Positions 1-64,000 of a DNA stretch of 64,000 nt are shown here, piece by piece (position 1 is the first letter of the stretch; each line of letters begins with the position of its first letter). Both the position numbers and the translations under genes were made by a program. The DNA is taken from assembly GCA_964017235.1 (NCBI GenBank), contig OZ024936.1:90432537-90496536 (forward strand), read 5' to 3'. Under the pieces are notes generated by a model, which worked only from the letters and a program-made list of their open reading frames with translations, had not been told where the DNA came from and searched no databases. This DNA comes from Sabellastarte sp. h YS-2021. Lineage: Eukaryota; Annelida; Polychaeta; Sabellida; Sabellidae.

Positions 1-1168
1 ACACAACACCTCTGAGTCAAGTCATCAGAAAATATACCGGAGTCCGTTACCACTTCTATGCGGACGACACTCAGTTGTTCATTCACTTATCCCCTGATGA
101 TAGTCCCAAGTCTTTTGACCGTCTTAAAACATGTTTGAATGATATTCAGGTCTGGATGTCTGAAAACAAACTCAAGCTAAATCCCGATAAAACAGAATTC
201 ATAGTCTTCGGTGCCAAAGACAGACACAAATGGCTTAGTGACTCACTACCTGTCAATATCCTGGGAAATTGTCTCTCTCCCGCAGATGTTGTACGCAATC
301 TGGGCGTTCTGTTTGATGCAAAGTTTTGTTTCACCAATTACGTAAATTCTGTTATCAAATCCTGCTTTATCAGCCTCAGGGACCTTCATCGTATCAGGAG
401 GTTTCTTTCTGTGGATACATCAGTGGTGATTGCAAATGCTCTGGTCAGTAGTCGTTTGGATTATTGCAACTCTCTTTTTCGCAGTTTGTCATCCCGAAAT
501 GCTACAAGGCTCCAATATGTTCAAAATGCGCTTGCATGGTTTGTCACTGGTGCTTCAAAGTACACTCACATTACATCCACCCTTAGGACACTCCATTGGC
601 TACCCGTTAGACAACGTATTATCTTCAAAACCCTAGTTTTGGTCTATAAGTACCTCACCACTGGCCAGCCTAAGTATTTTGCACCATATCTCCCCTTGTA
701 CAAATCTGCCGTGAATACAAGACGTTCCAATCCCAAAAATTTGTTCCTTCTGGTTCCCTCTTACTGTCCTTCCATCCATAAATCAAAGGTCCATTTTAAC
801 AATAGTTTCTCATATGATGCCCCTAAGTTATGGAATGATCTTCCATATGATATACGCAGTGCTCCAAATCTCTCCAGTTTCAAAAGTCGACTCAAAACCT
901 ACCTATTTCAGAAATCATTCCCACCATAGCTTCTTACTACCGAACACCGGACCGCCTCCCTGGCAACGACTCGGAACATGTCTAATGTCTCATGATTTAT
1001 GCCTTACGGATTGGATGGTGTGCCTTAGAATCCGTTGATACGGAGATTAAGCACCTGGACAACTGATTGATTGATGTACTGGTTTCCTCTGCCATTGCAA
1101 CTACCGGTCATTATGTGACTTGTACAGTGTTGAAATCGACATAAAACCCCAAATAAATTAATAAATAA
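1..1168 (+). mobile_element. L2/CR1-like LINE, 3' part (family A)
   Basis: This is a non-LTR retrotransposon cut by the window start. It holds the C-terminal part of a reverse transcriptase ORF (3-929) and a 3' untranslated region ending in an AAATAAATTAATAAATAAA-type simple tail at about 1150-1168. The 3' UTR contains GATTGATTGATG at about 1064-1075 and a GGAGATTAAGCACC motif like the one before the end of the other L2-like elements in this window. The last 90 bases resemble the tail of the SINE at 33206-33443. A separate 3' UTR remnant of the same family lies at 47432-47560. The abutting minus-strand LINE suggests this copy inserted into it, which is inference. Confidence 0.85.
3..929 (+). 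CDS. LINE reverse transcriptase, C-terminal part
   Basis: One uninterrupted reading frame runs from base 3 to the TAG at 927-929, continuing an ORF that begins left of the window. The catalytic YADD box ([12 protein letters not shown]) is encoded around 53-90, followed by the thumb and the conserved [16 protein letters not shown] and KTLVLVYKYL blocks and the C-terminal APKLWNDLPYDIR block typical of L2/CR1-type elements. Absence of stops or frameshifts over 300 codons indicates a fairly young copy. The endonuclease and RT fingers are outside the window, so autonomy cannot be judged. Confidence 0.85.
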   Translation, partial: TTPLSQVIRKYTGVRYHFYADDTQLFIHLSPDDSPKSFDRLKTCLNDIQVWMSENKLKLNPDKTEFIVFGAKDRHKWLSDSLPVNILGNCLSPADVVRNLGVLFDAKFCFTNYVNSVIKSCFISLRDLHRIRRFLSVDTSVVIANALVSSRLDYCNSLFRSLSSRNATRLQYVQNALAWFVTGASKYTHITSTLRTLHWLPVRQRIIFKTLVLVYKYLTTGQPKYFAPYLPLYKSAVNTRRSNPKNLFLLVPSYCPSIHKSKVHFNNSFSYDAPKLWNDLPYDIRSAPNLSSFKSRLKTYLFQKSFPP

Positions 1169-1189
1169 ACCAAGGTATTTGCTGCCTTT

Positions 1190-3490
1190 ACAGCTGTTTC
1201 ATGATTTAAGTGCCTGTGGACCATTTGTAGTTCCCGTAGATGGTAGTAACATACGCGACATAGCTTAACCATGTGTCTTTGCATCGAAGTTTCAGCATCC
1301 AGGATGACACAAAGGTTTTGAATGATTCAGCTAGAACCATGATATAGCTAAGAAAACTTACTGGGAAAGATGACTTCAGGGAGCTTCTGATTTGATCATC
1401 GCCAATCACTATAAATTCTGTCTTGTCAGGATTTAATTTAAGTTTATTGTTTCAGATCCACACCTGAACGGCCTCAAGGCAATTTGCCAGTTCACTGGTA
1501 CTAGAATCAAAGTTCCTAGAGTCAAGTTCCAAGTAAATTTGCTTGTCATATGAATATAAGTGATGGGTAACATTGAATTTAGATATGACTGAACAGACAG
1601 GGGTTGTATATAGGGTAAAAAGGAGTGGGCCCAGGACTGAGCCCTGAGGAACCCCATAAGGGAGTTGAAAAGAATCTGACAGATGTCTATTTATTTTGAT
1701 CCACTGTTTCCTTGAGCTGAGGTATCAATGATTCCACTTAAGCACAACCCCATCAATGCCATACCAATGCTGAAGGTAGTCAAATAGGATTGAGTGGTCT
1801 GTTTTATTGAAGGCTGCAGATAAGTCCAGAAGGACGAATCCAACATCTGCACCCTTGTCCATTGAGGTCGCAATGTCATTTTGTATTTTTAGCAATGCCA
1901 TTTCAGTTGAGTGAAAAGCTCTATATGCAGACTGATTTTTGTTGGATACACCCTCATGAGCAAAGTGCTTATTTATTTGTTTAGTCACAGCTTTCTCTAT
2001 AAGTTAGCTGAGGTTTAAAACTGGTTGATAGTTCTTGAGAGTGTTTCTATCAAGACCAGCATCTTTAGCAAGGGTGTGACATGTGCAGTCTTGAAACAGG
2101 ATGGGAAAACTGCCTTCCTGTAGGGAGTAGTTCACAATATTTGTAATAGGAGTGTCAAAGGTACACTGATGCAATCAAGGACAAGTGATGTTAGGATTGG
2201 ATCCAAGTCACATGATTTATTTGGTGTTGGCTTAATGATTTTGAGAATAATTTTGAGCTCTATACCTGTGATTTATGGCAGAGTTGTCCCTTTGCCACTC
2301 CCTTTCGAGTTTGTGTTTGCATCTCTTTAATGTTAAAAGCTCACTGTTTATGAACTCTTTATTGACATGTTGTGGAGTTTTGCATTCATGTATAGGTGTG
2401 TGCTTGTCAAGTAAGTTCCTAAGAGTACGGAAATATTGGTGTGATAACAAACTAGCTGTTTTGTAAGGAGCCTGGATAAGCTTAGAATTTGCAATATCAG
2501 ATAAGAATTCACATTCATTTATCTTGCCAAGTTTTCTGATTTTTGAACATTTTACTCTGCAAGAATTTTTGGCCGGAAATGTTGTGGTCTGATATGCCAT
2601 CCTTTACATAATGACAAACTGAGGAAGTGAGGGATTTACAAGTACACAGCACATCAAGGATATGTTCATGTATGTGTGTAGGTGTTGACATATGTTGGAT
2701 AAAATCAAAATCTAGCAAAACTGTGTTGAAATTATCTGTCCAGCTGTTTTGACAGTCTATATGAATATGACATCTCCCAGGTTGATGTTTTCATGTGGTG
2801 ACAAAGCAGCCACTTCAATAAAACTGTTAAATTCCTCAATGAATTTATATTTGCTAGTGCTTGGGGGTTGGTAGATGATATGTTCTATGAGCTATCTTGA
2901 CTGACACTCTGATAATTTGACAGTGATATGTTCAAAGGTGTCCCGCTGATGAGTTTGACAAAGCACACTAGCGATGTCATTCCTCACAAAGACAGTGACT
3001 CCTTCTCCTTTCTTGTTCCCATGTGGGATGTGGTGAGTTACATCATCCACTAGGCCTTTTGTTTCCGGTGGCCTTAGCTAGGTCTCAGTGGATGTTGTCA
3101 TGATGTCAAGGACATTTGATGAAACAAAATCACTAAAGGCTGATATATTGTTTCACAATGACCGAGCATTAAGTAGACAGGCTTTGATATTTGTAACTGA
3201 TGGACCAGAATTCAAGCTAATGTCACCCGAGAGAATCAAGAGGATGGACCACCAAGGGTTGACATTTCTGAAACAGTGCATTACTTGACGACAGTGGGCC
3301 TGCAGGCCAACAAAAGCAATGTTGCAACTGTCCAAAGAGGATAGCAGACTTGGGTGAATAATTGTAGGTAATGGAAAATTATTTTTGTTGGTGGGCACTG
3401 TTGACCGAGCAGTCAAAACAATGAAAAAAAAACAAAAAGTGCAATGTATGACCAATAGAGACCAAAAATTAAAATTTAGAAACATGTGGA
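1190..3490 (-). mobile_element. Decayed L2/CR1-like LINE (family D)
   Basis: Fragments of one minus-strand retrotransposon read in order from high to low coordinates. 3153-3485 gives a hydrophobic N-terminal segment, a 2A-like motif and the start of the endonuclease (CLLNARSL). 2232-2600 matches the linker between endonuclease and RT (KLEREWQRDNS). 1725-1988 holds RT fingers and palm (NQSAYRAFHSTEMALLKIQ, VLLDLSAAFNKTDHSIL). 1206-1657 holds the GSVLGP/LYTTP region and the NKLKLNPDKTEF block in shifting frames. Several frameshifts and stops make it non-functional. The 3' end is missing where family A begins. Confidence 0.75.
3201..3227 (-). other. Degenerate 2A-like ribosome-skipping motif in LINE
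   Basis: On the minus strand this encodes GDISLNSGP, preceded by the hydrophobic LLILS. Several L2/CR1-type LINEs carry a functional 2A (D-V/I-E-x-N-P-G-P) at the same place, just before the endonuclease. Here Glu is Ser and the invariant first Pro is Ser, so skipping activity is unlikely in this copy. Confidence 0.55.
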
Positions 3491-3659
3491 CCTACCTTTT
3501 CTACATACAAACCTTTCTTTCACAGCAGCACAGTACCAAAACAAAATGTTGATAGATTATGAAGCAGTGAAAGATTAGTGCATATGCATGGGACATATAA
3601 AAATAAATTTAACAGTTTACAGAAAATGTGAATTGGCAACCAAACATAAAATATTTTTA

Positions 3660-3723
<64 letters not shown>

Positions 3724-4284
3724 CATGTAATACACTTGGTGTGGTTGGTGTGTGAAATATTGGAAGTGAGACAGGTGGTCGATAATACCTGTTCAATGAT
3801 AAACAACGGTTATAACCAATATCTGGGTATACTATAGGCTTATAATCTCTTGGGGTATGATAATTTACCCAGAAGGTATCATAACAATAAAATGAAGCAA
3901 GTACAGACCAGTTTCTATGGTGGAATTAAATTTTAAAATCCAAATAATAAAAACCATGTCTCCCCTGGCCAACGCTAAAGCCCTGTACACACATTTCATG
4001 CAATAATTAAGTCACACCCTCCCTGAACAGACTGGCATTTTTGATATTTTGATAAGGATGTATTGTGGATTTGCCATGAAGCACAATTTAGTGAAGAGCA
4101 AGTTATCATGACATGTCTTTTTATGTCAGAAGTACTAATAATGCCCTTTTGCTAAGGTAATTGTGAAGCAATCAGAGTCATATGTGTTTTATTGTACCTT
4201 CCCAATTTTTGTCTAATAGGCAAAATCTTACCTTAAATAGCTTTTATCCGAGATTGCAGATTGTGCATCACTCTGATGGCGGTA
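3491..4284. other. Intergenic DNA with a microsatellite
   Basis: Apart from the AT dinucleotide tract at 3662-3721 I see no gene or recognisable element here. Confidence 0.5.
3662..3721. repeat. (AT)n microsatellite
   Basis: About 60 bases of uninterrupted AT dinucleotide repeat. It produces a spurious poly-(IY) reading frame that is not a gene. Confidence 0.97.
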
Positions 4285-4307
4285 TTCCACTGGAGCTGAC
4301 CTATCAG
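4285..4307 (+). repeat. Left terminal inverted repeat of Harbinger element
   Basis: Begins TTCCACTGGAGCTGACC. It matches the reverse complement of 8500-8522 at 16 of 23 positions and is nearly repeated at the start of the 60.25-kb copy (TTCCACTGGAGCAGAC). Confidence 0.65.
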
Positions 4308-4852
4308 TAACTAGGTATTTTTCAAGGGTCGAGAGCAATGTTTACAGAGTTAGTTAGGATTGGTTGTAGTTTCCTGGCTTGTCAGCAAATCTCCATGACT
4401 TTGTATCTGGAATGTGGCTCTGTGCACCTAGAAACTGTCCTGTCCTAGATCTCTACGGCTTGTCGGTTACACTTCCTGTCTTGTCCTATACTGTTATCAT
4501 CTTGTCTTAAAAAACCTCTGCCGTTTCATAGTTAAGTACCAGGAGTCCACCTCCAGACAACAGATGCACTAACCAACCATACTTGAAAGCAAACAGGCCT
4601 GTCGATGGGAAGTATCCCAGTTTTTCACCATAGAGTTAATAACATCTCAGCAGGAAAAGCAAGAAACAGAAACAGACAAGCCGTACACCATAACCAACAA
4701 GGCAGTTACATAATAATAGACAAGCCTGGAGCTGTGTAGCCGGGAAATGTGTAGGCATCTGACGGATTACATCTGGGGCAGTGTTGACTTGAAGTTAGTT
4801 GACTTTATTGTAGGATTTTGTTTTTTACAAAAATACTGCTTATTATTTTACA

Positions 4853-6455
4853 ATGGGTCCTAAGAAGGGCAGAAGGGTGAGGAAGATAAAAGTTCCCACT
4901 GACAGTGTTCCTAAATTTGACCTGGAGGACACAGTGGCAGATATTTAGTGGAGGAGACAGAAGAGGGAGGCAAGAGAAAGGGAGGACTCACAGCAACAGC
5001 AACAGAGGGAGGAGGATGCAAGGAGGGTGAAGGCAAGAGCGGAAAAAGCACACTTTCAAGAGGAGGGAGTTGCAGAAAAAAGGGTTAGAACTGAGAGAAG
5101 TGACACAGAAACAGAGGCTGGAGGAGAGGCGGTACCATCACAGTTGAGATAGAAGAAGGGGCACATGACCAACATCTACCTCACAGACAATGAGGCAATC
5201 GTGTACTTTGTGAAGGACCATGAGGAGTTGTTTGACACGACTAATCAACATTTCAATAACAAGCAAGAAAAGAGTGTCTCTGGGAGGAGTTCGCCAACAG
5301 TTGCAAGCAGTCTGTCAAGGTTAGCAAGACGTGGTTTGACTTGCAGAGGACACATTATGGCAAACTGACATAAATAAAGTCTGGACAGACCCCGAAGGAG
5401 ATGATGGAATGTCAACTGGATACAGGATAAATTAGGATTCCTGAGATCACACATCAGACATAAGGGACTCAGCAAATCATCAGCTGTCAAGTCCCAGGCC
5501 AGAAGAGCCAGCACTTCAGCAGTTTCAGCACACAATATCTCCAGAGCTTCAACTGACACAGACAGTATGGAGATCGGCATGTGGTCAACAGACACCACAC
5601 TACAGCCTTAATAAGTCAGGAGCCCGACCGTAGTTTCAGGGCACTCTGGGGTCGACCGGCAGATCATGGACCAGTTCATACAGATGAAAAGCATCATTTC
5701 TCAGGCAAAAGCAGGAGACAACAAGAACAGCCTTCTACAACTACCTGGCGTCGGAGGTGGTGGGATTAGAAGGTAAAGACTTTCAAACATTCAGCACAAA
5801 ATCTTTAACAATTTTGAAAATAAAATAAAGGAAATGAGGCTGTGAATCTTGTTAGCAGCATCCAAAGCAGGGCAGAGGAATGAGGCCATCAGGCGTCAGT
5901 CCCAGCAAACACAGCATCAGACACTTTCACGAAGCTCAAGTGCAACTTCAACATTTGTGCCACAGACATTTCAACAGCCACAACAAACAGCACCAGCTGC
6001 AAAGGAATACATCTTCACCATCCAAGAGACTCAGATGCTAGTAACACAGGTCATCCAAAACACTCAGTAAAGCCAAGTGGCAACCAAAGGACAACAGCAG
6101 CAATCCAGGACTTCTAGGGCAGCCGACTTCCTTCCTAGTAGCTGACGACCAACAGGCAGGACCTTCAGACCACTTGTGTTCACATTGACTCCAGCAAAGC
6201 ACTTCAACCCTCCACCAGTTGCCTCAACTACTTCCGAAGAAAGTCAACACAACATATCAGGACTTTCAAGCTTCTTCAGAAGTCTTCAGTCTGAGCTACC
6301 AACAGATTGACACACTGCAGTCGTTTTCACCAGCCAACATGCCAGCACCAGCCACCTCTCCTCCAACCACCAGCGCCTCACCACAAGAACATCAGCAGCC
6401 ACCAGCCCAGCCTCTGTCTTCTCTGCAGTCAGCTGATGTGAAACAGCAGTCGTAG
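4853..6455 (+). pseudogene. Harbinger-associated MADF/Myb-like protein, pseudogene
   Basis: An ATG at 4853 opens a basic N-terminus (MGPKKGRRVRKIKVP), followed by a Q/E/R-rich coiled-coil-like stretch. A MADF/Myb-SANT-like domain at about 5165-5370 reads KDHEELFDTTNQHFNNK and then, after a frameshift, the KVSKTWFDLQRTHYGKLT segment. The C-terminus (5849-6455) is rich in Q, P, S and T. In-frame stops (for example TAG near 4945) and frameshifts inactivate it. In PIF/Harbinger transposons the Myb-like protein helps transposase nuclear import and DNA binding; that role here is inferred from family and position. Confidence 0.7.
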
Positions 6456-7145
6456 TAGAACCATTGCTAAGCCTACAATCCGTCCTTTTCAGGACCATTG
6501 CTGTGAAAAATTTAAAGGTCCTTTTCAGGACCACCCGAATCTTCCAAAAACAATTAAGAGATGCAGTAAAAAAATCCCAAACAAGAAGCATTACACCGCC
6601 CAACACAAAACACTTTGGCCCCAAACACAAAAATATTAATGAATGCATGATTGAGTGAGTGTGTGATTCTAAACTTAATTCGATCTTGTTAAGAAGTAAT
6701 TCTTAAACAAGTTTGAAAAAAAATGAAAATAAATATCTTTAACCAGTTTGAAAAAGAAATAAAAGAAAAATAAACTTTGAAAAAAATTATGATCTTTAAC
6801 AAATTTGGTAAAAAGAATTGTAGCAAAGGCAATGAAAGTTTGGCCCGGCCCAAAGATTAAAATTGTAAAAGAAAAAAAATGACTTTAAACAAGGTCTGAC
6901 ATTGGGGGAAGTATTTTGGCCTTTAGTAATTTTTATATAACTTGGGTTCAATGTTTTAAACATGGAACTTGTGATTTGGTTTGAAATAGTTTTGAAACTG
7001 GTTTGAGATGGATTGGATTTTGAAATTTATTGGAAATTTGAGCAACACCAACTTAAATAAAAGTTCTTGGGATAATTGTGTAGTCCAGAAAAGGACTGAT
7101 AGTAGTCCTGAAAAGGACTGATAGATGCCAGCTTCTGCCCCAGGG

Positions 7146-8144
7146 TTATTGACTGACACATCTCAGATCCTGTCCTAATGCCCAGCCAATGCCCCCACAT
7201 GATTGAAGTAGTCTTTCAGTAGTTATTGTTGATGTTTGGCCTCCATCGATGGATTCCTGGATTTTATTTGGAACATACACCATCTGTTTATTTTGTAGGT
7301 CCGCTATATCATTTGCTGTCTTTGCTGCCCTGTCTGCCCGCCCTGGTATGTTCTCAGCATGTTGTGCAACACCAACACCACACATGTAAACACAATATCT
7401 CTTACAAGCTTCGACCTTTGCTCCATGGTGCCCAGTAGTACCCGGAACCGGCTCATTAAGATTCAAAAGGCATTTTCCAAAACCCCCTGCCTCTGGAGAT
7501 CCTGTAGTTGGGTATTCTTTCTGACCTTGTGAGTTGTCTTCTGCTGTAAGGCTTCACCATCCATGGCATCAATGCAAATGCGTTGCACCCAGCAGGAAGT
7601 AGTGTAAATCTGGCCCTCTCTCCCCAAGTGGTTCAGGTGCTGGGAGCCCCAAGGTGCCATCCTCGATCTTCTTTCTAAAAAGGCTTCTGTTGAAAATGTG
7701 TGCATCTGAGTATGAACCACTTGTCAGTCCAACTTCCAATGGCTTTCTGAAATTGGTGGATGACTTCTTGATGCGTTGGTGAATGCTTTCTTTGATGAGG
7801 CCAAAAAAGGCAGGTGGCAGCCTCACAAATTTTTGGTATCCTACTATGTCAGTGTGTATGGGGTCGACCAGGAGGTTGCTGTAGCATCCCTTTTCTTGTC
7901 TTTGAAGATATGACCCATTGATTTTGTGTATTTCTTCTTCTCCTGGGGGCTGACTGGGGCTGAGGCTGTGGTGGTGTCTGAGGCCACGTGATGGTGCTGG
8001 GTTCAAATTGTCCTTCTGTTTTTCCATCAAGATGCAAATCAAAATATTAAACTTAATAAATATCAAAAGTACCCTAAGCTGATGGAGGGAGTCTCTTTGA
8101 TCTGCAGCTGGCATCTTTGCAATGACAAATAATGTTTTTGTCAT
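7146..8144 (-). pseudogene. PIF/Harbinger transposase, pseudogene
   Basis: Read on the minus strand, the N-terminal part contains LPPAFFGLIKESIHQRIKK and FRKPLEVGL, typical of PIF/Harbinger transposases. It jumps directly to SGSYSDAHIFNRS and LGLPAPEPLGERGPDLHYFLLG. The roughly 100 residues normally between them, carrying the first catalytic Asp (the DGxH region), are missing. The second Asp (SDAHIF) and the third acidic residue (ENAF, about 7463-7475) survive, the latter after frameshifts. The end (about 7146-7466) retains the LHNM and GRADRA region in other frames. It cannot encode an active enzyme. Confidence 0.8.
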
Positions 8145-8499
8145 CCAAAGGGGGTTTATATAGTTTTGGTTTGATCTGGACTCTGGATCCCTACTCCAGG
8201 ATTTAATCAGGGGTGATTCTTGGAAATGGTTCAGTCCTGTATGTTTGTCAGTACGGCTTGTCGGCGGTTGCTAAAGCTTGTCTGTTAGGGGTTTACATCT
8301 TGTTGTGATAGTTTCCCCTCTTGTCATGAAAAAAATGATCCCGATCCCAGTTCATCTTGGGGTTGTGATCCAGACAAGCCAGGATGTTTTATTTCTTCTT
8401 GTTGATATGTAACCAACCCATCATTTTCTCGCACTTTTTAAATGGTTTTTGTCCCCGAATCCATGACTTTTGCAACCAACCGTAGAGTCATGGAGTCGG

Positions 8500-8522
8500 C
8501 TACAGGGTCGGTTCCCGTGGAA
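8500..8522 (-). repeat. Right terminal inverted repeat of Harbinger element
   Basis: The reverse complement begins TTCCACGGGAACCGACC, the partner of 4285-4307. Immediately inside lie the CTTGTC-rich subterminal stretch and the minus-strand transposase. Confidence 0.6.
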
Positions 8523-9480
8523 CATCCCCAGTCAACTGATACACTTGGGATGTTTTGACTGTATGAACAAAGACATTTTGTATGTTTGGTGTAATGTGGT
8601 ACTAAATTGTATCATTGGCTTACCAACTTGAATATCCGAGATACTTAGATGCCTGAATTAGTTAGGAAGTGGAATAAACAAATTGCTAAATAATGTATAT
8701 CACCTCATTAATGATATGTAACATTTAATGACTGCTGAGTCTTACAGATGACTTATCACTGGGTAATTCATAGATCTATTAAATTGTGTATATTTCGTAC
8801 TAAATTAAACATTCAAGTTGCTTATCTGTTTCTGAAACATAAGATAAAATAAATATTGGCAGCTCAAAGCTTCCATAGTCATTGGTTATAGATATATATT
8901 TTATACCCATGTATTACTTTGTTGAGAATAATTGTCTTTTTGTGACACAAGTTTGCCAATGTTATCCATGTCAGCAGTAATAATGATACATATTTGCTTT
9001 ATTGATTGGAGTTGTAGTCTCGAAATTACTTTCACAATACTATATCAATCATTTTAAGATTAGTTGAGAAATTGCAAATTAATTCGCAATGACTTTTTCA
9101 CTGCAAAAAGAATAGAAATGTTGGATATTTAATAAGCTATTTTTGGTTCATCTTCTTTGATTTGTTTAGTAGTTTTGTAGGTATTTGTTGAGTTTGGATG
9201 TGTAAACAATACATATCCATTAGAAAACACATGCTTATTCACCACAATTATTAATCAATTGATGGACCTGGTGTTGTTCAATTTTACTTTGACAAGACAA
9301 TTTTTTATTATGGGTCATAGATTTGACATATACATCTAATGTGTATCTTGTACTGCTATAATTTTGTACACTAAAAAATTAATTGCTATTACCATTTATG
9401 GGCTACATCTGTATATAAATGGTATAGTAACTGGATTCATTTGTCTTTGAAATCAACTATAATCAACTATAAAACGTATT
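8523..9480. other. Upstream region of the SLC6 gene
   Basis: AT-rich sequence without coding potential or a recognised repeat, between the Harbinger element and the transporter start codon. It probably contains the promoter and 5' UTR. A TATA-like stretch is listed separately. Confidence 0.4.
9412..9418 (+). promoter_or_regulatory. TATA-like box upstream of SLC6 gene
   Basis: TATATAA lies about 65 bases before the ATG at 9481, a plausible distance for a short 5' UTR. In such AT-rich DNA the match could be chance, and an upstream non-coding exon cannot be excluded. Confidence 0.25.
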
Positions 9481-9697
9481 ATGGATAACCAAGATACTTT
9501 AACAGAGGTGACAAATTCAGAAGAAATGAAAGATTTTGGAAATGTTGGATTAAAGTCGGAAACAGTGAAATCATCTTCAGAAAAATCCAGGGGAAACTGG
9601 ACCAATCAGTTTGAATTCATCTTGTCCTGTCTTGGATATACAGTGGGACTTGGGAATATTTGGAGATTTCCATACTTGTGCATGCGCAATGGTGGAG
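9481..9697 (+). CDS. SLC6 exon 1 (N-terminus and TM1)
   Basis: Starts at the ATG that gives a 36-residue acidic/serine-rich cytosolic tail, followed by the family's RGNW intracellular-gate motif (residues 37-40) and TM1. It ends at donor GTAAGT, phase 1, splitting the last Gly codon of the NGGG motif. TM1 has Thr where most family members have Ala before VGLGN. Confidence 0.92.
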
Positions 9698-12600
9698 GTA
9701 AGTTTAAAGCTAGGCCTAAGATCATTATTAATCAGTGCTGCTTGACAAAACTCATTCGAGGTTTTGGTCATGTTAACAGCTAAGGGTAAAATAATCAAAG
9801 TTGAGGCTTAATATCCTTTTCAATCTAGTGTTCATGACTTGTACAAAATAGTTGCCATGCCAATAACTTCAAAAAGTTAATGGCCCAGTGGAAAAATTAC
9901 TGGCCCAGCCTTTAAACGTAAAAATAAAGAAATTGCAAAAAGAAAATCCAATAGTTTATACAACACAATGTACGAGATGTATTCAGAAATTTAAGGCTAA
10001 ACATAGTACCCCACTGTCTCACATTATGAAAATGGAAAAATATGTCAAAAATAGGCTGAAACAAGCTATCAATCTATTAGTTGGTATGGTGTTTCACTTG
10101 TGTTTCATGTGAATTCAAATGAATTCAAAATGTTTCTTTCACCAACTCTGTCCAAGTTATATCTTCCTGGTTGCCAGTTCTCTTATTGGGCCATAAAGGC
10201 CTATGCAAAACTGGCAAAGCACTTTTCCTTTTTGATCATAAATTTGTCAGACATGTTATCAAATTGTGCTAACGGCACAGAAAAATGAATTAAAAAGCCA
10301 GAAACACCAAAATGTATCACAACCCTAAAAAACAGAAATTATGAGCCTCAAACAGAAGTTTGTTTCAAATTTGATGGCCAATATTATTTAACAACAGAAA
10401 CATTTTGAGTGCTTGTTGTGATGACCGATAATAAAAGTTACCAACGTAAAACGCAAAACAAAATCTTGACAGAAAAGGCGAGTTTTATGTTTTGAAGAAA
10501 TTGACCAAATTGAAGACATAATCATTTATTTATGCCCAAAAATATGGATATCAGCATGTCCTTTTTAAACATGCTTTGACAGTGAAAGTTATAAGTGTTT
10601 TTGCAAGGAAAATATGCTCATTTAGCTGTGAGGGTGCTTTTTGTGGGTTGATAATTTTCTAGGAAATATGTGCCCTAAAATTACACATGAATAATTGACC
10701 TACAGTTTACAATGATTTATTTTGTATAGAGTGACCAAACTGGCTACAGAATAAATTGTTATTTACTTTTTTTATTTGACTATTTGAGCATGTAAAAAGT
10801 TACTAAAACACAGTTCATTAAAAAACAGACAGAGATCATTGTGAACACATCTTTATTAATTTGTGAATTTTGATTATCTAAACAAAACATGCAATATGAT
10901 GGAAGACTATATGGTTGTTAAGAAAAAGCTTTTTTGCAATTTCTTTTTAATTATAAAGTACTGTCAAAATAAGATGTTCTTTATATATTTTAGGTGCTTT
11001 CTTAATTCCTTATTTTCTGACTCTTCTTTTCTGTGGAATACCAGTTTTCCTTCTTGAGGTGTACATCGGACAGTTCTCTGGATTAAGTCCACTTCACATT
11101 TGGAGTATCTGTCCCTTGATGAAAGGTGATATTTACTTATATTTGTAAATAATGTATAAGTGAATAGACATTTTAAGATAAAGATATGATGGAATGCTAT
11201 GTTGTTCTGCAATGTTTGCATGGGAAAAAGCCCTTGAAAGCTATTTTCTATTGACTTTGTCAATTCATCATTTTTTTATCTAATGAAAACAAGAACTATA
11301 AATGACATTCTTTGACAAGTTATATTTTAATGTTTTTTTTTTCAAACAGGTTTAGGTTTTTCCATGTTTATTGTTACAATAGCAATAAGCACCTATTATA
11401 ATGCCATTATTTGCTGGACCATAATCTACCTTATCAAATCATTTACCAAGTGTCTGCCTTGGTCATGTTGTCATAACTCTTGGAACACTCCATTTTGCTT
11501 GGAAAGAGGAACTACTGATACATTAACAACAGTACATAATGGCACTGAATTTCAACAGTCTTCCACAATGTACACTGGAATTGTATCTGATTGTAATAAT
11601 GCTACTGACAAGAACAATGTTACTAAAATAGCAGCCTTTGGTCAAAGTTCAACCAATGTCACTGGTCACTGGAGAACACCAGCTGAAGAATACTGGAAGT
11701 GAGTATGGTGTTGATTACTGTGCCCATATTTTTACATGTTTTTCACAGTGTTAATATTCAGGTGTCATATTCACAAAATGTTTTATCACACCTGATTTCC
11801 ATTATTAATTCCATGCAATGAAGTTTGATTAAGAATGGAATTAGGAACAAGATTAGACAATAATGCCAACATGTTCCCAGACAGGTCACCACTCATAGCA
11901 CATGTTTTGACTGGGTATTTTCATAAGACCCATCATGTATATGTCATAATTTTAAGGAAAACATAATCAACCACTAACATACGAACTTCAGCCATTATTT
12001 ATATAACATGTGTACTTTGCAAAAGTTACAAAAGCAAAATTGTATCCCCAAACAAATGGTGAATAACTATCATTATAAATTTTGTATTTAATTTATTACA
12101 TTTTCAGTCAGCAATGATAAGACTGATCCTTTTAAAAGTATAATGTATAATAAAGTTTAATGATTATCTGTCTATTCTAAATTAGCAATCCCAAAATTGT
12201 CTATTTTTTATTTTAATATATTATGCCCCCGTTCCACCCAGCAATTAAGCCTCCCAATTAAGGAATTTTGAATAGCTAAAATATGATAAAATATGTAATT
12301 AGATCCGAACAGATCAAGTTATATTTTTACAATTTTGATTACTTTTTCTTCATGATTCATGTGTTGTTCCAGGCATATTACAAAGTAAATAAACATTGGT
12401 TTCATGGTTTCATTTGTTATGAGAAGAAACTGTTACATTTGATAATACCACCTATCAGTTTCTTCACTGACATGTAAGCAGCAAGACAGCATGTTGGATA
12501 ACCTTCCTTAAGTTTCTTTGCTGTTCAGATAATGACGTTTCACTTTATAATATGTACTCTTGCATGTGCCAGGTTTTACATCAACATACTACTAGGAAAA

Positions 12601-15600
12601 AGAGTACGAGTGCTTTTTAAATTCCTAATATCTGTGTACATATTGCAAACACAGACATGGTACAACCATGAGCCTTTTACAAGGCTACATGTGATGTACA
12701 AGATATCAATCAAAAATGCCAATAACAATTTTAAATTTGATGAGTTATGCAATGGTTGTTTATATCGAGGGATAGGGATAAACATAGGGATAGGGATAAT
12801 AAAGTACTCACCTAATAATTACTACATTACCACTAAAATAAGAGATTTATACAATGCTTTACAAGAAAAACAGAAATCAAAAAAAATTTGCCTGCTTCAA
12901 TATGCATAACAAGTTTGATTTTAAAAAGTGAAAAGAAAAGTTAAAAAAGAACAGAGAGAAATAATCCCCATTTTTAAAGTTTAAGATAACCATAATACCA
13001 TTAATGATATTACATTTTAAAGTTGACAGGGACTCCCCTTGAGAAATTGTGTTAAATCAACTTTACAATTCTAAGGTACATGACAAATTATGGGAGAACT
13101 GTAAAAATGTGCCGCATGTTTTGTGATTTTGGGCAAACTACACAAGTTAAATGTCAACTTAAAGTATTAATTTTTGGCATGTGTAAAATAAGGTATTGGT
13201 ATATTCCCACATGAGATTTCAGATAGATGAGTCACATAGAAAAAACAATGATTGGATTAATTGGCTCCTTTTTAAAGATCTTAAGGTGACCACCAAATTA
13301 AACTATACAAACCTCATATGTTCTACTGATAAAGGTCAAATATAGAAATTATACACTTGCACGTATTTGCGTATTTGAAGTCCTGTACACATTCTTTCAA
13401 AATGATTTTTCTTTAGTATTTGTCAGGATTCTTTTGTTTGCAAAATACAACTCTTATTTTAGCCACTAGTTTGTACTCTAGTTCACGGAAAAGTCATCTT
13501 TGAGATGTGTGTATCTTCTAAATATCTCTGATAAATAGATTCCATGGAAATACTGTGGAAAATTTTCTTCTGTATATGGGTGCCTTATAAAACTCGGAGC
13601 TCCGGAGGTGCGGTCGGAGGGGTGCGGTGGGTGCGGTGGGGTGCGGTAAAAATATTTGTACAATAAAATATTGCTGGATCATATATTTGTAAAATATTGT
13701 TAGAAACCCCATTGTAGCCTCACGTTTTCATCACTCTAGCTGTAGATGTACAACTACCAGCATTTTATATTTTATTTGTTTTAAATATTGCCAGAAGACA
13801 GAGTGAGGTGCGGTGACAGTAAAATATTGCTGGATCATATATTTGTAAAATATTGTTAGAAACCCCATTGTAGCCTCACGTTTTCATCACGTACTGTGGG
13901 TGTACAACTACCAGCATTTGCTATTTTATTTGTTTTAAATATTGCGAGAAGACAGAGTGAGGTGCGGTGACAGTAAAATATTGCTGGATCATATCATCAC
14001 TCTGTGGGTGTACAAGTACTACAGCATTGGAGGTGCGGTGGGGGGGGGGGGGGGGGGGGGGGGGGCGGTGACTGTGATCATAATGTACTCGTACAATTCT
14101 CGGATTCAATGGTGCGGTGACAAAATAAGGCTACAATGGGGTTTCTAACAATATTTTACAAATATATGATCCAGCAATATTTTACTGTCACCGCACCTCA
14201 CTCTGTCTTCTCGCAATATTTAAAACAAATAAAATATCAAATGTTGGTAGTTGTACACCCACAGAGTGATGAAAACGTGAGGCTACAATGGGGTTTCTAA
14301 CAATATTTTACAAATATATGATCCAGCAATATTTTACTGTCACCGCACCCAATAGTGCCTTCACGAAATATTTAAAACAAATAAAATATAAAATGCTGGT
14401 ACTTGTACACCCACAGAGTGATGAAAACGTGAGGCTACAATGGGGTTTCTAACAATATTTTACAAATATATGATCCAGCAATATTTTATTGTACAAATAT
14501 TTTTACCGCACCCCATCACGACCCCCCCCCCCCCCCCTCCCCCCCGCACCTCCAATGCTGTAGTACTTGTCCACCCACAGAGTGATGAAAACGTGAGGCT
14601 ACAATGGGGTTTCTAACAATATTTTACAAATATATAATCCAGCAATATTTTACTATCACCGCACCTAATACTGCCTTCTCACAATATTTAAAACAAATAA
14701 AATATTAAATGCTGGTACTTGTACACCCACTAGATCTATATTAGGTGCGGTGGCAGTATGAAGACACACAGCCAATCAGAGGAGGGGTGCGGTAAAAAGG
14801 TGCGGTAGAGGTGCGGCTCCGAGTAAAGCTCCAACTCCAGCTCCAGCTCCGAGTTTTATAACGAGCCCTGTATATGTTCCAAAATTTGTTATTGCCTTTT
14901 AGATATTATGTTTTGGATATCACAGACAGCATTGAAGATCTTGGTGGCATCAAGTGGGATCTATTTGGCACCTTTGTGCTTGCCTGGATAATAATATTTT
15001 GTTGTGTTTTCAAAGGTATGACTGTGGTTTAAATATTGGAACAAAGTTTTTAAAATTAGTCAAAACATGCAAAAACAAATTTTTATTAATTTGTACCCTG
15101 TAGTTTGATAATTTTTCACAACAAAAGAAAAAAAATGTTTATTTTATAAATTAATTGTCTCTCATTGTAATAGTGTGTAATTAAATCCATTTTCAATTCA
15201 ACAATGCAACTATATTATAGTTGGCTTAACATCCTCTTCAAAAGCAATCAGCACTATTCATATAGCTTCATTTTCCAATAACTAGGTGGATAACACAGTA
15301 TTGATCTTACAGTCCAGAACATTTAACCAAATAGTGTGCAGTGGTTCACATCACTGACCATAGCTGCCCCTCATAATGGAGTCTTAACTTTAGATACCAT
15401 CCAAATACAGAGAAAATTGTTAGCCTTGTTTACTGCAGGCATAAAGACTTCAGGGAAGGTTGTATATGTGACAGCAACAATGCCATACTTTTTAATCACT
15501 GCCTTATTAATAAGAGGAGCCACCTTACCAGGAGCCATGGACGGTATCAGATACTATATCATGCCAGAATGGACGAAACTGTTGGAATTTCAAGTAAAGT

Positions 15601-18600
15601 TTAAAAAATCCTTAAACTGATTCAAGTTAAGATTTCCAAATGACAATAAATAAGGCACAATCTTCAAAAAAAAACAAAGGTGTCTATTGAAGCATATAGA
15701 ACATTGATAAAATGTTTATTGGTAAAAGTAAAGAGAATTAGTGATGCAACATGATTCAAATTAAAACATTTATAAAAGCATTTGTAAAGCATTTATTCTA
15801 TCAATCTGGGAATACAGTAAAGTTACAGGATAATCAGAGAAGTGTAGCAATTGTTCATATAGTATATCACCTATTTATCATGTTTATTGTGTCTATAATT
15901 TTTTATTCCAAAATTATGTAAGGTTTGGGCAGAAGGAATATTACAGATCCTGTATAGCCTTGGGCCGGGATGGGGAGCATTAATCACTATGGCTTCATAC
16001 AACAAATTCAAAAACAACTGTGTGAGGTAAACTAAGCCAAGAATTCTGTTTAGAACCCATACACACTCAAATTGTCACTGATCAAAAATGAATTTCTTAA
16101 CATTTAGAATTATGTAATTTTGCAAAAGTGTAGAGTACCCAATTAAAATAGTATTGTTTTATATTGGTCTTGTTTCAAGAAAAATTGATGCACCGAATAC
16201 ATTAGAAATGTCATATCTACATATTAATAGCATACAAAACAGGTAAATATGACACAGTTCTCTTTCATTTAAATTAGTGGTTTAGGTGTTATTTTAGTTT
16301 GCATAGCTTTAAAGCCAATTTTTTATTTTGTGTGAAGCCAACAGGACAATGTCATTTTCTCTATGTATTTTTGCTTACTTTTAAACCTACAAAGTAATAC
16401 TGTTAAATCATAAGAACTTAGAACTTTAACACACATATTTTAGAGATGCACTTTTAATTCCATTGATAACATGCCTGACAAGTTTATATGGTGGATTTGT
16501 GATCTTCTCAGTGCTTGGTTTTATGGCAAGGAGGGCCAATGTCTCTGTGAAAGATGTTGTGGCTTCAGGTAGCCAAACTGTTAGTGTTATCTATCCATGT
16601 AAGATGCATGTTAAAGTGTACTGACTATCCAGTCAATGGATAAAAATATTCAGAATATCTGTGATATTTTCTTTTCAATTTTCCAAGCAATCTAACAGTT
16701 CTATTAACTCTAGTTCAAGTATCATCAGTTTTTTTCAATAATGCATCAAGTTAAATATGTAATGATAAACTAAATGTATGGGTATATGTAACATAAACCA
16801 AAATATTAATCCTTTATTTATAATGTACTATTTTCTACTTTATGAACTAAATATATGGTGACTATAGTTTTGTGATACTAGCACTTGCTGTGCACTGCAA
16901 ATGAGTAGTAGCTTCTGCACTTCAAGACCAGAACATTATACTAAAGGAAACGTGCTTGCTAAATGTTATTCAGGGATAAATAAAATGTTTTAAGACATGC
17001 TGCTACCTTTTCAGGACCTGGTCTGGCCTTTATTGTGTATCCAGAAGCAGTTAGCCACATGCAATTCTCCCCATTGTGGGCTGTGTGTTTCTTCTGTATG
17101 TTGCTGTCAGTTGGATTGGATAGCATGGTGATACACTTTTAATTATCTATCAAGTTACTTTAATTGAGGAGACATATTGACTGGTGAATGAATTCCTTTA
17201 CTGCTGCCTGCAGTTATTTACCTTTGTCTAAAGATTAGCAATTTTGGCATACAAAGCATCTAATCAATATGTTACCTTTGTTTGGTTTTGCATCCCATAA
17301 ATGGCAAATGCAGAGGGCCTATCAAAATGTGATTGTGGTTATTGAACAGACCTAAAAGCCTAAAATGTCTTGCGCAGTTTCTTGAGCAGTTACTCTTTTA
17401 CCTAGACAAAAGATAATATATGTGTCATGATGTAAAGAGTTACAGCCCAGATTCCTCGTGTATCAGTCAGGAAAGGAAAATTCTTTACTTTGTTAAACAT
17501 ATTATTCAGCTTCTTCGGTGTAAATGTACACCACAACACTGTCAATAGCTGAAATCCACAGCCCTCACTATAAACCAATAAGCTGAATCCACATCCTTCA
17601 CTGTTACTTTTATATGCTGAATCCACAGTCTTTCTGTATCAAGTTGAACTGCCACTTGCACTATTACTTTTGCAAGTAAACTTATGAGAAACATTGCACT
17701 TTAAATGCAAAAGTGGCTGAACAATTTGTCAACTACTGACTTCTTCTAAACCAAGAGTGAAACACATCTCACTGTTTCTGCATCATAACTGAAGCACATC
17801 AAATTTAAATCTAAAATACAACTGAACTAAATGGATTTCTCAACCCCTTATATTTTCAAATTATACAGTCATGAACATTTCAGAGACAAAGAAAGAAACA
17901 AAGATACAAATATATATAGAATTTATACTTGTCTAGCTTTTGCAGAAACAAATAAATATATATTCAATACACCATCCTGGCTTTTCTAGAAACAGAGAGA
18001 CTACCCTAGAATATTGCACTTTGGTCCATTTAGTAAACCACAAGTGAAAAAAATTGTGAATGCTTGGCTTAAGAAATTCTGTCATTATACTGGCTGTTCA
18101 GCCTATTGGTTCATCGGAAATAGGCGGAATTTTGCTGATTGGACTAACAGTAAAAAATAGTTCATAAACAATAGAGTGTGAGTCTTCAGACCCATGTGTT
18201 AACTTAAGTAGAACAATACTTGATTTTTTGGGGTTCAAGATAGCTGAACACATTGGGTTGGTCACATTACAATAGATAGTTATGGGCATGAAACAAATTA
18301 ATCCATTTCAATTGGATAAGATTCTGTACTTAAAACTAACAAACAGTAGCATGCAACTTTTCCAACCTGGCATGCAAGGAATCGAAAACAGAACCTGATA
18401 AATGGAATTCAAGGGAGTTACCATATATGCATAATGTATTGCAAAATATTAATTATTTGATATATTTATATATGCAACTATATAGCTCTGATGTATAAAG
18501 TACATTAAAAATATACAAGAAATATTAAATTTTGTTTAAAATATTTAAACTTGAATTTTTCAAACATTATTCAAATGCATATTTCATCAGCACCTTTATT

Positions 18601-21600
18601 TCAGTTTGCCATAATTGAAACACTGACTAGCAGCATAGTAGATGCCTATCCAGCATACCTTTGGAGACACAGGACTTTGTTTCTTGCTGGAACATGTTTA
18701 ATACTACTTCTACTTGGAATTCCATTTGTAACAAGAGTAAGTAAGAACATTATCACATTGATCTCTTTTGTCCACTGGTGCTTCAAATGTTCAGATAATT
18801 ATGAAAAAAATGTATTCTGCAGTTTTAATTGCCTCATATTATATAATTCAATATATATTTACAGGATAAAACAATATTGCAATATTGAGATTTGTGAAGC
18901 CCTCGGACAATATCACTTGACCAAGGGCTTCATAAATACAATAATGCCCAGAAAGAAGTGTTTTATTTTGTTTATTATACCGAAAGTATTTACATTTTTT
19001 TTCCTATAGAAGTAATTACAAGAAATGCTTGTAAGTCATTCTCATTTAAATTAAATGTGAGGTCACAAACCAATTCAACACACAAAAGTATTGGGTTTAA
19101 TATTACCTATTTAGTAGTAATTGCATGGTTGCTGTACTTATTTCGATTCTATTAAAAGTCTTTTACCTGTAACATTTGAAATATTTTAGTGCACTTTTCA
19201 TGATACATGTTTGAACATACAGGTCTCTCCAAATACATTAACGTCACAAATTTCATTGATATATTTCACCACAGTGCAGACGACTGACGAAAAATCAATA
19301 TCCAAAAGCTCAATACTACTGTACATCGCCACGTCATGAAGACGCTTTTATAAGTAAACAACATCCACTTTGTTTAAATTTGCAACAAAACGGGCATTAG
19401 GGTGATATTTTTTAACCCCAATGATATTGCCCGCAAACACTGCAATCTGATTGGTTAATATGCACTTGAGCAACTGCTATAAAAATTTTATACCATATAT
19501 TTTCAGGGAGGAATATATGCCTTTCAACTTATGGACTGGTACATTGCAATCCCTTTTTGAATTCTTTACATTTTCTTGGATGTATGGTAAGTTTTACTAA
19601 AATACATACATTTAAATTATTTATAAAAACATTACACCTTATGTAACATATGTTGATACCCAACTGCATAAATAATAGCTTTATATTATATTGTCTTCAT
19701 AAGTTACTTGTTTCATAATGTTGTAAGATCACAATTACGCTTGCATTTATAAGTCCGTAAGTGAATTGCTGTTAATAAATTGTTTTTCATAGATTGGTTT
19801 TCACATTTGCTGCAACTTTGTAGTAAAATATAACTTTTAAACCATTTCTGCATATATATATATATAGAAGTGTATCATGTGACATTTCATGAAAGAATTC
19901 TAAGTTGCATGATGTTTGTTTCTGAACTTATGAGTATTTTAGAAAATGCTTACAGTACATTTTTAACAATTATTATAATGGGGTGTTGTAAAAATGACTG
20001 ATGTTATTGTATTTTAAAAATTTTACATATGTATACAGTGATTTGTGAAGTCCAAGATATCTACACAGATATAATTCAAATAATATGTGTGCTTCACTGA
20101 AAACAAACCTTGAAAGAACTCCGAGACATGGTTGGATTAAACAAAACACATTTGGAACTACTTTAGAATGGTTATTGTTAAAAGTTGAAAAGCTGTCAAA
20201 TTGTATGAAGAATTTTAATAGATATTGTCTGAGTCATAAAATAAGTAAAGTGGTGAGTGGGTTTGCATTGAGCTGTAGTCTGAATTATCCTGAAAAAATA
20301 TTGTTCTATTTAACATTGATATCTCATAGAATGTAGTTTTAATTGTTTATATGGCCTATTTTAAGGAGCAGACAGAATATACAATGACATAGAGCTAATG
20401 ACTGGTTCCAGGCCATGTATTTTGTGGAAGATAAGCTGGTTGGCCATATCACCTGCAATACTATTGGTTTGTATAATACTGTCTGTTGGACTACTACAGG
20501 AAGGTCTATATTTAATTGCATGATTTATTGGTTGTTTCCAGTTTCTAAGAATACTAATTTTAAAAACTGCTATAACAGTATTTTTCAGTGTTTGACAAAG
20601 AATACATTCATGCTGGTCAAAAACTAAAATACTCACACCTTGTTTTTCTATGTAGTCATTGTATCTATCAGACCCTTTTGGTTAATAAATCTGATTATAC
20701 TTTCTAAAGGGAAATTTTTTCATTACTGCTCCTAGAAAACTTTTATCATTTTAAAGAAGATGGCTGCCAATACCGTATCTTTGCAAATTATTAGCATTTT
20801 TCTAAACACAAACTGTGGCTGTTTTCTTAGTTGTCGATGGGTAAATCTATTTTCAGTTCCTTGAGCTCAGACCAAGGATTGAATAAATCTATGACTCAAA
20901 AGATCAAAATTAAACAAGTATTGCTGGTTAATCTATTTACACTACTGGGTTGTATTCACAATCTATATTGTCATCGGAAACTGGCACAGGGTCACCTCTA
21001 ATAAAGTTAAATTTAGGATAACCTTAAATAAAGGAGGTAAAAGAACCTCATACAGATTGGAAGAAAATATGAGAGTACATAATAAAGGTGGGCCTGTGCC
21101 AGTAATAAATGAATTAGTTTAAAATGTTAAAGTGATGGCATGATAATTTGTAACTGTGCAAGAGAAAATGAACCGGCCAAACCCCAGCTGTAGGAGTGGC
21201 ATTTAAGGGGGATAGTTTATTTTTGAACATTTCACCTCTTTGATCTCCAGCATTAGCATCATCTGTCATGTATCTCCACACTCAGTCCGATGTCCAGGTG
21301 CCATGCCTCTGAACGTTCTGCAATGCAACATTATTATCAAAAGCAAAAGTGGCACCTGAACATCAGAAGGTGTCAAAGATGTATCAAGCCCCTGCCAAGT
21401 TCATCCTGGATAAAATTAACAAAAAAGTCCTCTATCTTTAGTACCAGTAAGAGGTAGCCAGTTGGAGTTTTCCTTAAATTCAAATAAGGGTAGATTTTAA
21501 TTCTTAGGGATTAATGCTAAATGGTTGAAAATGGCACAGACAGGGCACAATGTAAACCTGTAACTCTAGGTAATGAAATCAGTTTCACTTGGTTATTAAT

Positions 21601-24600
21601 TTGCAATAGTCTTAGAAAACTTTACAACTTACAAGAACAACCTTTTCAAGTTTACTCGGTTTAAAATGAATGTCCTCTCTAGCCAAATGCTTAAGTTGGG
21701 GAAAACCACTAGTTAGTGGCGAACTAGATTTGATAATTTCAAAAAGGAGAAGAATCTTAGTTAGTACACTGCTTTGAATATTTGACCCATATAAGTGAGG
21801 TAACATTGTGTTACAATTCTAGTAAGTAGAGCAATATAAATTATCTTGTTAAGCTTGCCCTGAAGAGGGGTATGTAACTAAACTACCCAGTGATAATATT
21901 TAACCCTATGGTCAGCCAAGCAGGCCACATTCAGACCAAATACAATGAACTTTGACTTAATGGCTGACAAGTAGTAGCCTTTTGTGAATATCTAATCCCA
22001 TTATTAACCCCATTTTTATGCAAACACTCAGAGGAGAATAAATATTCACCTGAGATAGATGCCAGCTCATAATTATTGCAAAAGCCAGGAATGTGTGAAA
22101 CAGGGTAGCGTAGATCCTCTTGGTAGATTGTGAGAAGGCTTGAGACAGTCTGGAATGGCCAACCTGGTTAGGTACTTCTCAGCAGGTCGACAGTCTTAAC
22201 AATTTTAACAATCATAATACGCAGAGAACTAAATTGACTCATTAATTTATAATAGTTGTTCACTTGTATCAACCTATATGACTGGGTGAACCAGGTCCTA
22301 TAATTTCTCAAAATTCCTAGTTGTGATGAACCACCTGTACAGCAGGTCAGCTACAGCATTATACTTTCCTGCAACATTGTAAATCAATGTAAAATGCACT
22401 AAGCCACATGAAAATATTTCTGGCAATTTTACCAAAGAAATTGTCACATGATCTGTCTCTATTAAGCACTGAAACAACAGCTTGATTGTCACAGTTAACT
22501 AACACTCTGTAGCCAGCTCATTGAACATGCCAGACGTCGAAATCCAACAAAACATTAATCATTGCCAGGGAGGCAATATTACAAGTTTGTGAATCTCTCG
22601 GTAGTGGCAGAACATAGAGCTGAGAATTATAAATAGCAAATAAAAAAAAACTTTTTACTGCTAATAGTTAAGCCTAGTTCAGACAGCAATGACTGTAATA
22701 TACTGTACCAATAATATATTTTTGAAGTCAAGAGCACACATAAAAGTATCTATATAATTCCAAACTTGATGGCCATCCTGGGTCATAATGAAGCAAATAA
22801 CGTTGGATATATGCTGAAAAATGGTAGGTCCATGTTTGAATCCAAATAGCAGAGAAAAGTCAATGTAGTAGTTATTCCAATGTAAACGCAGAAGATCCAG
22901 GTCGCCTTAGACAATAGGAACATGGCAAAATGTCCTGCTGATATCCACTTTGAATATCTGGCACCCTCTAGCAAATTTATGTACTTGAGCAGTTGTATCA
23001 ATGGATAGGTAAGAAAAAAATCTGTGTTCAAATGTTTATCAGAGTCAACCCCAGAATTAACAGACTGACCCTTGGCCCAGCTTAGATCAATAATGATCCT
23101 CCTGGTATCAGAAAGGCAATTTATCCCAGGTCGTAAATGGGCTAAATGTAAATCTCTAACATGTGGTTCCGTGAAGGGGACTAATATTGCCACATGTTCA
23201 GTTGCATCGGTCAGATATGCATTTACATGAGAGGAGTACCGTAAGGCACTGATTGATTGATATGATTCATTTTATCAGTCTTGATCACATTGTTTCGTTT
23301 ATAATCCAGAGGGAACCCATATTTGATTAATAATGGTTGCCAATAATAAAGTTTAATAAAGTTGCCAATAATCTTAAAACAAAAAATCCAATTTTTAAAA
23401 TTTAGCCGAGAATGAACAGGTATTTGTAAACCCTTATGATGTCTGTCATCCTGTTGTAATAATTTATGCAGATAAAATATTTCTTTTACATACAGATTTT
23501 CTGTGTCATGTGGATTTTATTTTCTTTGGTCCCTCTAGATAACCTCTAGCATTCACTGTTGGATGTAGTGTTCATTTCTAGGGAGAATTTGTCAACAGCC
23601 AGCGCAGCAGAAATAACATTATCGCCTACAGTTTCCTAAAAGGAACTTTATTGATGTTTGCCTCAGCAAGTGCTTTGGCAGATTTTGGTTTTCATTATTT
23701 GGATAAGTTTTATCTGATTCATGCACACAATGCGGTAAGGCTACCCCACTGAATAAACAAACCGTATTCTTACCTTCCCAGTAAACATCAGAAACATTTT
23801 TAAATGGTTTAAACGTTTACAAAATGTTTTTAAAACCTAATTAAACCCTATCTTATGGTTTTCTAAACATTTCCAAGTAAACATTTACATTGCAATGTTT
23901 AAAAAACGTTTTCTAAACATTCTCTAGACAAACGTTTTTAGTGAAAATGTATATTAAACATTTATAAAATAACTCAAGAGTTGAAACATTTTTTAAAATA
24001 TTTATAAAATAGCTGAAGAAGTGAAGGTTTTGTTGGAAATGTGTTTTAAACATTCATCATGAAATGTTTGATAAAGAGTACACATAAAATGTTTAAACAA
24101 CATTGCTTGTCAAGTGTTTGAAAAACTTTCTATGAAAAACGTTTTTTAAACCTATATTTTTAAACCTTCACCTTCAAACATGTTTTAAAAACATTCTGTT
24201 GCAAAATGTTTCCTAACAAACGTTTGCAAAACCCCAAAATGTTTACTGGGTTAATTCATAGTTTTTCTTTTGGTTTTGACAATCACAGCATTACTGGCAT
24301 GACAGTGACTGACACCCTTGGAATCTACAATAATGCTGGGATCACACTGACTATTATTATCAGAGCAAATATCTTCTACAGACAAAACTTCATAGCGATT
24401 ATTGTGACCAACATAACGGGTCACTATTCCCCGTCAATCAAGCTTAATTGATACACAGAATCACAACGACATGGTTTTCTCGTCATAGTATACCTGACAA
24501 CTTTACCACCTGACTTTGTATTCTGGGATTTACCATACAACTGTGAAATTGTTCAATTAGCACATTTGACTTCAGACCAAGTCACAACAGATTTGTGAGA

Positions 24601-27600
24601 ATAAGTTTTGAACTGACTATTCCTTTTGAGAATACCATAAAGTAATACATCTGAATCAGTAAATCTTCACGCTGAAATTAGTTTCTGTACATTTTTAATA
24701 TCAAAGAAGTGCCTATCTTAAAAATTGGAATTATATATACAACTTATGTACATTATGTACAGTTTTTACATAATTTTCCTTATCCACTTTGTTGTGAACT
24801 GGTTTTTTAAGTAATTAATCAGTCATGATTTGTTAATTCCAATTCCAATTCAACTTTTGTAGCGCTTAATCTCTGCCTAAGTGACAGACTCTAAGGCGCA
24901 ACATCATAAGCATAGTTACAAAAATCATTGTCCTTGTCCATAGCTATGGTCGTCATCACGGAGAACGCCATATGAGGTGGAAAATACAAAGGAGGATAAG
25001 CTTGGCAGAATAGGTATGCCTTAAGTTTTTTTCTGAAGGAAGCAATAGAAGTGGCAGATTGTACATCATCAGGGAGTTTATTCCATATTTTGGGAGCATC
25101 ATATGCAAAGCTTAGACCAAACTACTTTGTGGATTTGTAAATAGATGGTTGGTATTGAGGAACATGTAGAATTATACCATCAGATTGACTCAACCGAGTA
25201 TGATAGGCACATTGTCTAACTTTGAGAAATGGGCTGAAATATTTTGGACAGTTAGTATGTAGGTATTTATATACCAACAAGGCAGTCTTGAAGATGCAAC
25301 GGTGCCTTATGGGTAGCCAATGAAGGGCTTTTCTTAGTGGAGTGGTGTCAGAAAGACATGTGGTTCTGCAAACAATTCTGGCCAGACTGTTTTGAATGCA
25401 TTGTAGCTTGCGTAGGTTAGCAACAGATAGACCCCTAAACAAGGAGTTACAGTAGTCAAGCCTACTGTCCACAAGTGCGTTTGCAGCCATAAGAGCAGCA
25501 TCACGAGTCAAGTACTGTCGAATTTGTGTAAGATCCCTCATCTGAATGAAACATAGTTTACATACATTTTTAACATGTTTGGTGAAGGAAAAGTCTGAGT
25601 CAAACCAGACACCCAAATTCTTAACAGCATCTGAAGGTATCAGTGATTCACCCAATATATTTACTGGAAAGAATGGGTTTAACTTTTCTTGTTGAGACTT
25701 GGCGCCAAATATAATAAAGTCAGTCTTATCAGCATTCAGCTTTAGTTTATTTGCACACAGCCATTGTTTGACATCTTCGAGGAACTTTCCTAGCCGATCG
25801 AAGGCATTTTTTGCATTTTTGTGTTTGAGGTGAATAAACAGCTGTGTGTCATCTGCATAAAAGTGAAATTTGACATCTGGATGTTTAGAGATTACTTTGC
25901 TCAAAGGTGTGGTATACAACGAAAAAAGAATAGGACCAAGAACTGAACCTTGTGGCACACCAAACGTAAGCTTTCTAGCCTCAGACAGAACAGAACCAAT
26001 CTTGATGTATTGGGTACGATCAGAAAGGTATGATTTGAACCAGTCAAGGCATCTACCCCCGACACCGAACCATTTTCTTAAGCAATCAAGGAGTTTGCCT
26101 CACCTCTGGCTAGAGATAGGTGAATCTGATTCTTTATAGACAAAATAGCTGTTTCAGTTGAATGGCCACGTCTATAGGCAGATTGATACTCGTTTTCCAA
26201 CCCATGGAGAGAGACATGTCTACTGAGTTGTGAGGCAACTACACGCTCCACGAGTTTTGAGATAAAACTCAACCCAGACACAGGGCAATAGTTTTTTAGT
26301 TCATCCTTTGATAAAGAAGATTTCTTTATCAGTGGAGTGACAACAACACTTTTGAAGCCATCTGGGACAGCACCTTCCAACAAAGAACAATTCACAAGTT
26401 TTGTGATAGAAGGAATCAGTATATCAAGGCAATCCTTAACTAGGAAAGTGGGCCAAGGATCCAGGAGACAGGATTTTGTAGGTGAATTTTTGATTACCTT
26501 CGCAACATCGTCAGGTGAGACATCATCAAATTTGACAAATCCTGGCGGATTCACTGGAGATGCCAAGGAAAAATGTATTTTTAATTGTTGTTTCTCAACA
26601 CAAAGATATAAATAACACATACAGTATTTCTGATAATTTACAAGTACAAATCACTTCACAAAGTATTGTATGTTTTGGTATTCACTCTTCCTATTAAATA
26701 TTCCTTTTTCACATATAACTCTTTAACTCCAACAAGTTTCTCTAAACACTTTATCTATGTCCAGTTTCTATAACTAACATCTGAATGTATAACTGACTCT
26801 AGCCCTCCTACTCACACTGACGACTGTAGAGTGAAGAACTGAAGTTATAAGACTCTGAGGGGAAGCTAAATATTCGAACTATATATACTTGAGTTCTCTA
26901 TTGTGTCAGCTAAGTAATTTGTGCATATAATACTGAGGGTAAGCTTTTACAAATATACATACGAAACATATCTGGACAGGGAATGACTGGGACATGTCCT
27001 TGGACCTACAAAGGTTTTACAAGATATTTACACAGTGAAATACTTGTTATAATTTGACATTAGGAAAATGCTGTACAAGACAATCTATAAGGAAATTGCT
27101 GAGTAGGATTAAATAAATATAATATCTTGAGCAGAAATACAAACACTAATAGGATGAGAGTGAGTTAGTAGTGAGAACACCTTATATGCAAGCCAATGAC
27201 ACAAATGGGAGCTAAGGTTTTCCATTAACAAAAGTATTTAAAGCATTGAGGAAAAACCATTTAAAGATTATTTAGATGGGTAATATGTTTTTTTTCACAG
27301 ATGTGTGCAAGTTCTGGACATGAAGAGCATCTTTTTTTATTCATTTTCTTGTGTAGATGTGTTACAAAGAAGGTAATGAAACTTTAACAAAATAATATAA
27401 CTACTTGCTTTAGTACTAGTACAAAATACATCTGTTACAGCAAGAGAGATACAATCATTTTTTGTATAGATGTAGTGTCAACAAAACACTTTAACACTAA
27501 AGCAACCACATGTTCCACACCAAGAAAAAAATACAAACATTTAAATAGTTTCAAACTGAATCACTGAAATGAACAAACAATTACTACCCCATCACATTGA

Positions 27601-30600
27601 TTTATCAAAACAGGTAATTAAATGTTTAGTTTTTCTGCCAGAATACCAAATTTATCATTGAAAACCTTATTCTGGCCTTGACTAACATGCGAAAACTTGT
27701 TATCAGGTAAAACGTTTTTCAGCATTTTTGGAAATAATCCCATGAAAGGTTTTTATTATTAAGTTTACTTTTGTTCATAAAAATTTTACCATACAGTAAT
27801 ATCAAATTAATTGCATAGAAATACATTTTGTCTAGGTTGTGGCAGCCTAAAAGAATATCTAAAGTTGCAAACTTAATTGCTATTGGAAACATGCTATTTA
27901 CCCAGATTTCAATTTTATCCCAGAAACTTTTAACTGTATCACAATAGTAGAAATAATGTTCTAAATTGTCAGTCATATGACACTCTATACATGCAGGAGA
28001 GTCTCTTACACCCCACAAAAATAATTTATAATTGCAGTTGAAAACCCTGTGCAATATTTTATATTGTAAACTTATCAAATACGTAGTCTTGACAATTTTG
28101 CTTGGAAGCGAATTCGATATAATTTTTTAACGAACTGGCAATGCACCTGTTGACTTGTTACTTTTTGTACATTCCTCAAACATAGTTTTTGAATTTTATT
28201 ATCTTTTTCCATTGACCTAGACATTATTTTTGGAGTTTTTGTTAAGACTGATTTTATACATCTAACAATTTGGTAATATTTTAAATGTGGAATTCTAATC
28301 CTGAATTTGCTTTCAATTTCAGTTCTTGAAAAAAAGTTCCATCACTGTTCAAAATGTCATTAACTAACTCTATACTTGCTTGTTTCCAATCAAGGTATTC
28401 ATTGCATATATGTGACCCTCCAATTTGAAAAGTGTCATTATTAAGTAATGGCTCCTGAAGTAGTTCCTCGAGGCTCATTGGTTTAACTGAGATAAATTCA
28501 AACCAAACCTGCAGTGAACCTTTGTAAAAATTACTTTTCGGGTAAGATTCTACAGTGGAATAATATAATTTTTTTAAATAACAGTTCTTTTTTAACACCC
28601 ATCAAGTTGTATGATAAGGTTTTCCATATTGCATTTATAGAGTTAGTCAGCCTTTTTATCCACATAATCTTTGCAGTTTTAAAAACATCAAGTGCTGACA
28701 TCATTTTTATACCTCCTAGATCTATCGATTGAGTTAAATCATCTTTAGCTATTAACGGATGTCCTTTATTCCAAACAAATTCAAGCATCAGTTTATCAAT
28801 ATCGTTAACTACATTTTTTTCAATATGCAAAATGGAAGCTAATAGATTAATATGTGGTATAACCAAAGATTTAAGGATGGTTATTTTACCTTTTAAAGTT
28901 AATGATCTGGCCTGCCAGGTATTTAATATACCTTTAATTGTTTTCATTTTTTCACTTGTGTTTAAACTTTTGGTTTCCTCACAGTTGAGTGAGAAGTGGA
29001 CTCCCAAAGTTTGAAAGGTATTCTGGGTCCAGCGAATACCCAGATTATCATCTTCATATAGGTAACCATCATTTTCTACAATAATACCTACCCTTTTTGA
29101 TTTGTTAAGTTTTAGTCCCACGTATCTATAAAACCTGAATTGCTTCATATACTGAGGAATTGTATCTCAAGATAATGTCATGTCATCAGCAAGCTGACAT
29201 AGCTTAATACATATATTGTTCACTACAATTCCCTTAATGTTGACCAAGCTATGCAAAATTATGGCAACAATTTCAGCTGGTAGCAGAAATAGGAGATCAC
29301 TAAGGGGACAGCCCTGTCTGATCCCTCGGGATATTTTAAAGAATTCTGATTGGTAACCATTATTGGTGATACAGCTTTCAATGTCACAGTAAAGGGTAGA
29401 TATCCATTTCTGAAAAGTTTCATCAAACCCAAATCTTTTTAAGCAAGTATGTAGAAAGTTCCAGTTTATTTTATCAAAGGCCTTTTCAAAGTCAGCCAGT
29501 AATATAATACATGGGTTTTTACTTAATTTACAGAAGTCAATCATATCAGCAATAAGTCTAATATTCTCACCATAAAATCAACTTTCCATGTATCCAATTT
29601 GATCTGGATTTATAATCTCACTCAATGCTAATTTAAGCCTTTTTGCTAAAATTTTTGCTAAGATCTTTTGTCTGTATTCAAAATTGAAAGGGGTCTCCAG
29701 GATTCTAATTTAGTCAGGTCTTTTCCTTTTTTCGGTATAGGACACAACACACCTTATTTCTGAGATTTTGTTAAGAAGCCATTGTTAAATGCATCATGAA
29801 AGCTTTCCAAAAGCAGATCAGAAATATCACTCCAAAATATTTTATAGAAATTCTCCTGGTAAACCATCGGGGCTGGGTGCTTTATTATTTTTTAATTCTT
29901 GGACAGCTTTTTCTAGCTCAGTCATTGTAATGACTCCATCACAGACCTCCTTTGTTCTGTTTGATAATTTTGGAGTCAATACATTGTCTAAGTAATTGTT
30001 ACATTCACCCTCTGTCATATTGAAATCTGTTTCAGAACATGAAAAAAGTTTACCATAAAAGACTTTTTGGCCTTCTACGATTTGTGATGGATTACTGATC
30101 CGCTGACCATCTATATTTAAAGCTATAATATGCAACTTTTCTTGTCTTACCTTTTCCAAATTCAAGAAGTATTTGGAAGGTTTTTCATATTCATTAATAA
30201 ATTTGCATCTTGAGCGAATTAAAGTGCCTTTTGCCTTTTCCTCATAATAATGTTCTATTTCAGATTTTATACTTTCATACTCATCAAGTTCAAGTAGGGA
30301 TGGGGAAGGAGTTAATCTTTCTTCAAGGTGTACCAGCCTCCCTGACAATGTGTTTATATAATCACGTTGTTTTTTATTCCTTTTAATAGAAAAGGATTCT
30401 AATTCGGCATTTAATATAATCCCAGGCCAAATGCTTAACGTTAAGATTTGGTGTATCTAATCTTCCTTCTTGTATTGTAGATTTAATAAGTTTAATATAA
30501 TTGTCATCTTGTAGCAAACTTGTATTTAATTTCCAAAGACAACTCCCATGTTTGGGTTGATTTTCTAACAAAATAGTTATCTTCAAAAGGCTATGGTCAG

Positions 30601-33600
30601 ATTTCAAGCCAGGCTGAATATCTGCTGTTTCAATCACATACTCTAAATGACTGGTGACCAGAAAATAGTCTATTCTCGACTGGACAGGTCCATGGCGGGT
30701 ATTTTCACGCCTGGTGAATCTATAAACACCGGGATACTTAAGATTCCAAATATCTACAAGGTCATGGGTTTCAATTAAATGTAGTAGGTATCTGCTGTAA
30801 GAATGACTTTGGCTTTTTTGGAATGTTTTAAGATTTTCCAGGTTAAAATTTAGATTGCCGCCAAGGATAACACTGTGCCCAAAATATTTTTCCATTGCAT
30901 TACTTAGAAGATGGCCAAAGTTCACTTGCTCAGTTACTTTATCAATTGTTGGTGCATAGACATTTAACAAAACATAATTTTTTTCATTAAATGTGCAGTC
31001 TAAAAGGAGGTACCTACCATATTCACCATGTGAGATTGAATGTATTTTAACAACAGTGTCTGGTGCAATTAAAATTGCAACCCTACGAAAATTTGATTCT
31101 CCATGTGAGAAGAATATTTTGCCACCCCACTGCCACATCCCAGAGCATCTTATTCTGAATGCTATTGATACACCTAAAGCATATAACAAAATATATCCAT
31201 AACTTCCTTTGCCGTCTAGAGCTTGGGAACAAGGTGTGTTACAAACTTGTAAGATCTTGGAAGTAATTAGACAAGACAACTAATAGAATTGACTTGCTTG
31301 GACTTTTCCCAAGAACTAAAGCAATTATCTTTACAATCAGCTAAATATTTTAAGTTAAGACATTAGTACAGAATAATAGGCTTAACATGCAAGTCTTTAC
31401 AATGTAGAACATGTATCTCACACAAGCTTTAAAAGAACATACAATAAGGAATAAGAATTTGACATAATATATTTAAGAAGAATGTCTTTCATAAGACATG
31501 TAATAACATATAACACATAAAATATAAAGTTATAAAATATATATACAAAATGTCTTTCATAGATTGTCCATTCACAACAACTTCATTCCCAGTCCTACAC
31601 ACAAGGTACAGCCAGAAATCCCACACTCTCCTTGGTGATACAGAATGCATTTTTCAGCCTTAACTTGATTCCAGAAACCACATAAACAAATGAACTTGAA
31701 ATGTGTGTTCAACGTAAAGTAGTTGTGGTGATGGGGCATGTTGTGTAAACAAAGGCAGTATCTTTTCACTACTGTACATACATCCTATTTTGGGAGAATT
31801 GGGATAGTGTCTGAAACATTCACATGATTCAAGTAAAAAGTTAGATAGGATGTCTTCATTTTCATAGCAAATTTAAAAGTATATACAATAGTATAACTCA
31901 AACTAAAATGATGAAATAAATTTATAAAAGATTGTCATGTTAACAATGCATAATGTAAATTATTTATAGATTATTTGTAGGGCATACCTCTGCCAAGGCA
32001 CACAATAAGTAGAAATTGAATCAATATGATGCAGTGTATTCCTGGCTGCTATATGGGGAGAAGTAGAATGAAAATATTGGCGCAATAAGATGGGAGATAT
32101 AAGGCCCAAGGAGTAGTTAATTTTGCAAACACACATGGAACCAGAGAAATGGACAGACAACCAGAGAAACAGTCATGAAAATAATACTTCATTGGCGGTA
32201 GTGAATTAGATGCATAATTTAGAAAGTATGATTTTTTAAAAGGCTCCCTAATATATATAAGCAAATGGAAAAATCCATATTTTGATATTTTGTGTATGCA
32301 GGTAGTGGGTCAGATCAGTTCCAAAATTTAACGACTTTTAAGTTGGACCATGGCCCATCTTCTGATTCCTTTCAGGAAAATCCCGCCAGTAGTATTTGCA
32401 TATCCCTGTACAAAGGTACTTAATGATAAGTAAATAGGAAAATTCAGATTACGTTTTTTACCCAGACAGTGATCCAGATCACTTTCAAAACTTAATGGGA
32501 TCTAGGTTGGACCAAGACCTATCTTCTATTTTTTTCAGGAAGATCCAACCACTAGTATTTGAATAATCCAGCCAACAAACAGACAGACAAACAAAGAAAT
32601 GGTCATGAAAGTAATACTTCCTTGGCAGAGGTAAAATGGCTAGAGAGACAACTAGTGTTAACTAGAGTATTGCTTCACAAGAAAAATAAAGAAATGTTTT
32701 TTCACAGCAAAATAAAAACATCCCTATGAGCAGTGATGATTTTGCTGAAATGACCATCTTGCTCTGTTTAATATGTTGTTTTTCCATTTCTGCAAAAAAA
32801 TTCAACCGAACAGCAAAAAAGGCAGGAAAATGCTTTCTTGAAAGATTGTCGGATTACTGGGTATACAGAATACAAGATCTGATAGTGATTGCAGAAATAA
32901 TTTGAAATTACCTGGGAGAGAAGCTTATAACTTGCTTATTATTGGTAATAGAATTTGCAATGTTAACCAACCTATAGGAAATCATGGGCTAGAAATCTTC
33001 TGAAGGTGTTCACATTTGACCTTGCATTTAAGGTCAAATAAGGAGAGCCTATCTTAAAAGTGCTTATAACTCACTTATTCTTCAAATTACCGGGAAGAAA
33101 AGCCTATAACTCACTTATTATTGGTCCTAGAGTTGCAATGTTAAACCAAGCTATAGACAATCATGAGCTAGGAATCTTCTGATGTGTTCAGATTTGACCT
33201 TTGGCTGGGGGCTACAGTGGCAGAGTGGTAACACTCTCGCCTCCCACCTCTGAGATTGGAGTTCAAATCCTGGCCCGACCTCAAGTGGGAAAGCTGGTAG
33301 TAGCTTTCCATTGGTTGGCAGTTTACAGTACAGAAACTTGACCAACTGTATGTATTGGTTTCTTCTGCTCATAAAACTATCCTTTGTGATATGACCCATA
33401 CAATGTGTTTAAAAAGACGTTAAAACCCAAATAAATAAATAAATTGACCTATGGCCCTCCTTCAAGGTCAAACAAGGGTAGCCAAACTTAAGGTGCTCAT
33501 TACTCTCTTATTTTTGGTCTTATTTCTCCTTCAAATGTCAAATGAGGATAGCAAAATTTAAAACTGATTATAACTCACTTATCCTTGGTCCAAGAGGTTT

Positions 33601-36600
33601 GCAATGTGAATCCAACCTATTCTTTTCTGAAAGTCTACCACCATCTTGAATTTTTGGGGAAATGGAAATGTCATTTATCTAGAAAACCATAAGAGACAGA
33701 GTGATTTCAAGCATATATTGAATGGCTGTCTGCTAAGGATTTCGCCTCTAGGGGTCCTCTGAAAAATTCAAAATTTTGGCCACCATCTTGCATTTTGGAA
33801 GAAATAGAAAATGTTGTTTATCTCGAAAACCATAAGCGATACAGTGATTTGGGGCAAATTTTGAACCTCCTGGGTACCAAGGACTACTATGACCTCAGAA
33901 AAACTTAGACTTCTCCGAAATTCAGCTGCCATCTTGAATATTGGAGGAAATGGAAAATGTCATTTATCTGGAAAACCATAATAGAGTGATTTCGTGCAAA
34001 TTTTAGACCTTCTGGATACTGAGGATTACTATCCTAGAACCTTTTTTGAAAATTTTGATTTTTCTGAATTTTGGCCACCATCTTGGATTTTGGCGGAAAT
34101 GGAAAATGTCATTTAATCTCAGAAACTGTAACACAAAGAAAGATTTTAAACAAATGTTGGCCTCACTGGATAATGAGGGCTACTTTGATTTGTGTGAATA
34201 ATTTACAAATTTTCTTAATTTCGACTGCCATCTTGAAAATGCCATCTTAAAAAGGCTGTTTATCTTCAAAACCATGTTAGTTGTCATTTTACAGTGGATA
34301 CATCTTGTTGGTCCTAGAGGTTTGCAATGTGAAACCAACCTATGTTTTTGATGTGTTCAGATGTGACCTTGGGCCCCTCCTTTAAGGTCAAATGAGGATA
34401 GTCAAACTTAGAAGTGCTTATAAGTCACTTACTATTAATCCCAGCCCATACAGGTGGCGAAGAGTATAAAGCTTGCGAGTGTTTCACAGCCTAAACCCAC
34501 CGATTTTCACCAAATTTTGGGAGTATGTTTACCCCAAGAAGATCTAGAGCTCATTAGGTTTAGGTTGGACATTTGGCAACAACTGGTCACAATTATACAT
34601 ACATATCCGTACATACATGCCATATGTTCATATATGTTATATAACAAAAGAATAAACTACATAATATATAATTTACTATGATAACTGAGCTGCCCTTTTT
34701 TACCCAAAACACATCAATTACAGAGTGTTTAACTTATAAAATGTACAACATTTGAACATCAGGGACAGAATAAGCTTCCATAAGGACGCCATTAATAAGT
34801 AAACTTGTCAGCCTTGTTTACTTCAATATTTAGATGATGCTTATCTTCATATTGTTTCTGGAGCTTATTTTTCAGACCATTAATATTTGGGATAGACTAA
34901 TGTACTGCACTTGTGAAGATATAACTCTTTGTTACAGCTATAATCATATTAATAGGTTACCTATTATTGTCATTGTATAAATAACCAAAAATGGTCTCTT
35001 TCGGTGAAAAGGTTATCCTTTTATTTGTACATGAGTGTATCAATAGCTCCAAGGATTTCCATACATTTACTATATGTGTACAATAAACAAAAAGATGCAT
35101 GAGTGTTTCTGGCTCGCATTGACATATTCTACAGGTGTTTGAATCTTCTATTGACATTTTATATAATATATCTATGGTGCCCAGTATTTTATGAATCAGT
35201 CTATATTGCAACTATATCAAGCAATTGTCTCAGACATTATAAAATATCTGCCCAAAGACATTTTTCCAAGTTGAGTTATCAATATTTAAAGTAAGATGTT
35301 TGTTCCATTTAACTTAATATTTGCAATCTACTTCATGTGTGTTAATCATATTATAAATATCCTTGCATCCCTGTTTACAGTTAAGCAACATAGAAATGTG
35401 CTGCGGAATATAAGGTTATGAAAAAGAGGACTTTTTGGTTATCAAAAAGTTATTATTCATTAAAAATCTTTTCACAGTTGAATGAATTTGGAAGTAATCT
35501 AAAAACTTTTTGATGCAAAAATTATATTTGCTCCGCAGTTCCTCTTTTTTAGAATCTGAAAATCTGATTTAACAATATGTACAATAACAGAAATCCCATT
35601 GGAATTCCAATGCTTTTTGAATAGGTTACTATTTGCCAGTTTACTATTGAACCAGAGAGGAGTATTGAAAATGTTAGATTCAGTTTTTAATTGACACAAC
35701 TTATAAACATTGTTACATATATAAAAATTTCTTTCTAAAAGTCATTAGAAATTTTATCTTTAACCTTAGTCCCCCAATAGGGACCATATTCTATCAACTC
35801 TCTTGAGTAACAATAAGATGATGCAAACAACATTACCCATGGTCTAGTAGGTGAGATTGTAATTCTTCTAATCCAAGAACATTTTGGGAAGTATATAAAA
35901 TTGGCTATGTTTGGCATTTTCAACCCACCATTGACCTTACTTTGGGATAAGATCTCACACTTAATCTTTTTAGGTTTGTCATCTCAAACAAATTTATACA
36001 GTTTTTACTAAGGTTTTCACAAAAATCTTTTCCAGGCAGTGGAATTGACATAAATAGGTGATTAAGGTGAGATAGTATTAAGGATTTAATAACTGTGATC
36101 TTGCCTAATGGGGTTAAGTATCTTTTCTTCCAAGATCCTATGTTTTTTTTATTTTTAGAATAGCATTACCACAATTGATCTGTGGCGTATAAGATAGGTT
36201 TAGATCAAACGTTATTCCTAATAATGAAAAATTGCTACTATCCCAGTTTAAAGATTTATCACAGTTTAGTTTCTCTTTACAAAACTTTTTTTACCAATGC
36301 ATAGCATCCTAGTTTTAGACAAATTCATTTTTAACCCTGATAATGATCAAAAAGCTTCTAATGCATTCATAGTATATTGCAAAGAGCTCTCTGAATCATC
36401 CATAAACAATGTTGTGTCATAGGCAATTTGGGAAATTTTGAATTCATCTGATCCAATTTTGATTCCATTAATGTTTTAATTTGCTAATATCATTTCACAC
36501 AGTACTTGTCCACATATGATAAACAGGTAAGGAGAAATTGGATCACCCTGCTTACAACCTCTTTTAATTGGGAAGAAGTCTGATAAAAAACACTTACAAT

Positions 36601-39600
36601 ACAAATATCCACCACTACAGCTGATATATCGGAATTAAAAATGTTAATCCATTTTATAAATTCATTACTAAAATTTTAATGTTCTAGGACTGTATACATA
36701 AATTTTCATGAGATTGAGTTGAAAGCCTTTTGAAAAGTAAAAGTGTAGCATAAGTAATCCGTTTTTCTGCTTTTTTTCTGTGTAATTCATGATATCATAC
36801 ACTAGTCTTGTGCTTTTACCTATAAATCTACCTTTTATTAATCCAGTTTGACAGTCGAGGATTACCTCAGGGAGAACCTTTGTGAGTCAGGTAGCAATTA
36901 CACTTGTAACCATCTTACACAATACACTTGTTAATGAAATTGGTCTCCAATTTTTCAAATCACCTCTTGGCTTATTTCCTTTTGGCAAACAACTTGGAGG
37001 TAAAGTTCCTTCCTGGTAAATCTCATTAAATGCCCTTAGTATAAAAGTCTTTCTAGAACATTTTGTAAAAATTAGCCACAAAGCCATCTAATCCAGGTGT
37101 TTTACTGGGTAGTATCTTACATGACTGAATTATATCCATTAAACTGTTTGTACCAACAGCATAGTCCAGTGGGATTTCTTCGTCTCCAAGTAAAACATTT
37201 TGCCGCTGGGTGCAACTGTCTAAAAATGTCTGTGAAGTTATTTTTATCCATAGTTTCTAAAACAATTGTTCTGGCTTTTGGGTTGTTAACCTTTAAACAA
37301 TTTTGTGAGTCTAATTTAGGATTGAGACCTAGATTTAAATCATCACATAATAGGTAATAAGTTTCCAATGATTGTTCAACACAATCTGCAATTTTTTTGA
37401 AAAATGTTGCATTATCTATGTTTAGACCATATATATTAATTAACCACAAACTAACTTCTAGATCGAGATCTAGAACTAACAAGTTACCTGCATTATCACT
37501 GGTTACTTGTTTTTTTCCTAAATTCAAAGATTTTTTAACAAAATTAGGACATCTTTCAAGTTTGTTTTGTTACCCTCTATGAATATTTCACAGTCTGGAA
37601 AGGTGGTTCTTAAACTATGCATATCTGCACGTGTTAAGTGTGTGTCTTGAAGACAGACAATATTAGCATCTTTTAGTAAATATGCGAGTACATCAATTCA
37701 TTTTTTTTCATCTCTGATGCCTTGAACATTTACTGATGACACTTAAATGGTGTTATACATAGAAATTTTCAAGGTTATGCTTTGGAGCTCCATGCAAAAC
37801 GTGTAAACTAAGAAAATTCCTTTCAATCAAAACATCTGAGCAGACGCTGTACATCCCAACTTTATAACAAATTGACATGACAAAATTGAAATGCTTGATT
37901 GACTATGTAAAGAAAACACTATGTACAGACAAAACAAAAAAGACAACAATAACAGAGTATGACATTAGGTGTTAAAAATTCCATGTAATACCTTGAAGCT
38001 GAGCTGTAAGACATTATACCACTGAAATTGTTAAAATAGTTTTAATGTTTGTTGATGTTCCACAGCCTAATCCAATGCATGGATTTTCACAAGATTTTGA
38101 AGATATGTTTATCCCAAGATTATCTAGAGCTGATAAGTTTTTAGGGGGTATCTGCCAAGAACTGTTGCCATGGCAACACTTCGAATATTTTTCAGATTTA
38201 ACATTTGTGTATGTTCCACAGCCTCAACCGATTCATGGATTTTTATCAAATTTTCAGTATCTACATCTTAGTAGGTTTGGGAGGGTACTTGACAGCATCT
38301 GTTGCCATGGCAATGCTTTAAATACTTTTCAGTCTTCTTCTTAACTGAAAAAGGGGCAGGCTATTAAACCGATGATATTAAAGTTGCATTTTAATCTCCC
38401 ACCAGCCATGACCAAGGTTGGGAGATTATGAAATGCCTTCCATGTGCCTAGAGTTGGAGTCTAGAAACCAAAAAATTGATAGACAGATGCATAGACAAAC
38501 GGATGCACCAACTGACACTAATTTTGAAATAGCTAGCCCAGGTGGTGTCCTACCCACCCTGTTAAATTTCAAATGGCTTGGTAGAAGCATTGTTGATTTA
38601 GAGTCTGGAAACCAAAAAGTTGATAGTTGGACAGACAAACTGACAGACAGATGGATGGAAAAATTTGACACATCGATTTAATAGGCAAACAAGTCATCCC
38701 AAAAAGATTTAACCAGTGTATCTAGAGTATATTATTTAATAAAAGTATGACAAAGATAAACACACACAGAAAAAAAAACTTATGAGCTTTCTGATTCTAC
38801 TGACAATTATGCGAAAAAGGAAAAAAAAACAGTTGGAGGTAGGGAGGGAATATCCAGAGAAGTATAATGGCTATATAATGTTATCACACACAGTATAGAT
38901 TGTTGATCCTAGTGGCTGAGGCTGCATGCAGAAAAACGCCATGGTTTACTCCACACAGAGAACTATAGTCTAAGGAGAGAAAAGTGGGAAGTCACTGCAT
39001 TGAAAAACCCACTGGCTCAGTGAGAGCAGGTCTGTGTACCTTGTGTGTGGGACTGTTCCTGTGATTCTTTGCATTCCTGCAGTGCCTGTTTTTTTTGTAT
39101 ACAATTTTTGGTCATATGTGTACCATCCTAGTTCAAACAGAAATGTCTATAAAAATAACCTGCTGTTCTGTGATGGGTTAAATACTTGCAAATGCCTTCT
39201 AAGAAGTTCTTGCAGAATATATTTCTCTTACATTTTGAAATTTTTGGTTTCTTAGCAACAGAGTGCGAGGCAGAGGTTAGTTTTCCAGTAATATGTCTTT
39301 GAGCATGAGCTCTACGAAAGCTATCAATTTTCTCAGTCTCAGTCCATGACAATCGATCTGCCTCTATATTTGTCTGTAAAATGGCATCAAACGCCTTGGC
39401 CGAGTTGCATGAAAAATCTAATGCATCTTCCATTAGATTGGCCAAATGATCAAACATAGAAGTCCGGATATTTTAAAGATTTCTCTTCCTGTATACAACA
39501 AATGAAGCCTGCACCGACTGGGTGATAATCAAGTTGGCCTTGTCTTATGGACACCTGTCAGAATGAAATTTTGAGGCAAATCTAATCTAATCTCTAATCT

Positions 39601-42600
39601 TATGTACTGCTTTGCATGCACAACATCTTCCCCAAAAGTTGAACGCAGTGTGCTAACTTAATTAAAATCATTTATCATTAGGAGAGTCAGGGGTGTTCAA
39701 GGTCAGTAATCTGGAGTTGTGGGTGTGACCAAGAGGGAAGAAGACTAATTTGGGAAACTGGAATTAAAGAGGTGGGCTTTGAGTTGTTTCCTGAAAGATG
39801 TGACAGAGGGACTATTTCTTATTTGGAAGGGGAAGGAGTTTCAAAGAACCGGGGCATAGTGACTGAAAGAATTGGAAAAGTGTTTGATTGATTTTTGAAC
39901 TTTACATTTGAATGTAGGGGTATGAACGAACTTGAGTTTTGGGGTGCTTCACCTTATATGTCTGGAAGAAGTGTAGGGATGAATTAAATTCTCTTAGATA
40001 AACTGGTTGACCCTGGTTGAAAATTGTGTATGTAAGACCTATTTTGAATAGTACCCTATATTAAATCTACTGATTTCTTGACAAATATTTCCCTAGGACT
40101 ACCTCGTTAAGACTTCATTCTAACTGTGGAAGCTGTTTCATTAAAATTTCGTAACTCTGCCAGACACTTTACAATCTCACATTGAATAGATTCTTTACTC
40201 CTCAAATAATCTATTAAGGGGATCATACTGGTTCCAATGCAGTCTTGGTACACTGCATCCTCCTATCCATGAGATCCATCTTCTCCTCAATCTGATGTTA
40301 TTGGTGTAAGATCTGATCTGAAACCGTATTATCATCAGAAAGGTAGGGGATGCAACGACTTCACTAGCACTGGAAAAGGACTCACCTGCCAACTTCAACT
40401 GGAATTTCCTCCCAGCCAGTCGCTCATGCACATCCTGACATTTTCATCAAAATAATACTTTTGGCATTTTGACAGTAAGAACTGAGCAATAGATTTAAAA
40501 ACAAATAAAATGTAAAATTAGTGCAAAACAAATGATAAAATTGATGCTTAGTTTAAAAAAATGCAACCTCTTGGGGAGACGCCAGTATTACACAGAGGCT
40601 GGTTTTTGTTGTGAAATCAACTGACAATAGGCACCCACAATGCAGTATTCTGGTCTGGTACCAGAACTGAGAGCTCTGACCCTTGCCTGGTCACACATTC
40701 ATTGCTATAATGTAAATGTATGTTTAAAAGAGATATGTGAATGAGATATGTGTCCTCTTCAGCGCATATAGCTTAACAACCTTAAGGCTTGTCATTCAAG
40801 GTCCCCTGATGATGAGTGCTAAAATGCCCCACCAAGATAATTTTATTTAAACCTGGGCCTGTATTCACAAAGATTATTATCCTTAAAATTAGTCTTATTC
40901 TTTGAATTTTTCTTAGAATTGTCGTTTTTCTAAGAATAAGAATTTTCCTATTCACAAAGATTCTTATTCTTAGAATTATACTTATTCTTAGAATTTTTCT
41001 AAGAATGGTTTTTATTCTTAGAATTACTCAAAGAATTGTGCTTTGATTTAAATCTAAGACTGGCACAAAGGCTTAACTTAAGAAAAATAATTGTTTTGGT
41101 GATTTTGTGCAGCAAGTGATCGCAAATTGACATCCAGAACAGAGTGTTTCATAATAAGTTGTCCATTGTGTGTAGTGTCCTGAAATGCAGCCTTTTTATA
41201 TTATTTCAAAAATTTCTAACTTTCTGTTCGCATATACCAAGATCTGTATTCTCAAAGATTCTTAGAATTTTTCTTAGAATTACACTTAATCTAAGAAAAG
41301 TTCTAAGAATTGCATATATTTCTTTTACTTCTATTCTTAGAATTATTCTTAGATAAGAAATGTTTTGTGAATAGGATTTTATTCTAAGAATAAGAAAATT
41401 CTTAGCATATACTTTTTCTCAGACTTAACTTGATTTTAAGAAAAGTTCTAAGAATTTTTGTGAATACAGACCCAGGACTGTATTTCACTGTTAGTTCCAG
41501 ACGTTCTCCTCTCAAGCCAGTACACAGTAAATCATAAACTATATTCCTTAGTTATGGTCACACAGGGGTGCTCATATTTTTATCTTCATATATTGCTTTG
41601 TTGCTCCTAGCATTGGTGCCAGGTAAAGTGCTTTCTAAGTAGGATTCTGTGACTTTCCACTGGAAATAGGTATTCATTGGTTCTTATAGGCCAGGTCTAG
41701 CTTTGATTTGCCACAAGTACTCTGTTGAATGATATTGATTCACAGAAATTAAGTAAATGTTATTTTTAGAAGAATTTTATTATTGTTAGTTTCCATTTTG
41801 AAAATTCGCAATTTTCTTTCCAATCCTAAGTATAAAAGTTCTTCAAAGAATAAAAATGTTAGCAAATGTGATTCCATGCCATGTTACAAGGAATTGATAT
41901 GGAGATGGTTGTAGGGGAGTACAACTGGTGGTGAAAATCTGAATCAATAAATTATGAAATACAATGTGCAGTTAAACTTAAGTTTTGAAAACAAGGACAA
42001 ACTGTAACGTGAGCAAAGCTAAAAAGGCTATTATTGTTGATAAAAACAAACAAATTATTAGTTTTGCTAAAGCTTGGGAGCTCCAATGTGGGTACTATAC
42101 AGTAAAAGGCAATAGCTGCAAACACAAACAAACACACATATTGTAGGTAAAAAATTCCACACATACATACCACCAATGAAAGCGAGCAAGAACTCCCCAT
42201 CAGAGCTAAAATTTGGCACATGCACTGGTCCAGTAGGATGCTCAAATATACCTTCATGTTGAAATAGGTTTTAACAGCCTGTTTTTGTGAAGTGTATCAT
42301 AAGTTCACTTGGATAAATAACAAAAGCTTCTGAAGATATTTGAAACTGCCAATTAAATTCTAGCACAAATCTGAAAAAAATGTGGCAGTTTTTAGTGGAT
42401 TTTTGTCCAGTGAGACTAATATTCTGGACTTCAGTTTTCATTCTTTGGAATGCATTACAATGTTGATGTTTGCATATGTTAATGAGACATTCTATCATGT
42501 TAAAAAGTATGGCTGTCACTGTTTCCACTGTGATGGACCAAAAAGCTTTGACCCTTTCTCCTATGATAAGGATTTTTGACAGAGAAGCCCTCCCTTTCTT

Positions 42601-44211
42601 TGACTCTTATTGGCCAGAATAAACTTTGTTACAATAACTTTGGCAATGCTACACTAGAGCAGTTTGAACCTTGCATAAGTATTGCATAATGGCATAGTAG
42701 CATAGTCTGTTCTTGTATTAGTTATTCCACAGAGAAATATTATATTGATGCACCCATATAAATATACACATATAAATTCAGCCTAGACAATATTAGTCTG
42801 ATAATTCAAACAAGAGTTGTTTTTTTTCTTATGTTCAATTAACTGAACTTCTCTCCATGTTCAATTGACTGAACTTCTCTCCAAAATTGATGGAGGGAGG
42901 GGTTGACTAATGTTTACATATCTATGATCCCTTTTAATACATTTCCATACAACACTCTACCTAAGACCTTTATATCTTTGAAATATATTTTCATCATTTT
43001 TCTGTGTTGAACAATATGTATTCAATGATTTGTTGCAGGAATGATATCTCTAACCTGCCAGGGTTTACACTAGCATTTTATAAATGGATGGTGTCCCTAG
43101 TTGCTGACAGCAATTTACAACTCCAACTTTGACTTATTGATAATATCAGCAAATATTGTATCTATTCCAGATTATCACTGTGTACAGTTTTGTTGGCCTG
43201 AAATCACCAACCTATGGTGATTATGAATATCCTGTGTGGATAGTGGGTATTTTCTTTGGAATCAATTTGGTTTCAATCCTTGCTATACCAATATGCAGTG
43301 TCCACACTCTGCTGCATCTGAGAGGCTCTTTCATTCAGGTATATGTCCCAGTTCACAGTTTATAGGCAGTTGATTTGTAAAATTTAATGCTAATTTTTTA
43401 TAAAAAATTACAATAGCTTTTTAGACCAACCTAAAATAGATTTAGACTGATGTATCTTTTAGAAAGATTCCATAAGTAAAAACAACATAATTTCTTTATA
43501 GTGCTTGGATGAACATACAAGTAATGAATTTACAGTTTTGGAAATATTTATTTGTATAATTGAACCTATTTGGTTTAAGTTTGCAGATATTATGTAATTC
43601 TTGAATGTATCAACTCATAACATGTACTGAATTATCAAGCAGCATTATCCTTATCAGTAACCCAGATATTCTATAACTAAAATGACCGATTTTGGTGGTC
43701 TTTAAATAATTACAATTTAAAAAAAATAATGTGTAGGCTGTGTTAAGTTTCAGTGTAGCCATTATGCAGTTGCAAGTTATCCCAGAATGTTTAAATATAC
43801 ATGTATGTACTACAAAGGCAATAGAATTGTCAAGATACAGAATTATTATAAGTGTATGTGTTACTAAACTGAATAAAATGGGAATTATGTAAAAGTATCA
43901 AATTAATCTAGGTTGCTACAAGATTATGGCAACGGAGATGAACATTTAATGTCACTACGTATGTTTTATGAAGATATTACTCTGTGACCTGAGAATGACA
44001 AAAGTAAAGTAAACTTGTATAAATGCATTATTTACACAGTGGTAACATATTTTTTCAGAGACTTAGGGCCTCTATAAAGCCATCTGCAGCATGGGGACCT
44101 TCTGATCCAGTTGTTATGAAAAAGTACAATTCACAACATGGACCAGATATAGCCTGCCCTAATAATAATGACTGCACAGATGTACCACTTAATGTGCACA
44201 CCAAACTATAA
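9481..44211 (+). CDS. SLC6 family Na+/Cl- dependent glycine-type transporter, 13 coding exons, frameshifted in exon 10
   Basis: A plasma-membrane neurotransmitter/amino-acid symporter of the SLC6 family. Coding exons: 9481-9697, 10994-11125, 11350-11698, 14903-15015, 15439-15593, 15923-16026, 16444-16568, 17015-17127, 18605-18736, 19507-19586, 20366-20466, 43171-43338, 44059-44211. All introns are GT/AG, and phases agree except around exon 10. TM1 is [14 protein letters not shown]. It has Gly, not the Asp of monoamine transporters, so an amino-acid substrate is likely, and TM6-TM9 resemble glycine transporters most. Extracellular loop 2 keeps the Cys pair ([10 protein letters not shown]) and four N-glycosylation sequons. 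Without correction translation stops at TGA 19558-19560 after 497 residues, inside TM9; family length would be about 640-650. It may be a pseudogene, an allele or an assembly error. Confidence 0.88.
9698..10993 (+). other. SLC6 intron 1
   Basis: GT..AG intron of about 1.3 kb, AT-rich. I see no recognised element in it. Confidence 0.8.
10994..11125 (+). CDS. SLC6 exon 2 (TM2)
   Basis: Acceptor ATTTTAG, phase 1 to 1. Encodes the end of [11 protein letters not shown] and TM2 ([16 protein letters not shown]), the strongly conserved second helix of SLC6 transporters. Confidence 0.93.
11350..11698 (+). CDS. SLC6 exon 3 (TM3 and extracellular loop 2)
   Basis: Phase 1 to 2. Encodes TM3 with the conserved substrate-site Tyr ([10 protein letters not shown]), then [16 protein letters not shown] with the loop-2 disulfide Cys pair, then a long hydrophilic loop with sequons NGT, NAT, NVT and NVT. 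The same frame stays open just past the GTGAGT donor, so the bare ORF slightly overstates the exon. Confidence 0.92.
13579..14867. mobile_element. Fold-back (palindromic) DNA element with internal tandem repeats
   Basis: A 1289-bp element flanked by the 9-bp direct repeat CTGTATATG (13570-13578 and 14868-14876), the target-site duplication. Ends are inverted repeats sharing TTATAAAACTCGGAGCT. The left arm has three copies of a roughly 155-bp unit (anchor GCTGGATC at 13673, 13829 and 13983). The right arm has inverted copies with GATCCAGC at 14168, 14320 and 14472 and a diverged one at about 14636. GGTGCGGT motifs recur throughout. The left arm holds a 26-G tract and the right arm a matching C tract. 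No coding sequence is present. An 8-9 bp duplication fits hAT, P, MULE or Merlin-type transposition; which is not resolved. Confidence 0.85.
14040..14065 (+). repeat. 26-bp G homopolymer
   Basis: Uninterrupted G run inside the fold-back element, preceded by GGAGGTGCGGT and followed by CGGTGAC. It is mirrored by C runs of 16 and 7 at 14522-14537 and 14539-14545. On the + (coding) strand of the transporter pre-mRNA it could form G-quadruplexes. Confidence 0.95.
14903..15015 (+). CDS. SLC6 exon 4 (TM4)
   Basis: Acceptor CTTTTAG, phase 2 to 1. Completes EEYWK and encodes [18 protein letters not shown] and TM4 ([15 protein letters not shown]), as expected for the family. Confidence 0.92.
15439..15593 (+). 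CDS. SLC6 exon 5 (TM5)
   Basis: Phase 1 to 0. Encodes [20 protein letters not shown]5 and the [16 protein letters not shown] loop. The conserved [13 protein letters not shown] segment is nearly identical to the family consensus. The exon ends at GTAAAG. Confidence 0.93.
15923..16026 (+). CDS. SLC6 exon 6 (TM6)
   Basis: Phase 0 to 2. Encodes TM6 ([20 protein letters not shown]). The Gln and Ser that help bind Cl- and Na+ are present. The preceding WxDA of most members reads WAEG here. Confidence 0.92.
16444..16568 (+). CDS. SLC6 exon 7 (TM7)
   Basis: Phase 2 to 1. Encodes [18 protein letters not shown] and [17 protein letters not shown]. At the position of the conserved TM7 Asn (a Na+/Cl- site ligand in family structures) the sequence reads Thr, while the nearby Ser is kept. 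Confidence 0.9.
17015..17127 (+). CDS. SLC6 exon 8 (extracellular loop 4 and TM8 start)
   Basis: Phase 1 to 0. Encodes [16 protein letters not shown] and the start of TM8 ending SVGLDSM. The Asp-Ser of the second Na+ site is present. Confidence 0.93.
17128..18604 (+). other. SLC6 intron 8
   Basis: About 1.5 kb. It holds a small imperfect repeat at about 17540-17630 (three copies of a GCTGAATCCACA-type unit) and otherwise nothing recognised. Confidence 0.7.
18605..18736 (+). CDS. SLC6 exon 9 (TM8 end, loop and TM9 approach)
   Basis: Phase 0 to 0, 44 codons: [20 protein letters not shown], then a hydrophobic helix ending GIPFVTR before donor GTAAGT. Matches the glycine-transporter pattern FATIET..TSI.DE.P. 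Confidence 0.92.
18870..19470. repeat. MITE-like inverted-repeat sequence in intron 9
   Basis: Contains a short hairpin (18895-18906 with 18921-18932, 11 of 12 bases paired, around TGAAGCCCT). A related arrangement (GGGCAATATCATTGG and ATAATGCCC-like strings) occurs in inverted orientation near 19398-19434. This suggests a small palindromic element, but its ends and target duplication are not clear. Confidence 0.35.
19507..19586 (+). CDS. SLC6 exon 10 (TM9), frameshifted by a short deletion
   Basis: Acceptor TTTTCAG, donor GTAAGT. Read in phase with exon 9 it begins [14 protein letters not shown] and meets TGA at 19558-19560. The last 28 bases, in another frame, encode the conserved end of TM9 ([11 protein letters not shown]), which is the frame required by exon 11. 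Homologous exons in glycine transporters are about 100 nt; this one is 80. The missing 20 nt would cover the middle of TM9 and restore frame. Splice sites are good, so the lesion is within the exon body. Confidence 0.85.
20366..20466 (+). CDS. SLC6 exon 11 (TM10)
   Basis: Phase 1 to 0. Encodes [18 protein letters not shown] and TM10 up to SPAILL. The donor GTTTGT is weak, but it is the only junction that joins in frame with exon 12 at the family-standard length. Confidence 0.88.
21170..23335 (-). mobile_element. DIRS-like tyrosine-recombinase retrotransposon, decayed
   Basis: On the minus strand three domains follow in order. RT at about 22700-23330 ([14 protein letters not shown] start, [35 protein letters not shown]). 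RNase H at about 22320-22570 ([15 protein letters not shown], then [14 protein letters not shown]). A tyrosine recombinase at about 21200-21800 ([13 protein letters not shown], a LPRVTG stretch, and [20 protein letters not shown] near 21270-21340). This order is diagnostic of DIRS-type elements. Many stops and frameshifts make it inactive. Terminal repeats were not identified. Confidence 0.75.
23582..23734 (+). other. Exon-like open segment of unknown origin
   Basis: A 153-bp stretch bounded by a TTTCTAG acceptor and a GCG|GTAAGG donor is open in one frame with both ends in phase 0. It encodes [16 protein letters not shown], then a hydrophobic stretch and [14 protein letters not shown]. If spliced between transporter exons 11 and 12 it would keep frame but insert 51 residues in TM11, which is unlikely in a working transporter. 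It may be a cassette or orphan exon, an exon of another nested gene, or chance. I recognise no family. Confidence 0.3.
23777..24250. mobile_element. MITE-like element with CCCAGTAAACA ends
   Basis: A 474-bp segment beginning CCCAGTAAACA and ending with its exact complement TGTTTACTGGG. The interior is made of many short variants of AAACRTTTTTAAA and its complement. No coding sequence. No convincing target duplication was seen. Confidence 0.6.
24834..26620 (-). mobile_element. L2/CR1-like LINE (family B)
   Basis: Minus-strand retrotransposon, 5'-truncated, with its 3' end at about 24834. On the minus strand the end reads AGATTAAGCGCTACAAAAG followed by GAATTG-type hexamer repeats rather than poly(A). 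RT is split into two blocks: 26078-26620 and 25122-25958. The 3' terminal ORF and end sequence resemble the element at 61310-62545. Confidence 0.85.
25122..26620 (-). pseudogene. LINE family B reverse transcriptase, pseudogene
   Basis: The upstream block (26078-26620) carries the linker and RT fingers ([38 protein letters not shown]). The downstream block (25122-25958) carries [19 protein letters not shown], the YADD catalytic box and the [10 protein letters not shown] and LHWLPI blocks. Between SLARGEA and the [10 protein letters not shown] region about 20 codons are deleted, removing motif A with the first catalytic Asp and shifting the frame. A premature TAG ends the last block, after which the usual AYDAPKIW segment continues. 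Confidence 0.8.
27700..31280 (-). mobile_element. L1/Tx1-like LINE, ORF2 region, decayed
   Basis: Minus-strand fragments read in order. Endonuclease 30383-31279 ([39 protein letters not shown]). Linker 29842-30348 ([15 protein letters not shown]). RT 29167-29544 ([36 protein letters not shown]). Thumb and connector 28531-29148. C-terminal Cys/His region 27719-28078 ([17 protein letters not shown]). Stops and frameshifts separate the blocks, and the endonuclease N-terminus is lost or replaced. This is a different clade from families A-C. Confidence 0.85.
31975..32190. repeat. Dispersed MITE-like repeat (CCTCTGCCAAGG ends)
   Basis: Begins with TACCTCTGCCAAGG and ends near TACTTCATTGGCGGTAG, an imperfect inverted pair. 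The CAGACAACCAGAGAAACAG-type stretch before the right end is shared with the repeats at 32425-32636 and elsewhere. Confidence 0.45.
32283..32636 (+). repeat. Dispersed repeat, two adjacent copies
   Basis: Two related units (about 32283-32424 and 32425-32636). Each has GTGATCCAGATCACTTTC-like sequence, then TTGGACCAAGACCTATCTTC and a TTCAGGAAGATCCAA block. The second ends with ACAGACAGACAAACAAAG and CTTCCTTGGCAGAGGTA. Related copies lie at about 47998, 51955, 55060 and 62575. Confidence 0.6.
33001..34450. repeat. Compound tandem repeat interrupted by a SINE
   Basis: Between 33636 and 34290 a diverged unit recurs about five times with period 140-151 bp, marked by CCATCTTG at about 33643, 33783, 33930, 34079 and 34231 and by TCATTTATCTNGAAAACCAT. 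It is flanked by copies of another segment (CTTATAACTCACTTATT and AAGGTCAAATNAGGATAG) at about 33020-33190, 33470-33600 and 34300-34450. No coding function is visible. Confidence 0.7.
33206..33443 (+). mobile_element. tRNA-derived SINE with LINE-like tail
   Basis: The tRNA-like head has an A box (TGGCAGAGTGG, 33218-33228) and B box (GTTCAAATCC, 33261-33270), giving an internal RNA polymerase III promoter. The 3' end is an AAATAAATAAATAAA tail. The element is bracketed by a 12-bp target-site duplication with one mismatch (TTGACCTTTGGC at 33194-33205, TTGACCTATGGC at 33444-33455). Its last 90 bases align with the 3' end of LINE family A (1078-1168). Confidence 0.85.
34462..34595 (+). repeat. 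Dispersed repeat unit (CACAGCCTAA type)
   Basis: Related to the two-unit array at 38041-38340. Shared strings are GTTTCACAGCCTAAACCCAC, GTTTACCCCAAGAAGATCTAG and GGCAACAACTGGTCAC. The repeats contain no stable ORF. Confidence 0.5.
34860..37745 (-). mobile_element. L1/Tx1-like LINE, second copy, heavily decayed
   Basis: Minus-strand order: endonuclease 37117-37527 ([35 protein letters not shown]); RT N-terminal part 36887-37087 ([18 protein letters not shown]); palm region around 36380-36560 ([18 protein letters not shown], and FMDDS in place of the usual F/YxDD box); connector 35499-35923; C-terminal Cys/His block 34957-35211 ([18 protein letters not shown]). Endonuclease C-terminus and linker are deleted. 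Many frameshifts are present. Confidence 0.75.
38041..38340 (+). repeat. Tandem dispersed repeat, two units
   Basis: Two units of about 155 bp, each beginning GTTGATGTTCCACAGCC or TATGTTCCACAGCCTC and ending TGTTGCCATGGCAA. The open frame across it is repeat-derived and not taken as a gene. Confidence 0.55.
38418..38681. repeat. GACA-rich low-complexity stretch
   Basis: Two related blocks (GAGTCTAGAAACCAAAAAATTG and GAGTCTGGAAACCAAAAAGT, about 125 bases apart), each followed by GACA/GATG-rich simple sequence. It is open on both strands because of composition only. Confidence 0.5.
39128..39457 (-). pseudogene. Gag-like fragment of a DIRS/Ngaro-type retroelement
   Basis: The minus-strand frame encodes [20 protein letters not shown], a KKPK basic stretch, and a Cys/His cluster [15 protein letters not shown]...FYRHFC that resembles the zinc-finger-like end of the first ORF in DIRS-type elements. 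It could be the 5' part of the element whose RT and recombinase lie at 21170-23335 on the same strand, separated by later insertions. That link is inference. Confidence 0.5.
39577..40030 (-). mobile_element. L2/CR1-like LINE, 3' remnant
   Basis: Reading the minus strand, about 39735-39890 encodes [12 protein letters not shown], a TGA in place of the usual Trp, then [20 protein letters not shown] and a C-terminal [10 protein letters not shown]. This is the LINE C-terminal signature. The 3' end at about 39577-39600 carries GATTAGA-type repeats in place of poly(A). Confidence 0.65.
40852..41476. mobile_element. MITE-like element with CCTGGGYCTGTATTCACAAA ends
   Basis: A 625-bp segment. The left end CCTGGGCCTGTATTCACAAA is matched by the complement of the right end with one or two differences. 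The interior consists of many copies of TTCTTAGAATT and its complement (about 40880-41460), itself near-palindromic. No coding capacity. Confidence 0.7.
43171..43338 (+). CDS. SLC6 exon 12 (TM11-TM12)
   Basis: Phase 0 to 0, acceptor TATTCCAG. Encodes the [20 protein letters not shown] junction and TM12 ([15 protein letters not shown]), ending HLRGSFIQ. It follows exon 11 with exactly the family spacing. Confidence 0.92.
44059..44211 (+). CDS. SLC6 exon 13 (C-terminal tail)
   Basis: Acceptor TTTTTCAG. Begins [17 protein letters not shown], matching the R-L-x-x-x-x-x-P-x-x-x-W-G-P cytosolic motif after TM12 in glycine and proline transporters, then a short polar tail ending VHTKL before TAA at 44209-44211. 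Confidence 0.92.
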   Translation, partial: RLRASIKPSAAWGPSDPVVMKKYNSQHGPDIACPNNNDCTDVPLNVHTKL

Positions 44212-44441
44212 CAAAATGTTGGAACGTGTGTGAAAATACTTGAATCGTGTGATATATCCATTCTTGATATACCATATTGAAAGAATTATAGTTAAAACAT
44301 GGATCATTAATCTGATAACTGATATAACTTAATTTTATTATCAAAATATTTTTGTGAATTATTTTGTATTATAAATCCAAGAATATTTATTTTAAGCTGC
44401 TTTTTGATGCTGTGATGAATACTGCATCTCGGGTATTTTTT

Positions 44442-44447
44442 AATAAA
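44442..44447 (+). promoter_or_regulatory. Polyadenylation signal of SLC6 gene
   Basis: AATAAA about 230 bases after the stop codon, followed by GGCCTGTCTGGTGG as a possible GT-rich downstream element. Confidence 0.5.
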
Positions 44448-45780
44448 GGCCTGTCTGGTGGCACACATTACATGTTATTACTTTTGCAAGAGACATGTTA
44501 GAAGTTCTCCAAACAATTCCAAAGATAAAAGGTGTAAATAACAATCCTGGGAAAGTATGTGTCTTCGAATAGTGGGGCAACTGAACAATTTCTGGACTTT
44601 TGTACTGTACATGCAGACAAATTTTTCTTTTCATATTAATTACTAATCTGTTGGGTTTTGCTGTTTTCCTCAATGTAAAACTTTTTTTTCTGCTTGGAAA
44701 TAAACATTCATAAAGGGGGAAATGTCTGAGTATTCAATGCTAAGTCATGATTTTCCAAATCCACAATTATTTTATCCTGCTGCACTAGTCTTTAATTAAA
44801 CATTCATACCTGTGTTGAACATGAAAACTCATCATACTGATAAAGCCGTTCAAAACAAGTGACAAGTAAACAAATGCAGATGTGGGTTCACTTTTTATAT
44901 GGAAGCAATAGAACCAGATTATAGTAACTGGACTGAAAATGGCTCTTGAACATAAAACCTCAAAATTAATGAATTTTAAGGCTACAAGTGTACAATATTG
45001 ATAAACTGTTTTCTGCTTTTTACAGTTTTTATGGTTTTCTAACTTATTTATTATTGCAATGAACTATACCTTAATATTGTGTTAGACCTTAAACCAAAGT
45101 CAAAGCAGAGGTTTTATGTGCAATTTAACAACCATGGTCTTATTGGGACAGGACCTCAGCATTCCCATTTGTGGCAATCAAACCCAGACACAAGTGACAA
45201 GTGACTGTTAATTGTAGTTTTAGCTGAGTCATGATCTCTTCATATAGTTCACATAGATCAACATTTTATGGCCTAATCAATAATCATGATCACTAACTAC
45301 AGATCTTAGCCATCAGTTCGGACCAGGTAAATGAAGAAGGGATTAAAATTTTGTGAAAAATCCAGATCATATAACTCAAAGTTTCAACAGTCCCATTTTC
45401 AGTGATGTTGGGTTTGTGGTTGATATTACTCGAAAAAATGAAAAGAACATTTAAACATTTTATGTACATAAAGAATGATGAAAGGAAGAACACATTACCT
45501 TTTGGGAAAAATGGATCATATTCTACATACTTGGTTGCCTTTTAGAGGTTTGTGCATAAGAGTGCTTTATAGTTTAATATAGTTTAGCTATTTTCCTTAC
45601 TCAGTTCTGTGTGATTTTCATTTCAAAATACCCGGTAGCTGAACTTCATATATTTCATTAGAAGACAGTGAAGTTCTACAATTCTATACTATGATAAGTG
45701 TGTTGCACAAATAGTTACCACATAAAATTTGCCAAGTGCCAAGATTAGTACACTATCATGCATCAAATATACATAGGCTG
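44448..45780. other. Intergenic, nothing recognised
   Basis: AT-rich sequence with only short chance open frames. I see no repeat family or gene. Confidence 0.5.
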
Positions 45781-45935
45781 TGTAGCTCGACCTTGGTCAG
45801 TATTTGGATGGCTGAGCACCTGAATTCTGGACCAGATAACGGTAAATACATAGTTACTTGGATAATCACTTGAATGGTGGTCCTTGTGCAATATAAAGGT
45901 GCTGGGTGTGATATTCAATAAATAAATCAAGAAAT
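45781..45935 (+). mobile_element. Probable 5S-rRNA-derived SINE
   Basis: 45786-45825 (TCGACCTTGGTCAGTATTTG followed by GATGGCTGAGCACCTGAAT) resembles the 3' half of 5S rRNA, including the TTGGATGG core. It is followed by about 100 bases of unrelated body and an AATAAATAAATC tail, a SINE3-type layout. Substitutions in the 5S core argue against a functional 5S gene. Confidence 0.45.
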
Positions 45936-47431
45936 CAATATTTTTTAGAAGTCAAGGCAACCTTATGTGAGAATGTATGGGCATAAATGTGCTACAGGTG
46001 AAGCATCAACCATAACATGCTGGGGTGACCCAAAGGTGAATTATAATTAGGAAAATGTTATTGGTACAATTTTAACCTGTGGAAGGCATCATAAAACATG
46101 AATGTTTTAAAACAAGTTCTAAAGGTGAAACTGGTTCCCCAGAAGTCTGTGAACTCTAAAGGTCCACATCAAAATATCATGCTTAAATAAGTTGTCACTG
46201 AGCTGATAAATTGGAAACCAAGTGCAGAAATAAACTTATAACAGTGAGTCATACCAGGCTAGGATCTTTGAGTACAGGGTTATTAAATTAGTTCAGTTAA
46301 ATCTCACAGAGGTGATCCATGTAATTGCGTGCAATTATAATGATAAACAATAAAGCTACATGACATTAGAGGCAGATTTTGACTGCATGTGATAAACACA
46401 CAGTGTAATTTTATTTTAGAGTTACTTTCATAAACCATATTTAATTTATCAAACATATTTTGGTAAATCTATGAAATTATTAATCTTATTTCAATAAATG
46501 TACAATCTCGCTCTATTGATTGTGCATTTTGTTTATTTTCATTTTTATAATTGCTAATATGACTTAAACTGGGACCACTGTTTGAGTAGTCTGGGGTCTG
46601 AGCGCACACATTGATTATTATAAACAAATATATTGTCTTGCATACGCTGAAAGGGAAATAAAATAATAATTTGACCATTCTGGGGATTTATTTAGATACA
46701 TTACTCAAGGAAGGGGTGGATCCAGCTTTAAATAAGGAAGGGTTCATGTATCCATTGGCTGTGGGGATCCACCAGATAATCTCAAGTATAACAAATGTGC
46801 TTCAAAAGCCTTAGTTTTGATCTTATTAATTAGGTAATAGATGACAAACAGCAGAAATATGCTGTTCCCCCTTTTTAACTTGGAGTTTTTAAAACTTAAC
46901 AATTGTAGCATTCAAATTACAAGCAATAATTTTATTGTTCTAAGAAATTCTTCTTCTCATAATTTGAGGATAAAGTATTCATTTTGCAGCAAAAGTGTGC
47001 ATGCAAAGAAATTAAAGATATTAAAGGTGGGAGGTGGTTTTATACCGTTTATCATAGGTGGAAATTTTGAACAGTTAAAACTTCCATCTGGGTTGCCACT
47101 GAATGTAGGAAGTGCTACAGTATGCAACCTTTGCTGACAGAAGTGTGCGGTACATGGAAGGATGAGGTATTACATAAAACACCTATAAATGCAGATAATA
47201 CTGGCTTTGTGACTCGGGCATAAGGAGTATTCCATTAAAAAATGTAAAACATACCAAAATAAGTTTATTTAGCTTGTTTTAAATAATCACCAGAAAGTAT
47301 AGCTAACCTTTATGAAATTATGAAAGGCCAACCATTTATTGGAGAATGTTAAATTGTGGGTCCCCAAAACAAATTAGGTGTGGATTTAATCATTACTGTT
47401 ACCATGTTCTATTTCTGAAGTCTTTCCCTCC
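45936..47431. other. Intergenic, nothing firmly recognised
   Basis: A 98-codon open frame at 46841-47137 has low-complexity composition and no recognised motif. I do not call it a gene. Confidence 0.4.
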
Positions 47432-47560
47432 CTAGATTTTTAACTACCGTTGATGGTCGCCTTTGTATGACCTTTATCACATTTTATGACTTTTGATTTA
47501 TGTCTTATGTTTTGAATGGTGTACCTAAGAATCAACTGTTTTACAGATTAAGTACTTTTT
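47432..47560 (+). mobile_element. LINE family A 3' UTR remnant
   Basis: Aligns with 930-1060 of the first LINE: TTAACTACCG, GATTTATGTCTTATG, GAATGGTGTACCTAAGAATC and ACAGATTAAGTAC correspond in order to TTACTACCG, GATTTATGCCTTACG, GGATGGTGTGCCTTAGAATC and GGAGATTAAGCAC. No ORF part is retained. Confidence 0.6.
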
Positions 47561-47997
47561 AATATCTAATACCATAAAAACTATGGGTAACTTAATGCTT
47601 CCCGAAATGTTTTGCCTGTAAATCTAATCCTGTTAGTATGATATAATACGTTTATTGGTATCAGTGAAAAATTTCATGGAACAAAATAGTTTTAGCCAGG
47701 TTAATTATCAGAAAAGATTGAGTTTTGTAAAAGGTGAACTGTCTGACAAGCATTTGGACATGAATAATTTACACACAATTTATCAATATAACTTTCTGAT
47801 ATGGTTTCTTTTTCAAATATTTTGAATAATTGGTGGTTAATTTTATTTATATTTATTTAGACAAAAAATTCCAGAAATATAAAAAACGCATGTATTTCTT
47901 TTGATAAACAGTTTGTCTTTACAAGTGTATTATTATTGCTAGAAATCCCTTGTAAAGCACACATTTGCACCAGTAAGTTTCTGATAATTTAGGATTT

Positions 47998-48345
47998 CAT
48001 GGATCAAGATTTTGATTTGGACCATTCCCAAAATTTAGTCGCCTTCTTCTTTTGTTCAGGGTTTATCCACATGAAAATTCACAAAAAGCTCTTTGTTACT
48101 GTTGGAGTTGTCATGTACACAAACAAATAGGCAGAAACACAAAGATCAGTTCATAACATTTTTAGTACTATCAACCAGAAAGCCAGAGACATTGAAAATG
48201 GTACCTTTGAAATTTGGGATTATTTTCCATCAAGAATATGATCTGAAAAATCATGAAGAACTGTTCAGTACTTTTGAAGTTATCAGAAACATAAACACCT
48301 AGACAAACCCACAAGTGCCGCCAAACATAACCTTCTAGTGGAAGC
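47998..48345 (+). repeat. Dispersed repeat copy
   Basis: Contains GATTTGGACCATTCCCAAAA, TTTTGTTCAGGGTTTATCC and a CACAAGTGCCGCC/ATAACCTTCTAG end, matching the family at 32283-32636. Copies at 51955-52155 and 55060-55375 have the same order of blocks. Confidence 0.5.
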
Positions 48346-48480
48346 AATAGATATACAACTGTATATCCCAAATTAATTGAAATAATGTGAATGACCTTAA
48401 GGTAAGCACACATTTTTTTGAGAAACTTGCCACTAAAAATAATACTCTGTGTACACAATAGAGTTTACAATTCTTGCTAA

Positions 48481-49190
48481 CCTAATCTAATCAGAAATTT
48501 TATAGTGCTGAATCTCCATCACTTGACAGACTGTAAGGCGCAGCTTTACATAGATGTATAGAATATAATAAAACATTTATATATCACAAAATTGATGCAA
48601 CTTCTTTTTATGTGCTTGAGGTAAAAAAGGTAAAGTCCAATTTAGTACCCACCAGGGAAGATATACTACACTGGAAGGTATGTTAGTCTAAAGGAGTAGG
48701 TTTTTAACTGGCTGTGGAACCATGTTATTGTATGTTGTGATCAGACTGATTGTGGGAGTAGGTTCCATTCAGTAGAAGAAGCCATTGCAAAACCTCACCT
48801 ACCAACGGCCTTCTTAGGACAAATTGAGAAAAGAAATAGCCGATTTCCTGAAGTGAGGCTGCTGGTTTTGATTAAGGATGACAGTTATGTAGTTTGGGAG
48901 AAGTTAATGGCCTTGAATGTAATGAGATTATTGTTTAAACAAGATGAGATGAAATGGGGAGCCAGTGTAGTTTTTGAAGATAGGGCGTAACATGGTTAGT
49001 TTTATCAAGTCTAAAGACAATTCTATGAAGGGCATTTTGAATCTTTTGGAGTTTCGCCACATTATATTTCTTCACATCATAGAGTAGGGGATTGCAGTAG
49101 TCAATTTGACTGCTAATTATTGAGTTTGCCACCAGGGCTGTAGTACCGAGAAAAAATGGGTGGAAATGTGTCTAATGTAGATAGGCTTTT
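48481..49190 (-). mobile_element. L2/CR1-like LINE, 3' remnant
   Basis: The minus strand encodes SQIDYCNPLLYDVKKYNVAK and QNALHRIVFRLDKTNHVTPY ending LQKLHWLPIS (48935-49132), the conserved post-RT block. Downstream the frame breaks. The 3' end near 48481 reads GGAGATTCAGCACTATAAAA followed by GATTAG repeats, as in the other L2-like copies. Confidence 0.7.
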
Positions 49191-51954
49191 GAAACAAACA
49201 AGCAGCTATGTCAACCAAAATGGAGCAAAGAGGAGCTAATTACACTTGCTGAAGCGCCAAATATCCTACCTCAGGAATGAAGAAAGCTGTATCCTATCCT
49301 CTAGCTATGATTTAATTATGATACATACGTATTCAAGAATATAAAATATAAGTATGCACTAAATGCTTATGTAAGCAGTTTACAATTGTCTGGTAGATAT
49401 TCACAATTTCGGTTACGCTTTAAATCTCTGGTGACATGTTTTTCATTTATGAAATACTCCGAGGTATAAAGGCTCCTCTGAGATGATAAAATGTGTTTTA
49501 TACTCAGATTAATAGGCCTATGTGACATAGTAAATTGTATATTCCATACTACTAAAGTTATATGTATGACTTAGTGACATATGCTTATAAGCCAGAGGGT
49601 AGTGCTTTATACAATGTACTTAGCACAATCTGCTGATTGTATTTGGATAAATAATCATCGTTGGTGTCATTTTAACAATTCATAGGACTTCTGAGCTTCT
49701 AAAGTACTTTTTTGTAAACAGTAATGAATTGTATTTTGTTCTGTTTTCACAATTTTAGGCCCTAAAAATGGACCTGAATCCATGAAGTGTTTGCCAAGTT
49801 TATGTATTTTATGTGTATTTGTCTCTCGGTCTGTTTATTTTCTATCTATATTCACAGTAACTCATGACTAAATTTATGGTGGGTAGTGCCTAGCCAAACA
49901 ACTACCTTAACATTCAGATCATATTCGGGGATAGAAAACATTACCAATTTTCGGAAACTACCTCTGATTGAGGCCTGCACTCTTCACGAGCTCTCCAGTT
50001 GTTTATGGACTAGTTCATGAAATCTTATAGCTAAAGGCAGATATTGAGTATCAATAAATAAAAACTTCCTCACATCTAATGAGGCACATTTTCTGAGTGA
50101 TGTAAAACATTTATCCTGTTTATTCACCAGAGAATAAAATTCAATAAAGTAAAGAAACCAGATTTTACAAAGATGGTCCTTTTCTAAAAAGGATTGTATT
50201 AACATCACAGACAATAATCTTTACAGTTGTTCTAATAGAGAGAGGAATCCTAATATGGGCAAAGGAAGTAATACCTTTTAGTCTAGGGTTAATCTTTCAA
50301 AGATGTATTTCAGTCAGATTAATAGTGTCTTGCCCAGAACTGTGACCCCCAAACCCTGGTTTTCAGTCATGACGTAATTGACAAAAAGTTATATTTTCTA
50401 TTAGAGATTTGCATTCACAAAAACATGTTTGTTTGTGAAGCTATCTTTTACTAACATCTTAGAATTTTCTTCAATGGATAAATTGGCTAATAATGAATCT
50501 TTGGCCTTGCCTTAGCATGAAACTCTTTAGGATGATATGTTCACATTTGCTTAATTCGGCAGAAGCAAATGTACTATACATTAGATTTCGCATTTATCAA
50601 AATTAGTTTTTTTCCTTTTAAATGTTCATTCAAAATCCAATTCTTAAAACACTCTAGTTCTATTGTTTTAAGCTTCTCTCTGGACCAACTGATAGCATGG
50701 TCCTAAGTGTTGTCTTAGTGGTCGTGTAACTTTCGTTTTCAGCTGTAAAGCTAGGGAATGTAAATTGCAACCATTGTGGATGCTCTTCCCATTTTAAGAC
50801 ATATTAAATAATCTTTGTGAGTGATCATTTTATACGTCACGACCTATTATAGCCAATCTTTTTTATTGTCACTTGTGACTAAATCTAAAGGCTGGTATAG
50901 TTTTACTTTTAGGATGCTGTGATTTTCTACAAGTGATTTTATAAACTCAAAAAGGGGTTAAGCAAACTTGCCCACTAAATAATAGTTGTAAGTGTTAACC
51001 AATTAATGCAGAACAGTTACCCAGGCTTAATGTCATAGCATATCATTATGAATACTAACAGTGGGAAGAAGACAGTAAAACTTATATTTCCAGTTGTACG
51101 ACTTATTGTTTGGCTTGTTAGACTCATGTTTTCACTTGTGACAACATATTTTGCAAGTTTTTCTGGCCCTTTTCAAGCTTTAGCCTCCCAAGTTATAGAT
51201 TAAGGAGATCTCAGCACAAGTTTTTGATGAAATTGAATGAACTTGATACTAATCAATACAGAGCTGTTTGAACCTTACGTTAGAACAGGCTTTAACAAAA
51301 ACAAAGGTTGGGGTATTGATAAATCAAGGCATCAGCCAAGAAAACCAAAGTAATAATACTCTTGTCATATTTTTTTCTGAAATTCATCAGAATATTTTAT
51401 TTACCATTTGGACTGTGTTTAATTTTTTTAAACTAAAGGTCAAGCTCTAACTTAATTTTTGAGATCCATAACCAAAGTTACTCTGAATATTTATGGTTGG
51501 CACCAAATCAACAATGCTACACTACAAATGCCCAAGAGTTTTAAAATTAAATATTCACTAAATGTCCAATAATTCTCAAGTGATTTCTTTCACTTTCACT
51601 CATTGTATGATTTATACTAGAGACTTTGTTTCAATTTCGTAAAAGCCTTCACGAATGATGATACAGGATTGTGGAACTATAATGTGAGTTTCAATAAGTA
51701 CCCTGGCTGTTATTGAGAAAGTTGTCACATCTAGCAATAGAAAGCACTCGTACAGCGCAGACCTCCACAGGACACCTCTTTGAAAGTATGGGATTTTTTT
51801 GTATCCAGAATATGCAATGGATCTATTCCAGATAGTAACCGATTGTTCCTTTGACGAGGTGCTACTCACCCCAAATTCCAAGATTATCAGTAAAGTACTT
51901 TGAGAGCATTATCAACTGAAAAGCTTATGTCACTGAGATGCATTGCAAATGGGA
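49191..51954. other. Intergenic; weak coding-like stretch on the minus strand
   Basis: Around 49980-50850 the minus strand shows discontinuous coding-like text, the longest part being 49984-50214 (FLEKDHLCKIWFLYFIEFYS, RKCASLDVRKFLFIDTQYLP). I do not recognise it. It could be a decayed transposon ORF or chance. Confidence 0.25.
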
Positions 51955-52155
51955 CTTTTGAATATAAAAGAAATGTTTTTGCATCCTGAATATGATCTGG
52001 AACTTCCCCAAAATTTAATCCCTGCTGACTTTGGTCAGGCCCTAACCACATGAAAATAAAATCAGAAATAGCAGTTCATTACATTTGGAGTAAACACACA
52101 GACAGTCAGACGGACAGGCGCACCCGAAAACATAACCGACTGATGCAGGTAAAGA
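51955..52155 (+). repeat. Dispersed repeat copy
   Basis: Blocks CCTGAATATGATCTGGAACT, TTGGTCAGGCCCTAACCACA, an ACAGACAGTCAGACGGACAG stretch and ATAACCGACTGATGCAGGTA follow the same order as the other copies of this family. Confidence 0.55.
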
Positions 52156-53034
52156 TCTATGAAATTAGAATTTGATTAAGTTGACCTCAAACCATCATTT
52201 GAGTTTGTTTTAATAGGCTGTTGCATTGATCTCTCACGATCAAATGCACATTGACGCAAGCTCTATTTTACAAGAAAAAATTAAAGTAATTAACATTTGT
52301 CATTACATTTTTATGGTGAAAATGATATATAGCCTTAAATTCAAGACTTAAAAATTAATGAAATCATTTTCATTTAATGAATCCAGTCCGTGGTAGGCAC
52401 ATATGTATTTTAGATTTGTCAGTCAATCTGCAAAACCAGGAATTTTGCAAGAAAAAAAATTAGCTGAAAGAGTATTTCTTGTTATTTTTCCCCAAATAAA
52501 CCTTCATGCTTATCAACAACTAAAAAATTATTGCGGCCTGTTTTCAATTGGGCAACTGTATCCGAGATGTCATTATTATTTGTAATGTAAAAATGTCAGG
52601 AATTAAAGAACTTGGTATTGAAATAAAAAATTAAATTAAAGTCTTAGAAACTGATTATTTCGTGGGTGTATAAGTTTTTTTCACGAGCCATTAATTTATG
52701 CTAATAATCTTGGACAGTAAAAAAATAATTCCTAAAGTAAAATTTTAAGCTTTAAACCTGTATTAATATTCCAAGTAGAAACTAGCCATTAGTGAAAATT
52801 AATTTTACTGAATATCTTAAAAAATGAAGAAATTCTGAAATGAAAAAAAATTGTGAAATTGTCTGCTAGCTAAAATCTCTACCGATACAGTAAAAGTATG
52901 TGTAAGGGGAATATTACTGATGATTAAAACTATTTACTGTCAGGCCAGCTTTATTAAACATACTTGTAAAAGCCAAAGATATAAAAGAAACAAGGCCGAG
53001 GGGTTTTTTGGTCTACTAGCCTGAGCCACAAAGA

Positions 53035-53130
53035 CATCAGTAGAGCACTGAGGCGGTCACCCATCCAAGTGTTAATGTAGCCCATTGCTGCTTGACTTCA
53101 GTGATGAGAATGGTAGGGATTCCACTACTC
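53035..53130 (-). pseudogene. 5S rRNA-like sequence (pseudogene or SINE head)
   Basis: On the minus strand, CATCACTGAAGTCAAGCAGC is followed by a diverged stretch and then ACTTGGATGGGTGACCGCCT, an exact run of the conserved 5S core. The 5' third (TACCATTCTC) is recognisable, but the 3' end after GACCGCCT diverges and the 5' end is missing. It is probably a 5S-derived SINE or retropseudogene rather than a working gene. Confidence 0.65.
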
Positions 53131-53451
53131 CACCATTCATGAAATGACAAAATCAAAGAAAAAAAAATTATTTCTAGAAGAGCAGGCCTCATAGAACTTG
53201 TGCTTAAAAATGTAAACTAAAAAGTTTAATATGGAAAACCATGGCCTTTGTAATAAAAGGAGAAAATAACAAGATGGAAAAGAAAAAAAAATAACAATGA
53301 GTCAATAAGTGATCTATTGCCCGTGAGAGATACTCACAGACACCCCCACTACCTCACACACAAGGGTCTATTTTGTTGCTTACAGTTAAAAGATGTTTTC
53401 CACCAGTGAAAATAAGTTGTTGAACTATAAGCAAGTGAAAGAGAGAAAACA

Positions 53452-54950
53452 ATGAAGAAAACTGGCATTTTGGTTTTTGGGGTATTTTTTCTGCAAACTT
53501 GCTTGAAAGGTAAATCTTTATTTGTATTTATGTCATTTGTGTAAAATTATCTAAAATATCTCTAAAAACATTCGTTTTTTACAGAAGAGTGGAAGGACCA
53601 ACATGAAAGATTTTATCTCGATTTATGAACTTAGTATCTCAATAAATGGACTTAGCTATCATGATTTATCAACTTAATAACTCAATAAATCAACTTACCT
53701 AGCTTGATATACTGACTTAATAGCTCGATAAATGGACTTAGATAAATTACTGGTAGGTAAATGTTTGACCTTGAATCGCATCACTCAAGGGCATTCAAAG
53801 GATACTAAAGTCAACTACAGAGACTATTTGAAGCTATTTTGCCAGTCCCCATTAAATGGCCCTTAGGATAAAATATCATGGGCAAATCGGTCTCCAAGAA
53901 AAAACCTTATTCAAATCGGCCCCAGGAATATTACTATGCTTTAAAGGAAACTATTATAAACAAAGATAGCAAAAGGTATGTAAACAGAAGCCATAATGTT
54001 TGATCTGACAAATAATATATTAAAAGCTTTATAGCATTTAATCTTCATCAAGGCATTCCAATTTTAATAATTCTTGCACAAACAAGTGTATAAAAAGGAC
54101 AGGGGATAAAAAAGTATTGATTGCGGTGTCAAAAAGTTCAAAACAATCTTCGATATATTTTAACTGCATTTTTTGCTAAATATTACTTTAGAAATAAAGT
54201 AACATTGACAAGTGTCTAATCAAGTGTTTAAAAAGCATAGGTTAAAGGGATTGATTACAGTAATCTAAATAAGTCGATAAATCTAGAGAGCTAAGTCAAT
54301 TTATTGAGTTACTTAGCCGATAGGTCCAGATATATAAGTTGATTCATTGAGTTAGTAAGTAAAGTGAGATAGCTAAATCCATTTATTAAGTTAGTAATTC
54401 AATAAATCGAAATACCTAAGTAGATGTATTGGGATATTAACTTGACAAATATTATAATGATGTTTCCTATTGATTCTTCTACTCTTTCATACAATTTAGT
54501 TCAAATTGCTACTGTTTTATTTAAAACATACAAAAAAACTATATGAACATGGATCAAAGTAATATATACTTATCGAGAGTTATGGTTTGGTGGACAGATC
54601 CTCTTCATGTGTTAAGTCCATAAGTCCATTTGTGTATTCTGCCCCTGATGTAAGCTGATATTGATATGCTGAAAGGACCAGTAGACTTTGTTTCATAACA
54701 ATGCATGGCTTATTTCCAAAACTGAATGTAAAAGTGTGAATGGGGTTTAACATCCTCTATTTTCAGCATTTGAAACTCCCTGCAGTACTGGTGTTTCACA
54801 TCACAGTGGAGCTTGCTTCTGGTATGTGGAAACAACACGTAACTGGCTTGATGCCGAGTCTTTCTGTCAGGTTCATAATGGAACTTTGGCTGTGCTTGAA
54901 ACCCAGAAAGAAGAGTTGTTTGTAAGGACAAACCTTTCACTTCCCACTGG
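53452..54950 (+). CDS. Secreted C-type lectin, first two coding exons (partial)
   Basis: Exon 53452-53509 encodes a signal peptide (MKKTGILVFGVFFLQTCLK) and ends in phase 1 at GTAAAT. Exon 54767-54950, after acceptor TTTTCAG, joins in frame as A-FETPCSTG and gives the N-terminal half of a C-type lectin domain: SGACFWYVETTRNWLDAESF then C, NGTLAVLETQKEELFV, and ends in phase 2 at GTGAGT. Three conserved cysteines, the W-x-D-A-E-x-F-C helix and G-T-L-A-V-L strand are typical. Sequons NGT and NLS are present. The second half (WIGL, WND and the sugar-binding loop) was not found up to 64000, so the gene continues past the window or is incomplete. Confidence 0.75.
53618..54410. mobile_element. MITE-like inverted repeat in the lectin intron
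   Basis: A 41-bp left arm (53618-53658, TCGATTTATGAACTTAGTAT...) matches the complement of the 41-bp right arm (54370-54410). Both arms consist of short units of the type AACTTAATAACTCAATAAAT, repeated further inside (53659-53750 and 54260-54369). The centre is unrelated AT-rich DNA. No ORF. Confidence 0.6.
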
Positions 54951-55059
54951 GTGAGTAGTAAAATCTCTGTTTTACTTGTACATGCCTTTCGTTTCACTTT
55001 CATCTCGAAAGGAACAGACAAGGGTTTTGTAATTGGGTTTGTTTGTCTGTCTACTCAAA

Positions 55060-55375
55060 CATATCTTGGATCTGGGTCACAAATCTAGAACTGTCTCTGT
55101 GATTTTTGGAAGGTAATATAATCAGGCATAACTCAAAAGCTGTTCATCAGATTTTGGTTAGATTTCTCTCAAGATGGGGTTTATCCATGGCATTGATATT
55201 TAATCTGGAGTATGGTCTGGATTCTTCCCTGAAATTAATCACTTCTAAAATTTCATACAGATGGGTTCATTAATTTTGGAGTTGTTGAGAAGACAGACAA
55301 AAATAACAAGCAAACAAGCAAACAAACAGGTGAACACGTCCAAGAGCATCTAAGCTTCCTTTGCAGAGGCAAATA
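55060..55375 (+). repeat. Dispersed repeat copy
   Basis: Contains TCTTGGATCTGGGTCACAAA, AACTCAAAAGCTGTTCATCA, an ACAGACAAAAATAACAAGC stretch and a CTTCCTTTGCAGAGGCAAAT end, the same family as at 32425-32636. Confidence 0.6.
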
Positions 55376-57694
55376 TTGATATAGTAAAATATATTCCCAA
55401 AAGGTAACATGGCCCAGGATGTATACTTGGCTGTACACCACCTCGGCCAGAATTTCAGATTAAGATCAACCAACCAGTTGATTGGAGAATCACATGCCCT
55501 TAAGGATGTGGTTATGGCCCATGCACACTGTTCCGTACTGTTGTATCAACATATACTAGAACTTTTCTTCATAACCTTGTCCTTATTGTTCCATAAATGG
55601 ATCTTGTATGTGGGCAGTCTTTGTTTAAAAAAATATATAGCCATATATGGCCATTCCGCCATTCCTTAACCCTCCGGCGTGTACATTTTAGGTTTAGTAT
55701 ATAAGAAGTTAAGGCGGTTTCTTTTCAAACATTTTGAAAAAAGGCACCATGTCTTATGCATGCTGCCCACTTTGTGTTGAACACATACTACACTTATGTG
55801 AATATGTACTTATCAAGCTTTATGGAAACATAGAATGAATCTAGTTACAAACAAGCCAAGTTAAATATTTTGTGCTCGTGTGTAGTTCATAAGGCCACCA
55901 TGAAAAAATGTGATCAAGGTATTAGAATTTTATTAAACTAAAGTCAGTATAAAAATAAATATATTTCAACAGTGTAGTAGCTGTGCACAAAAGATGAACA
56001 GTAGATGTAGTGAATAAGATATGAAGTTAATTACAAAATAACAAATGATTTGGCAGTAAGATCCGATGTGAGACATACATATAATGGTGATCAAAATACA
56101 TATACTTTATTTATAATTAATTTTATTGAAGCGTAATAACATATACAACTAGTTAAACAGACCTTGAATATCTAGCTCATCAATAATAAGTCTTAATCGA
56201 TAAAGCAGTAGGGTCCCCTTGTATTTATCAAACAGCAGCCCCCATAAAATAGGTTAAACCCAAATGATTCAGTAAAAGAGAGTTTCCCACAATGCCATGT
56301 AGACTGGTCACCATTCCATTTCAGATTAAAAGGGTAGACCCTATGGTGACCTTCACCTATTTCGACTGTTCTGCAACATATTGTGGAGCTGATTGTCCAT
56401 GAATCAGGAAATACTGTGTTTTTTACTAAGTAAATTTTATAATATTTAATCGGGCTTATGACATCATCTATTGATAATGCAATAAAATTTGGCCAGTCAA
56501 TTTATTTCAAGCCAGAAACTTATTTCGAGAGTGATAATGGATGATTTTGAACCTTTACACTGGTGCATATTTTCTGTTTAATAAGAATTTATAAATAATC
56601 ATCTCAAGACATTTTGCAATATGAAACAGACATAATATCAAAATGTGCATCATATAAATTGAGCAAACACGAATAATATTATTTGTGTGCTCGTGCTAAA
56701 TGCAACTACCAACACTATTTATTTAAAATGGCACCCGATAAAGGATCCTTTTGATATTTAAAACTAGTACAGGAGCCAGACTAACTGCTTCATAGTATAG
56801 TGTATTGTGAGTTTGTCGTTGAATGCTTAATAAAAGGGACACCCTTATTTTATCATCACGAGTTTACCTCCTGACTGTCTGATGTTTGTCAGGATCAAAA
56901 ATAGTAAAGATAGTATGACTTATTGTGTTGTTTAAGGTCATCAGTTTAACTTTGGTGGGTTTTGGTTACTTAATCATGGCCAAACTTTTTAAAGGTAATT
57001 TTCTTTAATGTGTTATGACTTATTCATCTGCTGTTATGCCCAATTTGACCAGTTGCTTACTGTTACGAGTCAGTTTTTTATTTTATGTAGTCAGGATAGG
57101 AGTCAGGATAAACCTTGTGGTTTATCGAATTCCCGTTTCTATTCAGCATTATCTTAATGAATCATGGTCGAATCGTCCATTTTCCAAATGGAATGCAGAA
57201 AAAATGCATTGTGAAATAAATAATTGTGAAAAATGTGCCTTACAGCAACAATGCTTTGTCTGTTTTGACAAAAATTCATTGGTGAAATAACCTTCATATT
57301 TAATTATATTTTCATTGGGTAAACATGCTGAAAATGTCAAATGTGAAAAACATAATATGATAATTTTACTAAGGAATTCAATATTTACAATTTATAATTA
57401 CTAGTAATTACCTTTATACATAGTTGTAATCACAATTTTTATTTTATTAAACAGTATTCTAATACTGATTAAAGTTGCAAATGGAAAAACGACTAAGGAT
57501 TTTTCTTTATAATAATAATGTACACAAGGTTTTTTCCATTCTCGTGAAACAGACAGGTATTCTTTCCACAAGTCATTTTTTCCACATGGCTTTTTTGCAA
57601 ACATTTTTCTAACAGACTTTTTTTGCCCAGTTTTTTTCTGTCTCCCTCCCCACGAAAATATTGAAAAAGAGAAATCAGCATTTAGAATTTACGT
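55376..57694. other. No recognised feature
   Basis: Searched for the missing lectin exons (WIGL, WNDxxC) without success. Open frames at 55409-55669 and 57015-57290 show no family motifs. Confidence 0.4.
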
Positions 57695-57819
57695 ATAGGT
57701 TAATGGCCAAGTAAGTGTCCAATATTGGAAAATAATGGCCTGTTTACGAGGTCCCGAAGGGACCGAGTCAACAGTTCATTATTTTCCAATATTGGACACT
57801 TACGAGGCTATTAACCTAT
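57695..57819. repeat. Long hairpin 1
   Basis: Arms of 43 bp (57695-57737 and 57777-57819) pair at 40 of 43 positions (core GTGTCCAATATTGGAAAATA). The 39-base loop contains an inner hairpin GGTCCC-GAA-GGGACC. The left base has AATGGCCAAG and the right has CGAGGCTATT. Confidence 0.85.
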
Positions 57820-58065
57820 TTAAATTACACCTTTTCTTTAATTTATCATTTTAAAGATATTGTTTAACATCATTACTTTTCATTTCAATATTCCTGTTGT
57901 GTACTTTTTTGGTTTTTATGATCATTTTAGTTGAAATACATGTGAAAGGGTTTCTTTGGAAATGTGCTAAAAAGACTTCTATATATGGTCAAAATCAGAA
58001 AGTGGCCAATAGTAAAAGATATTGGACACTTTTAACAAAAGAAAAACTCTCAGGTGTAATTTAAA
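57819..58065. repeat. Segment with 14-bp perfect inverted ends
   Basis: TTTAAATTACACCT at 57819-57832 is the exact complement of 58052-58065. It lies directly against hairpin 1, and ATATTGGACACTT at about 58018-58031 repeats part of the hairpin 1 arm. Possibly one composite element with hairpin 1. Confidence 0.5.
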
Positions 58066-58300
58066 GGCCTTTCATAATCGGCCCTCAGATTTCTGTTATA
58101 CCCATCTAAATGTTGGATTTTATTACAATAATAAAATTTTGAAAAAAAAAATAGACAAGGTGTTTCATTTCATTGAAGTTTTCGTTACAACTATGCATGA
58201 ATTAAATTCAATTTAAATGTACCTTAACCTTTTAAATAAAAATAATGGAAAATTGTTATTCAGATTTAATTGCCATGGACAATTTGGTTTCAGTTAGTAT

Positions 58301-58413
58301 ATAGATAATGGCCAGGTGGCGCTCCATTATGTAAACTTAATGGCCTGAGGCCATGAAAGGGCCAAAGGGTCATTAAGTTTACATAATGGAAGCGCCACGA
58401 GGCAATTATCTAT
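58301..58413. repeat. Long hairpin 2
   Basis: Arms of 42-43 bp (58301-58342 and 58371-58413) pair with one indel and a few mismatches (core CATTATGTAAACTTAATG). The left base reads AATGGCCAGG, the right base CGAGGCAATT, and the loop begins GGCCTGAGGCCATGAAAGGG. It has the same framing motifs as hairpin 1 around a different arm sequence. Confidence 0.85.
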
Positions 58414-58948
58414 TATAAAACCCTGTAACTTAAAACCAATTTATTAATTCAACACCTTGTACCAAATGATCAACCTAGACAAGCGTTTCAATGTTTCCTT
58501 TATTGTGCATACCATATGGGGCTTTCACTAAATTAGTTCTATGATTGTTTTTTTTATTTCAATACACAATCAACATTGTTTCACTATGTGGACCACTGGT
58601 TTTCCTTTATGGAAAAATATAATTATTGGATAAAGCTTGAAAAGTTTTAATATAATCTGACTGCCACCAAATTTAACCATGGATAATGATAATCGATAAA
58701 ATAAGGGTCTGTGACTTACAGAAAGCACTTTCCAGAAAAAATAGACTACTTATTTAACTATGCTGTGGATAACTTGTTGTGGTGAGTGTTACTTTGTTAA
58801 TCTGTGCTTATTTTAAGACAGTAGGCTATTATTTTTGTGTTTCAGGCATTGAAAGTACTAGAAACTGGAGAAATACTTACTTGTTTTAGTTTATGTTCAA
58901 GTTTTTTGGTTTCTCAAGATTTTTATTTTGTATGCTTCCTTGTCTCTT

Positions 58949-59102
58949 CAGGTCCTCAGTGGCCTAGTGGTTAGCAAGTTTGGCATCTAATCATAGGCTG
59001 TCACCTCTGTGGGTTCGAGTCCCACAAGTGGCAATGCTGAGGACCTGTCCCAATATGACCCTGGCTGTTGAACGGGACGTAAAACCCCAACTTTGACCTT
59101 TG
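58949..59102 (+). mobile_element. tRNA-derived SINE with perfect target-site duplication
   Basis: A 154-bp element flanked by TCCTTGTCTCTT (58937-58948 and 59103-59114). The head (58951-59045) folds tRNA-like: outer stem GGTCCTCAG with CTGAGGACC, A-box region GGCCTAGTGGTTAGC, and a perfect T-arm GTGGG-TTCGAGT-CCCAC with B box GGTTCGAGTCC. The tail is GGACGTAAAACCCCAACTTT. The exact duplication indicates recent insertion. An intact pol III promoter is present. Confidence 0.88.
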
Positions 59103-59114
59103 TCCTTGTCTCTT

Positions 59115-60249
59115 AATTTGGAATCAAGGACAAACGCCTCCTGGAAAGATTGTCTCCTGGAAAAAAGCCTGATAGAAAGAATGCCTACTCCACATTTTGT
59201 ATTTCAGTAATACCTCCTATGAAAATTAATCCACAAGATTAAGAACAAAATTCATTTGAACCACAAACAGTGTACCGTTTTAGAAGTATGTAACAAACTG
59301 TAATAAGATAAATTAAAATCTTTGTTTTGAACTTAAAAACATTGAAAATTAAAATCAAATTTAAACCCAGCAGTAATTCATTTCAGTACTGCATTTTTGC
59401 ACTACGTTTTTCTCATTTTACTTGAGTAAATTTTGAGCCACTAAAAACACTCCTTTTAGTATAGTATGCTGGGTTAGATTTTCACAGTCAGTTTGTTTGA
59501 AAGTTAGCTGCTCCTTTGATTAAGTTCACGAAGATTATTGTAAAGTCAGATTGTAAAGAAATGCAAAGAATTAAAAAAATATCTAACTTTACAAATTAAA
59601 TTGCTTGTTTTATATTTGTCAGGAGGTATTTTTTCAAGGTAGAATTTTTCCATGAGGTATTTTTCTACGAACGTTGAATGTCATTCAGAATTGAAAAGAC
59701 TTTGTAAATGTACCCACTGAACTAATTAATATGAAAGAAGTTGTGAAAACATTTCAATATTCAATGCACTGTGCTGAGGATGACTGGTAAATACTAAGTA
59801 CCCTTTTGTTCTTGGCAGACTGGCCAATGAACTGAACCACAATCCACTGTTAGAAAATAATGTAATGTTAACTATCCATTATGCAAAAATAATGGAGAGT
59901 TGAGACAATGGAAGGGTTGCCCGTCTGGATTTTATTAGCAAATAATGTTGGAATAATCTGTATGATCATGTTATGTAAAGGGTGACAGCTTATTCAGTGA
60001 CATTTGTCAACATACAATTAACATACATCAAAGATAATTTGATGCTTTGATCAATTACTGTTATTCTGTGTCAAAAATCCACTGTTTAGACACTTGTTTG
60101 GTTAGAATTATTAAAAGTGCAATTAGTCTAAATGAACCAAAAGGCTTCTAATTTTTCCTTCAAGCATTTATTTCATTTAATGAGATTATAATTTTTGTAA
60201 TATTTAATATATTCTCCCACTTAAGCATCAATGAGAACCATGGTCCTTT
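59115..60249. other. No recognised feature
   Basis: AT-rich DNA without coding or repeat signals that I can name. Confidence 0.45.
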
Positions 60250-61309
60250 ATTCGTGTGTTCCACTGGAGCAGACTTGTCAGTAACTAGGTATTTTTGAAG
60301 TGTCGAGAGCAATGTTAGGGTTGGTTGTAGTTTCCCGGCTTGTCGCAGTGGATCATGTTTGATATTTCACCAACCCTCCACAACTCTGAATCTTGACTGT
60401 GGCCCTGCCCACCTGCCTACACTTCCTATCCTGTCCTATACTGTTACAGTCTTGACTTGAGAAACTTCCCATCTTGTGCTTCTTTATTACTAGTACCTCA
60501 CTTCCAGACAGTCTCTGAACACAAACTGACCATACTTGAATGTAACCATACTGTGGTAAACATAACTGTTTTCCCAGTCGGTAACATCTCAGCAGGATAA
60601 GCTGGGAATACATACAGATCATTTTTATGATCCATGGCTTGTCTGTTGATGCAATCTGTGTCTATATAAGGTGAGTCGGCTTTCACAATGCATCATTGGA
60701 ATCTAGCATCTGATGGATTACATCTGGCAGCATTTCAAGAATAGGAGTTTATTTTTTTACAATTTACTATGGCACTTTTCAGTTGAAGTTGGCTGACTTT
60801 ATATTTTAGGATTTTGTTTTTTACAAAAGCTCTGCTGCTTATTATTTAACTTTTTGACACAGTAGCGGATATCCTGCAGAGGAGGCAGGAGAGGGAGGCC
60901 AGGGAGAGAGAAGAGGCACAGCAACAGAGGGAGAAGGAGGCTAGGAGGGAGGAATTAATAGTGGAGGAAACAAAGTTGCAAGAGGAGGAAGTTGCAGAAT
61001 AAAAGGTCCAGGACAGACAAAAGTGGCACTGAAACAGAGGCTGGAGGAGAGGCGTGACCATCACAATCATGATACAAGAAAGTGCACATAACCAACTGTT
61101 ATCTTGCCAACTAAGATGTGGAGGCTATTGTGGACTTTTAGAAGGACCACAAGGAGTTGTACGGCAAGACTTACGAACATTTCAAGGACAATGCAAGGAA
61201 GGAGTGTCTCTGGGAGCAGTTTGCCAAGAATCACAAGCTGTCTGTGAAGGTGTGCAAGAACTGGACTGACTTGCAAAAGACACATTATGGGAAGCTGACG
61301 CAATCGTTT
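60250..61309 (+). mobile_element. PIF/Harbinger element, second copy, 5' portion
   Basis: Starts with the same inverted-repeat end as the 4285 element (GTTCCACTGGAGCAGAC at about 60258), then the shared CAGTAACTAGGTATTTTT, GGTTGGTTGTAGTTTCCCGG and CTTGTCG sequences, and the TTTAGGATTTTGTTTTTTAC leader of the MADF ORF. It stops at about 61309, where LINE family C begins, so the transposase half is absent. Confidence 0.75.
60866..61309 (+). pseudogene. MADF/Myb-like ORF fragment (Harbinger)
   Basis: A Q/E/R-rich segment is followed by KDHKELYGKTYEHFKDNARK, ECLWEQFAKNHKLSVKVCKN and WTDLQKTHYGKLTQ, a better preserved version of the domain at 5165-5370. Stop codons precede it. The frame then runs by chance into LINE reverse transcriptase at 61310, giving a fused open frame 61157-61480. 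Confidence 0.7.
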
Positions 61310-62388
61310 GGTGTCGGCGGTTGTGTTCTGAAATGGTTCACATCCTACCTAACATACTGTTACCAATCAATAAAAATTGGATCTACTTTGTCAGATGTTT
61401 GTAAACTCCTATTTGGCATTCCCCAAGGTTCTGTCCTGGGCCCTTTGCTGTTCTCATTGTACACCACCCCCTCAGTTTGATTATCAGTAGACATAAGGGA
61501 ATAAAGTTTCATTTCTATGCAGATGATAGCCAAGTTTATATACATTTATCCCAGAAGAATGCATCTGCTGCCTTTGAAAAGCTAAATAGGTGCCTAGATG
61601 ATGTTAAAGAGTGGATGTCCACCAGTAAGCTCAAATTGAGTCCAGACAAGACTGAGTTTATCATCTTTGGTTCAAAGAGACAGAGGGACAAGTTGAAAGC
61701 ATGTTTTCCAATTGATATCTTGGGCAATTCACTTTGCCCTGCTGATTCAGTAAAAAATCTGTGTGTGTGGTTTGATTCAGACTTTTCTTTGTCCAAGCAT
61801 GTTCAGAATGTCTGCAAAAGTTGTTTTGTTAAACTCCGTGATTTCAGACATGTCAGGCGGTTTCTCACTCATGATGTTTCTGTGCTTGTGGCTAATGCTC
61901 AGGTTAGTCGTCGGCTGGATTATTGCAACTCAGTTTTCAGGAGCCTCTCCAAGTTCAATCAACGAAAATTACAGTGCATCCACAATGAGGCAGCTAGAAT
62001 TGTATCAAACACCAGTCGATACACCAGTATAACTCCTGTGTTAAAGAAACTGCATTGGCTTCCTGATGAACAGCGCACAGTGTTCAAGACGGCCACACTT
62101 GTTTATAAGTATCTTCACACAGGCTTTCCCAGGTATTTTGCTCCATATCTTTCCTCCTAAAGCAGTTCTTATAGCACCAGGCGCAGTCAAAGTGGTGGTA
62201 ATTTCCTTGTCATTCCAAAGTTCTGCCCCTCCGTTCACAAATCTGTCAAACAGTTTGGTAATAGTTTTGCGTTTGATGCTCCCACTGTGTGGAATGCTCT
62301 CCCTGATGAGATTCGTGCCTCTCCCTCCCTGGCCTCCTTCAGAAAGCAGCTCAAAACCTACCTGTACACCAAAGCATACCCACCTTAG
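61310..62388 (+). pseudogene. LINE family C reverse transcriptase, C-terminal part, pseudogene
   Basis: Contains [20 protein letters not shown], the catalytic [49 protein letters not shown] and LHWLP blocks, and ends DAPTVWNALPDEIR...YTKAYPP with TAG at 62386-62388. Two lesions: a single-base loss in a C run near 61468-61472 shifts frame before the YADD region, and TAA at 62158-62160 interrupts the last domain. Apart from these it is well preserved. Confidence 0.85.
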
Positions 62389-62545
62389 CCTGGATCATTC
62401 CCCTGGCATTCTCCGTGGTGCTTGACCCCTGCTATGCCCCTGGTACAGAAATTTTGATGTCTGCTTTTTGTTTTGTTGCACCTTAGAGTCCTCTTGTTTG
62501 GGGAGATTAAGCGCTATAAAAGTCGAATTAGAATTAGAATATCAA
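61310..62545 (+). mobile_element. L2/CR1-like LINE (family C), 5'-truncated
   Basis: Begins in the middle of RT (FGVGGCVLKWFTSYL) at the junction with the Harbinger fragment and ends at about 62545 with GAGATTAAGCGCTATAAAAG followed by GAATTAGAATTAGAAT, a microsatellite tail rather than poly(A). The family end matches the element at 24834-26620. Confidence 0.85.
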
Positions 62546-62574
62546 TGCTAGAACACTCAGAGCACTCCGCAAAG

Positions 62575-62800
62575 GCAAGTATGATTTTTTTTCCAAAAAT
62601 GGCTCAGCAATAAGTAACCGGGAAAATTCTGATCTTTGATACTTTTTGTGTATCTAGGTGGTGATTCAGATCACTCTCATAATATAATTTGATCTAAGTT
62701 TGACCAAGACTCATCTTTTTTCATGAAAATCCAATCAGTCGTGTTTGCATAATCTTGATAACAAACAAACGTTCACTCAGCCAAGTGGTAACTTCAAAAT
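62575..62800 (+). repeat. Dispersed repeat copy
   Basis: Blocks CTCCGCAAAGGCAAGTATGA, GTGGTGATTCAGATCACTCT, TTGACCAAGACTCATCTT and ATGAAAATCCAATCAGTC follow the family order. A possible detached right end (TACCTCCTTTACAGGTAAAA) lies at about 63140-63160. Confidence 0.55.
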
Positions 62801-64000
62801 CTTGCCTCAATCTACCCATCTTTTGCATTTCAAGAGTCCAACAACACCTCTTTTCCTTTCATTCTGAAAAAAAAGTAAAGACAAAAATGTTTGCACAGAC
62901 TTGCCTTAGAACCTGAAATGGTGCCATTGACTTGTATGGCAGTGTATATTAAAAAGCATCATAACAAAGTCAAAATCAAACCAATATGGCCCAAATTTGG
63001 CCATTCTCTATTCTAACCAATGAGAATGTTATAGAATCATCGCTGAAAATTTGTGGCCTAGCATATGCTAAAAAAACTTGACTGACCAAGATACTTTGAA
63101 ATTGCAGAGTTTCAAAGTAACAAACGGTCATGAATTTAATACCTCCTTTACAGGTAAAAATATATAGTTATATGCATGTAGGAATATTTATCGAAAAAAA
63201 TCACTTTCAAATTATAACAAGTAAAAGTATCTCATAAAGAAGGGTCTCAATGGGTAGTAAAAAGTACAAGTTTTTACTGAACAAAAATCTCGCAAGAGAA
63301 TGCTTCAACTTTTCCGAACTTTCCTATATTGTTTGTGGCACCCTGTTGAACCAGAGATGTTGTAAGATGGGAACTGACCCCCGAGGGAAGTTTCAACTGG
63401 ACTTAGAGTCCAAAACTGAAACTATAAGAGCAATAAAAAAAAACCATTCATCTGTTAAATTGGTTGTTAAATTATCATATTAATACACAGGCGGTAGTTC
63501 AATTGAAGGAACATTGTGTCTATAAACTATAGCCATGGGTTTTACTGCCCATAGTGGGTGGGGTATAAGCCAGTCAACCAGTTAAACAAGGATACTTCTG
63601 TTGGACTTGTGCTTCTTGTCCCATCTCTGGCCTGTGACACCACAGATCATTCTGTTCTTTTTTACTGCCTTAAAATACTAATATAGAATTGATGGGGGTA
63701 GTGCTTAGATGGATAGAGTGACCCCTATAGGGGAAACTTAGAGGTTTAAGTTTCGAAAAAAGCATATTTAATAGGGTGCACAGAACAGATTGGTTGATTC
63801 GTTTCCTTGATTTGTCCAAAGAAAAAGATTTCAGTTCAAGGAATAGACATACTATTAACACATATTGTTTAGACATATTCATTGAGAACTAGTACTTTAT
63901 TTGATTTACATTTTATTTCTATGATTGTCATCTAAATTTTAATTTCCTTCATTACCCTTTGCCCTAATTTTATGTAACTTCTGTTTAAATCTATATACAT
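62801..64000. other. No recognised gene
   Basis: No further lectin exon or other gene is seen. The short open frame at 63250-63483 has no recognisable motif. Confidence 0.4.

Follow-up and report, generated by a model that had tools for sequence, protein, structure and literature searches.

Recent unprocessed (duplication-derived) pseudogenes and segregating loss-of-function alleles in redundant tandem gene families keep their introns, have an intact tandem copy nearby and may carry one disabling indel together with the selection signature of a functional past. In one bivalve, gene presence-absence variation is high, according to the available text of PMC7653742. The gene described here, which lies in the window (the whole 64,000-nt stretch of DNA that was analysed), resembles both classes: its introns are kept, an intact tandem copy lies nearby, it shows the signature of past function, and its one disabling indel is 17 nt long and leads to a premature stop. 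No clear difference from unprocessed pseudogenes or segregating null alleles was seen. Based on the sequence, it is one of a tandem pair of GlyT-like SLC6 genes and very probably carries a genuine 17-nt deletion of recent origin that shifts the frame in exon 10. Its family is redundant, and the gene is most likely a recent pseudogene or a segregating null allele. The locus would cleanly show a tandem transporter gene at an early stage of its death, the rest of it still nearly intact and an intact sister nearby for comparison.

In order to place the gene in its family, we compared its product with protein profiles and solved structures. The first 497 residues matched PF00209 with 550.4 bits, and the part encoded after exon 10 with 61.4 bits (cut-off 27). 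The closest relatives with solved structures were GlyT2, then GlyT1. Among the best 60 of 76 matched sequences, the top 11 were GlyT2, GlyT1 or chains named only 'Transporter', and GABA and proline transporters ranked below these 11 among the matches listed. A Trp in TM6 aligns with a Trp of GlyT2 that has a role in glycine selectivity, and a GGIY stretch at the start of TM9 is common to the window gene and GlyT2. With this profile match, GlyT2 and GlyT1 as nearest relatives and the aligned TM6 Trp, the gene is, as judged by sequence, an SLC6 sodium:neurotransmitter symporter nearest to the glycine transporters. Unlike SLC6 glycine transporters, however, it has a frameshifted TM9 and yields no complete protein by normal splicing. 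TM9 and TM10 belong to the transport core of the LeuT fold.

The gene consists of 13 coding exons on the forward strand, from 9481 to 44211. Exon 1 (9481-9697) contains the ATG and TM1 in an open frame, ends at the donor GTAAGTTT and has a homologous exon in the tandem copy. Exon 2 (10994-11125) encodes TM2, and exon 3 (11350-11698) encodes TM3 and the large extracellular loop. Exons 4 (14903-15015) and 5 (15439-15593) are followed by exon 6 (15923-16026), which encodes TM6 with the Trp described above, and by exons 7 (16444-16568), 8 (17015-17127) and 9 (18605-18736), the last of which ends in phase 0. Exon 10 (19507-19586), with the acceptor ATTTTCAG and the donor GTAAGTTT, encodes TM9 and carries the deletion. 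Exon 11 (20366-20466) encodes TM10, exon 12 (43171-43338) TM11-TM12, and exon 13 (44059-44211) the C-terminal tail with the normal stop codon; the tandem copy has a homologous exon of 153 nt. All internal exon boundaries are AG/GT, and the claim of an earlier sequence-only reading that 12 of the 13 exons are open and in phase was confirmed, with canonical splice sites throughout. Another placement of exon 12, at 23582-23752, was judged spurious, because the real TM11-TM12 exon lies at 43171-43338.

The window spans C14:90432537-90496536 (G000), and six paralogues were available on the same contig. The tandem copy (L029) is located about 77 kb upstream, its exon 10 at C14:90375366-90375462, 76.7 kb before that of the window gene; when checked for breakage, all 13 of its exons were open. 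Five cluster copies (L030-L034) lie at C14:63.36-63.50 Mb and were read in part, covering 12, 10, 6, 5 and 4 of the 13 exons. Between the window gene and the tandem copy, identity was 91.6% in coding exons (1926 sites) and 82.5% in alignable introns (6083 sites), and exons 1 and 3 differed in length by 12 and 3 nt, i.e., by whole codons. As side observations, cluster copies C3 (L032/L047) and C1 (L030/L049) have no ATG where that of the window gene lies, C3 having a stop codon at this position; these two copies either start elsewhere or are themselves impaired. In cluster copy L034 (C14:63499500-63502500), the final 42 nt of exon 8 have another, partial match.

Exon 10 reads cleanly through in all six paralogues, in each of which it is 97 nt long (1 mod 3). 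In the window gene it is only 80 nt (2 mod 3), whereas the handover to exon 11 needs 1 mod 3. The loss therefore amounts to 17 nt, and alignment to each of the six paralogues gave the same missing length. The sequence-only reading was thus right about a frameshift in the TM9 exon, but its estimate of about 20 nt was too large. Outside the gap, 76 of the 80 bases are identical to the tandem copy. The deletion junction maps on the forward strand to 19553-19555 against the tandem copy and to 19548-19557 against all six paralogues, with two equally good gap placements for the tandem copy, seven for cluster copies C4 and C5, five for C3, four for C1 and three for C2. As had been proposed, in-phase reading halts at the TGA at 19558-19560 (forward strand), within TM9. 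Normal splicing consequently gives a truncated product of 497 residues, and with the normal splice sites there is no uninterrupted 12-TM reading frame.

We then considered whether the gap might be an error of assembly or consensus, the individual in fact having a normal 97-nt exon 10. A DNA search of the genome's own 1.79-Gb assembly (73 matches from the 40 candidates scored out of 806) returned the window locus once, at 100%, and the tandem copy in two pieces at 85% and 79%; cluster copies and many copies of a repeat from intron 9 were matched as well. No second version or haplotig of the locus was found among the scored matches, so there is no second haplotype for comparison, which leaves some room for an error. 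In contrast, a clean 17-nt loss is unlike a homopolymer error, the six paralogues are clean across exon 10, and the remaining 12 exons are free of frame errors, which disfavours poor base quality. Furthermore, indels of 10-30 nt make up 16 of the 111 that separate the introns of the two tandem genes, and a 17-nt deletion is therefore an ordinary event here. We consider such an error improbable. Of the three options offered before, namely a very recent pseudogene, a segregating null allele or a local assembly error, all still stand, with a real and recent loss favoured.

To estimate the age of the break, we fitted a branch-specific codon model to the seven copies, using 652 codons present in at least two copies with the lost positions masked. 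The input comprised all 13 exons for the window gene and for the tandem copy, and 12, 10, 6, 5 and 4 exons for the cluster copies; the tree node uniting cluster copy C3 with C1/C2 had a bootstrap of only 49%. The dN/dS ratio was 0.38 on the window branch (approximate 95% interval 0.24-0.62, from a profile interpolated on a grid), against 0.33 both for the tandem copy and for the remaining branches. A model with its own ratio for the window branch was not preferred (2dlnL 0.27); this lack of difference fits a loss too recent to show relaxation. An old pseudogene, with dN/dS = 1 on the window branch, was rejected (2dlnL about 14). These values show purifying selection over most of the window branch. 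Where the other available copies are invariant, private changes numbered 16/324 in the window gene versus 9/319 in the tandem copy (Fisher p = 0.22), which leans weakly toward relaxation without being significant.

Frameshifts gave a second measure. The 111 indel events in the 6083 aligned intronic sites between the window gene and the tandem copy included 89 that were not multiples of three. Scaling to the length of the coding sequence, and taking half for a single branch, gives an expectation of 14.3 frameshifts on the window branch if it had been neutral throughout, versus one observed. The chance of at most one frameshift is 9e-6 under full neutrality; it rises to 0.07 if the neutral part was 30% of the branch and to 0.22 if it was 20%. 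One frameshift against about 14 expected therefore points to a break late on the branch, and we infer that it would fall in roughly the last third or later. The deletion would thus be recent relative to the age of the duplication.

As to how the deletion arose, a short and imperfect repeat may have led to slippage during replication or to end-joining. Against the tandem copy, microhomology is 1 nt exact at the best placements and 4 nt at neighbouring ones, and against cluster copies C4 and C5 it is 2-3 nt. Microhomology of 1-4 nt makes such an origin plausible and lends it weak support. Nonsense-mediated decay (NMD) is predicted by a general rule from the position of a stop relative to the last exon junction. 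Since the premature TGA sits 295 nt (spliced) upstream of that junction, the transcript is a predicted NMD target. The transcript would then be degraded, or else the 497-residue protein would be made; with TM10-TM12 gone and little of TM9 left, this protein would presumably not transport. The loss may be tolerated because the tandem copy, with its 13 open exons, and the further, partly read cluster copies remain.

Splicing might in principle rescue the gene. We scanned the stretch between the 3' ends of exons 9 and 10 for AG acceptors and combined these with GT donors, allowing exon lengths of 12-400 nt and holding the exon 9 donor and the exon 11 acceptor constant. Nine AG/GT choices kept the frame open to the normal stop. 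Seven of them lie in intron 9 and therefore contain none of exon 10; the other two use the AG at 19509-19510 (forward strand), one with an earlier donor and one, alone among the nine, with the normal exon 10 donor. This last choice, which the sequence-only reading did not mention, would yield a frame-restoring exon 10 of 76 nt (19511-19586), so that an AG 4 nt into the exon, presumably unused in the parent gene, would compensate for the deletion at the RNA level and give a full-length protein. The window-branch dN/dS, which does not differ from that of the other copies, would agree with such a rescue, but a late break explains it equally well. Human transcriptomes, in the available text of PMC8055015, use acceptor pairs a few nucleotides apart, but there the upstream acceptor tends to be the stronger as a rule. 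Moreover, the site reads GAG, and none of the 59 acceptors in the seven copies is GAG (38 CAG, 13 TAG, 8 AAG). The GGIY stretch and the rest of the start of TM9 would be replaced, and with the first half of TM9 rewritten and TM9 shortened by 7 residues, function is unlikely. If the rescue were true, the gene would persist as a transporter-like protein with this altered TM9, but we regard it as very unlikely.

Skipping of exons was even less convincing. As the earlier reading had stated, skipping exons 10 and 11 together restores the frame at the cost of TM9-TM10. Skipping exons 9, 10 and 11 does so too, whereas skipping exon 10 alone, or exons 9 and 10, does not. Both frame-restoring skips stay open to the normal stop, so that a shorter protein could be made; but TM9-TM10 or more of the transport core would be lost, and neither exon 10 nor exon 11 has unusual-looking splice sites. 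We give this explanation hardly any weight. A different intact TM9 exon, which the same reading had allowed for, received no support either: with exon 10 of the six paralogues as queries, none was found in the window, and the best matches outside exon 10 were at the level of chance (E 0.055 for protein, 0.015 for DNA).

Collectively, these results leave a real, recent loss of the window gene as by far the best reading. COX1 on contig C647 shows no stop codon when translated with the invertebrate mitochondrial code, and the host was taken to be an invertebrate on that basis. A segregating null allele would be plausible if the host were an animal with presence-absence variation like that described for the bivalve (PMC7653742). 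The available text of PMC8055015 and PMC7653742 does not treat this gene. The finding is ordinary and by itself adds no new biology; it can serve as a candidate marker where loss-of-function alleles segregate, and as a caution for gene annotation.

Several further features of the locus and the genome were observed. Intron 9 contains an insertion of about 600 nt (18860-19469) that ends 37 nt 5' of exon 10, has a 21-nt hairpin (18890-18937) near its left end and matches many genomic places at 71-91% identity; it is a repeated element. Intron 9 of the tandem copy is 166 nt long, without this insertion. Intron 11 (20467-43170) spans 22.7 kb in the window gene versus 2.0 kb in the tandem copy, and minus-strand open frames that we take to be reverse-transcriptase-like lie in it, within 25122-26650 and 28075-31279. 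Intron 3 contains, at 13590-14860, GTGCGGT-rich repeats in both orientations and a long G run near 14040. Upstream of the gene, at 1111-3491 on the minus strand, are broken open frames, presumably reverse-transcriptase-like and from a LINE-type element. Finally, intronless SLC6 genes matching PF00209 were found at C1:92018880-92158597, C6:69755728-69757347, C6:105763775-105804732 and C104:38132-39927 (G000). Several of these span nearly the whole profile and some have internal stops, and intronless SLC6 copies thus exist beside intron-bearing GlyT-like ones in the same genome.
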